DNA from: Ceratodon purpureus
Lineage: Eukaryota > Streptophyta > Bryopsida > Pseudoditrichales > Ditrichaceae
Direction: 5' to 3'
Length of the DNA stretch: 64,000 nt
Assembly (NCBI GenBank): GCA_014871385.1
Contig: CM026426.1
Span: 34,625,020 to 34,689,019, forward strand
Shown piece after piece: positions 1-64,000 of this stretch. Position numbers and translations under genes: made by a program. How positions within the stretch are numbered: the stretch's first letter is position 1; every line of letters begins with the position of its first letter. The notes beneath the pieces were generated by a model, which did no database searches, was not told where the DNA came from, and saw only the letters and a program-made list of their open reading frames with translations.

Positions 1-24
1 TTGTCTTTGTCTCTATGCTTGCAG

Positions 25-435
25 GTATTCTCAGATGCACCCTTGTCCATCAGTTCCCCTATCTCAGTGATCAATGTTTCCGACCTCTCGGATTCATTTG
101 ATCAGCCCCATTTATGTAGGTGTGATTTAGGAAGCCCTGTAGATGTAGGTAGTGGACCTCTCGAGGTCCACTCCCCTCAGTACATGCCTACGTCTCCTGT
201 CTATGAGCCTACATCCCCAGGCTACATGCCTACTTCTCCACGGCTTGGTACCCCGCCGATGTCTCCACCTTCTCCTTCCTCGCCTATTAGAGTGAGGAGG
301 CCAGCCCATGTTGTCTTCGCCCTTCCGGCGATACTACCATGCCCTGTCCAACAGACCAGGCGTTTTTGGAGGAGGCGCCGTCATTGGAACTGTAGACAGG
401 CTAGGGAGTATTATAGCCGTGCTCCACGTACATAG
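25..435 (+). CDS. CTD-heptad / SIM-like protein, last exon (copy A)
   Basis: This is the last exon of a gene that begins before the window; the acceptor is CTTGCAG at 18-24 and the stop is TAG at 433-435. The protein segment has three visible parts. First is a hydrophobic-acidic stretch, ISVINVSDLSD, which resembles a SUMO-interaction motif. Next come three consecutive heptads of the form Y-x-P-T-S-P-x (x = M/E/M at position 2), which resemble the RNA polymerase II CTD repeat YSPTSPS, followed by a Pro/Ser-rich run. Last is a strongly basic tail with RRRRHW that could act as a nuclear signal. Copy C has the same exon with many synonymous changes, which suggests past selection on the protein. 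The role is unknown; binding CTD readers or the transcription machinery is an inference. No in-frame donor leads to the next exon, so this looks like a separate product or alternative 3' end of the block. Confidence 0.7.
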   Translation, partial: VFSDAPLSISSPISVINVSDLSDSFDQPHLCRCDLGSPVDVGSGPLEVHSPQYMPTSPVYEPTSPGYMPTSPRLGTPPMSPPSPSSPIRVRRPAHVVFALPAILPCPVQQTRRFWRRRRHWNCRQAREYYSRAPRT

Positions 436-593
436 TGGCCTATGTACTACTTCCTATTGTTTGGGTTTAGAGTTGGTTTTGCAAATGAGATGTATCAGTT
501 CTGAAAGCTATTGGTTTATTCATCTTCGTAATTGTTTTACTTATTCTCATCCTTGTCTTCGGATCAAATTTGAAAATACATGACTTTTGGCAG

Positions 594-3500
594 GTAACTC
601 AGACACAGGATATGTTGCCAGCGCCATCATGTCCTCCTGATTTGACGAATGTAGTGGACAGTGAATTGGGACATCGGGTACAACACAAAGTGGACTCCAT
701 AAGCGTCATCAATAAGCTCCGAATACTTCCAAAGTCGAAGTCGCGTATACTAGTTCCCCTTTGCAGAATGATCTCTATGGCAAGAGTGAGACCTGTAGGA
801 GAAATGGGAGTTCAGCATTTGGAGCGCGAGTTTGTCAAAGGATATAGAGATGGAGACCGAGTCATGTACATTTCCATCTACGACCATGAAGAGAAGACAT
901 CCGACGTCACAGAGGAGACCAAGGCTGAGTGGAGCCCTTGTTGGCAAAAAGCGAATGATGCTTTCGAAGATGAGCTCTTGGCCGACTCGGATTGGAAGCA
1001 GTTTTCTGGGAAGATGTTCTATGTCTGGGAAGGTAACCATCGCCTTGCGGCATGGTACAGACATATCAACAAACATCACAGCGAAGATCCAGCATGGCAC
1101 ATTTCTGTGCATTGCATTGTTCTTGATCCCCGCGGTCATGTGGGAAATCTTCTACATGCCATCCACGACATAAACTGGTGAGGATTGAAACCCCTTATTT
1201 TGTCCATTCCTCTTGCACGCAGGTTGAACTCGATCTTTATGCATTGTACTAACCATCGTCTATTCGTACAGATCTACAGAAAATGATCATGTGAAGAGTA
1301 ATATTCCGGCAAAACTTTATCGAATTCGCTCATTCGGTGTGATGAAATTGGAGGAGTTCAAGGATCTCCTCACACCAGCGGAGTATCATATATGTTTGAA
1401 CCACAAACCGTCCAATCCATCCTGGTTTACATTGCCAACCAAAGTCTTCATCGCGTTTCTTTATCGTGTAAGCACTTCTTTCTCCCCTCATCAAACTTCC
1501 ATATCGACAAAGGATTTTTGTTTGTTTGTAAACTTACCATTTCTTAAATCTGTTTTCCAGAGAGAAATCACGGCTGCTTCTGACGAAGCTGCCCGAGTCT
1601 ACAAGACAAAAACAGCAATTGAAGACCAAACCGCGACTGGTGTTTGGGATGCCATGACTGCAGCAATAAACAACATGGTCGAATCCATTAAGAGGAAGGA
1701 CTTCACTAAGTACTTGGCAATTGCAAATCCCAAGAACGGTGACGACTTCCTCAATGAAGTGAGACCCTGACCCTGGTTCACTTCAGTATTTCGTTTGACT
1801 ACATCAGATTTGTGATCATATTTTTTAAAACTCCTCTACTTGTTGCAGATTAATCGGCATTTTAGTGAGAACAATAAACCCGAGATGACCCTCGATAAGC
1901 TTCAGAAGATTGTTCCAGCGGCCGTTGAGGCCAAATACAAGGCTCGTTGGTTGAGGTGGTGGAACTCATCTCTGAGTTCCCGAATGTCCTACAGATTTCT
2001 ACCACCTGAATTCAAGGATACCGACTTCGACCCTTGGTTGAACAAGGCTTCATTCTGGGCTGGGGTATAGTTTCTTAAAAACCTTCATAATGACCTGATC
2101 CTTTCATCTCTTCCGCGAATTTCTCTCATTGAAAATTAATTGAATTCTGAAATACAGTTGGAGGAAGCCGTCATCAACGGATTTGAGGACATATGCAAGG
2201 CGGAGAACATTGTTATTAATTGGAAGGCATTTCCAGATGTCCAAGAGCCGGGCGATTATGTGGAGAGTGCACGTATTCTGTTGTGGGACAAGGCCTTCCC
2301 TACGTTCATTGGAAAGTCGGCTGATAAGCCCTTCGACAAGAAGTCCATTTTTGCTACTTTTCCTGGAACCGCTCAGGTTGTCAAGCGGGTTACTTACCGG
2401 TACGTTACATACCTTTAAATTAGATTCAAATTCGAGAATTAGGTCTCTTCACTTTGATACTAACCTTCTACATATTGGTTTACTAAGGTACTTGAAGCGA
2501 GAGCTTCTTCTGAAGGGGGCAATCAAGGTTCAGCAGCTCCCTAACTACTTCCCTGCTTGGACGTCGACAACCTCGGACCAGTGTATGTACTCTCCCCAAC
2601 AACTGAAAAGGTACAAATCTCCTCACTTGCTTGAGGGCTGCTGGTATCTTGATTGCTCTCGTGGTTTCACGATTGACTCTGAGGCGGATGTCAAGACTCT
2701 ACACGACGGGGGTGAGGTTGTGGTGGACGACTCCGCGGATGATGCAGAAGGTCGTGAAGGAGAGCAGGATCAGTCTTCTGCTCCACCACCAAAGAGAGGA
2801 AGAGGAAAGCGATTAAAATCTCTGCGTTCTAAGTCAGAGGCATCGCAACAAACTGGTGCGGAGTCTTCCGCGCCAGCTGAGAAGGCACCAGAGCCCTCTC
2901 CGGGTATTGTCGTTACAAACCCTTCTCCAGCTTCTTCGCCGGCTCCTTCCTCGATCAGTGCTTCGCAGATCACCAGAGGTCTCCTTGAGCAGAGGAAGGC
3001 CAAACTATACCCTCAAACAACTTCTTCCGCTGGAGCTTCAATTTCCACACATGTTTCCGTCTTCAACTCATCTGTGGATTCCATGTTACGGCGAAATAGG
3101 AGACAGGAGAGAAAAGGTGGCGACCCGGATTGGATCAAGACTCAAGACTTCATTCGCAAGGTTTGTTCCTATATTTTGACATTTAATGGATTCTGCCACC
3201 TCTACTCGCTATGTAGTTACTAACTCTGCTTTCTTGTTTCCTCAAGTTTGGAGCCGGCCGCGAAAACATAGTTGGGGACCGGTGCAAACAAGAGGACCAT
3301 CTGGGAGTTGACTTGATCATTGCCGACATCCCTAAGAATCTTCCCGTCCCATCCGTTTCCGTTCCCCCCACGAGTATTCCGCCTTGGAACTCTCGGTACA
3401 AAGATTATGTGTACGACATCTTCCGCTTTGCAGATGATTTCCTGCAGAAAGATGGTGCCATCTGCCTCATCTACAACACTGATCAGAAGCTGGCTAAGGA

Positions 3501-4563
3501 TATCGACGAAGAAGCTACTGGTGGTGACTACGTGCTCTTCAAGGACTGGTGGGGCGTCAATGTCCTCGGCCTGACTTCTCCTACGAAGCCCGAGAACTTG
3601 GTACTTTTCCTAAACATACCCTTCTCTTTACTTAACGATAACCCTTCCGCTTAATTTTACTCACTATTTCTGCTTGACTGCAGACTATGCGGTTCTGGAT
3701 TCGCGTCTACGTTCGTAGTGGCAGTACTTTCTCCTTCCAGACGAAGAAGGAAGACCTGATACATGGGCTCCTCAACATTACTGAGAGTGATGCCATTTTC
3801 AACTTCACCGATGCCGAATCTCAGCTCATGAATGGGGAGGTGCCGTGGAGAGGCCCAAGGGAGAAATCCCCTGAGATGATGCAGAACATCATTGAGGAGC
3901 TGTCCAAGCCAGGCGACATAGTCCTTGATTGGAATGCAGGGACAGGTAACTCTTCTTACATATCCTTGCTTCATTTTTCCTCTCATTTTTTCCAGAGTTT
4001 CTCATCTCTTTGTTTCTCTCCGAGTTTCAGGGGCCTCCATCAAGGCCGCCCAGGCTGTTGGTCGTCACATTCTCGCTTTTGAGGAGGACGAAGCCATATT
4101 CAACGCCCTTCTCAAACCATCCGCCATGGGCCCTCCTAAACATCCAAGGCCGGCAGCAGCAGACGAAGCTCCTCCAAAGAGACCAAGACCTGATAAGTGG
4201 TGTAAGTCTTCTATTCTTTGTTCAAAATATCCTAGCACTGCTTCTCTTTGCACCTCCACGTACTCATTCTAACCACAATCGGTTTTCTATTGCAGAGTAG
4301 TTTCGGCAACACCGCCACGTGGGCCAACATCACTGTCCACTCCATCGTGGCGTCTTCATTCCAGCCCAGTTCAGCCTTATGTACTTCCGGACTATGCAGA
4401 GGGCTTAGCACAAGCGCTGCAATCTGGAGCTCTTACATATGTTCCTAGTCGGCCCACTAGTTTTGATCCCAGGGCCCTACTATTTGTCGATGACGAGGCT
4501 GTAGAAGGAGATTCTGAGTCATCGGGTTCGGAAAGTGGAAGTAGCGACTGTAGCATGTTGTGA
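594..4563 (+). CDS. ParB-like domain fused to permuted DNA-methyltransferase-like domain (copy A)
   Basis: Exons predicted from GT-AG sites and alignment with copy C are 594-1177, 1272-1467, 1561-1758, 1849-2064, 2158-2399, 2488-3160, 3247-3600, 3684-3945, 4031-4199 and 4296-4563. Exon 1 encodes a ParB-like fold with the signature WEGNHRLAAW (1026-1055), corresponding to the ParB G-x-x-R box. A middle region of several hundred residues holds the conserved CWYLDC block and a basic Ser/Pro-rich linker with PKRGRGKR. The last exons match the beta-class (COG0863-like) methylase order: DLIIADIP at the DPPY position (3310-3333), then PWRGPREKS, then KPGDIVLDWNAGTG (motif I, split by an intron), then GRHILAFEEDEAIF. 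The C-terminus is acidic and Ser-rich. The catalytic DPPY is replaced by ADIP, so activity is doubtful. The codon across the 1177/1272 junction reads TG|A where copy C has TG|G, and the last junction (4199/4296) also gives TGA. The upstream 5' structure is unresolved. Domain assignment is strong; intactness is weak. Confidence 0.75.
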
Positions 4564-5029
4564 TTTTGAAGGAGGCTTCGGTCTATTGTTGTTTTCATTG
4601 GATTTGATTTGATTTGATTAAACCTTGCCTCCTTTATGTTCTTTAAAGTTTGTTTTTTTTCCTAGTGCATTTACATAATCCTATGAAAGAATTATTTGTT
4701 TGATCTAAAACTTAACGCATGGTCATTGTATCTTCCCTAAACCCATGACAAATCTAACAAAATGTATGCATGACGTCATCATGACATCAGTCCTAATTTG
4801 TATCGTAGAGAACAAACGTAATAAATTCTTACCAGAGTTAACCCTGATCTCCACGGTAATATACTCTTTTCCTAAAAAAAGTGTCAAAATCAAGCCTTAA
4901 TTTAGTAATTTTCCACGGTTATAGGGTCTACTTTGCTTTTGAAAATTTTGATAATTGTCAATTGTGTGCTCTCCATTCTGTGCTCTCCGCTCTCCGCTCT
5001 ACGCTCTCCGCTCACATACGAACTTTCCC
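4564..5029. repeat. Right subterminal and terminal region of copy A
   Basis: There is no gene here. The stretch contains a TGACGTCA palindrome (4771-4778), two CCACGGT/ACCGTGG motifs, and a terminal run of CTCTCCGCT-type repeats (about 4970-5012) ending at 5029. The same order is found at 49940-50324 in copy C. Such subterminal arrays are usual transposase-binding sites in MULE and hAT elements; that role here is inferred. Confidence 0.7.
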
Positions 5030-5178
5030 CATCCCTGTTCTACTACTGCTAATTATCTAACGCAGTACGCGGGATTAGCGTAGTGGACGCAGAGTAAGGA
5101 TTAGAGTTCCTCACCAACGACATCGTCAAAGCCAACCACCCAGAATGGACCTATGGTAGCAGCGATTTTTTTTGGTTT

Positions 5179-6950
5179 TAGGGGTGTAGCGCGAGTGGCC
5201 ACACCCCAACCGCCCAGGTCTGGATCTGTGGCGAAAGTGATAAAAAATTAGTAATATATTTTGGCGAGAGAAATTAAATGAACATAAAGTATTGGCGATT
5301 GTGAATTTACATACATGATGTGAACAGTGATTCATGGTGGCTCCTTCCATTTACTGCTTTTGCACATGTGGCGATTTTACAGTCATTCAGAATCACTTTT
5401 GTGGCGAGTAAAATCTTTTTTAAAAAAAAATCACAAAGCATTTTGTGTTGACTGGAGGAATCAAACCTCGGCCAAAGGCCCTGCCCATTGCAGCAGTCAA
5501 TCCCCCCCACCCCACACCCAGTTAGTAACTTAATTAAAAATTTCGAAGCAGCCAAAGCTTGCTAATATCATGGAAACAGAGGTAAGAATTATTGATTTAA
5601 ACCAAGACGTTTCCTTTTTTCACTCCAATGAGTGATGGCTGCATTGGAAGGGAAGGACTCAAGGTTATACCACGGTTGGGCAAAGAGTTTAACACAAGTG
5701 TCCAAGTGACCTCCCAAGCGGTTTCGAAGTTTGGATTTCATGAATCCAAGTGTAGAAAATGTCCGTTCATCTTCCACACTTCCAATTACTGCACAGATTG
5801 CAATTTCTGCGAGTTTAAAAAACTCACTCAATCGGCTCAGCATGAGGCCGTTTTGGCCTACTTTCTTCCAAAGCTTTGTCACTGGATTGGTATTTTGAGG
5901 CTGTGCCATGGCTGCATGGCAGTTTGACCTCATAGTCAATTTGAACAGCGAAGTCTGTACACCAAGATTTCGAGCATCAAGCATTGCGTCACATTGCACC
6001 ATTACACGTGCATCCTTTGAACTTGTGTTCACAGACTTGCCCACACAAAAGTGATGGCGGATTGTTTTCATGTATAAAGGGAACAAGTCATTGCAGTTAG
6101 GCTGCATCCTGAACTGAGGGAACACCAGTGTGATCAAAACACTGGTTATATCGTATGGAGAAGATTTCCGTGTGCATGAAGATCATTTGCGTGCTTGTCA
6201 ACATATAAAATAACGTCTAAGCATGAACGGCATTGTATATGCAGAGCTCGCTTTTGATCTTGACGGGCTGCTATGAACAAATATACAAGGAGGCAAGTTG
6301 TTCCAGTTGGTCGTAAACAAGTGCGGGGTCATCATGAGAGTCTACAAGATAGAAGTTAAATTCCTTTGACACATAACAATGGAATGATAGTGGAACAGTC
6401 CACTTAGGCGATGACGGCTGCTGCTCTTGAGCAACGAGTTTCCAAGTTTAGAAGCATGTCGAGAACGACATTGTCCACTACTTCGTCGACCACGGATATT
6501 TGTCGCATGACCATATAAGAAATGCGGTGTGATACTAACCAGGCCTCTAGATCTAGTGCCTATAATTCTATTCTCTCGGAAATCTCGGAAGGTAATCCTG
6601 ATCCTGCCAGGTATATCATCACTCTTGGATGCATGCGACGACACATCCATGGGCGGGCTAGGAATTGTCTCTACCATACACTGATAATTAAGTTGGCGAA
6701 AATTCGCCAAAAACTTACTCCTTTTCGATGATGGCGAAATGGACTACTGAAATTTCCGCAGATTTGGGGGGGCCCTGCGCCACCCACGGCCTTAGGATGG
6801 AGTACTCATCGCCTGTCAAACCACGCCCCCACTCCGAGCAGTCGCCAAAGGAACTCCAGGTTGTCACAGTCGCTTCGCCCCCCCACGATCTTCTCCTCCC
6901 CCTGTGCGCCAAAACGATCCCTCCTTATACTGCGCTCGCCAGTGTCCCGG
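5179..6950 (-). mobile_element. hAT-type transposon relic
   Basis: A hAT transposase remnant at 5589-6137 is flanked by clusters of the hexamer TGGCGA or its complement. Five copies lie at 5227-5405, and further copies lie on the right at 6693-6740, about 6841 and about 6926, including a TTGGCGAA-AA-TTCGCCAA inverted repeat at 6693-6710. Left of the first cluster, AGGGGTGTAGCGCG at about 5179 resembles a plant hAT terminal repeat. The right terminus was not fixed, so the end given is approximate and no target-site duplication was identified. Confidence 0.5.
5589..6137 (-). pseudogene. hAT transposase C-terminal fragment
   Basis: This is the C-terminal part of an hAT transposase (hAT family dimerisation region). 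Visible family features are the SVEDERTFSTLGFMKSKLRN block and the following LFAQPWYNLESFP-like tail, which match the conserved end of animal and plant hAT proteins. Only about 180 residues remain against 600-700 for a full protein, and the N-terminal BED finger and RNase H core are missing or too decayed to see. It is a relic and not expected to be active. Confidence 0.75.
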
Positions 6951-7489
6951 ATTAGTTTCCATCTTCATTATCGCTATTTCTCGACCCTGCGAGGGCGGCT
7001 GGTGCCAGAGATTGTTGTGCACTTTGCAAATTTTGGAATGCTCAGAGTTAGCTTGCTGAGCAGCATGAACACTTCGGTTTCATTGAAATTGCGCCCGAGT
7101 AGGCAGCTTCTCTCAGTGTTTTTTGTTGCTTTCAATTCTATTGTATTTTGTCTCTCTCATTGTACGTGGGTTTCAGTGGAGGTGCATTGGTGCATGGGCA
7201 ATTGTGTGTGACAGCTTTGGTTCAGTCAATCTAGGTGCGTTTCATTTGGGTTTTGGCTGCTCTTGTTGTGGGAGTAATCAGGAAATTTGGCAGGGCGTTG
7301 GGGAATTGGGAGTGATTTCGGGTGCATTGGGTTCTGGGTTTTGGGATGGTGATGGTGCAGGCCTCAATAAGCAAGTTCCTGTACACGGGAAGAGTCTCCC
7401 TTGATTCCCTCGATTTCTGTACATGGGAATTGAGCGATGGCTTTGGAATTGGGTGTGCAATTAATGTCTCTCCAGTTGCAGGGTTGGGG
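6951..7489. other. No gene recognised
   Basis: Only short frames without domain similarity are present. The 5' part of the adjacent gypsy reverse transcriptase may begin in the last part of this stretch. Confidence 0.4.
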
Positions 7490-10230
7490 AAGATTGGCGG
7501 GGACGCTTTTGCGGCGACTATCGTACTCTTAATCAATAGACGCGGAAGGACAGTTTCCCAGTGCCGCTGATCAGTGATGTACTGAATCAGCTGGGTGATG
7601 CACAGTGGTTTTCATCTCTTGATTTACAATCTGTATTTTGGCAAATAAAAATGCATGAACCGGATATCAAGAAAACTGTTATCATAACAAAACGGGGGCT
7701 ATATGAATGGACGGTGATGCCATTTGGTCTCAAGAATGCAACTGCAACTTTTCACAGGATAAATAATCAGGTCTTGGAGGAGGATCTGAATGGTATGTAC
7801 AAGGTATTTGTGGATGATGTAAATATACACAGCAAAGAGTGGCTGGAATATCTGCAGCATATAGACCGTGTACTCAAGAAGTTGCATGACGCTCAGCTTT
7901 GTCTCAACCCCAACAAGTACCGATTCGGATTTATCGAGCTAGTGTTTTTGAATCACTCCGTATCCGGTCATGATTGTTTTTGGGTCACTTCGTATCCGGT
8001 CATGGTTGCACCGAGCCCTGCAAAAGTAGAGGCTATCATGTAGTTTCCGTTACCCAAAAGCGTAACCAACATTAAGAGCTTCCTGGGGATTACCGTAACT
8101 ACATCAAGGATTATGCTCATATCACTGCACCTTTGTTCAAACCAACAAGGAAAGATGAGTCCTTTGAATGGACGGCATTGAGGCAAAATGCATTTGAAGC
8201 TCTTCGATTTAGGCTGGCTACTGCACCTGTTCTAGCCAGACCGGACTTCAACCTATCGTTCATACCGGGAATGGATTGGTCATTAAAGGGGGTAGGTGCG
8301 ATACTTTCTCAGAAAGTTGCCCGCAAAGAGCATCCGATAGCTTATGCAAGTCAAGGGCTCAGTGCATTCCAAAGGAAATATCACCCCATGGAAGGGGATT
8401 GTTACGCTCTTATTTGGGGCGTGGTGCATTTTAGGCAGTACTTGTATAGAAACCAGTTTGCCATCAGAACTTATCACTGACCGTTGGTGTGGCTAGCAAC
8501 GGTTTCGGACACAAACGGTAGACGTGGTCAATGGATTATGATGTTACATGATTATGACTTCAAGATCATTCACCGACCCGGAACTAAACATGCCAATGCG
8601 GACGCATTATCACGAAATCCGAGCAATCACCAACCAGAAGATGAACCTAAGATTGACGATCACATTGATGAGGTGCGCATGCTAGAGAGGCTCACCGGTG
8701 ACGAGAATCGGGAGGAAGCGCTGAGCAACCCGCTGCCTTGAACTAACTTAAAGCAGGCCACGTATGACACCATGACCTCAGTCAAGCCGATTGAAGAGCA
8801 AGAGACACCACCCTTAGATACAAAAGGTGGCACGAGTTCGGAGACAAGATCATCCGATAGTCTGGTATTGTGTTGGCTGAAAGACCATCGAAACCAAAAG
8901 AAGCCACAGGAGGCATACTTCAAAAGTCTCATGTGGGGAATTACCCGCAAGGCTGAGGGCACATCAGCCCGACAGACTAGTTCATCCGGCGGAAAGGCTG
9001 AGTTAGATATTCACCAAGACACTAATGTCATGAGCTTCATGGTCACCAATCTCATGCAAGAGGAGTGGAATCAAAGAGAAAGAAAGCGTATCAATATGCG
9101 GATCCAATCGGGGTATCACCTAGACAAGGGACGTGTCTGCAAGGACGGGTTGATTGTTCCAAAGCGTGAAGAGCGGGGGAAAGTTAGCCCAACAAGTTCA
9201 TGAAGAGCTTGGTCATGCTGGCAAAAAGCGCATGTTGGCTGCAGTGCAACGCAATCATTATTGGACTGACAAGGTGGTTACGGTGAGGCGTGTAGAGGGA
9301 CAATGCCGGCATTGTCAACTTACCAAGAGGCATGGTAGCTTGCCTTTGGAGATGCAAAACTGCACAGCATACCAGTAGTTGATTTCATGTACCGCGTTGC
9401 AATTGACACGGCTGGCTCTTTGAGCATCACAAAACAAGGCTGCTAGTATATTCTCATTGCGATAGATCATTTTTTGAAGTGGGTGGAGGCTGTGCTTGTC
9501 ACCAGTCATGATGCTCTAACTGCCACTGAATTCTTTGACACACATGTGATATACTGATACGGGGTACCCAGAGTCGTGCTCATTGATAATGGACCAGAAT
9601 TTTGTGCTGAGTTTGATGAACTCTGCGAGAGTCATAGGATCAAACACAAAAGGACATCCCTTGCGTGGCCGTAGTGCAACGGTATGGCCGAGAGATTTGC
9701 ATAAACATTAAAGATCGGTCTAACCACAATGGCAAGCCAGTGGAGTGATGAGTGGGACCCTCATGTGGGACGAGTCTTGTATGGATACAGGTTTAGTAAC
9801 TAGAGCAGCACGAATTTCTCTCCTTTCTTCATACTGACCTAAAGGACGCCAAGACTGTCTACGGATAACATTAGGGAAAAGTATGAGGAAGTTATTAATA
9901 CAGATGCTTCAGTGGAAGAGATGCAGGACATGATCATGGAGCGGGTTAGGTTGGTTGAAGGAGTGCACAAGGCAGTAGCAGTGAATGTGGCTGTGGCTCA
10001 GCAAAAGCAGCAAGAGAATTATACGAAGAGGAAAGGAATGACGGAAAGATTCCCAAGGCTAGAAATCAACTGCCCCGTCAAGATGTTCATTCCTGGCAAA
10101 CGACGAGCATAAGCGTGTAATTGGGAGGGGCCTTTTTGGTTCAAAGGTTGTGCTTGAGATTCAGAAGGGCAGGAAGATGAAGCTAGAAGATTGTGTCAAA
10201 TTTTAGATGCAGATGGTAAGATGTAGGAAC
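7490..10230 (+). pseudogene. Ty3/gypsy retrotransposon pol remnant (RT, RNase H, integrase)
   Basis: The order RT, RNase H, integrase zinc finger, integrase core is that of Ty3/gypsy. RT begins near RFCGDYRTLNQ (about 7500), continues with the SFPVPLISDVLNQLG block, MPFGLKNATATF, and the active-site box FVDD at about 7807. RNase H follows (about 8133-8620) and ends with HRPGTKHANADALSRNP. The integrase has an H-H-C-C finger (HEELGHAGKKRML ... CRHCQLTKRHG, about 9197-9340) and core traces ending in DNGPEFCAEF and NGMAERFA (about 9590-9700). Several stops and frameshifts break it (for example tag at about 7537, tga at 8478-8480 and stops in the integrase core). No gag, protease or LTR was recognised, so it is truncated and dead. 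No chromodomain was seen. Confidence 0.85.
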
Positions 10231-10968
10231 GTGCTAGACGTAACGTTCGACTATATGAAGGAAGTTTATTGGGTGACGAGGACCCACCCACCTAAAGGAA
10301 GGGAAGAAAGTCATATATGTGACGTGGATTTCGCTGGTCCAACTCGACTTTTGGAGAGCTGATCTACGCATGTCCACAGGTGGAGGGACACAACTGTAAT
10401 TGGTTTGTTAGCTACGAGTAATTAGTTACAGTAGAAAACTGATATGTTAGTAACCATATTAATTTGGCGGCTGTTCCCTACGGTGGCTGGTTTTGAATGA
10501 TCAGATGGAGAATATTAAAGGTTAGAGGATGTGCTGTGATTACTGGGTAGTCAAGAGAAAAAGACAAGCTCCTAGCAATACACAGTATATTTTGTAAGCA
10601 AGAAAACGCCTGTGTGAGGCTGTGATTGAGTAAAGGCTTGACACTTTAAGGCAGTTGTGTGTGAGTACCATTCTTATCAGCCACCTGTAGTTGTCGATAA
10701 AGAAACGTCAGAGTCATCAAAAGAGGGTGACGTGGGCTTTGCATGAGATTGCTACCACACACTTCGCTCTCTGTATATCCGCTGCGCCAGAGCAAGAAGT
10801 TGAGTAAAGTCAGTAACGCCGCGTATATGGGGGTCTGAATTATTGAGATACTGGTCACCTGAGAGTTCAAGGAGAGATTGATAGCCTTCTTTTTAAGGTC
10901 ACACGCCATTGTTACGACTGCCTTCAATATCATAATGCATAAAAGTCATATTATCCTTAGAGATTATA
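10231..10968. other. No gene recognised
   Basis: The stretch lies between the gypsy relic and copy B. No credible coding frame or LTR was seen. Confidence 0.4.
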
Positions 10969-10978
10969 AATTGGAGTC
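10969..10978. repeat. Target-site duplication, left copy (AATTGGAGTC)
   Basis: This 10-mer matches AATCGGAGTC at 28398-28407 at 9 of 10 positions. Each copy lies exactly outside the aligned terminal repeats of copy B. A 9-11 bp duplication is typical of MULE insertions. Confidence 0.7.
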
Positions 10979-11060
10979 GGACGTCGCTAAAGTGCGAGTA
11001 GTGAGCGGCGAGCGGAGAGCGGTGAGCGGTAACTTTTTGAGTATCTTGATGTTTTTGGGA
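10979..11060. repeat. Left terminal inverted repeat of copy B
   Basis: It pairs with 28316-28397 reversed. The inner part contains a run of GAGCGG-like units and then GTAACTTT and TTGATGTTTTTGG, all at matching offsets in the right TIR. Two CCGTGGA motifs follow within 150 bases of the TIR, shared with the subterminal zone of copies A and C. Confidence 0.8.
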
Positions 11061-11446
11061 ATTCAAAGCGGTATGGTTATGGTATTTTATGGACTAACAA
11101 TTTTTTTGGTTTTTAAAATTCTAAGTATAGTTCTTAATGTGACCTATGACCGTGGACAATTTCAGTGAAATGGCTAGATGCCCTGATCTATGGCCGTGGA
11201 AATCTTGGTATTAGGGTGAGTGGGCAGTACGGGCCTGCACTCGTGCATTGTTGTTACAGGAACTGTTCGGCCGGGGCTTATTTTGGGGACATGCACTGAG
11301 GTCACACGGTAGCGGCCTTCTGTTCTAATTCGCAAATGTCGGTTTAGGTACAAATATTGTCACTGTTGAATGACAGTTAAGACTTTGTATCTTTGTAAAC
11401 ATGCTAAAGTGACCTTTCATATTACAACAACCTTTTACCTCCTCAG

Positions 11447-12602
11447 ATGCCTCCGACGATCCAAAACAACCAACTTCAATTATAGATCAGTTTTTGCCTA
11501 GATTCAACCGAGTGAACCGAGTGCGTGAATTTGAGTTGAATACGTCGTGATTCTTTTTCAAACACAACATTCGTCAGCCAGTAAATCGTCAATCACAATT
11601 TCCGGGCAGAATCAAAAAAAAAACATTGTTGCACAATACAGTAATAGTTCTTGTCCATTCGTGGATATGCAAAACGAGATCTCCAGGAATCAACTTTGTT
11701 CCTTGATTTTCTTAGTGTATTTACGTTTACATTGCGTTCATGCTTCGCGACCAAATACACGTAGTCCCCTCAACATTCAAAACGCATCTCCTTATCCGGT
11801 TACGGTGAATTGTGCCGAAAAGAAAGTTGTCAAAGGATTGGTTAGAATGGATTACAGTTTCTCTGAAAGTCTTAGTCCAAATTCGGTAGCTCTTCTTGGT
11901 TCGTTGCTTCGACAACGTATGAATTTGGGAATGTTCAAGAACAATCTATTGTGCAAATTTTTGTATGAAACCAGGAGTTGGAATTGCGTGGAATCCTATA
12001 TAGTTGAACATGTCTGCTTGAGGTTGCAAGCACTTTTGCAGTCTTCCTTGAGGTTGCAAGCACTTTCTGAGGAAGGGCCAGTTTGGGATAAATCCATACA
12101 CATGGGAATGGATTGATAGACTTGACGACTACTTTGTTTCAGTACTCAATGACCTCGAGCACAAACTGATGCTGGTTTACGGACCGGCAAATGGTGCTAG
12201 GACAGTGAGAACACTTCCATCCCGTCTTCAGAGAGAGTTTGAGAATGAACGTACAATAAGAGTTATCTTAAGGAGAGCTACACATCCACATCTTATTACG
12301 AAGTGGGTATGCAAGTTCCTTCTAACAGAAACAAGGCAATTCCGCGAGGGCGTATTTCTATGGATACCTCTTGATGACCCAGATGATCCCATGATGTGTA
12401 TTGATTGCGCTTGGAAAGCAAATCACACTAGTATTTTTCAAGATACAAGAGGCTGTAATTAGAACAACCCTAAGTAGGTAAAACAATTTGATTGGATTAG
12501 ACATCGTGAGCGAGCAGTTGAAGTGGAGGACTGTCAGCCAACATCCACTGTAGATGATGAAAATCCAAACAAGCGTCAAAAACAGGAAGACAATGAATTG
12601 TG
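11447..12602 (+). pseudogene. Unknown element-borne gene with C-terminal basic patch (copy B)
   Basis: A polypyrimidine tract and CAG precede 11447, so a spliced exon probably begins here. Coding-like frames run through about 11450-11530 (IIDQFLPRF segment), 11547-12116, 12118-12462 and about 12482-12602, ending at TGA. The last segment ends with NPNKRQKQEDNEL, which looks like a monopartite nuclear signal. Frame changes and stops between segments (for example at 11548 and 12114) show decay. I do not recognise the family; there is no zinc-binding pattern and no transmembrane segment. It lies between the left TIR and the transposase gene, and no equivalent was found in copy C. A small accessory protein is a guess. 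Confidence 0.4.
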
Positions 12603-13134
12603 ACTTCTGTGCGCACAAAGGAAGTGATTAGAACATAAATGTGCAACATAACATATACATGTACGCACGCTCAGCAATCTGCGACAGAAAGAGCGGTTTT
12701 GATGAAGATATAAATTACTGCAGAGGACCGTGAATTGAAAATAGTCTAGACTCTCTAAGTTCGTGTAACATGGTCAGAAGCTTTTACCTCATTCATTAAC
12801 CTACGACAAAGGTGGGTCACTAGTATACCTCCCTTTGACTAAGAGTTCTCTGGATTTTTAGAGTCTGAAAAAGGTTTGTTTGGACCCGAGCACACATACG
12901 TGACTCCCTCTTAAACTCTTTTACGGGGACTTCTTTAGGAATTACGTAGTTCTTTATATTCCTTACTAAATGGTTATTAACAGTGCTTATGTACATTTAG
13001 AGCGAAATACACAGGAATTTGAAGAAATGGAATCCAGTGCTATTGCAAAATTTTAGTACTCGCCCTTTAGTCTCACTACTTCACCACTGAAATAAATTCA
13101 AGCGACACATGTGCAAACAACGAATCAGATATCA
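12603..13134. other. No gene recognised
   Basis: This stretch separates the 3' ends of the unknown plus-strand gene and the minus-strand transposase gene. Nothing was recognised in it. Confidence 0.4.
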
Positions 13135-16100
13135 CTAGTTGTCGAAGTACTTTAGAAGGCCACTATCCAGGACTCGCTTCACTTCGTTGAAAGCTAAAAC
13201 TAGCTGCATGAATGAATTGTCTGACCCTGAGTCAAGACCGCAAACTACAGTGAACAGAGAGTACAAGTGCTTACAACTAGCCCATTGACCCCGCTTCCCA
13301 AGTGCCTGTAGTGCCATCTCCTTGAAATACGGGCAAGTGCAGGCAGGGTGACGCGAAATGGTCAGGTAATATTGCTGTACCTTTGGAAGCTTCCCAGAGT
13401 CCAATGTGACGATGCATCCCAGGGCTGGGGCAGGCAGCATGCACAACTTGCTCACCTTCGTGATCAACGACAAGGTTTAGGCACAATTATTGCTATGCTT
13501 GGTCGACGGGGCCTTCTTATTCCGTCGGATGTGCTATCCTAATCGCCGGGTAGGGAACTCCTCCGGATATGCCAGCGTAGGATAGGCCGAGAAGTCCACT
13601 ACCGCTGCTCGGTCTTGAAAGAGTCTCTTCGGTGACATCTCCTTCTGCTGCGGGAGTTTGAAGCCGACATTCTCCAGAGACATGATCTCTTTCTTCGTCA
13701 ACTTGGTCCCAATCTTCACGGGCCAGACCTCTGGTACGTCTGGCAGCAATAGGACCCACTTCCGTCTGCTACCCTTGACGCACCTGTCAATGTCGTCATT
13801 GCAGCAAATGAACTGATGGGTCTCTACCTTGTCTTTCTTGTAGTTCTTCATGAGGCCTGTGTATGTCGCCGCAACCGTACTCTTCTTGTGCTGCACAATC
13901 CGTGCCACGCATTTCTTCTTAGTCACAGCATGTTGGGCAATGCACGCCTTGGCGGATGTCTTAGGGAGTCGTGCAATGTGCCACTCGAAAGGGTTGCAAG
14001 GGGTCTCTTGAACTAAAGTAACGTGATGGTAGTCGATTGGAGGTGGAGATAGGTGAGGGTAAAGGTCACCTTGGTCCTCTTCACTGCTTGTAGGAGAGTC
14101 TGCTATTACCATCGTCAAAGGATAGTCGCCCTCTCGGCGTGCAGCTCTAATCAAGACACAAGGTCTTGACATGCTGATCTTGTCTGGCGTATGAGACTCC
14201 CGTTCATCTTCGAAGGAAACATCAAGTTTTTGTTTCCGAGAGACACAGACCTCCTCCCCTTCAAGATGCGGGTTCTTGGTGCACCATTTGTCCGCTCCTG
14301 GCATGTTCAGAATCGCTTCATGTAGGGCTTTCGAGTTTCCTGTCCTTGCTGTAGATCTTTGTGCACGTCGGAGCTTGAGCTCTTCTTTTGACGGACCTTT
14401 CTCGGGATGCTCCCCCTTCAGGAACTGGAAGTAGGCAACGCATTGCATGATGACCCGTACAAAGTCGTCCACAGCTGCGACATACAAGTCGCTGCCCTGA
14501 TCTCCAGACTGCTGCTTGTACCTGTTGTGGATTGATTCAGCAAGATTGCATGACGGCATTTCGGCCAACTCATCCTCACTATGATTCTGCACACATCGGG
14601 GGTTAAGTAAGATAGCTAAGTGTTTGATGACTGACTGTAGAGCAGACACAGTGCCACCAGCAAGAGTCCTCGGCACCAAGGCAAATTACCAAGGGCTGCA
14701 AGGCTGCCGCATTAAGCGTTAGCTCATGGCACGGAGCTTCAAGAAAGAGGAGACACAGTGCCCCCAGCAAGAGTCCTCGGCACCGAGGCATTATGCCAAG
14801 GGCTGCGAGGTTGGTGCATTGGGCATTAGCTCATGGCACGGAGCATCAAGAAAGAGCAGACACAGTGCCTCTAGCAAGTTACTTTAGATGCGACAGAGAT
14901 TGAAAAGACGACAGATTGCTTACCAATTCCATGAAGCCTCCCCATTGGCGATAGCAGAAGTGCCACAACGAAAGCCACGTTTCTAGATTTGAGAGCCCTT
15001 TTTTTGTTGCAGCGCCGGATGACATCGACCATGCTCGGATTGCCAAGAACTTCGTTTCAGCTTCAGCCAGTGTTATCGCGTTCTTGTACTGCAAGCAGGG
15101 TTTAATGTGCTGCGCTTGGAGGTCCGGTCGAATGTCAGCCTTTGTATGTTGCTCTGGAGACTGCCTCCAATGGAATAGGCATGTCCTCTCCTAATAATCA
15201 TCATCTCTGAGGCGTTATCGCTCCCATAGATAATGCGAACTGATTCAAGTTTGCTTGGGCACCGTCCGCCATGAAGCCCTTAAAGTTTACTCTTACGACC
15301 CTATGAGTCTCCATGATAGCATTCAAATTCTTCCAGAGGACGGAATGGGCTGCCGTGGTCAAACATGATCCACGCGTTCTCCAGGTCACCGCCACTCTGC
15401 ATACGCTTAACTAAATTGACTCTATTGCCCGGCCCTACCTCAGACATCTTGACGACAAACATTTTCTCTACATCATTGCCTTGCCCCGGAAACATGTTCT
15501 TTTGGATAAATTTTTCAGTTGCTGAAGCCTCGCAGCATTCTGGTGTTGTCCATGGTCCCACAGCGCCTAACAGCCTTGAACGACGTAATGCAATTTCTAA
15601 TGTTTGGGGATGAGAGATGCTTACAGCAATCAAAGATAGGTTTGAGCTCCTCGAGTTCCAATATCTTCCGTGGTTCACCCTCTCTAGCCAGGAGTAACGG
15701 TCCAGCAACTCCTTTGCTGTTCTGAGGACGATGGCGGAATTGGTGGCGGACGGAGTTTGCTCCACCTGCTCCTTGATGAAGTTCTCCGTGTGTTCGACAA
15801 AGTCGCAGTTGTCACGAGACTTTACTAGGTGGTCGTGAGTTCCCAAGTGTACGCAGGCACTCGTCATGAAAGGTCCCGCACTGACGTAGTAAATCTTTGC
15901 AAGACAAAGCGCAACGCAGGTCGGTAGTGTGTTGCAAGATTTATAGACTACAGTGGAACTCTGCGGCGGGTTAGATCTGACTTCAAACAGTCTCTCAAAA
16001 ATTTCATCTCATTTAGTCTAGTTCACTAGCGAAGTCCTATTTTCACATTTGACATTGTCACAACGGAGATGGCCAAGGCACGACAAAGAATGGAATGTCA

Positions 16101-16950
16101 GCTTCAAGTCATTCTGGATATTTGAGGTCAATGTTCGAGTCCAAGGGTGGCCATCAAATTTTTGATCCATTCCACGTAACTGCTTTGCAGCGGAGTGATG
16201 GCCGTGAGCACCTAGGAGTGGAAACTCAAAAATGACATCGCCGTTGTACTGAGGTGGGAGGAATTGAACTTCCTGCATCCTAATTGCATTAAAATTGATG
16301 CGCGACAGAACACTCTTTGACCTCTTACGAGCGCTAAGCTTCATGAGTCACTCAACGACGCGCTCAGAAGGAGAGACTACAGGGGTAGATGCAACCGAGG
16401 ACTTCACGTGGGAAACTAATTCCTCACGATTCTCAACTGCAATTGGCAATGTCTTGTCCTTCCTCTCAGGGACTACTGTCGTCTCTTCTACGTTTTCACT
16501 ATCAGTATCATCAGTTAACACGTAAATGGTCTGAAGTCTTGGCTCGGTCTTAACTTTCCTCAACGACGGATCAGACTCAATGCACACTGTTGTGGACGAT
16601 CGGGGGGTAAGCAATTCAGTAGAAGCACCTAAGAGAGACTCCGTAATTCCATGAAATCTATACTTCCCAGGTTTAAGAAACCAAAACGTCCCACTCTCCT
16701 TCTGAGTTGACAACTGACCCACTGCATGCAAGAGTGCGCCACTGATGTTGTCGAAAATCTCCTCTCCTACAAGAAGTGATTCCTCCTTGAACTAGAAGCG
16801 AAGACTCAAAATTGTAGAACTATTCATAGCACTCCCATCTTCATCCAAAGGAAACGTAATCGGAACAGAATGCAAGTCTGCACAAAGGTAAGCCATACTG
16901 TGAACAAGAAGAGCTGTCGGCAACAGCGAGATGGGTAAAAGCAGACATAG
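13135..16950 (-). pseudogene. MULE-type transposase with SWIM finger (copy B), disrupted
   Basis: From the N-terminus: a domain with LGASTELLTPR (about 16900-16560), a SIM-like IYVLTDDTDSE, a basic ARKRSK patch, then LRCDNVKCE and the C...C...HLGTHDH zinc-binding region (GCM1/WRKY/FLYWCH-like). The MULE core segment FKGFMADGAQANLN (about 15255) carries a catalytic Asp. After an intron of about 330 bases comes a Cys-rich region (KKKCVARIV ... CVKGSRRKWV, about 13760-13920) and a SWIM finger ACTCPYFK ... CKHLY (CxC...CxH, 13265-13360). Damage includes TAG at 16792-16794, TGA at 16348-16350, stops near 16018, a frameshift near 13500, and a deletion that removes the first catalytic Asp block (DATY in copy C). 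It transcribes away from the ParB-methyltransferase gene. It cannot make a working transposase. Confidence 0.75.
14640..14885. repeat. Intron minisatellite in the transposase gene (about 2 units)
   Basis: Units of roughly 115 bases carry the core CCTCGGCACCGAGGCATTA (or decayed versions). The array sits inside the intron between the MULE-core exon and the Cys-rich exon. It belongs to the same family as the arrays at 19545, 21968 and 24905, here on the opposite strand, so it is in the sense orientation of its host gene. Confidence 0.8.
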
Positions 16951-18412
16951 CAAAGACGATCACATACTAGTAGCTACCCTTCTTGCTGCAACATCCTTCT
17001 AAACTCGCAAGTGGGAATAAAAGAATACATGATTAAAGAGACGGTTAACATTAAGACGTACAGTTAGCAAGATTTTTAGAACGAATAATCTTACATGAAC
17101 TAATTAATCATGGATTAGTATAAGTTCAGAGAATGTGACCGCCCTAATCATAATTATCATATTTGAGGCTGGAATATTACAAACATGAGTGGTGGATGAC
17201 GGCAACTTTTAGTACTAACAGAATTTCCATTAAAATGAAACGCTTTTATTACAATGGAACCATTCCGTTCACATTCAAGTGGAAGTATCCAAAGTCTTTA
17301 ATCCCACTACTCTATATTTGATGCGACGATTGCGCTTTATGGATGGCTCCCGCGCTTTATAGTCTTTAATACTATCTTAAATTAGTCCATCACTACTAAC
17401 AGCAGCCCAGCACCCTCTACTTTGTAGCTTACGTCCTTTCGGATGAGGGATACTTCTCAAAAGACATCTAGAGTACGTCCCCGGTTTGATGTTTCCAACT
17501 TTGGCTTACGCATGGCTTGCACTACTAAGATTGCACACAGTCTGTTCTCCTTCTACCACGGTTGGGGGTGGCCAACTAAACACAGTCCTAAGCGTCCACA
17601 AGCATCACATCCATGGGAGTAAATGGGGTGGGTGGCTTGCTGGAGTCTCGCAAGTTGCAATCAGGAAACGGATTGAAGGGACCCTGAAAATTGACTAAGG
17701 ATGTGCGGTCCTCTCCCTCTTGCTGTGAATCTGAAGTAAATGACAACGGGGCATGAGCGGGTCTGCCTCCATCTCCGCTAAATTCTCTACTAAGATTATC
17801 TAAGTCTAGAATGAATGAGCCATTGACATGTCTTATATAGGATTAGAGAGGACCTAGCCTGAGCTCATGTTTTTACACGTGTTTAAGAGGGTTGAGTTAA
17901 TGCAAGCCGGTAATCAGAGACAACGCATTTTTGACAGGGTTATTAACAGACAGTGGATACCTGACTGTATGGAAGGTGAACTAACTTCTGCTGGAGAACA
18001 AATGCTACGTCATGGTCATTAGATATTGGAATCTCATCAGGTAACTGTATTCATGCATTCCACATTCAGCCAACGCCGACTCATTGATTATGACAACTAT
18101 TAATGTCCAAATATCTTATTTAGTGCCCAAATGTCAGAGCGACATATAAACCGCAGTCGAACTCATAATGACACGCTTTTAGACATTTTAAAGAATGAAC
18201 ATATTAAGAGGGCATAGATCCCTCATCTGCTATTTTTTCAAGCCATTATGAAATGCTTCGAATGGTCCATTAGACTCAGAGATGATCACACGGTCTGCTT
18301 CGAAGGCGCAGGCAGAGTTATCCAGGTCTAAATAGAAACAGAGGCGTCTTGGGAGGAAGAGGAGGTTTGCACTTATAGGGGTGAGTGAAACTCTGTACAA
18401 TTTGCATTCAGC
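16951..18412. promoter_or_regulatory. Divergent intergenic region of copy B
   Basis: About 1.5 kb lies between the start of the minus-strand transposase gene and the first candidate exon of the plus-strand gene. By position it should hold the promoters for both. It is AT-rich with no coding frame I trust, and no specific binding site could be assigned. Confidence 0.35.
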
Positions 18413-18487
18413 AATGGGGAAGAAGAGAGGGAGTTCTAGTCGAGCAGTTGGAGGACGAACTAGACGAGGTGCTGCTTCAATTGGATG
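18413..18487 (+). other. Possible first exon of the copy B plus-strand gene
   Basis: A short frame begins MGKKRGSSSR and is rich in Gly, Arg and Ser. It resembles the start of the copy C plus-strand gene (MKQSGGPSSS followed by basic residues) and sits at the equivalent place, but a TGA ends it after 24 residues. A second candidate start lies at about 19138 (MEGESVDKSM). Both are weak. Confidence 0.25.
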
Positions 18488-19544
18488 AGACAATGTTTCA
18501 CCGCGGACTCTGAACTAGGTGTACAAGGACGGAACGCCCATCCAAAATCCTCGCGCTAAGGCATGCTCTAATGCAAAGGGAATTATGAATGTGCTTCTGA
18601 AGTTAGTCTTCGGTTTAGATGGTTGAAATCACTGTCCCCATGAGTATGAGATGCTAAATCATTTCCTACTAGAGAGCCATCGAGTAGGCTACAATTTAGG
18701 GATTTAGGGTTTAGGGAGGGAGGTTTCCCGCACACGTTAATCCCAAGTACAACAGTTTCTTGAAAATGGTTATAGTTAAAACGATGGTATAGCTGAAGAA
18801 ATTCATTATTGTGCGTTCTCGTAAAATTATTTACGTAGTGAGAGGTTGCAATCAGCAATGCTTTAATAAAAGTTTTTAGGTTGTAAGTTCGGTCCGATTA
18901 AGGAGGCTGCTCGGTGCCATAGCTTGCGGGGCCGACACAGTCTACAGCAAATACGAGGGAGGGGCCTAGGGTAAGAGAGAGGGAGCGCAAGCAGCCTGGC
19001 TCCGATCTTTTGAGTTAATGTCTATTGCTTGTAAGTACCGTATCCTTGCACATGTTCTTCTTTTCCAGTGCACTGCACAACCCGATTGAGCATTCAATTT
19101 CTTTGCAGCTCCAATAGCAGATCAAAGAAGAAGACGATATGGAGGGGGAGTCAGTCGACAAGAGTATGCGAGCCCCAGTGAATCTATTCAGGTGACGCCT
19201 TGATCGCATTGTCTTTGCAGCAGTACTATGTTGTGGTAATATGTTGTGGATTAGATATGCAAGATGCGTCTTTTTGTAACTTGTCAATGTTAATCTTCTA
19301 CACTTAATCGAGAGTTTGAAGTTTTTAGTTAGTACAGTATTAGGTCTGACGGTGATACCTAATTAGCAGGGTTTACCTAATGAAGTCCATTGTCCATGTC
19401 TCAGCATCAGACAGGACCGCAAAGCAATAATAGTGAGAGCGGTGGTCCCTTCATCATGGATAGAGGAGACAATGACAGGAACGCAACACCCACGAACAAT
19501 GAGGTTTGAACAATTTGCATGGTTGATACATTACAGCAGAGTCT

Positions 19545-19850
19545 GGCTATTTTATGCTATTTTTTTGGCATGTGCTTGAGCCCTTTGAAGCAACCTCACA
19601 GCCCTTGGCATAATGCCTTGGTGCCGAGGACTCTTGCTGGGGGCTCTCAGTCTGGTCCTCTCATGTTGTTTTTTTGGCATGTGCTTGAGCCCTTTGAAGC
19701 AACCGTAAAGCCCTTGGCATAATGCCTCGGTGCCGAGAACTCTTGCTGGGGGCTCTTAGTCTAGTCCATGTATGCTATTTTTTTGGCATGCCGTTGAGCC
19801 CTTTTAAGCAACCTTGCAGCCCTTGGCATAATGCTCGGTGCCGACATTGT
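19545..19850. repeat. Intron minisatellite, three units of about 114 bases
   Basis: Each unit contains GGCATGTGCTTGAGCCCTTT and then a core with GGCATAATGCC and CCTCGGTGCCGAGG (the second and third units partly decayed). The core has two potential hairpins. It lies in the first intron of the copy B ParB-methyltransferase gene. Confidence 0.85.
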
Positions 19851-21967
19851 AATGATTGTGTAAATCTTCTTGACTTTGCAGGTTGACCGCGGGGAGGATT
19901 CTGCTCAGTATGAGGAGGACACTCAGGGAGCCTCACCGGAGACGCCTGGCAACACCAAAAAGTAGGATGACTCGGTTGATGATGATGACGCTTTCGTGGG
20001 AGATTAGACAAGATTCGAACTCGCCAGAAACTCAACTCTGTCGCAACTATTTCAAGTCTGAGAGTCAAGCCTTTCAGTTTATCCTGATTCAACATTCCTT
20101 TGTGTAGAATGCAGGCAATGCCTATAGTGCGCCGAATGATGCAGTGCGACCTCTCCAAACTGGAGGAGGAATTTGCGCATGGTTACCGGGAGGGAGCATC
20201 TGTGTTTTACGTGACAACTATATATGAGGGTGGTAAAACAAAGGAAGTATCGGCTGCTGATAAGGCTAGATGGGGTCCTATCTGGAACAAAAAGAGCAAA
20301 GAATTTAACAATTTCCTGCTCTCTGTACCGGAGTTAGCAGGTTTGATAGATCTGATGTTTTTTGTATGTGACGGGAATCATCGTTGTCAAGCATGGTTGA
20401 ACCATATAGAGCGCCTTCACAAGACCGATGAATCCTGGCAGGATTCCAGGAGGATTACCTTGAGGATTCCATTCTTCTGGACACAAAGGGAAGAATTGGC
20501 TTAGTCATGCAGGTCATGTATAACATTAACAAGTAAGTTTCCTGCAGACTTGAATGTGTTTATCTTTTCATTATTACACTTCCTTATGTATTGCTGTTCA
20601 ATAGTTCCTAATTCTCATATACTTGTGGCAGGTATATGGAGGACGGTCATGTGAAGACGAACAATGTGCACACCCTTTTCAGAGTTCAGAAGTACGGCCT
20701 TATGCCCTTTGAGCACTTCAAGGAACTGCTTTCCTCCTCGGATTTAAAGAGATGCAGGAAAACTAAGCACAGTACTTGGTACACGTTACCAGTTTAGGTA
20801 TTCACTAGTTTTATCTACCAAGTAACCGTGATTTACAATACCTCTATTTCTTTTAAAATTTCAAACGTTATGTAGGCGTCTTGGACCTTTCTAAGGATGC
20901 ATGCTCCATATACAGATTGATGTGTGTAGAATTGGGTATACAGTACTGCAGGCTACGGTATTATAGTCTGCCTATACTTTATCCGCGTATACCATGGTTT
21001 AGCAAAATTGTGTAGCTCCATGCCACTCTTCTTGCATCCTCACTTCTCCCAACGAGGCATTGAATCCTAACTAAATCCGTTGCTGAGTTGGTGCAGTACG
21101 AGATCACCAGAACAACAGACGAGGGGCTACGTGCTTACTTGGAAAATGCAGAAGGTGATGTCGCCGAAAAAGATAAAGCAGCTACAATGAAGTTGGTTGC
21201 TGAAAAGAAGAACGAGAACCTGATGAAGAAAATGAACAAGTTAGTTGCAATCGCTAACCCGGAGCTGACACCGGGATTTTTAAAAGAGGTATTGTATCCT
21301 AGCCTCAGAACACTATTGAATTTGCTATACCAATCTCTAGGATACAACGTTATCTTGCTACGAGGTTGGTCAATTCAAATTGAGCGGCACTACTCGCTGA
21401 GTGGCTCCACGAACACCGAGTTGAATCTTGAAAAGCTTCAAGTGATAGCAACAGCGACGGCCTCTACTGCCGCATAGATAAGATGGCTCGAGTTATTCAA
21501 CTCCTCTATAGCCACAAGAGAGGCACGATGCCTACCACTGAAACCAGGCAACGAGCAGAGGGTAACCCACTTGCTGGGAAGGGCATGCTACTGGACAGCG
21601 GTGAGTTATTCCTCTCCCGTATTACCGAATGCTATGCTGTAATATTGTTGCAATGCCATTCTTCGCTTACTATTTCTTTGTTACATAACGTATGCCTGGT
21701 TGGTCTTTTAGTTAAATGAGGATGCATCCGCCTCTTTGGACGACATCCTGCGGTTGGACCAAATTCCAATTAACATGAACGTTCCCACAGAGCCCATGAG
21801 TTTGGAAACCTACGTGGAAGATTGCAAAATGAAACTATTTGACCATGCCTTCTTCTCGTACTTCAAAGGGACTGACGCCTTCAACAAGACCAATGACTTC
21901 AAGGAGTACAAGGGCTCTGACTTAGTGGTTCGAAAAACCGTTTTCAAGTATCCTCCTTACCTTATAA

Positions 21968-22345
21968 TGAACCAGCCTTGTAGTCCTTGGCAATTTGCCT
22001 CGATGCCGAGGACTCTTGCAAGGGGCACTGTGTCTGCTCTTTCTTAATGCTCCGTACCATCAGCTAACGCCCCATCCAGCAGCCTTGCAGCCCTAGGCAA
22101 TTTGCCTCAGTGCCAAGGACTCTTGCTGCGGGCACTATGTTTGCTCTTTCTTGATGCTCCGTGCCATGAGGTAACGCTAATGCAGCAGCCTTGCAGCCCT
22201 TGGCAATTTGCCTTGGTGCCAAGGACTCTTGCTGGGGGGCAGTGTGTCTGCTCTTTCTTCATGCTCCGTGCCATGAGCTAGCCCCCAATGCAGCAGCCTA
22301 GCAGCCCTTGGCAAGGACTCCTGCTTTGGGCATCTTGCCTGCATT
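21968..22345. repeat. Intron minisatellite, about 3-4 units of 113 bases
   Basis: Units share the core CAGCCCTTGGCAATTTGCC ... AGGACTCTTGCTGGGGGC and then CTCCGTGCCATGAG. The core matches the 19545 array but the spacer is that of the 14640 array. It sits in the intron before the 22441 exon. Confidence 0.85.
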
Positions 22346-24904
22346 CCTTTTTTGATAAATGGCATGTCCTAACTAAATCTGATTGTGTTGAATTTTGTAA
22401 AATGCGTAATTGATATTATTGTTGTCCATATGTAATGCAGGTACTTCAAATACAAGCTCCTGGCCAAAGGGGCCATCTCAAAGGAAAATCTTCCGATTTT
22501 TCTCCAAGCATGGGTTGATGGCTCCAGTCCCAGCTGTATGTTCTCTCATGCTCAGCAACGAACTTGGACCAGAGCGCACCTCATAGTAGCTGCTTGGTAC
22601 CTGGATTGTCTCTTTAGCTTCACCCCATCATGCTTAGAAAGTCAAGGGACTCCATAAGTGAATCAGGGGCTGAGATGCAAGATCTTATGGTGATCGAAGA
22701 CAAGGCAGAGAGGGCAAAGGCCTTAAAGCGCCGAGTAGAAGAGGATTGCAGGAAGGCACAGAAAATCAAAGAGGCCGAGGAGAAGGCGCTTCAGAGGGAG
22801 GAAGAGAAGCAACAGAGGGCTACGGAGAAGTCATCGAAGAAAGGCAAGAAGAAAGGTAAGTCTCCTAGCGAGGAAGTTGGAAAAATTCCAAAAAGTAGTT
22901 TGAGCTCACAGGCACCTCCAAACTCGAGGGGCACAAAATGCTCGGTAGACTCTACTTACGAAGAAGCGCTCACCCAGGCTCTGAATATTAACCTAGGTGA
23001 TGAGGAGGGGAGCAACAACCGCTATCGTGCTTCCTGCTCAAGGTACTTTGGATAACCTTTTTATGTCGATATTGTATAATATAGATATCGTTCTAATGTG
23101 GATATTGCTACTCTGTTTTCATTTCTTTTAATGTGGGTGTAGTCCTGAATTTGCTTGTTTTGATCCAGGGTATGAGTTCTCGGCTTAGACTTCCATGAGT
23201 TGAGCTGATATGAATTCACAGGCACTCTATATACTTTCTCTCAAAATTGTTCCGCTTTATAATGTGCAGCATTCTGAAGGGAGATCTGTGCGCTTCCGGG
23301 GAGATCCATGCGCTTCCGGGGCGAGCGGAAGGTACATCCTTTTGTGGACTTCATAATCGCAGACATTCCTGAGGGACTGCCTGTCCTGGGAGTATCCGAT
23401 CCTCCAACATCGATCCCCTCCTGGAATCGAGACACCGAGAACTACTTGGAGCCCATTTTTGATTTCGCCGACAATCATTTGCAGGATGATGGGGCCGTAA
23501 TATTATTTCACCCCTTTCGTGCCTCAACAAAGGGTGAGATCTTTGGGTACTGCAAAGCATACGAGTTTGAAGTTCGCAACGAATGGTGGGGGACCAATAA
23601 GCTTCAACTCACATCTCCCATCAATCCCACGGTAACTGTAAGTTTACTTCCCTTATTACATTACAACCCGGTCAGCCCTTTCCATTAGTGGACATGGTCA
23701 TGGAGTATCTCATTTTATGGCCCGAGTTTGATTGGTGGTCATAATGGTTTTACGATGTCTTGATTTCTAAGTTGGACATGTTTCACAGACAATGAAGTTC
23801 GGAATTCTACTTGTTGTGAGAAGCTTGAAAACTGGTGGTCGGAAATCTTGTTTCTCATTTTGGGAAGTGCCTACTCTGGAGCGTCTTGGATACGATGTTG
23901 GTCTCGATGATGTCCTCCAGAATCACGTGTCCCGAGACAATCAGCTTATGAATGCCTCGAGACCATGGCGCGGTCCTTGCGAAAAGTCCGTTCCCCTCAT
24001 GCAGATGCTGATTGAGGCCGCATTTGACCCTGGCAACGTGGTTCTTGACTGCACGGCTTTGAATGATAAGTTACCGTCTTTATTATAGTATTTGTCTCAT
24101 GCTATTTTCTAGGTATCATCACCAATAACCTTACTCTCTTTCTCACGTTCTTCAATTCATGCCTACCGACATCTTGATCGGCATATTGTTACTTTGGAGG
24201 CCGACGAGGAGATCTTCGCACGTGTATTGAAACCTCTAATTCGAGTTACTGCTGCCCCTAATGTCAGTGCCGCAAGACTGGTCACTAGTGAGGATCCTGA
24301 TGGCGAAGTCAGTGTGACAAAGATTGCAAAGAGATCCCGGTTTACTAAGTGAGTTTAGATACTTGTTTTCTAACGTTACATACTCTTTATAATATGATTT
24401 GCTCTGGACTAGATTTATGAAGAAAGTGCCATTTATATTTGCAGATGCGGCATTTTGAGCCATTCCATGAGTCTTTTTTTTTTTTGTCATCCTCATTTTT
24501 ACCCAAGGCCCCCAAAGTCATGGCATCTTCCCAGTTATGCGAACGATGCAGCTATCCAACTAGCTCGTGGCAACCACTGTACCTTTGAGTCCAGTAATCC
24601 CCGCAATAGGACTCTGGAATTTATCGATAGCGAAGCTGTGGAGTCCGATGGTGAGGCCCCTTCTGAAACCTTTAGTAGTCCATCTAGTATCACCTCCTCA
24701 TCATCCAAACATACAGACTCTAGCATCACTTTATTTAGTATAGATCCTAGCGACTCCAGTCATTTAAATTAGGACCCCCGGTCAAGTGATTTGCTTTGTA
24801 TTGAGTTACTCTATATCGTATTTGTATTTGCTTCCCATTATTGCTTTTCATTTAATCGGAATTTCATAATATACAGTTTTACAATAACGGACAGCTCATG
24901 TGCA

Positions 24905-25045
24905 ACGTTGCTGCAAAGGGCCCAAGCACATGCCAAACCACATGATAAAATCACCAGATTGAGAGCCCTCAGCAAGAGTCCTCGGCACCGAGGCATTATG
25001 CCAAGGGCTTCACGTTTGCTTCAAAGGGCTCAAGCACATGCCATT
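24905..25045. repeat. Single inverted minisatellite unit 3' of the copy B gene
   Basis: The core CCTCGGCACCGAGGCATTA is here in reverse orientation, flanked on both sides by GGGCTCAAGCACATGCC-type sequence, just downstream of the ParB-methyltransferase stop codon. Confidence 0.8.
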
Positions 25046-25059
25046 CAAGGGAAAACAAT

Positions 25060-26330
25060 AGCACATAGTGTGCCTCCAACAGGAATCATCTTTTTCTATC
25101 TGTTTTTTAGTATACCCTTTTCTCAAGCACGTATGTTCTTCATTTTCATCTTCGTTGTTTTCCTATTATATTTTCACATTTTTTCTACTGTTTTCACTTA
25201 GTCGTTCCAACCCCACCGTTCACTGACATTACCATCCCGATCCATTTATTTTTCCGCAAACCATTTTTAATCATCATTTACCCCTAACTCAAGCACCCTT
25301 CTTCTTAACTTTCATCTCCATTGTTTTTCTATTTTATTTGCCTATTCTGTTTTCCTACTTTATCCACTATTTTTCTCTATCCCTTCTACCCCCATCGCGC
25401 ACTCTCATTTCCATCACATTTTTATTTTTTTTCCAATTTCCAATTTTATTTCTCATTTATCACTTCCACTCCTCTCAATTAATCCGATGCGGCCTCAACG
25501 TAGTCTGCTGCAGCCTCAAGATAATTCGGGTTTATTTGCTATTAGTGGTTATCTATCTTCAGATTACTAATATGTATGATTGCTAATTATTATATTTAAT
25601 GTCAAGGCTGCATGGGTATTATCAATCCACCTAAACTTGAATCTTGGAAAAAGACCGACCTTGAATTACAGAGGAAACCTGTGAGAAAGGGATTTTGTGA
25701 TTTAAATAAAGGAGATGGCATAAGGGGTTTCATCTTCCAAAAAAAACAATCAAACAGGTTTTATAACATTTAATAAAATAAAGAAAGGGAATTAAAATAA
25801 AAATTAAATAAGCATGAAAAAAAAAAACAATTTAAAAAAAAAGGAATAAGATTTATAACATTTCCGAAAAAAAGGAAACTAACTTTAATAAAATTAATTA
25901 GCATGAATGAAAGAAAAGAGAAGCATGGAGAAAAATTCTGGAGCATGGTTCTATAAGTTGTATAGAGTGTCCAAGGCCTGGATTCTGTGCAGATTAAGAT
26001 AAGGATTGGGACCTAGTAATTTGTAAATTTCAAAAGGATTTCAAAGACTAGAAAGGTAGATTAAAATAATATAATGCTTCTGACGTGTTTCAAACAAATG
26101 ATGCTAGAAGACGTCGTCAATGCAATTGCGGGTCCATTTCTACAAGATGGATGGTAGTTATGTCATCCGTGTGTAAGTGATGGCTCAAAATGTACTGCAA
26201 GTGTGGGATATGGATGCCGTATCCCTAGAATGTGATAACTGTGCGGACAATATTTTTCTCACGGTCCTTGAGATTGCAATGACGGTGCTTCCCATGTATC
26301 GAATTCACTTCATCTCTGTAATACATCTAA
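25060..26330. repeat. Low-complexity T-rich then A-rich stretch
   Basis: 25080-25480 is pyrimidine-rich (TTTTCTAT, TTTATTTTT runs); 25730-25930 is A-rich. No gene was recognised. Confidence 0.5.
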
Positions 26331-26532
26331 GGGATTCCTAGCACTTTGCAGCAAGTGACTTCCTTTTGAAGGGGCGAATCCATGATTTTGAGCTCGCTTT
26401 GAGGTGGCGTTTTAGTATAGTGGGGCAGGCACTGCCATTCCGTGTTGCATGTAGAGGTGCAGAACGACGTGGGGAAGGAAATTTGTAGTCAAGCTTGAAA
26501 GGTTTAGGAACAACAAACCCTTTTGGGGTGCG

Positions 26533-26880
26533 ATGCCAAAGGTGCAAAATGCGATGTCGAAGAGGACGAGAGCGGCTGTGGGTCTAGCTCCCAAGGCACC
26601 GACAAGTTATGAGGAGCTGCGGCCATGGCTGGTAGAGGTGGAGCGCGCTAGGCTTCGAGGCATTGACTTGCCGCCGTTTTGGCACATCGGACGCCTCCAT
26701 GTTGGCGATGGGGAATGGCACTGGACAATGCTCTGTACCATTGAGCTCGTCCAAATCATGGAGGCATCCCTTATCCCGTACCCCTTGGCCTCCACCGCCG
26801 CTGTGAATCCAGTTATTCCGCTATCTGATGTGATCATATTGGATGGCAAAAATTGCTGGTTTGATATCGACAAGAGTTAG
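26533..26880 (+). CDS. Unassigned 115-codon frame inside copy B
   Basis: The frame begins MPKVQNAMSKRTRA, has a Trp-rich centre (GDGEWHWTM) and ends at TAG. A shifted frame continues at about 26898-27049 (VDYIKKLETSGIL), which could be one decayed exon set. No family is recognised and there is no homologue in copies A or C. It could be a host fragment captured by the element or chance. Confidence 0.25.
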   Translation: MPKVQNAMSKRTRAAVGLAPKAPTSYEELRPWLVEVERARLRGIDLPPFWHIGRLHVGDGEWHWTMLCTIELVQIMEASLIPYPLASTAAVNPVIPLSDVIILDGKNCWFDIDKS

Positions 26881-27593
26881 ACGGAGTATCCCCCAAGGGG
26901 TTGATTACATTAAGAAACTGGAAACTAGTGGGATTTTGAAGCCGCAGAAGACTGGATCTCATAGTGCAGAGTTAGCTTCTTTTACCAAGGAGAGATTTAG
27001 GCAGCATATCTGGACATGCGCAACTGATAGCTGCTTAACCGTATGTTGATTTTCAGTGCAGGCCTCGGTGTTACATGCCGGAAGTGGAGTACCTCCACTT
27101 ATATGGATAAATTTTTTTATTTTCTCAATAATAATCATTGCTGTTATAGGCTTGACAAGAATCTCGGCTGGATGAGTGTGGCCTAAGTCAAAGGGAGGCG
27201 TACGTTGTTGATGTACATAAAATCCAGGTCTATGTGGATTTTGGAATGGAATGTTCAGTACATATCGTGGTTTCCAATGGATATAGTTTGTTATTGTTTT
27301 ATTCTGGATCCCAAACCCCTAAAACCAGCCCCTTCCTTTAAATCACAAGCACTGTTTTCTGGCGGTTTTCTTCTATCATTCAAGGATGTTTTTCTTTCAC
27401 CATCCAAGATCAGATGGATTGAATATATCCATGCAGCCCTGACATCAAATATAATTATTAGCTATTACAATAATTAGCAATACTAAATTAAAATCCAATT
27501 TATTAATGATACAAGTATCTATGATCTAATAGTGATCTTCAATTAATCCTCTCCCTCTTTTATCTGGTTAGACTTTATATTCATAATAGATCC

Positions 27594-27735
27594 ATGATGC
27601 ACATCACATACAGTCACATGATGTCCATGGCATACAGTCACATGCTACACATCACATACACCCACATGATGCATATCACAAACACTCACATCATGCACAT
27701 CACATACACTCATATGATGCATATCACACACACAA
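27594..27735. repeat. Tandem repeat, about 28-base unit
   Basis: Imperfect units of the type CACATGATGCACATCACATA are repeated about five times. No function is suggested. Confidence 0.75.
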
Positions 27736-28315
27736 CAAAGTCGATCACATAAGCAGGTTCCCGATCAACCAAGGTTGTCCCATAATCATTGCCTAATCCG
27801 AATATAACTTGAATATAATTCTGCACATATGAGCTAAATATCATCACTTGGGTGGTGGCTTTGGTGTATTAGACCTCACGAGCGAAAGCAATGGACGTCG
27901 TACCTCCCAAGGGAGCTATTCCCAAACTGACATAAACAAATTCAAATTGGATAAAAGAAAAATCTAATTAAAAAAAAAAACTGTAGTTGCTCCGCAGTCT
28001 TTTTATCTCTCTTTCTGCCTAGACCTTACATAGAAAATTTCTAAACAATCTAATACTCTTCATTACCCTAAACCGTATCCACCACAAAATAAACTTAACC
28101 CATTCACTTCTCCTAAACTTAGTACGTGGAAAGATGAATACTAAAAATACCAACATCCCTTGTCTTCAAAGATGGTTGTATAGAGCATCTCAACAAAAGA
28201 TATAAGCATGCACAGGAATAGGCACGCACGGGAATAGGTGTTTTTAGGTCATACTTTCTGAAAAACAAATTCAAAATAAAACCAATATGATGCAATGGTA
28301 GAGTGTGAGAAACTT

Positions 28316-28397
28316 CACCAAAAACATCAAAATTTCCGCAAAGTTACTGCTCACAGCTCTTCGCTCATCGCTCACCGCTCGTGTAATAGCATTTCCC
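28316..28397. repeat. Right terminal inverted repeat of copy B
   Basis: Reversed, it starts GGGAAATGC and carries GAGCG-type repeats, then GTAACTTT and TTGATGTTTTTGG at the same offsets as the left TIR at 10979. Confidence 0.8.
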
Positions 28398-28407
28398 AAT
28401 CGGAGTC
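28398..28407. repeat. Target-site duplication, right copy (AATCGGAGTC)
   Basis: It differs at one position from the left copy at 10969-10978. Confidence 0.7.
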
Positions 28408-28569
28408 CCTGGAGAACCGCAAAGTCTGTCCTTATGCACAGTGCCTGTGTTCGAACAGACTGATACGTGTCATGAACATTTTTTTCATGTTGTATTCGGT
28501 TATAGTTCCCTTCCCATCCTATTGTACTCCCTTGTTTTCTCTCCTTCAAACCTTTAACCGGCTATTTCC

Positions 28570-29790
28570 ACCTAGTCTGCTTCCATGTTCTACTTTATGT
28601 TGTTTTTTTTTTTTTTTTTTTTTCTATGTTCCGCACTGCACTGTCCATCTCCCTTATTTATTTCTAGTTCAATCTTTCCTCTCTCCCTTATCTCTTATAC
28701 TTCCGAACAAACTCTCATTTTTTTCTATTTTTTCCAAACTGTTTCCCAAAACTATTTTTATTTTATTTTTATTCTTTTTATTTACCGCTATCCTTTACGT
28801 TATTGTTTTTTTCTCTCTTTTTTTTTTTTGCACTTGAAGAACGTCACTTCCTTCTTATTAATTAAGTTGTTATACATGTTTTTGGTTTCATACTGTCTCC
28901 TTTGCATGTATTCTTTTTATTTTTTTCCAAATGTTATCCATCGTATTGTTTCCTTCCCCCTCCTTTTGTTTTTTTCCATTTGAAGGTACGTCTTATTTCT
29001 TCTGAAATTAATCTTCTCTACCTATTCTCCCTTAATCTTTGACACAATTTATCCTTTTTTATTTTTTTCATTTCTTGAAGATTAAATGATGTCTCCATCT
29101 TGCCCCCTTGTTGCTTCCTTCTTTCATTTTTCCCGAAATCTAATCACCTTCTCTTCTTATTTTATTTTCTGATTTTTTGTTTTTTTTTAAATATATATTT
29201 TTTTTATATTTTTGTGGTCTAGACCTTCTAAGACACGTCTCCATTGTATTTTTTCCTTCCTTTTTTTATTTCTCTTCCATTTCTACCTTCTTATATCTTC
29301 ATTTTATTTTATTTTTTTTTCCTTTATTTTCTGCTAAGTTCCTTTGTCCTTCGTGGTACATTTCCTTAAGCTTTTTGAATTTTATCCCACCCCCCTTTTC
29401 TTCTCCTCTTTATTTTTTTGCTTTTTTTTTTTTGGTTGTAGACCTTCTAAGACACGTCTCCTTTTTCCTTTTTCTATGCTCTTCTTTATTTCTCTGCCAA
29501 TTCTCCTTTCTTATACTTAATTTTATTTTAATTTTATATTTTTCCTTTTCTCTTATAAGATCCGGTGTCCGCCATGGCAGTTTCTCTTTATTTCTTTTTA
29601 TTTTTATCCCAGCCCCCCTATCTTCCCTTATTTTTTAAAAAAAAATTGTTTTAAAATTTTTTTATTCTTTTCGACATACGTGTCTCTTTTAACTTCTTCT
29701 TCTCTGTTTTCCCCAAAATTCTCCTTTCTACTCGATTTTTCTTTTTTTTCCATTTTTATTCAAAAGTTTCGCCTTTATTTTAGGTATTTT
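28570..29790. repeat. T-rich satellite-like region
   Basis: Nearly pure pyrimidine DNA. Two clear units with GACCTTCTAAGACACGTCTC begin at about 29218 and 29444, giving a period near 226 bases, and older units can be traced to the left. Long frames here come from T-richness and are not genes. Confidence 0.7.
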
Positions 29791-30145
29791 CAGAGGTTCC
29801 TCTCCCTCCTACTCCGGCAAACTTCACTGTTCTTCAACTGCTTCCTATTATTTTCGTGAAGTGCCTCTTTGCTTTGCATTTTTTTCCAGTTTAAGGTACT
29901 GGAATAACCTTCCTTCTCATTTTAATTTTTTCCATTTCAGAGTCCCGCTATTACCGCTTTCGTATTCCCTGTCCATTGTAGCCACTCTGTCCGGACACAT
30001 TGCCATAATACATACATCTAGGCTCAACAATATACCAAGAGATCTCCTCCGCTAGAAAGTAGAGGACATAAATCAAGAGGACATTAATTCAAGACAGAAG
30101 AGAGATGTTCTATATGTCAATAAAAAATAATTTTGGACTCTCCAA

Positions 30146-30225
30146 ACATGGGCTTGTTCTAAAAGACACTGTTCTGACAAGGGCCTGTTCTAAAAGACAC
30201 TCTCCAGACAAGGGCCAATCCTGGA
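30146..30225. repeat. Tandem repeat, about 33-36 bases
   Basis: Two to three units with GTTCTAAAAGACACT and GACAAGGGCC are present. Confidence 0.65.
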
Positions 30226-30409
30226 AGACAATGTCTGGAGATACAAGCTGTTTTCCCGAAACGTATTCAAAAACTACATCTCCGGCGTACTACGCAACAC
30301 GATTTTTACAGTAGAAGCTCCAGAGCCCCATAATACTACCTGACTCATGTTTCTAGCTGCCTCATATTACTACGTGCCTCTTAGTAATACATACTGATGT
30401 ACCCTGAAA

Positions 30410-33080
30410 ATCGACCTTCCGCTACGACTGAGGCAGTGCTACCACCAGTGAACAGGAGGTGGACTCCGCCCCAAAATCGATCAATCGCCCCTTCGTTCCC
30501 TTCTCTAAGGCGGTTAACCCAGCGAGGTCGTAGGCGCTTGATAGCTAATCCCAAGGACTACCTTCGCCTGCAGAAGTGCCCCTTGGAGGACAACCCATGG
30601 CTCTCCATCGTCCTCTGAGTTGCTCCGATCCAGCCCCTACCAAAAACCTTCGGTACCGCTAGCGAACACCCTCTACTGCTCGATCGTGCATAGAATCTGT
30701 AACACACGGAAGTCGTCCAAGTCTTCAAGTTCCTTGGTGACATTTCAGACCTGGAGCTTTTTGTGCAGATGGTGGTTGCTCTCCTTGAGCAACTCCTTTG
30801 CAGCCTCAAAGAATCGATTGCCAGCAGCCGGCCACGTCTCAGTTGCTTCGAGTGATCCCAAGTAGTAACCAAGATCAATGTTTTCCTTATACAGCAGCCC
30901 CTTCCAAAAGACATGTACAACTGCTTCCTTGTCCACCTTCTCCCTTGTCACCCACATCATACGAAGAATATCCTCTTGCTTCAGCACAATGGTATCCAAG
31001 CTCGCACAAATAAAACAATCCCTACTCCAACCTGTGAACTTCTTAACATGCCCTCCCTGATCGTCCCCCCATCATGCCCGGTCCAATACACATCTGAAGG
31101 ACTCGAAATTTGGCTCTTCGATATTCAGGGTAGGGAAGAAATTCTTCTCCACCCAAATGAGCTCCTCCATGGCTATCATAATCTGATCTCCCCAAGAAAG
31201 GAGAGTGTTTTGTGTTAGTCCGCCAACCGGGCAGAGCATCTGCATCCTAGCCCCCACTTCACTCCAAACAAAGAGCTTGAGTGCTCGCGCCATGAGAAGA
31301 TGGACGTTGTGATCCCCAATTCACTTGCCCTCCATCTCCATCCACTTCAAGAAGGCATAAAACTCTTCCTCAGAGTGCTCATACGGTCTGCTTAGACAAG
31401 GCAATTGCGCCCCCCCCCCCCCCCCCCCCCCCCCCCGCCCCCATCATCTCAGCAAAGAGTGGTTACCACGTCCAGTCTTCTTCCTCGACCTCAATCTAGA
31501 TAAGGCAATTGTACCTTGCCATTTCTTCCGCCACCAGCGCCTCCCATTTGATTTCCACCGCTATAATTGAGTCCTCAAACTCCTTCTGCTTCCTCCTAAA
31601 GTTGAGGACGTTGTCTTAGTAGAGGTAGAAATCCTGGATTTCCCTCTCCACCAAGTCCCCCGTCTTAGCCACAAATGCTCCCTTACACCTATCCAATGCT
31701 TTCACCACCTGGGTCAGCATCTTCTCCCCCCACTGTCCAGCAAAAACAAAAATTAGACTTCCACATGGACAGTTGGGCTGAAACTACACACCGAAGAGGG
31801 AAAAAAACATAGCAAAAGCTTGGGATTGAATTGTAAGAAACCCCACGCATACGATACCCTCGGTGCCAATCGCCCCTCCTTGAGCAACCGCCGCAGCGCA
31901 TCAACCGGCGCATGGAGGTCGTCCATTGTTTCCAGGGGCACGATTGAGCCGCACTGCTTTTGGAGGCAGTATAGCCCCAGTGGATTATCTGGCTCCTTTG
32001 GAGCGGTCATCGGGTCGACATGGACGTACACCTCCCTAGCTTTCTTCAAGGCTGCCTCCTTGACTCAGGGCCGCTGCTGCTCTACCATTTCACGTGCCGA
32101 CCGTGGCCGCTTCTTCCCCTCTGTCTCATAACCCGGAATACTTGCCTTGCCCTCGCACTGTCCTCCTTTCGTCCATGATCGTTGCCTCCAAAACTCCCCA
32201 CCAATAGGATTCCTCGCAGCTGCGTCGCACTCCTCCCTTGCTACCTCTAGACCTGCCCTTCCTTTCTGACTCCTACCGTCATCAGGAGCCGCGCCCCTTA
32301 AATCCCCGCCAATCCTCCATGGACTCCCTCCCCCCAACGATGACTCCCTCCCCATCCCGCCCGCTCCCTCGTTGTGACCGCTCGGATTGCTGGGGGCTAT
32401 CAGCTTCCTTGTCCTCCCTAACCTAAGGTCAAGCGTATCCCCCTTTGCCTTAGCAGTGGCCCCCTTTGTCCTCGTTCCGATACCCGTGTCCAACCTCCCT
32501 TTTCCCGTAGGTGACCGCCCCCTCCCCAATCCCGCACCCCTCAACACCGCTGGTGCAGCCCCAACTATGCTCTTTCGCCTCAGTCGTCGCTAACTGCTTC
32601 TCCCGGCCTCTTCGTTTCTCCACTCACCATCCCCCGAATTGGCGCCCCATTGCCCATTGGTCTCCCCCGTCGTAGTCTTCCCTCTCTATCTGTTGTCTTC
32701 TTCGGTTTCTCGGTGTCGTTTTCTTCCTCCTTGACCTCTTGACCGCGCCTCCCGGCGTCATGTGCGTCTCCTTCCTCCTAGGTGAACATCGGCCGTTGAG
32801 CAGAATATCGGCGACACTCTATTTTCCCCCTTAGTCAAACTCCCTCTCCACTAGCAGCGTCTACTCCCCCCGGTTTACTCCACCTGTTCTCTCAGCTGCC
32901 CTCCCAATCCGGTGTCCCTCCTTGTCCTCTTGGCCAGCGGCGTTGTCGCCTCCCTCTCATGATCTTCCTGTAGCTCGGCATCTTGCTCTGAGGTTGCAAG
33001 CAGCAATTACCTTCCCCCTGCCCCTCCCTCCAAGTCTTCCTTACCGCCCCTCTCCCGGCTTTTGTCTTCCTTGTCACTGT
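30410..33080 (-). pseudogene. Decayed unknown multi-exon gene
   Basis: Read on the minus strand, coding-like segments follow one another. They are an Arg/Gly/Lys-rich N-terminal region (about 33077-32065), VKEAALKKAREVYVHVD to LLKEGRLAP (about 32064-31860), a helical segment with KALDRCKGAFVAKTGDLVE (about 31735-31445), then MARALKLFVWSEVGARMQM (31293-31072) and VFWKGLLYKENIDLGYYLG to KELLKESNHHLHKKLQ (30999-30745), ending near 30420. Many stops interrupt it (for example at 32062-32064, about 31617 and 31070). The segments resemble a single protein of 600 or more residues, but I do not recognise the family. It lies between copies B and C and may belong to another element or a host gene family. 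Confidence 0.4.
31411..31437. repeat. Poly-C tract
   Basis: An almost uninterrupted run of C lies inside the decayed minus-strand gene. Its length may be an assembly or sequencing approximation. Confidence 0.8.
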
Positions 33081-34529
33081 CGTCCTTTCTCCCCCAATCT
33101 CGTCTCATCTCCTACTATCCTCCTTTGGCACCACTCTCCTCCTCTCGAGCATTCTCCAGGAAATCACTATCTTATACTTGTGGAAAATCCCCCTCGCAAT
33201 TTTGTTGCCGTCTATCGCGTGGGCACAGTAGATCTTCAGCGGCTCGTATGTCTTGAAATCGTATTACTGACAGTGGCCGGACTGTCGGTGCCACCCCAAT
33301 GTCACCTTGTCAAACATGTCCCCGTCGCAAAACTTGCAGACAAAAGGGATTTTTCATCAACTCTTACATGTTCCATTCGGCTAAGCTTCTTCCCTTCTCC
33401 ACAGTAAAATCACCTACACAATGAGCCAATCGTGCTCACTTATGGTGAAGGCGCTGCGGTTTGGATCATAACCAGCTGCAACGCTAGAGGAGACCACGAC
33501 CTCCTCTGGTCCGAATTTGCCTCGCACTAACAACTGCTCCCCCTCGAAATCCAGCGAAGAGTGACCCAACCTTGTTATTATCTCGGACACCTAACCTGAT
33601 CAAAAAACTATAATCTGTAAACAACAAGAGAAGCACACGAAACTTATCCCTTCACAACTCATGGCTCCCAAGTGTTTAACTTCCGTTGCCACTCTTTGAA
33701 ACGTGTCTTCACGTCGAGCTCTATCGCCCTCCCTCTAAGTATGTTGCACACGTCAGACTAGGACAAGCGGGAGAGATCTAGTGTACGTGAATTGTTGATC
33801 CGAAACAGGAAGGACATGTCAGGACAGAACAAAGACACATCTTAAACACACCTAGGACACAGCCATGGACAGACGGACACAGCTAGACAGATCTAGATGC
33901 ACTCAGCCAGACCTAGACATACTGCTACACTTCTAGATAGAGAAGTCTGAGGTACAATGTTTACCCAGAGTGCACTAAGTCAGGGCTGTGCCCTGACATA
34001 CAAGGAAGGCAACAAATACTACTAAGTTAAACGAACACTGCGAAGGTGCCAAAAATAACGAAAACATGACCAAATTTTTTTTTTAAAAAAAACCCAAAAA
34101 AGGGGAGGAGAGAAGGGAAAATATAGTCAGGACAGAAACGGAAGCAAAGGAAGAGGGAGAAATGAGGAATAGCTTCGTGCATAAATTATAGGGATAAAAC
34201 TACAAAAAACAAAAAAAAAAAAAACAAAAAAAAATAAAGGAAAAAAAAGGTACGAAAGGAGGGAAAACAGAGATAGGACAGAAATGGAAGCAAAGGAATG
34301 ATTGGGAAATAAATAGAAAAGGACAATCGAAGAGGAGGAGAAGAAGAAGAGAAATTTCAGTCTCCGGAGGAGACCGACGTGAATTAAGTGTCTGTTCGAT
34401 GAACCCCCAATCCAATGTCCTCAGGACAAAGGTATGGAAGTAAAGATCTACTCCCCCCTTTCGAGAGTAGACACTTTAGTCACAAGTAACAAGTAACAAA
34501 AACTAGTAAAACAAGCATATAAGGTAGTT
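33081..34529. other. No gene recognised
   Basis: Contains CTAGAC/ACAG-type short repeats at about 33830-33960 and A-rich low complexity at 34075-34260. No coding frame is supported. Confidence 0.4.
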
Positions 34530-34549
34530 AGCAGTGGTGGTTTGAACGC

Positions 34550-34800
34550 CAAGCCACGAGCTCTTTGTTGGTTGGAAGTGAGCGTTTGTCTCATATAGCT
34601 GGTCCGGGTTCGAACCCTGATGGACTCGTTTGAGCGAATGTGAGGGATGAAGTAGTAAATTGGTACCGCTAAGTGAGAAATTGCAGGCACGAAATGTGTT
34701 GTGCCAACCAACAGCCCACCCAGTGACAAAAGACTTTGCACCCGTGTGCTAACATATAAATAAAGTAGCTCTAGCTACTAAAGAATTTTTGTTTTATAAT
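34550..34800 (+). mobile_element. tRNA-derived SINE head (tRNA-Met-like)
   Basis: A perfect RNA polymerase III B box (GGTTCGAACCC, 34607-34617) lies downstream of an A-box-like stretch TTGGTTGGAAGTGAGCG (34567-34583). Between them TCTCATA places a CAT anticodon-like triplet at 34592-34594, as in elongator tRNA-Met. The stems are too degenerate for a functional tRNA, and the sequence continues about 180 bases beyond the tRNA part, as in plant SINEs. The 3' boundary is uncertain. Confidence 0.55.
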
Positions 34801-35091
34801 TTGGGCTAGAGCGGATCCAATGCCTTGGTTCGAAGATTAGGACATCTAATAACAAGTATATGTTTGCTGTAATAAAGAGTACATGTCAGGGGATACGAGG
34901 TATATAGTGCACTTGTTCAAGATAGAATGTTTTGAAATAGAATGCAATCAATGTGAACGACAAAGCCTTTATAATGAAAAAGTCAATACAGCTTCTGTAT
35001 TGCTGACTTAGTACATGGGATATTACTAAAATCATTCACTACGTGACAAATGGCCATTGTGGAAATGGCAGTTGTAAAGTAGGAGGGCTAC
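34801..35091. other. Nothing recognised; copy C left end expected near here
   Basis: By analogy with copy B the left terminus of copy C should lie to the left of its transposase gene. No GAGCGG-type terminal repeat was found here, so that end is deleted or replaced. Confidence 0.35.
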
Positions 35092-38000
35092 CTACTTCTT
35101 CACCAAGGGGTGACGCAAGATTCCACTCTCTAGGAGTAGCTTGACCTCGTTGAAGCTAAAGGTAGGCGCATGGATGAAAAGCTCGGCTTCGGGATCACGG
35201 TTGCAGACCTTCAAGAGTATGTAATACACGTGCTTACAGTACGTGAACTGAGTCTTGCCTCGGAACATAGTCATCGTCTTCTTGAATGCTAGGCAAGTGC
35301 AACCAGGGTAAGAATTGATGGTAATCTGGTACCGTGTGATGTGCGGAGCAACACCCGAATCCAGCCCAATGATGCAACCGTGGCACGGCTCAGGTATCAT
35401 GGTGACGGAACGGAGGCGCGCTTTAAGAGACTCAGAGGAGCCCATGGAGAGTCGCTGCGCCGGATTGGGATGAGTGGCAGAGCGCTTCACCATCTTGCCG
35501 TCTCTCTTCCCTGGGTAGCGGTCAGCATCTGCAGGAACTGGCACCGAGCTCAGATTTGCAGGGGGCGAGACAGAAGAGAAGAGGCGTCTTGGGGAGACCG
35601 GCTTCTTTAGCGGAAGTTGAACGATTGCTGCTTCGAGGGCAAGAATCTCAGTGAGTTTTAGGTTAGTACCTAATTTCAGTGGCCGGGCCTCTGGAATTGA
35701 GGGCAATTCCTGATCCTTTGAGTAGTGTGCTACCCATTTGCGCTTACTGCCTTTCACGCAGTGCTCATTATCATCGGAGCAGAAGAAGAACTTTGTCTTC
35801 TCAACTGTGTTCCGGCAATAGTTAGTCCAGTGCCCAGTATAGGTCGGTGCAGCAGTGCAATTGGGCCCCCTGACAATTCTCGTGGTGCACTTCTTTTTCG
35901 TTTCAGCTCTTTGAGCCCAACAGCATTTTGCAGAAACTTTGTGAAGTCTCGAAATGTGCCACTCCTTCACATTGACCTTGGTTTCTTCAACCGCGTTGAC
36001 ATGGCGAATGCCGGCCTTGTTCACAAGTGAAGGTAAAGGGGATTCAACTTCCTGGGCAGGAGATTGGGTACCTTCTACCTCGGTGTCGTGTTCGGAGTCG
36101 TCTTCCACAATGATGGGCATCTGCATAGGGCGAGCCCTGACGGCACGTCTTGGGCCTCTTGGGCGTGAGAAGTTGGTCTTATCCGGGCGATGAGACTCTT
36201 CGTCAGCTCCGATAAGGACGTCGGCTTTTCGCTTCTGTGAACCGAAGACTTCCGCTCCAGGCATGATAGACTGACGGGTGCAGAACTCATCCGCGCCTGG
36301 CATATCGAGCATGGGCTTGTCGAGCAGTGTAGGATTTCCCCATTTCTTCGCGTTGCGTTCCGCCATCCGGAGCCTGAGTTCCTTCTTTGACGGTCCTGTT
36401 CCGCCGACATCACCTTTGAGGAACTGGTAGTAGTTAACAACCTGTACAAAAGCTCGAACGAAATCGTCCACGGTAACAACGTAGAGGTTGTTTCCGTTGT
36501 TTCCTGAAGCTTGGAGCCACTTGTTATGAACTGTTTTGGCGAGGTTACACGTCGGCATCTCTATGAGTTCTTCTTCCGTGAATTTCTGCAGTTTAGACAG
36601 TAGAAGCCGTTAGATTCAACGATTAGAGTTTGTAAGGTAAGGATAGGAAAGCAGTATCAAAAACATCAAAATATAGTGCAGAAATCATACCGTGGTCATG
36701 AATCCCCCCCACTGGCGGAAGCGGTGGTGCCAGAATGACAGCCACTGATCGAGTTTGTTGAGTCCGCTCTCACCAACGACCCCGGTGGATGCCCACCATG
36801 CTCGCAACGCGTGGTACAGAGTTTCCGCCTCTGCCATGCTGGTCGCATTCTTGTACTGAGCGCACATCTTCTTGTGCTGTTCCCAGAGTTCTTCGGGGAA
36901 GTGCTTCTGCGTATACGCCACCATGTTCTGTGTCCAGTGGAACAAGCACGACCTCTCCCGGTCCTCCATTGGGTCCTCTTTGTTGCCATTGCCGTAAAGG
37001 ATTCGCACTGCATTCCAATTCGCCTGTGCGTTATCCGCCATGAACCCCTTGAAGTTCGGCGCTGCAACGCCATTGATCTCCATGACCAGGTTCAGGTTTT
37101 TCCAGAAGACGAGCTGCACCTCCGTGTCCTCGGATCGCATGTCGCAAGTGGCGATTGTCATTACGCGGCAGTAGGTGGCATCATACACATGGCACGCCAT
37201 CGTCGACTAGACTTTGACGCGTTTTACATGGTCGAACATGATCCATGCGTTCTCCAAGTCTCCACCAGCTTGCATTCGGCTGACCAAGTCGACCCCACTT
37301 CCCGGCCCGACCTCCGACATCTTGAAGACGAAGACTTTGTCACGCATAGATCCCTGACCAGGAAACCTATTCTCTTGGACATACGCCCAGAGACTGTTTC
37401 CACGGAGCTTGGTGATACCGTCCATGACTCCGTACGTTCTGTATTTTTTGAAGGTCGCGACTTTGTTGCGGATGTTTGGTGACGCCATGTCTTTGCATCG
37501 ATCCAGAACAGGAACCAGCTCCTCCATCGTCAGCTTCCTCAGTAGTGCATCCTCGGGCTGTAGCAGGTAGCTCCCACTAGGGAGTCTGCTCGCCTCGAAG
37601 ACAACGGCGCTCTTTGATGCTTTGTTGTTCATCTCTACCTGCTCTTCTATTAAGCTACTAATCTCTGCTTTAGAGTCTCTGTAGTCTCCAACTTTCACTG
37701 GATGATCATGTGTTCCTATGTGAATACAAGCTCTAGTCTGATTCGCTTTGCCCACTACGTAATAAATCTTAGCCTCGCATGTAGCTACACATGATGGAGG
37801 TTCTTTAGATACCTTGCACACTAGCGTCGAGTCAGATGGAGGAGGCTGATCCATGAGAAAAGCTTGCAGGGTACACCCTTCGAACTCAGTCTCGTTAACC
37901 TCGAAGATCTTGGGAACACGCTTCAGGAAGTCACACTCCTTGTTGGTGCAGCGCAGCCATCCGACGCAGGTGGAACTTCGAAAAGAGAGTCCGAAGTCGT

Positions 38001-40477
38001 TTTTGATGTTTGTTGTGATGGTCTTGGTTCACAAGTGTCCGTCGTATCGTTTGTCCATTCCCTGTATTGACTTGGCGACGAGCTTAGAGGATCCTGCAGC
38101 AGCTGGGGGCAACTCAAAAAGAACCGGACCATCAAACTTCGCAGGCAAGTACGCAACTCTCTCTTGTCTAATAGTGGAATGTCTATCTTCTTCTGAAAGT
38201 TTTTGGACCCACGCGCCTTTGCAAGCTGCTGAAGGAGTGGAAGAATGCTAACTGTGACCTTGGACTGTAGCACGACTTGGTACCCGTATTCCTCCGGAAG
38301 GCACTTAATTGACACTAAATACCCTCCAAAGTAAACCACTCCGTGTTCATTCCCACGAAGACCTATAGTTTTCCCTCTATTAGACAATAAGCTACATTTT
38401 CCCGTCCGGCACCTAGCCAACCGGATTCCCTACCGCTGTGGACTTCCGGATTGTCACCCTCTAGATCCGGATCTGTCTGGATACCGGCTCCCAGACGGTT
38501 ACTCTCCGTCCACTCTAGTTACCGTCCGTCCCAAATCCCCTACCGGATGGTACTTGGACGGATGTCTATTACAATTTTCTGGACAAACTTCCGGATTTTT
38601 AGACTAGTGGCCGGTTCCCACTGATCCGTCTATGCTTTAAAGTGGCTAGATTCTCCACCGTCCCGTGACTTAAAGTGGCTGGACACCCACTGCCTCGTAA
38701 TTTAAAGTGGCTAGACATCCACTGGTCCTATTCTAACAACCGAATGGTATGATTTCCGTGTGTCTATTTTATCGGGCCGGATGGCTACTCAGTACCGGAT
38801 ACAGGCACGGAATCCTATCCTACAATGACATTCCGGTCCGGCTGCAAGTACTGTTTCTACACTGTTACTCCTTCCGGACGGTTCCCGGTTGGCTAGTCAG
38901 GCTTTTGTCCCTATCACCAGGCTCCTTCCGGACGTTGGAAACCGTCAACACTCAGCGCTTGACACCTTTCCAATCTCTCCGGGCGCTCTCCTGATTCACT
39001 CAACCGGAAAATACACTTCCGGAATCCTACCGGCAACAATGGTACTTCCAACCGGAACCATAGTGGACCTGCTATGCAACCGTCACTCGCTCAAACTCCA
39101 ACAGTTTCTCCAAACATATTCTGAATTTCACAAGCAAATGGAATACAAAAACAAGGTGCAAGCCTTGGGAAAACTTCTGGCTTAAGTACTATCTCCTACC
39201 CAGATTTCCCGCAGCCTAGTGGCCCACTAGATACTAGAATTCTGGATCTGAGATCTAGATCTGAGATTCGGTTTCCAGATCTGAGATCCGGTTTCTAGAT
39301 CTGAGATCCGGATTCTGGATCTGAAATTTTTGGATTCTGGATCTGAAACTTCCGGATTCCAACAACAACAAATTACTATATCTAACTCCCTGTTAATAGC
39401 CGGGTGCGATTGAGCCCCATCGTTAGTCGCTATTAAGAGTCGGGAGATTTCTAACTACCTATTTCTCCTTCTTACTTGATCCGGAATTATAGTTGGACAT
39501 CTACCTACCGGCTTTGAGGTTCCGGTCAGTGTGGGAGCTAGCCCCATCTACTATTCTTGAGTTCCGATATTCGTCCAACAATTTCTGGATTCCGGATTTC
39601 CAAACTTCCGGAGTCCAGATTTCCGGATTTCCGTACTTCACATTTCCGGATTCCAGAAACTTGCAGTCCGACCGGAACCGTCCGGCTAGCCAATATCAAA
39701 GACTTGTGCCACCATGTCCGGTTATGGCTTCTAGTTTCTCCCAACCGTCTTATTAGCTAAAACTATCATATTTCTAATATTCCTATCTAGCTAGTATTCT
39801 AGAAACACTATAATTTTCGGTTTAGCCAAAAATTTATGCTTACTTCAAGAAACATGTGGGAACGTCTTCCCACAGGGACAATGGAGGAGACACATTGGAA
39901 GGAGGAGCATCATTGTGGACCCTGGGCACCAACTCGACGGGACTGACTTCGTCATCAGAAGAGAGAGTTATGACGGACGGAGGAGGAGGTGTCTCTACAT
40001 CGAAGTCTCGGTACCAGGCTCGACTTTGACCTTGACATCACAAGCTAAGGGAGTTTGAATTGTGCAAGTAGAAGAGCGACGGGGGGTGAGGATCTCAGTG
40101 GATGCAGCCATCAGAGAATCAGTAAGGCCATAGACTCTATAGGATCCAGGGAAAAGTCTCCACTGCAACATATTGTTCTCATCTCTCACTGAGCGTTGCC
40201 CGAGGGTGTGGGTAACCTCGGCAGTAACGTCATGAAAAATCTCCTCCTCTATACTGATGGAATCCTTACGGAAATGGAATCTGAGACTCAAGCGAAGAGA
40301 GGACAGTGTAGCTAGACCATCGTCATCTACGTGAAGCCTAAGAGGGATTCCCATGCCTTGGGCATACAGACAGACCATCCCGATGTTCGCAGGCAACTCA
40401 ATCACTCTACCGGGAAAAGGAGAAGAGTGAGTGTAGTGCAACGGTATCACGAGAGCAAAGTGAGAGGAATGATGCAT
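35092..40477 (-). pseudogene. MULE-type transposase with SWIM finger (copy C), disrupted
   Basis: Exons (minus strand): 40477 to about 39850, about 38255 to 36690, about 36584 to 35092. N-terminal domain ends MAASTEILTPR, then SIM-like SVITLSSDDE; the next exon holds LRCTNKECD and C...C...HIGTHDH (GCM1/FLYWCH-like zinc site). The MULE core has YDATYCRVMTIATCD (first Asp, about 37181) and FKGFMADNAQANWN (second Asp, about 37035); the third acid is unassigned. After MPTCNLAKTVHN come SIM-like PIIVEDDSEHD, a Cys-rich module (KKKCTTRIV ... HCVKGSKRKWV) and the SWIM finger GCTCLAFK ... CKHVY at about 35230-35310. Damage: frameshift near 40000, frameshift near 38150, TGA at 38029-38031 where copy B keeps Trp, and TAG at 37207-37209 just before the first catalytic block. 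The C-terminal 488 codons (36558-35092) are fully open. It is less damaged than copy B. Confidence 0.8.
38380..39770. repeat. CCGGA-motif-rich repeat filling a transposase intron
   Basis: TCCGGA, ACCGGA, CCGGAT and CCGGTT are repeated at very high density, with a short tandem array of GATCTGAGATCCGG units at about 39245-39330. The block is flanked by a donor-like GAAGTAAGC (near 39848, minus strand) and an acceptor-like CACAGTTAG (near 38256). Copy B has no intron at this place, so it looks like an inserted sequence that is spliced or that broke the gene. Confidence 0.7.
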
Positions 40478-41016
40478 CGCTGTTGATCATTTTATTCAAG
40501 TTGAAATGTCGACGTGGACGAGTAGGTAATGATTCATTCTGTTACTTAACGAATGTATGATTTAAGAGAGACGGCGCTAACTAAATAGAATGCAACTTTT
40601 TGCAGGTCTAAGTATGTAAGGTAATATTTTTATGACTCTATTTTAATAATTTGAGTCGTGGAGCAGATTCTATTTGTTATGATGTATTATAAGATTAGAA
40701 TGAGCCGTCTTATAATTCTACATTTATAACAATGAATATAAAAAGGAGCATGCATTGAAGTGCTTGATTCAAATCTTTTAATCTATAGTGTACTTAGATT
40801 TATTCTTTATAATTAAAGGGTGATATTTTAAACCTAACTTCAATTATAGAATTGTTATTGGTACCTTTAATATAAAGAGGGTATAAAATGTGTCAGTGAG
40901 TAAGATTGTATATCAACTTAGGGTTGTATCAAAATAGTTGTATGTTAAAGGTATTTAAGCTGGGAGGAAGTTCTTCAGAGAGTCTTTTTGTGAGAGTCCT
41001 TCCTGTGGTTAGACAT
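40478..41016. promoter_or_regulatory. Divergent promoter region of copy C
   Basis: 540 bases separate the two gene starts. On the plus strand TATAAAAAGG (40737-40746) and TATAAAA (40882-40888, 129 bases before the ATG at 41017) are TATA-box candidates. On the minus strand TATAAAT near 40725 is a candidate for the transposase gene. The region is strongly AT-rich. Confidence 0.5.
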
Positions 41017-42245
41017 ATGAAGCAGAGTGGAGGGCCATCTTCCTCCACTTATGTCACTCCTAAACAGAGAAGGAAACCTGGCTGCTCTGATTTTTTGAAT
41101 AGAAGAGCTAGAAAGGGGAGAGCATCATGTAAGAAGGTAGATTTTAATGTTGACCATTTGCGTGCACCTTTGAAAAGGAGAGGAGGTCTGCTTGTAGCTT
41201 TGAAGTTTTCTAGCCTTCGTAAACTCATTCTAGACTCTATAGTGGAGGAGAAGGAAGAGTTTTTAGAGAACACCGTCGTCAAGAAACACGAGTAGGAACA
41301 GGAGGTACTCTTAAGTGGAGGTGCACGTGAGGCCATGACGGAAGAATTAGTCTTTAATTGTAGTCAAAAAGTAGAGTCACCGCAACCTTCTATTACATTC
41401 AATGAGTTTTCGACAGGGGAGTCGGATTCTCAATCAGATTTGTATTTTAATTCCGATAAGGTAAGTATTTCTAAACCGTCTAGAACCACGCTATTGTGAA
41501 TTATATGTTCTTCTGTAGTATCCCTTACTAAAGAAGAAGCAATATAAAAAATACTATAATTGTGAAACGTTATTCATTGATTAGTTTTATTGAAGAGAGT
41601 GAGATTCGCTTTGAGGCTCTGTTAGAGGGGCCACGGCACTTGACCCATGAATTCAAATTTATGCTATTTTTGTACAGAGCTGCAAGAGGCTAGAAGGGGT
41701 CGAGGATCAGCCTGGAGGCGCAGCTGTTGGAGACTGCATCGAACTCGAGCATCTCAGGGTCAAGGCGAGGCGAGCGAGGCAAGGAATTTTGGACGCAGGA
41801 GAAGGAGGTACAGCTATGGCTGCGCGGAGAGAAGAAAATGTCGTAGGCCGCGGCCAAGGGGAAGATGAGCAGGTTGCTCCTGGAGCGCAGGTCGGGGCCG
41901 TCGATGGAGGAGTCGACCACGGAGACCAGCTCCAGGATCAGGTGGAGGACAAGCTAGAGAACCAGCTTGAGGACCAATTCGACGACGACGAGGTAAGCAA
42001 GCTGATTGTGGAGCTTGGGAGCTTGTTGGGTGATTCGGAATTTGCTTCTTGGGAATCATGGTTTGATGGGTATTGTTTGATGGGTTTGATGGTGTCGTGA
42101 GATTCGCTGCTTGTTGGGTTGTTGAAGGGTGTTGGGGATTCGCTGTTGTAGAAGTGTTGGGGATTCGAGTGTTGGGGATTCGAGGGATTCGAGGGATGCT
42201 CGGGGACTGCTTGAGATTTGAATTTGCGAATGTAGAAGATTCGGG

Positions 42246-43335
42246 CCCCTTACACCACCCCGGCCGAGGAGGGAAGCCCCTCTAGGGAATGGACTAAGTT
42301 AGCAACCAGTGCAGCATCGCTCAGGTTGCCATATTGCGTGCTAGCTGAATTGTATCTCAGTGATTGATCAGAACTTGCTAGACTTTGAAGTTTGGAATAC
42401 GAGTTGGTAGCTATTTAGGAGCTGCTCTAGAAGCTGGACTGTGGAGATCAGTGGTAGCGAGCTGGCGGATGTGGATTCTGGCTCGCTGTGGGTGTTGCAG
42501 GTGTGATAAGTATGTGTTTTGCAGATTTGCACGGTGTGGACGTTCGTGAGCTGGGGGTGGATTGGGGAATGGACGTAGGGGACGTTGTTGAAAGTTCAAT
42601 TGAGCTAGTTGGGAAATTGATGTGCGTCATTGATGACTGAGGAGACGATTCTCGTGCAAGGTTATTTGGTTATTTCTTCGACGTGTCTATTGTTTGTGAA
42701 TCTTTAGGTTGCAGAATGTTAGATGATTGTGGTTGGATAAGGGTTTGTCTAGTCGAATTATCAGTGAGTGCTTGCATTTGTGTTTGGGAGAAAACACAGA
42801 GTTGTTGGTAGAAAGGCTGAAGTTGAAATTAAATCAATGTTCCACATCTGAAGCTCATAGTGATTCTTGCACTTTGACCATGTTGGAGGTGACGTCGAAA
42901 GTACTAAGCCCTTCATACCACCCCGGCCGAGGAGGGAAGCCCCTCCAAGGAAGCCGCGGGGATTTTTTTTAATGCAATTCCATTTCAGCTCATGCGGCAT
43001 GGTGTCTGCTTTCGGAGCAGACACTAGTGCCGCGGCCCCCCTTTTTTGTTTTTTAAAATTTCCAATTTAAATTTTATTTTTTTAATTTCCTCTCCTTTGT
43101 TCATCCCCCTCTTCCGTGGTCACTCCCTGTCCCTGCTCCTCACTCTGTACCCCACTCTCCCTGTCACTGTCGCGGCCCCTCACACCACCCCGGCCGAGGA
43201 GGGAAGCCCCTCCAAGGAAGCCGCAGGCATTTTTTTAATGCAATTCCATTTCAGCTCATGCGGCACGGTGTCTGCTTTCGGAGCAGACACTAGTGCCGCG
43301 GCCCCCCCTTTTTTGTTTTTAAAAATTTCCAATTT
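42246..43335. repeat. Three copies of a hairpin-bearing repeat in intron 2
   Basis: CACCCCGGCCGAGGAGGGAA occurs at about 42255, 42919 and 43186 (slightly varied). The last two copies, about 270 bases apart, extend for about 150 bases and contain GTCTGCT-TTCGG-AGCAGAC, a perfect 7-bp stem with a 5-base loop. The first copy is truncated. Confidence 0.75.
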
Positions 43336-43379
43336 CATTTTTATTTTTTTAATTACCTCTCCACTATTCATCCCTCTCT

Positions 43380-43850
43380 TCCGTGGTCACTCCCTGTCCT
43401 TGCTCCTCTCTCTGTACCTCACTCTCCCTGTCCCTGTCCGTCTCCATTTCCCTGTGTCGTTCCCTCCCCCTGTCTTTCTCCCTATCCCGCTCCCACTCCC
43501 TGTCCCTCTCCCTCGCGGTCACTCCCTGTCTCTACTCCTCTCTCTCTGTACCTCACTCTCCCTGTCCCTGTCCGTCTCCATTTCCCTGTGTCGTTCCCTC
43601 CCCCTGTCTTTCTCCCTATCCCGCTCCCACTCCCTGTCCCTCTCCCTCGCGGTCACTCCCTGTCTCTACTCCTCTCTCTCTCCAACACTCTCCCTGTCTC
43701 TGCTCCTCTCTCTCTCCAACACTCTCCCCGTCCGTGCTCCTCTCTCCTCCCTCACTCTCCCTGTCCCTTTCCTTCTCCATATCCCTTTGCTGTTCCCTCC
43801 CCCTGTCTTTCTCCCTGTCCCGCCCCCACTCCCTATCCCTCTCTAATTAT
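43380..43850. repeat. CT-rich minisatellite in intron 2
   Basis: A unit of about 147 bases (CTCCCTGTCC, CCATTTCCCTGTGTCGTTCC, CTCGCGGTCACTCC) is repeated two to three times, grading into simple CTCTCC repeats. Long frames over it are repeat artefacts. Confidence 0.8.
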
Positions 43851-44809
43851 TACCTCTCTCTTAACTAAGTTTTGTTTTGAAAGCATTTCATTTTATTTAT
43901 TGGGTTTATTCTACTTTATTTAGGTTGTTGAGTTTGTATTAAGGTGTAAACATGTATAATCTTTCGTGCATGGATTTTCTCTATAGGTGAGAACCGATCT
44001 ACAGGGGAGAGTATGATTTTAATAATTGACATTAGTGCATTTTTATGAATTACAGGATACTTCACAGCAGAACATGGGGACCAAGAGTGAAAGCAAGGGA
44101 CCTGAAGAGACTGAGGTATAGTTACTGATGTTTTCATTTTTTTGATACACATGTTCTTATTACCCTAAATAATTCAAGTTGAGCATTTGAAAGTTCTTTC
44201 AAATGATTTGAAAACTCTAACTTCCTCATGTGCCATGTACTTGCAGGTAGGCTCTGATGCTCCCCACATGTCTGTCAATTCTCCAATCTCTGTGATCAAC
44301 CTTTCAGACCTGTCAGACCCAGAGGATGAGCGTCTTTGTACCTGTGATTTAGCCATTCCTTTAGGTGTAGATACTGGACCTTTCGAGGTCCAGTCACCCC
44401 AGTACATGCCTACGTCGCCTGTTTATGAGCCCACCTCTCCAGTGTACATGCCCACCTCGCCACGTCTTGGTACACCGCCGTCTTCGCCAAATCCTCCAGC
44501 TTCACCTTTGGTGTTGAGGAGGCCAACCCATGTAATGTTTGCCCTTCCGGCAATACTGCCCAACGCTTGCCGTCAAACCAGGCGATTTTCGAGGAGGCGC
44601 CATCATTGGAAAAGTAGAGAGGCTAGACAGTACTATGGAAGGGCTCCTCGTAGAGTGGCTCGGCCTTGATGCTTGGTGCCTTAGATAAAATTTGAAATGT
44701 TTTTGTTCTACTCTTTCATTTATGAGAAAATCTCTAAGTGACTCGTAAATTCCATTTTCCAGTATCTGCAATGTTGAGTTTGATTGTTCATTTCTATGGC
44801 TGATGGCAG

Positions 44810-47800
44810 GTACCTGAGTTTACTCAAACAGAGGACGTGTTTCCATCATCATCAAAGCCTCTGGATTTGAAAGACGCTGTACAAGGAGAATTGCTTCATC
44901 GAACATAGCATAAAGTTGACTCGATCAACGTCATCAATGGCGTTCGTATTCAGCCCTTGAGGAAGTCTCGCCTGCTTGTCCCATTGTGTAAAATGGTCGC
45001 AATGGCAAAAGTGAGACCAGTTGGCGAAATGGGCGTGCAACATTTGGAGAGGGAGTTCGTGAAGGGTTATAGAGATGGGGACCGCGTGATGTACATTTCC
45101 ATGTTCAACACTGAAGAGATGTCAATGGATGTCACGGAGGAAGTGAAGGCAAAGTGCAGCCCATGCTGGCACAGGGCTAACGAAGCCTTCGAAGCGGACC
45201 TCCAAGGAGACGATGACCTCAATCAATTCAGTGGCAAAATGTTTTTTGTATGGGAAGGTAATCATCGCCTTTCAGCTTGGTTACGGCACATCAACAAGCA
45301 TCATGCCGATGACCTTGCTTGGCACATCTCCGTGCATTGCATCATATTGGACCCCCGCGGCCAAGTGGGCAATCTTCTCCATGCCATGCACGACATCAAC
45401 TGGTAAGAATTTCTGTTGTACAATGTCTCCAATTTGAGTTCGGGTCATCCTTCTCTTATGAAGTGTTTCCTAAACAGTTTCTTTTGTCCACAGGTCTACT
45501 GAGAATGACCATGTGAAGAGTAATCTTCCAGCAAAGTTATTCTGCATCCGCTCTTTCGGTGTCATGAAGTTAGAAGAATTCAAAGATCTTCTAAGCTCAG
45601 AAGAGTTTGAAATCTGTGTGCAGAACAAACAGGCAAAGGACCGATGGTTCACCTTGACAACGAAGGTTTTCATTGCGTTTCTATACCGAGTAAGAATTTA
45701 TTCCATGACTCAGCTAGTACATTCGTTCTGTTCCTTACTTTAACTAATCCATTCCAAGTAGTTTGAACATTGATTTCAGTTCATTGTCGTTGTACAGAGG
45801 GAGATTGCGGTAGCCTCGGATCAGGCAGCTAGAGCATACATGGAGAACACGCCAAAAGAGGATCAATCTGGATCTAGAGTTTGGGATGCGATGACGACTG
45901 CATCAAACAACTTTATTGATGCCGTCAAGAAGAAGGACTTCACCAAGTACTTGGCTATTGCAAATCCCAAAAATGGTGACGACTTCCTTGCTGAGGTGAA
46001 TCCTTAATCACTTATTCTTAAGCTAATTTGTTCCCATCTCCTATGTACTCCAAATTACATAATGCTAACAGTTCTATTCTAATTGCACATTCACCGCCAC
46101 TTCAGCGTTGTCAACAAACCTGAGATGACATTGGACAAGCTGCAGAAGATTGTGCCGGCGGCAGTGGAACCCAAGTACAAAGCTCGTTGGTTGAGGTGGT
46201 GGAACTCCTCTCCGACTTCAAGGCAGTCTTATAGGTTCCCACCACCTGAGTTCAAGGAATCTGACCTCGACCGTTGGCTAAACAGAGCTTCATTCTGGGC
46301 AAGGGTATGCTTCTCGATTTACAAAACAAAAACTGTTGTTCTCATTTTACCACTTTCATTGTCGTTGTCTAATTCTGCTGCCTGTCACTTGTAGTTGGAA
46401 GAAGTGGTCATCCAAGAGTTCGAGGACATGTGTAAGGCTGAGGAGGTGGACATCAATTGGAATGCATCCCCTGATGTTCAGCGACCAGGCGATTACGTGG
46501 AAAGTTGGCGTATTCTCCTTTGGGACAGAGCATTCCCGGCATTCCTTGGATCCAAGGCTAAGAAGACTTTTGATAAGAAGACGATTTTCTTGAAATTCCC
46601 TGGAACGGAAGATGTTGTCAAGCGAGTCACCTATCGGTATGATTCTTTACTCAAACATAAGTGCATTTCAAATCCTGCCGTTCCTCTCTCCCACATACTA
46701 AGTCATTCAAAATTGGCCCTCACTAGGTACTTCAAGAGAGAGCTTGTTTCAAAAGGCGCCATCACTGTCCAACAACTCCCGAAGTACTTTGCTTCATGGA
46801 TCCAAAGTGGCTCGGACCAGTGTATCTACTCTCCTCAGCAATTGAAGAGGTACAAAGCTCCCCACTTGGAGGCATGATGTTGGTATCTGGATTGCCTCCG
46901 TGGTTTTACAGTTGATTCTAAGGCCGATGTCAAAAAATTACTTGATATTCGAGCGCTAGTCGTTGAAGAGACCAATGAAGGTTCTGAAGATGACAAAGAA
47001 CATCAAAGTCAATCATCTGCACCTCAACCAAAGAGAGGGAGAGGTCGGCGACTGCGAACTCTGGGTTCGAAGTCCTAGGCCTCACAAGATACTGGGGCTG
47101 AGTCTTCCTCACGAGGGAAGGAGACACCCAACGCTTCTCCAACTATAGACGTCCCAATGCCAACTTCAACCACTGCGAATGCGCCTTCATCCATTAGTGC
47201 TTCTGCGATCACACGAAGTCTCATTGAGCAGAGGAAGGACAAACCCTTTCCCCAAACCACTTCTTCCGCTGGAGCTTCGATTTCCACATATGTTTCCGTC
47301 TTCAACTCATCTGTCGATTCAATGTTGCGGCGAAATAAGAGACTGGAGAGAAAAGGTGGCGGCAACCCAGATTGGATCAAGACTCAAGACTTCATTCGCA
47401 AGGTATGTTTCGTTCTTTAGACATTTCTTGGATACATCCACCTCTACTCGTTTTATAGTTTCTATCTCTGCTTTCTTGTTTCCTCAAGTTTGGAGCAGGC
47501 CGCCAAAACAGAGTTCCGGACCGATGCAAACAAGAGGACCATCTGGGAGTCGACTTGATCATTGCCGACATCTCTGAGAATCTTCCCGTCCCTTCCGTTT
47601 CCGTTCCCCCTACGAGTATTCTGCCTTGGAACTCTCGCTACAAGGATTATGTGTACAACATCTTCCATTTTGCAGATCAATACCTGCAGAAAGATGGTGT
47701 CCTTTGCCTCATCTACAACACTAATCAGAAGTTGGCTAAGGATATCAAGGAAGAAGCTGAGGGTGGTGACTTTGTGCTTTTCAAGGACTGGTGGGGCGTC

Positions 47801-48821
47801 AATGTTCTCGGCCTGAATTCTCCTACGAACCCCGAGAACTTGGTAATTTCATCAGAACACTTCCTTCTCTTTACTTAGTGATAACCCTTCTCCTTATTTA
47901 TACTCACTAGTTTTGCTTGAGTGCAGAGTATTCGGTTCTGGATACGCGTCTACGTTCGTGCTGGCAGTAATTTCTCCTTCCAGACGAAGAAATCCCAGTT
48001 GATACATGGGGTCCTCAACATTACCGAGAGTGATGCCATTTTTAACTGGACCGATGCGGAGTTGCAAAAAATGAATGGAGACATTCCGTGGAGAGGGCCA
48101 AGGGAAAAAACCCATGAGATGATGCAGAGCATAATTGGAGAGCTTTCAAAGCCCGGAGACATAGTCCTCGACGGGAATGCCGGAACATGTAACTATCCAT
48201 ACATATGTCTGTTTCGTTTTTCCTCTCATTTTTCCCACAATTTCTAATTTCTTCGTTACTCTCCGAGTTTCAAGGGCCTCCATCAAGGCTTGCCAGGCTA
48301 TTGGTCGTCACATTGTAGCTTTTGAGGATGACGAAGCCATATTTAACGCCATTCTTAAACCGTACATGGCTAGACCATCCAACATGGGCCCTCCTAAACA
48401 TCCTAGGCCTGCAGCAACAGACAAAGCGCCTCCAAAGAGAGCAAGACCTGATAAGTGGTGTAAGTCTTCTATTGTTTCTGCAATATATCCAAGCATTGCT
48501 TCTCTTTGCAACTCTACGTACTCGATCTAACCACTTTCGGTTTTCTATTGTAGAATAGTTGCGGCAACACCGCCACGTGGGCCAAGAGCCGTGTCCACTC
48601 CATCGTGGCGTCTTCATTCCAGCCCGATTCATCCTTTTATACTTCCGGACTATGCAGAGGGCATAGCACAAGCACTTCAATGTGGAGCCCTTACATATGT
48701 TCCTAGTCGGCCAACTACTTTTGATCCCAGGGCCCTTCTATTCGTCGATGAAGAGGCTGTAGAAGGAGATTCAGAGTCATCGGGTTTTGAGAGTGGAAGT
48801 AGCGATTGTAGCATGTTCTGA
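44810..48821 (+). pseudogene. ParB-like / DNA-methyltransferase-like gene (copy C)
   Basis: Exons: 44810-45402, 45494-45689, 45798-45995, 46089-46304, 46395-46636, 46727-47402, 47489-47842, 47927-48188, 48274-48457, 48554-48821. Exon lengths match copy A almost exactly. The ParB box reads WEGNHRLSAW (about 45249-45278); the DPPY position is DLIIADIS (about 47552); PWRGPREKT, then KPGDIVLDGNAGT precede the last intron. Damage: TAG at 44906-44908, TGA at 46875-46877, TAG at 47076-47078, acceptor AG changed to AC before 46089, acceptor AG changed to AA before 48274, and the motif I glycine after NAGT would become Trp. High similarity to copy A (about 80% by eye) with many silent changes indicates the family evolved under constraint before this copy died. 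Confidence 0.75.
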
Positions 48822-49153
48822 GTTTGAAGGAGGCTTTGGTCTATCATTGTTTTCATTTGATTCCATTTGATTTCATTGGAGTTGATTACATAATTCATCG
48901 TCTATTCTATTGCAAACCACTTAAAGTATTCATGACTCTCATTTCCATTTTATATTTGTGTATGTAAAGGTCTACAATTGCAAGAATTTTTAGCTCTCAA
49001 TTCTTATGTGTTCAAAATGAGAACCACTTCGGTTTTGATTTTTCTTTTGTTTGCAAATTATATCGAGGACACTACACAACACTAACGTGAACAGCTGAAA
49101 TGCTCAAAATATATAGGATGCTGTAATTACTTTATTTGACATTTAACAACATT

Positions 49154-49930
49154 TCATATTTCCATAGCCATGTTACCTATTCTTGGGAGAGATCCAGATA
49201 CCATCTCTCGGAGAAATTTTATCTCCTTCCGCACATCTAAGACTTGATTCCCATTGGCCAATAGCAATGACCTCAACTGATCTAACTCAACGCAACTAAA
49301 CTCTCCAAGGGACGCTGTCTCTAACCTCTCGTTGTAAATTGGATTTGCAAGTTTCCAAGAACTCCTAAAAACACTCCAGTTGATGTTGAACCGATTAACT
49401 TTGTATTTGTCCTTCGGACTCCAATGGCGACCCTCGTACGAAAAGTAATCCCACCTCGCTAGCCGAAGGCATGCGTATTCAGGACTGCTGTCAATCTCAC
49501 ACTTCCACCTCTCCGACACAGCACGAGCGTTCTCGACGTCTTCAAACGTGATTATAGTCGGAGGAGTCCAACCCTACGTTGCACTACTACCTATATGATC
49601 CTAGGGGTTGGGCCCATCCGCCATCCGCTTAAGCAAATCCTGTAAAATTGTTTCACAGGCAACGACCTCAAATGAATCGCCCATACCTTCAAACAACTCC
49701 CTAGCAAGTACAAGCTTAAGTTCTACAGAAATCATTGAGCTAATACAACTTCAAGGACGTCTGGTAAGGTTCATATAGATCGTTGCTTGACACTTAAGCT
49801 AGGAATGGTCTTATCTGAAGACGGAGTATTCTTCAACCAAGACAAGCAGTGTGACTTGGTATACATCTTGGATTCAGCAGCTCCATTAATGTTCACGAAC
49901 TCTGAATTATTCCACAAAGTTTTGAGACCA
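49154..49930 (-). pseudogene. Unknown small gene near the right end of copy C
   Basis: On the minus strand, coding-like segments run SKMYTKSHCLSWLKNTPSSD (about 49880-49815), MISVELKLVLARELFEGMGD (from 49733), then TIITFEDVENARAVSERWKC and on to the stop at 49154. Two TAG stops and a frame change interrupt it. The C-terminal half is helical with Leu-rich spacing. The family is not recognised. It is convergent with the ParB-methyltransferase gene; no equivalent was found in copy B. Confidence 0.4.
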
Positions 49931-49939
49931 TTTATTTAT

Positions 49940-50324
49940 GCTTTTTTCGCATTTTTTTTCCTTTAATTACCTACATTACCTATTCAATATTTATTGTTAT
50001 GATCTAAAAACATGATGCTTGAACACTCATATCTAGATCCAATTAGGGACCAAATCTAAAGGATTGTATGCATGACGTCATCATGACATCAGCCCTAATT
50101 TGTATCTCAGAAAACAAACGTAAGAAATTCTTACCGGAGATAACCCTGAATTCCACGGTAATATACTCTTTTCCTTACAAAAGTAACAAAATCAACCCTT
50201 TTTTTAGTAATTTTCCACGGTTATAGGGTCTACTTTGCTTTTGAAAATTTGGCTAATTCTCAATTCTGTGCTCTCCATTCTCTGCTCTCCGCTCTCCGCT
50301 CTCCGCTCACATACGAACTTTCCC
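49940..50324. repeat. Right subterminal and terminal region of copy C
   Basis: Same order as in copy A: TGACGTCA (50073-50080), two CCACGGT motifs, a run of CTCTCCGCT repeats and the terminus CGAACTTTCCC at 50324. Confidence 0.75.
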
Positions 50325-51637
50325 TGGTAATTTGGGATTTGTAGAATGGATATATGGTCACTGGTGGGGGTGTTTGAATAATATAGTTTAGACCATTTTT
50401 TGCTGGGTTTAACAGCCGTATTTGGGGGGGTTGGAGGGGCAATTTTTGTGTAGATTTGTGGGATTCTGAGGTTGTTTGCTATATGATTGAGTTGGTCTAA
50501 TTGTTCGTGGGAGCCAATGTTATTATTTTGATGATGGATGCAAAGTATTTGGAGCGTGCAAAGTTCTTTTCTTTCAAGGTTGAGTTCTGGGGTTACTGTG
50601 GGCTCTTCGTAAGTAATGGTGTCCGTTGCAAAGTGAGCGACGATGTGAGTGTCTGGGAATGGGCCAATATATGGGTTAAAGTTTTGATACCAGTTGTTGT
50701 CGAGGGAGATGAATATGGTTATTGTATTAGAGTCATGTTTGGCCGCTAGTCGGGCCCAGTGGATTGTTTGTTGTAAATCTGTAGTATTGTGAGGATGGGC
50801 GTATCCAATTCCATTCCATTTATGATCAAAGGCTGAGCCAAGTGAGCCAAATATTTTGTCTCTTGAAAATGGGGAATAGAATTGAGTGAATTGTGTAGGG
50901 CATGAAACTGGAGATGAGAAGTAAGACTTGGTTGTGTTAAATGTGGTAATTAGAGAGTCTAGTATTGGAGTTGGAATCATGTATTGTGCGCAGTGAAGTG
51001 GGTCATTTTATGGGATACAGTATTTATAACTTTGGTATAACCAGACAATTTCAGTTTCAAATGATTGTATTGGTGGTTCAAGGCCATGTGGATTGTTTCT
51101 GGCAAGTTGGTATTGCTTCCAAAGCCATCGTAGTCTATTTTGTGGGATTGTGATGAGGTGTCTACCATTATCTTCGTATATATGTGCAACATCAAATTGT
51201 GTTTGGATAGTATTGTTGTTTGTTTCAATATCGTTTTCTGGATTGCATTCATTAATAGAAATATGTGCAAGTGGTATTGTTGTGGCAGGAATGACGTATC
51301 TAGTGTCTTTTGGTTGTTCCGTAGAAAAGTAAGCTTGTATTAAGTTAGAGAAATATTTGTGTTGGTTATTGATATAATATTGGGTGAGTATTTCTGTGTT
51401 ATGGTTGCAAATGGTGTCATCGCTCCAAGGAAATAAGTCTCTTTGCGGAAGCCATTTGTTGTAAGTATTGTTATCTTGTGTGATCCATTTGCATAAATAT
51501 GTCGTATCTGTTTTCTTAATGCCATTGGGTTCGTTGAATTGTCTATGTTTCATTAGGTGTAATTTGGGGTCTCCAAAAGGCCGTGTAAGCGGCACGTGAG
51601 AGAAAAAAACGGGCGCTGCCCGCGTACTTTTTGACAT
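50325..51637 (-). pseudogene. PCIF1-like methyltransferase-related gene, truncated by copy C
   Basis: One frame runs from 51637 to the insertion point, with an in-frame TAA at 51008-51010. The upstream half has ITIPQNRLRWLWKQYQL and FETEIVWLYQSYKY; the downstream half has SSPVSCPTQFTQFYSPF, DKIFGSLGSAFDHKWNGIG, then AHPHN and TITIFISLDNNWYQN. This order (start-of-domain Cys/Phe block, 'FGS-G-F', then an NPPY-like tetrad and a hydrophobic strand) resembles PCIF1-type adenine methyltransferases, but the expected NPPF/NPPY is AHPHN. Its C-terminal frame now reads through the terminal repeat of copy C, so the gene was cut by that insertion. Codon use is AT-rich and unlike the neighbours. The family call is tentative. 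Confidence 0.45.
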
Positions 51638-51659
51638 GGCACCGGCTGTGCCACCGTGG

Positions 51660-51790
51660 TGCCAGCAACCGCCACGGGGGCTCGAACCAATGACCTCTGA
51701 GCGAGGCGTGTGGAGGGCACATCTACAGTGCCGGGCTGACAGCGGACTGGCGGAGCAGGGACCGGATCCCGAGCCGACTGCTCATGTCAG
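51660..51790 (-). mobile_element. tRNA-like SINE trace
   Basis: On the minus strand a B-box-like TTGGTTCGAGCCCCC (51676-51690) follows CGCTCAGAGGTCA, as in tRNA T arms. No complete cloverleaf can be drawn, so this is a weak call. Confidence 0.3.
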
Positions 51791-51879
51791 CAAACTTTCT
51801 GCCAGCACTTTGAACGAGGAAATTATGAGTCCGCCCACCTACCTCCCCCACCGACAATGAGTGAGTGCCGAAGTTTTTG

Positions 51880-52492
51880 AACTTCGTAGGGAGAGTGAGT
51901 GCAGCCAGCAGGTGTTCGGCGCTACGGGAGAAGCGACGCACTTGGGAGATTGGTTGCAGCCAGCGGGAGTTGGGGCTGAGAGGATTCCAGCTGATTTGGG
52001 AGAGTGGGTGTGGGTTAGTGCGAAGGGAGAGACACGTGATTGTGGAAATTCTGTGCCGGCAGCAAGAGTTAGCACTTGCTGGGAGTTGACTAGGTGATTT
52101 GGGGTTGTGGGTGTTGTTCATGTAGCGAATTGTGCTTGAGTAGTTACTTGCTGAATCAAGGTGGAAGTGCGGCTTTCTTCGCTGTCAACTCAATGTGCCG
52201 TTTGCTGCCAGCGAGCTACAAAACTAGGTAACTTTTTTTTCATATCGATCAATTCCTTGTCTTGACATGATCCAAGCTTTTCTGCCTCTTGGGGGCAACG
52301 TTGTGAGTAGGCATGAATTCCTCAAACTTCATCTCTAATTACAAACTCAGGATTTTCCTCTCCTCAAGTGCTTAAACTATGCAATCTTGATTTTCTATGT
52401 GCTGGCAGCATGTTCCCTCGCCTTGGTTGGTACGAAAGGGAGGTGTTATAGTTCATTTCTGTGTCTCCCAATACCTTGGGGTTTAGGGAAGC
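51880..52492. other. Upstream region of the 52493 gene
   Basis: Contains several copies of the TGCTGGCAGCA-type motif and no clear gene. A promoter is expected by position only. Confidence 0.3.
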
Positions 52493-53731
52493 ATGGCCAG
52501 ACGGCCAAAATCGATAGTTCAGAGCGTAATTTTGCACAACGATCAAGATGTCCACGGCAATTGGATCCCAATGAGGCTGGACCGAGATTCGTGGGTTCTG
52601 CTGCAACCAAAGTCGGAAGGGCCTTAGGGTAGAGAGGCAAGGCGGCATGGTGGAGATAATTTTCGAGGGGCCTTCAAGGCTCAAGTCGTGGATTTCTCAT
52701 GGACACCTGGTGTGCGTGGAGCAAGCAACCTGGATAAGGTGCTTGTGCGGCATGCGTATCAGCCTCGCCAATTAAGCCTGGATCCCGCTGTGGCAGCAAG
52801 TAGGCAATGCACGGCAAACTACCTATACTCCTCGCACTTTGATGATTGGGTGCACCCCACGTCTATCATCAGTCCCATTCTTGTGCTCCATGCAGAGATT
52901 GGGGAGGCGACGCGGAATGGTCGAAGCCATACAGACTTGTTGGACACGGGTACATTCTTCCTTGGTGGCGTATATTTTCCCCCGGTAGAGCCTACGTTGT
53001 ACGGGAGGATAGAACCAATCCCGCTCCCTGGTTTCAACGACGTGGAGTGGCCTTTGCCAGACATGCACACCTCCGAAGCCTTTAGGACGAAGCTGACAGC
53101 AGATTTTTCGAATGCGATGAAAGCGTCCACTGGCAGTAGTTTCGCCCATGAGCAATGGTTTATGCCTGTCCATGTTATGGTGGACTTGTTTGCGATCGCA
53201 TGTGACAGCATTCGGCGGACTCCTACACTCTTCTTCCTACACTCTCCGTCGGAGGCACTCCTAAGTAGTCTGATGAATCGAGGATGGGCTGAGAAGTTTC
53301 ACATTGGCCAGGATGTTATCAAGTGCGTTGTGAATAGGTCCAGCGTTGTCTTCAGGTACCATGTGGGCAGGCAAACACTATACACGAGGTTCCAGTATAC
53401 AAGGTTTCGGGGTGCTGCCAACAACAGATGGGATGCGATTGACCATCTACCAGAGGTGGAGATGGTAGAAGTCTGCTGTACATTTAGAGGGAGACCAATG
53501 CCAGCATTTGAAGTGGGCAAGGACTGGCCTGTATCCCACTTGCGCCATGAAATTGCAATGACGCTCGGAGACGATGATCCCAAAGAGTACAACATGGTTC
53601 TGGTGGAAGCAGACGGTTCACGTGAAAAAAAGGTACATGTAAGCAGCATCACGCCATTGGTTTTAGATATGGAAGGTGCTGCTGCTTGGTATCAGCATAA
53701 TTGTACTAACGCCTTTTGTTGGAAGCATTGA
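52493..53731 (+). CDS. Unknown element gene with possible ubiquitin-like C-terminal domain
   Basis: The frame begins MARRPKSIVQSV at 52493 and runs for 412 codons to TGA at 53729-53731, broken only by TAG at 52625-52627. The rest is open. The body includes FDDWVHPTSIISPIL, LPGFNDVEWPLPDMHTSEAF and FRYHVGRQTLYTRF, without a family I recognise. The C-terminal VEVCCTFRGRPMPAFEVG followed by helix-like LRHEIAMTLG and a final strand could be a beta-grasp (ubiquitin-like) fold; this is inference from pattern only. It faces the minus-strand gene at 54380 tail to tail. The single stop means it is either a young pseudogene or carries a spliced-out stop. Confidence 0.5.
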
Positions 53732-54197
53732 TGTAGATCAACATACGTAATGAGAGGCGTGTACTTCTTGGTGAGGTGGCGGTTCCCAAAACCATCAAGA
53801 TAGTGGAGGTGTAGGACAACAACGTTTTCACCACGGCATTAAGGTGATCTATTAGTGTCTTTAGAAGTCTGCCTACAGTATTTGAGATGACTCCATGTTT
53901 CACTAGACCAATGCCAGTATGATTATTTACACTTGTAAGGGACTATGCTTTGTGCTTGACACATCATGTATGGTACATATATGGTCAATCATGTAACCTT
54001 CCCCCTTGATGAATGAAAGTCTTCTTCTAGAACATGTTGCTGTCAGCACACATTAGGGTTCACGACCAAGGCGACTTCCATACCATCACGACCAATGTGG
54101 CAGCCACATGTACAAGATAGAAATAAAAAAGGATAACATTCATCATAAGTATCGAAAAAAAATGAGGTTCGGTTTTTTTAAAGTCTGACCCCAACAC

Positions 54198-54213
54198 CCC
54201 CCCCCCCCCCCCC
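54198..54213. repeat. Poly-C tract
   Basis: A run of about 16 C lies between the two convergent genes. Confidence 0.85.
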
Positions 54214-54379
54214 AATCGGAACTACTTACACAGTGCTGCCAGCAACTACTTGCTGGCACCGCAGCTGTGAAAATAGAGTCGAAAATCAGGGCAACAAATG
54301 CAAATGCAACGTGGCACAAACTAATAGCCACTAATACTAATCCGCTATGGCACTATGAACCAAAAAAAAACCACAGACT

Positions 54380-56290
54380 CTAAGCCTCTACTGAGGTCGC
54401 GATGGCATCAACCAGCTTCTCCAGGGCAGCTCCAGCCGGGTCTTGAGATGTCCCCCCAGACTCGGTGGTACTGGAGCTGAGTCCACCACCATGAGTGGCT
54501 GTGTCCTCGGCCTCCCGGCGTGGAGGGGCTTGTGTCCCCTGCTGGAAGCTGAGGTCATCTGACTTTTGGGTGCTCGCAACACCATCGCCATCCCCTCCAT
54601 CTGCTGGCAGCACAGCCGCGGATACTAGGGGCTGAGCGGAGATCTTGGCGATGACATACGGACCCGAAGCCTCGGACTCCTCCAGAAAGCGAGTCTTCTT
54701 CTTGACTTGGTTTTCCTCCCCCGAAGGAGGAGAAGAGCGCTCAGCAGCTCTCTTGCTGCCAGCAACGAGGCTCTGGAAGTCTGGGGCTCCCACCTCGGAC
54801 TTGAGAACCCTAAGGAGGTGCTGCAGCTCCGCTTGAGCCGACTCATGCAGTGGAAATCCCCATTGCCCAAGCCATCCCCCACTCAAGGAGCGGCAGCAAC
54901 GGCTACACTTGGCGTCAAGGGAGAAGACAACCTCAAACATGCAATGTGGGTGTGCCAAGCAGCCGCAGTTCAAGGGTACACAAGCAGCGTCAACAAAGTA
55001 CCGCGCACAAAAGGGGAAAGGGTCGGAAACCTGAATGGGGAGGGCTCGAAACTCGGATGGCAGGTGTGGGAGCACACTCTTCGGGCGAATGAATGCCGCT
55101 GCCAGCTCCAGGGTCATGATCTCCACGCTAAGAGCACCAATATCGGCCTTGCACTTGTCTATGTCCCCCATCAATGCATCCATCTGCTTCTCCTTGTTGT
55201 CAATGCGAAGCTGGGCTTCTTCGGCAGCCTTGCTCGCATTGGCCATCTGATCACCACCTAGACGGGCCAGAGCATCCAATCGCTTCTTCTCCGCCGTGTT
55301 GCCAGCGGCCGCGGCTATCTTGCTGGCAGCACGGTGGGCAGCAATCTCCTCATAGAACCGGCCCTCCTCATCCTCCTTCTCCTGCATAAAGGTCTTCTGG
55401 TTCTTGATATCTCCAAGAAACAAGTCCCTCTGAGCCTCCTTCTTCGTGAGGTCGGCCTGAAATCTCGCCTTCTTGGCCCTGGCTTGGTCCAGCTTCGCCT
55501 TCGGATCCGTGCTGGGTCGGTCTTCATCCTTGCTGCCAGCAAGTGAAGACTTGGGCAAGCTCTCCTCCTCAGTGATCAAGGGCGCCTTCGACTTGAGGTG
55601 GCTTCGAGTGCGACCCCGAGCTTCCTCTGCTGCAGGCGCTCCCTTGCTGCTGCTCCCCGTAATAAGGACCCCGTGGCTAGGTCCGATGCCGACTCCCTCA
55701 ATGGCCATGACCGTGTTGCCAGCAGAGGGTCTGTCGTTGATGTGGCTAGCGAGCACATCGATGAGGGCCTCGATCTGCTCTCTGAAGGCTGGGGGTGTGA
55801 GCTTGAGAGGGTTGCGGGCATCTTTCTTATCACGTGCCTTCTGCAAGGTCGCGGCTTTCTCTGCCCAGTTGACGTCTTCGCCCAGCTCGAAGGTCAGATG
55901 GCAGCCTCGAAGGAAGGAGGTACCAAATGTCCCGTTGTCAGGGCCTTCACCTCCATACACCTTCGCATGCTGGAGTGTGTAAGCCTCGACAGCCTGCTTG
56001 TCGGTGCAGTCAGCAATGTGGTGGCGCCCTCCATGTCGTTCCGGCCACCTCTTAATGAACAAGGATTTCTTGCATACCTTGTCACTGCTGAGCTCGGTGA
56101 AGGATATCCCTTCCTTGCAGAGCCCAAGTGCACGGTTGAAGAAATCGACGTCGTAGTTTGCGCTCTTCCTACCAAGAAGAAAGGGCGCAATCACCACGGC
56201 CTTGTCCGCCACATGCTGCGGTAGAGCCTTCAGGTCGAAAGGGAGGTCCCATTGCGTGAGAACACCGTCGTCCTTGCTGCCAGCAACCAT
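54380..56290 (-). CDS. Unknown 636-residue protein: N-terminal domain, coiled coil, Cys-rich finger
   Basis: This is the longest intact frame in the window, ATG at 56290 to the stop at 54380. The N-terminal part (residues 10-200) has FDLKALPQHVADKAVV, FIKRWPERHGGRHHIADC and LRGCHLTFELGEDVNWAEKA. Residues about 255-420 are Lys/Glu/Ala-rich and predicted coiled coil (KKEAQRDLFLGDIKNQKTF). Residues about 435-490 carry FCARYF...AACVPLNCGCLAHPHC and then KCSRC, a C/H arrangement like a RING or related zinc finger. The tail is acidic with one basic KKKTR. The motif-derived pentapeptide AGSK occurs at residues 3, about 250 and about 510. No transposase core is visible. It could be an element accessory or DNA-binding protein; the function is unknown. 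Being uninterrupted, it may be expressed. Confidence 0.6.
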   Translation of the reverse strand: MVAGSKDDGVLTQWDLPFDLKALPQHVADKAVVIAPFLLGRKSANYDVDFFNRALGLCKEGISFTELSSDKVCKKSLFIKRWPERHGGRHHIADCTDKQAVEAYTLQHAKVYGGEGPDNGTFGTSFLRGCHLTFELGEDVNWAEKAATLQKARDKKDARNPLKLTPPAFREQIEALIDVLASHINDRPSAGNTVMAIEGVGIGPSHGVLITGSSSKGAPAAEEARGRTRSHLKSKAPLITEEESLPKSSLAGSKDEDRPSTDPKAKLDQARAKKARFQADLTKKEAQRDLFLGDIKNQKTFMQEKEDEEGRFYEEIAAHRAASKIAAAAGNTAEKKRLDALARLGGDQMANASKAAEEAQLRIDNKEKQMDALMGDIDKCKADIGALSVEIMTLELAAAFIRPKSVLPHLPSEFRALPIQVSDPFPFCARYFVDAACVPLNCGCLAHPHCMFEVVFSLDAKCSRCCRSLSGGWLGQWGFPLHESAQAELQHLLRVLKSEVGAPDFQSLVAGSKRAAERSSPPSGEENQVKKKTRFLEESEASGPYVIAKISAQPLVSAAVLPADGGDGDGVASTQKSDDLSFQQGTQAPPRREAEDTATHGGGLSSSTTESGGTSQDPAGAALEKLVDAIATSVEA

Positions 56291-57095
56291 GGCTTCAACA
56301 CAACATACAGTTTGTTAGTGCATACAGCACGTAGTTGCCAGACCAAACGCATTCTTACTCCTAATTAAATAGAGTAGGAAAGAGATGGAGGTAACTTCTT
56401 GCATACAGTTCACATAGTCATAACGACTTGCATACACTTCACTCCGAATCCTCACTCCGAATCCTCATAAAAAATCTGTGACACCCATTTACAAAACAGT
56501 ACACCTTGACTACCCCTTGCATACTGAGCTCAACTCAGTTGGGCAGCTTCACTCAATGCAAGAATCGAAAAAAACCCAAGTAGAGAAGACTGTCCATTAC
56601 CTGAGTATGACTCCCGGCGTCGTCGCTCCACAGCTGCTGTCGCGGCGCAGCTCCTCGCACCTCCTCCGCAGCTGAGCTCCCGACCTCCTCCTCAACACCT
56701 CTCCTCTGCAGCACCCTCTGCGCCTCCCCCCCCTTTCCTCCCGGCGATGTCGCGCCGCACCTCCCTTCCGCTCGTTTGCTGTCTGCACCTCCTTCCCCGC
56801 ACCTTTCCTCCTGTCTGCGCCTCCCTCCCCGCACCTTTCCCCCTTCGCTCCTGTGCTCCTCTTCGGCCCGCTATATCCCCTTCGCTCCTCGCCTTCCCCC
56901 TCTTCGCTGCTGCCCCCTCTTCACCTTGCTTCGGCAGAACTCCGAGCACAGCTTTGCTCCGAGCTGTTGGCAGCAACGACGGGAAGAGAGGGGGGAAGGG
57001 GGGTGCTCCTCCCCCTCTACCCCGCGCGGGAATGGGCGCCACGGCCACAGGGGCGTGACCGGCGCCCATTATAAGGCAGCCTCCTCTACAGTCCC
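56291..57095. promoter_or_regulatory. 5' region of the 54380-56290 gene
   Basis: 56600-57060 is CT-rich on the plus strand (purine-rich when read with the gene) and contains one copy of the dispersed motif at about 56969. No TATA box was identified. By position it includes the promoter and leader. Confidence 0.35.
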
Positions 57096-57099
57096 ATCA

Positions 57100-57551
57100 C
57101 ATTAAAATTATTTGGAAAAAAAATAAATAAAAAAAAAAAAATAATAAAAGTTTTTTCCAAAAAAAATAAGTTGACAAAATATTGGGAGACTAACATAAAG
57201 ATAAAGATGCGGGACAAAAATACTTAAATGCGGAGAGGAAAACCCCCCCAGGAAAAAAAAAAAAAAAAAAAAAAACACACAAAAAGAGAATTATCTTAAA
57301 TTGGGAGGAAAAAAAAAACAAATGGAGACATAATAAAAACCAAGTGAAAATTAAACCTTATTTAGCGATTTCAAAAATACTTAAATGCGGGGGAATAAAA
57401 AGATAAAAGATAAGAGAATTATCTGAAATTGGAAGGGAAAAAAAATAAAAATGAAGACATAATAAAAACCAATTGAAAATAAAACCTTATTTGTACTTTG
57501 AAATTAATGAAATTAAAAAAAAAAAAAAAAAGGTAAAAAAAAGGTAAAAAT

Positions 57552-57591
<40 letters not shown>

Positions 57592-60500
57592 TAAAAACCC
57601 AAAAAACAAATGATGAGAGATAAGAGAATTATTTGAAGTTCGAAGGAAAACCAAATGAAAATATAAAGCAAAGCTGAAAATAAAAAGCGAAATGAAAATA
57701 AAACCTTACTCGGCAATGTTAAAAATACTTGACTATTGGAAAAAAATAAGAAAAGTCGGGAAACGAACTAAATCTAAAAATGAGAAGATAAATAAATAAA
57801 CATAAAAAAAAAAATTTAGTAAGTTAGAAACCAAAACAAGAGAAGGTCCAAAATAATAATCTGTGGGAAAAAAGAAACAATTGGAGACATAATCAAAACC
57901 AAATGAAATTTAACCCTTATTTAGCGATTTCAAAAATACTTAAATGCGGGGTGATAATAAAATAAAAGATTAGAGAATTATCTGAAATTGGAGGGGAAAA
58001 AAAAAATGAAGACATAATAAAAACCAAATGAAAATAAAACCTTATTTGTACTTTGAAAATAAACAAATTAAACGAAAATAAAAAAAATTATAAAGATAAA
58101 TGTAAAAAAAAAATAAAAACATACAATACGATAAAAATCTAAACAAAGCAGACCTTAAATAATGAAAGATAAGAGAGGTTGCGATCACGTACTGATTTAA
58201 ATAGGCATTTCTCTCACTTTTATGTGTTCTTCAATTATAATTTTAAAATATAATTTCAATTGCTAAACCACCAATATTTGGAATTTTGAACGTGGATGTT
58301 GGTGTCCTTGACGTTATTGAAAGTGAGAGGTTCAACCCTACAAAGTGCTCACTTCGATGCAATGCCATAAAATACAGACAAATTTATATCAAAATGGAAG
58401 TAGGTGACCTTCATAAAAATTACCCGGCAAAAAATTGGAAAAATGAAAAAATCAGGGAACAGAATCAGATAAATGAAAAGGGGACCACAAAGTGACAAAA
58501 AAGCCAAGGAAAAAAATAAAATAAAACAAAACAAAGCAAACTCAAAGGTAACAAATGTTAGGACCTATTGGATTAGAGTTAAAAAAAACAATCTATATAT
58601 TTTATAGTACATACGGATTCTACAATGCTCTAGCATATAATTAAAAATATTAACAAAAATTGACAGAAGGTGGAAAATAATGTAATCTTAAATATTATTA
58701 GTTAGTAGTTCTAAAAGGAACTTTCGAAAACATCATTTCCAGTCAAATGAGAAGAAAATGAAATTAGGTAAATAAAAATCCTGTCTAAATTATTATTCAT
58801 ATTTGATAAATTGAAGAATATGATTGGTCATCTAGCATCTACTGCCACCGGCAGAGCGGCTTCGGGCAGTGGGTTCACCTACTTTGGGCAGGGTGTTCAC
58901 CTACTTTGAGCATGGGGTCGTAGACTAATTTAAGCAGGCGAACATAGCCAAACAGGCGCATGTTTTTGCACTTATAGTATAAGTCTGTGAAAATCTTATA
59001 ATTTATTTTGCAACAACTCTGCGGAAGAGTGTAGTTCACTTTACTATTTCGTGTTTATATGTTATTTTCGTATTTTTAACCCTTCGTACGAAATACTCTA
59101 TTTTATTTTAGGGGAACTATTGTAGTTATTTCATAATTATTGTCAAGATGACAATATTAGGAATTCGGTCTAAAGTATAAGAAATAATAGAGTTCCTCTT
59201 AGAAAACTCACAACGGAATTTAGAAAGAATCATTTTACATATACGAGAAGAAAAAGTGTTACTCCTTTCTATGCCAAGCTCATGAATTCGAGGAGCATTT
59301 CATTACCCACAATAGGGTAACATTGATGTCACTTGGGATATTCTCAACTGTATTAATGGCAAAGAGTCCCTTACCACCGGCTATTTTACAAGGCCTTTTC
59401 ATGACCCCATTTTGCAACGAAAGTGATGGTCTCATGACTATTCGAAGAACAATTGAGTTCGTATTGACAACTCCCCATTGTGGAGCTTGTAATCTTACAA
59501 GACCAGGTCTTATAACTGTGATTAACGGTTCTCGGAATAAATTTAGGAGAACATTGAAAAGAAATAGGAAAAGTCAATTTTTTTTTAATGAAAACGTGGC
59601 ACAAAATAACAACGAGGATTACCTTACAGTGCGCCTTGGGGAACTCAAATTTCTCCTAACGGACGGTTTTTCTATTCTGAAGAAATGAGAGTTTGTATCG
59701 AAAATTTTCAATAATGAAGCTTGTAATCTTTTAAGATTGAGTCTTGTGACTCAGGAGGAAGCAGTTAAGGCAATAAAATCACCAAAAAAATAAAGGCAAT
59801 TGGGAAAACATTTAAAAATAATACATTGATTAGAGAACCTTAGAAAACGAAACCGAAGAAACAGAAAAGCACTCAAACATATTAAAAGCTGAAACAAAAC
59901 CAAACTCAAGATAATTAACGACAAGAAAACAATCATAAATTAGAAACAAAAGAATTAGAAGAAGTCATAATAAACAAAACACTTGCAAAAAACCTCTAAA
60001 ATATATCCAAGAACAAATAATAATTAACAAGCTGCTGTCCTTGTCCCGGTCTTATAGACTATATTTATGAATATAAATTAAAATGTATCAAATCATTTTA
60101 GTAAAATTCTGATTTTTCCACTCCCCTCCAAAGGTCGGGAAGTATACATTTTGAACATAAAAAATTACAAATCAAACTTGAAAAGGAACTAAAAATTCAT
60201 GAAATAATTAAGTTCCAAAATGACTAAATTGAGAAATTGAACATGATAAGAAGCGGAATAGAACAAAAACCATTCTTTTAAAAATATGTAACTCCGTTAT
60301 CAATGAGTGTAGTTCACAGTAAAATATTGAAAGAATAAAATAAATGTAAAAAGAAATATAAACCCAAATAAATAAAAAATGAAAGGTAAGAGAATTAATT
60401 GAAATTTTCCAAGAAAGAAAATAAATCAAATGGAGCTTCTTCTAGAACCAAATGAAATTTAAACCTTGTTCGGCAATTACAAAATAAGATAAAATTAAAA

Positions 60501-60780
60501 TTTTGCAAACCATTAAAAGAATGAGAAATAATGTTAAAAAAATATAATAACTAACGAGCTTCTCTCCTCTTCCCGGCCTCGTAGACAATTTTCAGCAACA
60601 TCAATTCAAACGCCAAAGATTAAGTTAAAAAGATCTCCTGTATTCAACTTCAATCTCAAGGTCTTACAAAATACTTGTACTCTTTCAAATATTATTTGGT
60701 AGTTCACAAAGGAACTTTCAAAAACATCATTCTATAGCAATGAAAAAAAACATAATAAAAAGTAAACAAAACAAAACCTA
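57100..60780. repeat. A-rich region with a degenerate repeat
   Basis: Units containing AGAGAATTATCTGAAATTGG, GACATAATAAAAACCAA and AAAACCTTATTT recur at about 57280, 57410, 57610, 57860, 57970 and 60380. 57301-57510 and 57861-58070 are close duplicates about 560 bases apart. A short tandem of GTTCACCTACTTTG lies at about 58872-58915. No gene is supported. Confidence 0.65.
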
Positions 60781-60799
60781 GAACAAAACCTAGAAGTAC

Positions 60800-63700
60800 T
60801 CTCCTACAAAACATTGTATAGAAAGGAAAAACACATCAACCGTGCTGAAGTGTCTGAGCCCCCTAGTCGCTGTCAGCATGTGCAATGTCGACATCGGGGG
60901 CAATATCCTCCCCGGCACCCCTGTTGCCAGCATCCGCGATGTCCTCATCGTTGTTAGCAGCGTCCCTCTGTTCATCTTCCTCGCCCCCCACTACCAACCA
61001 TGTCCCCGTTGGCATTCCATTCCTGCTCTTCTTCCATCATCCAATCTCCTTCGTCCTCCACGACTTCTTCAGGAACATATGCTCGTCCAACACGCCTCCT
61101 CCTTGACCTCCACTCCTCGCAGGCGATGGCAGCGTTTGATTGTTGCCACCGCTCGCGTCTCCTGGACCCCACAATGGCCCGTGCTCCGTCATCCGGGTCT
61201 GGTACAGCTCCCTGGATTTCCATTTTTTTCCTATATCGATGTTGTATGTTTTGGTACCAATACTGGATCTGCTGGAGAATCGCACTAGTCCGGGCTTTCC
61301 CACCACCATGGGCTGTATGTGCTTGATGTGCTGCCTTTGCTTGGTGGTGTGATTTCTCCATGCCTTGGCAGCTCCAGACTCCAAGGCTCCCATAGTGTTC
61401 CACAAACCAAGTGGAATGCCGTACAATTACGTGCTGTCAACAAGAAGAAGGAAGTTAAAAGTCGGATACTTAGGTCAAGTAGACGGTTCACTGAAGAAAA
61501 AACCAAAAGCAACAACAGACAGAGCCATGAGCATACCATATAATGGGTAACATGCTCCTCTCCGAAGGCCTTTAAGTATGCCTTTCCCCACTTGTGTATC
61601 TTCTGCTTGAATTGCATCCGTTGCTCTGCTGTCAACACCAGTCCTGTCAAATATGGTACGACATCTTCAAAGGCTTGCCACATCTAGTACTTTGCAATGC
61701 GGTCAGCCCCACTCCCGGCATTATTATTCTCAGCTTGACATATATCCTTCCAGGCCTTATCATTTCCAGACCAAACGCTTGGCCTAAAAAGCCTGCAGAC
61801 AACGGTACCACTCAAAGAGGGTTTTTGCGGCACGTTTCCAGTGTTGCCACTGAGCTTAGGGTCCCTCTTAATCTCCACGTTTCCACCATGAGCCCCAATC
61901 GCGGACAACGACTTCTCCATCTGTTCAATTGCAGTAGCCCTCAGTCTCTGATTCTGTATGTTCCAAACATACATGATATGCATGTGCACTATCTTCTCCG
62001 TCAATCGAACCAAGGCATGCAATGTACAAATGTGTACTCTGGACAAAGGAATGGCAGGATAGGCCTCCACCTAGTAGATGTTGTCATGTCACAAGGTTCC
62101 TTAGGTACGCTGCTGGAAAATAGCCCCCCCACCCAGTTTGCTTTACCACGGCTCTTGATGGCAGCGTTTGCCTGGCTTGCTGTCCCCACAGTGGCCTTTA
62201 TCCTCTTCTGGTCGCAATATATGCAGTTCATTGCACACGACGGCCCTGACTGGAGCCCGTACATACACTTGATCGTCTTCATGTCCGCAGCAAGATGCCA
62301 CTCCACCTGGAATTCTCCAACTTCAGGGACCGTGAGTTTCTCGCCACTTGACTGTGCTGCTATCACAGCCGGGATGTTTGACTTTCCAAATATCCACGAG
62401 AGAACATCGTAGGACTCCTTCTCGACCTGAAACGTGGCAACTGGCCAAATCTCCTGCTCTGATTGTACCGAGAAGTACCTCTCGCGGTCCCACCTGAATG
62501 TTAGTGTCCAGAGCCCGATTCATCAACGTGATGCTAACACGTTCAAATTTCTTCCCGTTAATAATCTCTGCCTCATCCAGCTTGAGGACAAATATCAACG
62601 GAGCCCCTTCCAACTCTGCAAGAATATCCCCACGTGAGAATGTTTCTGTAATGCAATCGAATTAGCTTCCTTTGTTAAAGACACACAATTCAGTTGCTGG
62701 CACCAAACGAACATTCACCATTGCTGTCAACAAGAGATGAAGAGGATGCATACCTGACTCCGTGATGCCATAGAAGATCACCATGCTCTGCTGGACCACC
62801 TCAAGGTCCGTGAATAGCGAGTTTTTTTCATCTAAGACCACCTCCTTTCGCTGCTCCTCGGATTTCTTGGTTTTCTTTGACACTGCTGGCAGCTCCATCC
62901 TTCCCGCAGCGTGGTAGTACTGGCCAATGAATTGTGGCAAGTTCGCATTTAGCTCCTGCCGAAGCCTTCTGACGTGGGTAGGGACTAGGTAGTATGTTGG
63001 ATTTGGCATCCTTGGTCAAATCCCGAACTGGAGCCTTCAACGGCTTGGTAAATTGTACCATAGCCGCGAAAAGACACCCCTGCTTGGTCGCAGGCAGCAA
63101 GAATATTACTCGGTCCTACACTTTTTTCCAATTGCCTTCAGAACGTTACTAGCAATCTTTCTCGTAACATGCTCCATAGATGGCTAAGTTGCGAGGGTGA
63201 GACCTTCATGCCTAGACAGTATCTATGCTAACGCTACAGCAGTTACTGTTTGGGAGGCTTTATTCCCATGAAGTCGCTTGCTTCTCATGGTTGACCCGGT
63301 TGTTGTCGTTGACAGCATCCACGAGATGAGGTTGCAAATGCGTCCTAATGAGCTTCACTCTGCGTTTTGCCCACCCTGAACCATGATTCAATTCATGAAT
63401 CCCCCTGAGCGGTCGAGCCCTACGTCGCATCCCCATAGGCGTGTCCTTCAAAGGGCTAGGCCCCTCCGGTAGGCGCTCACTTGCTTGCTGCCAGCGACGC
63501 ACCTCGGTCTCCAAGCCCTGCACCGTCACCCTATGATTTCTCTCCATGCTGCTCATGTCGGTTCGAATAGTCTATACAACCCGCAATTGCATGCATGTAT
63601 CCTCAATGTCCCTGTTATGGTCGAGCCTTTCTCTGCTGCCAGCAAGGTCGTCTCTCACCTTGCCGAGTTCTTCTTCTAAATGTCGGCACTGCATTTCCAT

Positions 63701-63990
63701 CTCACGCCGTTGTAGGTCCTCCTCCATCACTGAGACACAATCTGCGTGCATATCCATACAGACCTTGCTCTCCATGACATATGAATCCAGGCAATCTCGA
63801 AGAGTTCTAAATGGAGGTGGGCCTCCCTGTTCCTAGATCAACCGGGTAAATGCTGCCATCGACCCAAAAGTCAATTGTTTGTTTCCCCGGTTGCCCTCCG
63901 TCCTGAAATGTTGATGGGCAGGGTTGCTCCGAATCTCAATGAACCTCTCCTAATAAGTGGTGCATAGCGTGCATCAAGCTCAGCATTAAC
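60800..63990 (-). pseudogene. Decayed large element gene, possible transposase
   Basis: Read on the minus strand from the window edge: NAELDARYAPLIRRGSLRFG (about 63980), a coiled coil (MEEDLQRREMEMQCRHLEEE, about 63730) with RDDLAGSRERLDHN, a basic stretch GMRRRARPLRG, HVTRKIASNVLKAIGKKC, LPQFIGQYYHAAGRMELPA, IFVLKLDEAEIINGKKFERV, then FQVEWHLAADMKTIKCMYGL with CAMNCIYC (about 62240), CTLHALVRLTEKIVHMHIMY (about 62010) and a His/Arg-rich end near 60972. The D-x-K ... C-x2-C arrangement resembles the central part of some eukaryotic DDE transposases (Chapaev/RAG-like), but this is a pattern impression. Stops and frameshifts are frequent (63572, 63260, about 63123, about 62660). The gene continues past the window edge. 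Confidence 0.4.
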
Positions 63991-64000
63991 ACGGTAGCTT

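Follow-up and report, generated by a model that had tools for sequence, protein, structure and literature searches.

A ParB-like/methyltransferase-fold gene carried by a large MULE-like transposon of the moss Ceratodon purpureus

Results

A ten-exon gene is present in three damaged copies in the window

The window, a stretch of 64,000 nucleotides of Ceratodon purpureus contig CM026426.1, contains three copies (A, B and C) of a gene that joins a ParB-like N-terminal domain to a methyltransferase half, each lying within a copy of a MULE-like element (Table 1). According to the exon model of copy A, the gene has ten exons and encodes about 1052 amino acids. All three copies are damaged: copy A has a single in-frame TGA, where exon 1 meets exon 2, and copy C has three in-frame stops. 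A sequence-only reading of this DNA had assigned the same introns to all three copies. This stands in so far as copy C fits all ten exons, although its exons 4 and 9 have no acceptor AG, and copy B shows matches to all ten copy-A exon peptides, in order and at 27–48% identity (20016–24691), several of the copy-A border positions having splice-like borders in copy B too. Copy B also has stops in exons 1 and 2 and a frame change in exon 6.

Table 1. Features of the three element copies (positions counted from the first nucleotide of the window)
Feature	Position	Strand	Remarks
Copy A, right-hand part of MULE-like element	1–5030	+	left part beyond window
Copy A, probable last exon of gene 2	25–435	+	exon start read from sequence
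Copy A, ParB-like/methyltransferase gene	594–4563	+	exon model; exon 1 start is a model border
Copy A, exons 1–5	594–1177, 1272–1467, 1561–1758, 1849–2064, 2158–2399	+	
Copy A, exons 6–10	2488–3160, 3247–3600, 3684–3945, 4031–4201, 4301–4563	+	
Copy A, ParB-like domain core	750–1177 (approximate)	+	PLCRM...GYRDG...VWEGNHRLAAW...; continues into exon 2 (STENDHVKSN)
Copy A, methyltransferase domain, exons 7–9	3247–4201	+	motif IV position DIPK, motif X GPREK, motif I DWNAGTGA
Copy B, left target-site duplication	10969–10978	.	AATTGGAGTC
Copy B, complete element, 17.4 kb	10979–28397	.	degenerate inverted repeats, GAGCGG-type heptads at both ends
Copy B, MULE-like transposase gene, degraded	13140–16900 (approximate borders)	-	from ORFs
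Copy B, ParB-like/methyltransferase gene	20016–24772	+	diverged, interrupted; end as in the sequence-only reading
Copy B, right target-site duplication	28398–28407	.	AATCGGAGTC; 1 mismatch in 10 against left
Copy C, mosaic element	34827–50324	.	from comparison with X1
Copy C, MULE-like transposase gene	35092–40486	-	from ORFs and comparison with X1
Copy C, last exon of gene 2	44245–44669	+	CTD-like heptads, PF05001 0.0047
Copy C, ParB-like/methyltransferase gene	44810–48821	+	ten exons as in copy A
Copy C, right inverted repeat	50297–50324	-	

When ten other genome copies, chosen for an open exon 1, were spliced with the ten-exon model, nine had an open frame and GT/AG at all junctions. Exon 1 gave at least 150 matches in the genome at 83–100% identity (150 scored of 1903 first-look candidates), and for exon 1 of a second clade 122 of 3165 first-look candidates were scored; the family is abundant and comprises several clades. 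Comparison of copy X1 with copy A, based on 157 synonymous and 106 nonsynonymous changes, gave a dN/dS of 0.168 for the whole gene, with 0.125 for the ParB-like part, 0.163 for the middle and 0.221 for the methyltransferase part. For the last of these the ratio was less low elsewhere, at 0.38 (X1 versus C) and 0.44 (X1 versus Y1), C and Y1 being damaged copies, and at 0.28 for X1 versus X2, a value derived from few changes. Both halves of the gene look to be under purifying selection. Given the number of exon-1 matches, the open frames and the far lower rate of amino-acid than of silent changes per site, this is more than a chance reading frame; it is a genuine gene.

The gene lies within a mobile element of about 17.5 kb

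The feature exceeds the extent given in the sequence-only reading: the gene is one part of a mobile unit roughly 17.5 kb long, and a divergently transcribed transposase gene lies with it between the inverted-repeat ends. These ends were found by comparing genome copies and, subsequently for copy B, by a motif scan. Exact 10-bp target duplications flank five of the six fetched copies that have both ends (Y4 is the exception), and a scan for the right-end motif gave 850 matches in the genome and 0 in the control. MULE or Mutator-like transposons have long inverted repeats and target duplications of 8–11 bp, and the ends and 10-bp duplications found here agree with this. Stretches of the transposase ORFs are present on the opposite strand in all ten fetched copies, and in four of these both ORFs are full length without a stop. 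The MULE transposase motif consists of a D-D-(C..H)-E core followed by a C-terminal CxC..CxH SWIM finger; residues of this pattern can be discerned in the ORFs by eye, unscored. In Pfam no transposase model was matched, the 745-aa ORF giving only DUF6301 at 0.12 and the 505-aa ORF nothing. The element is called MULE-like on the basis of its ends, its target duplications and the motifs discerned by eye, and not of a Pfam match. The ends, duplications and open frames bear out the proposal of a single gene model with both domains, carried by a cut-and-paste element that also has a transposase gene.

In copy A, two adjoining matches to X1 (2–4619, 89% to X1 11357–15955; 4620–5030, 91.5% to X1 17138–17548) are separated in X1, so that about 1.2 kb of X1 is missing from copy A; the last position of its right inverted repeat is 5030. 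The transposase gene of copy B retains 76% DNA identity to that of X1 at 15356–15506. Copy C matches X1 at 88–93% in the transposase stretches and at about 76% in the gene stretch, and about 1.6 kb of its transposase gene (38266–39874) is unmatched in X1; its left end and left duplication were searched for and not found. CpG decay was considered as a sign of host silencing, and among five X copies there was only a slight excess of CpG transitions (6 of 22 C>T singletons).

The element also contains a second plus-strand gene, gene 2, which carries CTD-like heptads and rapidly changing coding repeats. Its probable last exon in copy A has YxPTSP heptads like those of the RNA polymerase II CTD, with a PF05001 E value of 9e-4, just short of the cut-off for that model; the equivalent exon in X1 gave 8.8e-4, and the gene 2 exon of copy C is 74% identical to X1 over 44240–44652.

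The N-terminal domain contains a conserved GNHR box

The box and the domain order noted in the sequence-only reading were both recovered. In exon 1 of copy A (594–1177) the box reads WEGNHRLAAW, in copy C WEGNHRLSAW and in copy B (20088–20480) DGNHRCQAW, and GNHR is found in 22 of the 23 family rows (21 distinct), the remaining row stopping short of this column. A GxHR-type box with an invariant arginine marks the ParB/sulfiredoxin superfamily, and DndB and DUF1015 have a DGxHR box. Profile alignment with hhalign against a set of YbdM/IbrB-type ParB sequences, assembled for this comparison, gave a score of 21.1 (P 0.022), with one of 40 and one of 200 column-shuffled decoys scoring higher. The path places GNHR on the DGFHR box of YbdM and extends past it; in a first attempt with a five-row alignment, the box alone was aligned, at a probability of 0.4%.

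Searches with single members in Pfam, NCBIfam and PHROGs, and with ten members in Pfam and NCBIfam, returned no ParB match over the cut-off. The subthreshold names were DndB (0.02, the best), DUF1015 (0.098) and unrelated weak ones such as E2F_TDP in Pfam, and SatS (0.015) in NCBIfam; DUF1015 and E2F_TDP were the only Pfam names common to two of the ten members. The best hits in the PDB by sequence and profile, AlkB homologue 3 (0.13) and ribosomal protein eL24 (0.025), were judged to be chance. A tblastn search of phages and plasmids with E up to 10 gave no match to the N-terminal domain, and in viral contigs none of 76 pattern matches was confirmed. The ParB/sulfiredoxin superfamily has a four-strand alpha+beta fold; AlphaFold2 models of exon 1, made from the three window sequences only, reached a pLDDT of 37, too poor for a fold search.

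These negative or subthreshold results, and the shortness of the box by itself, would also fit an element-specific DNA-binding domain unrelated to ParB/Srx, in which GNHR occurs by chance. We think this possible, if rather improbable, as DndB is the best Pfam name, DUF1015 is one of the two that recur among members, and the hhalign path covers the YbdM box and beyond with so few shuffled decoys scoring higher. On the strength of the box and the profile alignment, identification of the N-terminal domain as ParB is probable but unproven, no match having reached a cut-off. The further proposal, that a bacterial ParB-methylase was acquired ready-made by horizontal transfer, found no backing, as no prokaryotic relative of the whole appeared in the searches run.

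The methyltransferase half has an atypical motif IV

In copy A the motif-IV position lies in exon 7, and PWRGPREK (motif X) and PGDIVLDWNAGTG (motif I) come afterwards, in exon 8. Pfam PF01555 matched copy A from motif X to I (1e-8; 35.9 bits, the curated cut-off being 26.7) and, in sister locus L001, aligned over model positions 2–218 with 35.5 bits, read through one TGA. The order IV, X, I holds in copy A and the sister loci. In sequence comparisons copy A matched CcrM (5.5e-4) and DpnA (2e-3), the latter aligned in two pieces, of which the motif-IV piece was subthreshold. By sequence, the C-terminal half is a bacterial-type permuted beta-class amino-methyltransferase, as had been proposed.

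The sequence-only reading had placed a DPPY position first in this order. The motif-IV position does precede X and I, but its residues are DIPK in copy A, DISE in copy C and DIPE in copy B. DIPE is found in all ten fetched copies, and in the sister clade the motif is DQPF, DQPY or DTPF in six of eight loci, those in which the stretch was found. The canonical (D/N/S)PP(Y/F/W) is absent from the three window copies, the ten fetched copies and the six distinct sister loci. Motif I (DWNAGTGA) is intact in copy A, and in the sister clade its first G is replaced by S in all eight loci.

An active DNA amino-methyltransferase, writing 6mA or 4mC to mark element DNA with the N-terminal domain as its guide, would be consistent with the permuted beta-class fold suggested by sequence, the low X1–A dN/dS of the methyltransferase part, the intact motif I of copy A and the D, P and aromatic residue kept in the sister-clade motif IV. 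This reading is nevertheless doubtful: the canonical motif IV is found in none of the copies listed above, no aromatic residue stands there in the A clade, the sister clade has the altered motif I and, in bdelloid N4CMT, activity was lost when SPPY was changed to APPA (PMC8885841). The absence of a canonical motif IV from every copy examined weakens the suggestion of a modification gene that marks element DNA. Judged from these motifs, catalysis by the methyltransferase half is doubtful; it may or may not still methylate, and for the window's own clade a pseudo-enzyme is likelier than a working DNA methylase.

Discussion

We consider it somewhat probable that a large MULE-like DNA transposon, moving in one piece of about 17.5 kb, carries the gene as a conserved accessory distinct from its transposase gene, and that the encoded protein, an N-terminal ParB/sulfiredoxin-fold module joined to a methyltransferase-fold half, acts as a helper. 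A conserved second gene with an altered catalytic signature suggests a helper protein that acts on the transposon's own DNA. The N-terminal domain would be a divergent module of the ParB/sulfiredoxin fold that binds DNA and possibly NTP; it would bring the protein to the DNA of the element, perhaps at the heptad-repeat ends or tandem arrays. The methyltransferase-fold half, with its atypical motif IV, probably retains S-adenosylmethionine binding and may help the element to transpose or to evade silencing.

MULEs capture genes, and a host or foreign gene could have been captured once and merely carried; we regard this as very improbable, given that the gene is present in all ten fetched elements (though these were selected by the gene) and in several clades, with low dN/dS and mostly intact frames. 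A domesticated host gene with a secondary transposon relationship is scarcely credible, as no supporting point was found and there are at least 150 dispersed exon-1 copies at 83% identity or more and 850 element ends.

For the accessory protein that we favour, the best reading is a role analogous to that of plant VANC. VANDALs are MULEs. In Arabidopsis they carry VANC anti-silencing proteins (PMC5735166). The likeness lies in a conserved gene additional to that for the transposase and in rapidly changing tandem arrays, coding regions included; the difference is that anti-silencing has been demonstrated for VANC and is a hypothesis for the ParB-like/methyltransferase protein. We know of no methyltransferase fold in VANC.

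Among prokaryotes, Bacillus cereus Bce_0392 has a ParB domain fused to an adenine methylase, with nonspecific nicking activity (PMC5512222). Compared by description only, fusions of this type share the pairing of a ParB-like box with an amino-methyltransferase. Unlike them, the moss gene is eukaryotic, has nine introns and lies inside a DNA transposon; it also has a long middle region and linker, an atypical motif IV and a ParB undetected by family models. Another DNA transposon likewise encodes a methyltransferase in addition to its transposase, but belongs to another superfamily, with TA target duplications, other methyltransferase families and a restriction-type nuclease; the word ParB is absent from the main text of the paper describing it. 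N4CMT of bdelloid rotifers, which is encoded by the host and has SPPY as well as a chromodomain, has been shown to write 4mC and is linked to transposon silencing (PMC8885841). It too represents a bacterial-type amino-methyltransferase in a eukaryotic nucleus but, unlike the ParB-like/methyltransferase gene, is not transposon-borne. A limited literature search found no report of a ParB-methyltransferase in a transposon.

More speculatively, and in our view unlikely, a prokaryote-style ParB-methylase may have been built into the life cycle of a eukaryotic cut-and-paste transposon. A clamp or nicking module and a modified amino-methyltransferase would recognise the element's own ends and arrays and mark or shield them, providing a self-recognition and anti-silencing system that arose independently of plant VANC, with gene 2 as a transcription-acting partner.

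If an accessory gene of the kind we favour is indeed present, the element would represent a eukaryotic transposon family of great abundance and apparently recent activity, in which a second gene of bacterial DNA-modification origin has been selectively kept, and it would become testable whether transposons find and protect their own copies by means of DNA modification or of dead modification enzymes. The clades, with DQPF, DQPY or DTPF on the one hand and DIPE or DIPK on the other, form a natural series of departures from the catalytic motif.

The methyltransferase gene and its copies

The ten exons of copy A, once joined, encode 1052 residues and contain a single in-frame TGA, located where exons 1 and 2 meet. 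Copy C fits this exon model but has three stops and lacks AG at two acceptors; in copy B all ten exons are matched, in order, at 27-48% identity, exons 1 and 2 contain stops and exon 6 changes frame. The proposal, made from the sequence-only reading, of a ParB-like/methyltransferase gene with the same introns in all three window copies is therefore upheld, A and C sharing one model and B retaining the ordered matches. We searched the 362-Mb, 151-contig assembly that contains the window and found at least 150 matches to exon 1 at 83-100% identity (150 scored of 1903 candidates). Ten were fetched as 20-kb stretches for comparison; these form two groups of equal score in which exon 1 is open, so that the sample is biased to young copies. 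When spliced by the copy-A model, nine of the ten have an uninterrupted frame with GT/AG at all junctions; three stops interrupt the remaining one. On the DNA evidence, both domains belong to one gene. Since the exon 1 methionine of copy A is missing from the Y group of fetched copies and from copy C, an exon upstream of exon 1 is likely.

The gene travels inside a transposon

Comparison of the fetched copies revealed sharp element borders. The left end reads GAGGG or GGACG, then AAGCTTGTACGTGAGCGGAGAGCG, the right end on the other strand reads GGGGAAAGTTCGTACGTGAGCGGAGAGCG with small variants, and both run on as GAGCGG-type heptads. Both ends lay within the fetched stretch in six of the ten copies (the remaining four are without one end in the fetched part, and two of those include withheld bases), and exact 10-bp duplications flank five of these six; Y4, a Y-group copy with both ends in hand, has no flanking 10-bp duplication. 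X1, an element of about 17.5 kb, carries its transposase gene on the minus strand, in ORFs of 745 and 505 amino acids, divergent from the ParB-like/methyltransferase gene and a putative second gene, gene 2. Opposite-strand transposase ORF stretches are present in all ten fetched copies: both ORFs are full-length and stop-free in four, three contain a stop, and three have a frame break or missing parts. A genome-wide scan that allowed up to two mismatches gave 430 + 420 occurrences of the right-end motif and 0 of its reversed control. Together, the ends, duplications, transposase gene and motif count establish that the gene moves as part of a transposon. The left end of the copy C element was not found. 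Within element B, window positions 26388-26891 resemble (75%) the minus-strand ORF on the right-hand side of X1, but in inverted orientation. The 10-mer CGATTGCATC flanks one copy on the right and a second copy on the left (contig C3 near 5.08 and 5.36 Mb, L032-L035), a pattern that recombination between two copies, or their joining by the assembly, could produce.

Tandem arrays lie between the divergent genes and differ in the two subfamilies scanned. In the gene 2 region their units are multiples of three, of 60 and 117 nt in X1 (loci L020-L021) and 171 nt in Y4 (15 units at 99%; loci L036-L037), and from these periods and the open frames we infer that the coding sequence of gene 2 extends through the arrays. 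A further array, of 17 nt, lies near the left element end in 21.7 or 38.2 copies.

Features in the window, with one in X1 where marked
Feature	Position	Strand	Detail
Right part of another element, with copy A	ends at 5030
Complete element, with copy B	10979-28397		flanks AATTGGAGTC and AATCGGAGTC
Element with copy C	right end 50324
Gene 2 end with RNA polymerase II CTD-like YxPTSP heptads	25-435; 44245-44669; X1 11380-11787	+	PF05001, 8.8e-4 to 0.0047, under cut-off
hAT element remains	5589-6182	-	dimerisation domain, 0.0064, under cut-off
Retroelement remains	7540-8043	+	reverse transcriptase, 3e-21
PCIF1_WW-like ORF	50204-51007	-	2.7e-7, 30.8 bits, just below 31.1 cut-off

The methyltransferase half has an altered motif IV

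By sequence, the predicted permuted amino-methyltransferase was confirmed: the stretch from motif X to motif I matches Pfam N6_N4_Mtase (1e-8), and at locus L001, from a sister clade with another motif IV, the entire permuted model is matched within a single frame if one TGA is read through. Sequences of solved structures were matched (CcrM, 5.5e-4; DpnA, 2e-3), as were phage records (210 matches with E no higher than 0.1; 3e-7 is the best of the 20 listed). The DPPY expected at the motif IV position did not hold, the window copies having DIPK (A), DISE (C) and DIPE (B); DIPE is also found in all ten fetched copies. A subthreshold piece of the DpnA alignment places DPPYN opposite DIPKN. The sister clade has DQPF, DQPY or DTPF in the six distinct loci where motif IV was found, of eight looked at, and a motif I of the form DxxASTGA in all eight. 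A motif IV of the type (D/N/S)PP(Y/F/W) is absent from the three window copies, the ten fetched copies and the six sister loci. Changing SPPY to APPA abolished activity of the rotifer enzyme (PMC8885841). Because of this result and the lack of a canonical motif IV, loss or alteration of catalysis is more likely in the window's clade than ordinary DNA methylase activity; an active enzyme is possible in the sister clade. Two models are best founded: the protein may bind DNA as a helper, its methyltransferase fold being non-catalytic or altered, or it may write 4mC or 6mA.

The ParB-like N-terminal half

The N-terminal family alignment contains 23 sequences in three clades, and the GNHR box is present in all 22 that reach it (21 of them distinct), with a conserved PLC...R...GY block upstream and an H[DN][IV]N block downstream, followed by HVK.N where the next exon was read. 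Using hhalign against ten YbdM/IbrB-type ParB proteins, we obtained a score of 21.1 (P 0.022), exceeded by 1/40 and 1/200 column-shuffled decoys; the path sets GNHR opposite DGFHR and extends past the box. The suggested ParB-like domain keeps its box and an alignment above nearly all decoys, although no family model exceeded the cut-off for this part (subthreshold matches included DndB at 0.02 and DUF1015 at 0.098, among other weak names). Searches of the N-terminal part against phages, plasmids and viral contigs gave no match, and AlphaFold2 on the three window copies alone returned a pLDDT of 37. These statistics do not prove ParB identity; membership of ParB/Srx is nevertheless a fairly probable reading of the N-terminal half.

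Selection and recombination

Selection seems to act on both domains. For X1 against copy A, dN/dS is 0.125 in the ParB-like part, 0.163 in the middle, 0.148 in the linker, 0.167 in the tail and 0.221 in the methyltransferase part. In the latter part, it is 0.23 for Y4 against A, 0.28 for X1 against X2 (resting on 10 changes), and 0.38 and 0.44 for X1 against the damaged copies C and Y1, respectively; X1 and Y4, a pair with 3 changes, show no amino-acid difference. At synonymous sites, X1 and A diverge by 0.45 in the 5' part of the gene, against 0.16 in the methyltransferase part. Copy C is a mosaic, 88-93% identical to X1 in transposase stretches and about 76% in the gene. From this unevenness, the elements seem to recombine with each other.

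Possible role in the element

The anatomy of the element speaks for the ParB-like/methyltransferase protein as its accessory protein. Transposons with helper genes are known. Methyltransferases are reported in viral Mariner elements (PMC3627910), and for bacteria a ParB-methylase that also nicks DNA has been described (PMC5512222). In the literature surveyed, we found no report of a MULE-like element that combines an amino-methyltransferase with a ParB-like domain. VANC of plant VANDAL elements removes DNA methylation from its own family, so that an element-encoded anti-silencing role exists, and VANDAL targets and coding regions change through tandem repeats (PMC5735166). The moss element likewise has tandem arrays that differ between the two subfamilies scanned; DNA binding, marking and anti-silencing are here candidate functions.

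Other observations

Element C seems to have interrupted a gene like PCIF1_WW, another methyltransferase family, since the reading frame of this ORF continues into the element's right end. The adjoining ORF (51008-51781, minus strand) gave no match. In the assembly, contig C6 measures 110.5 Mb, compared with 16-29 Mb for 12 others (C1-C5, C7-C13).
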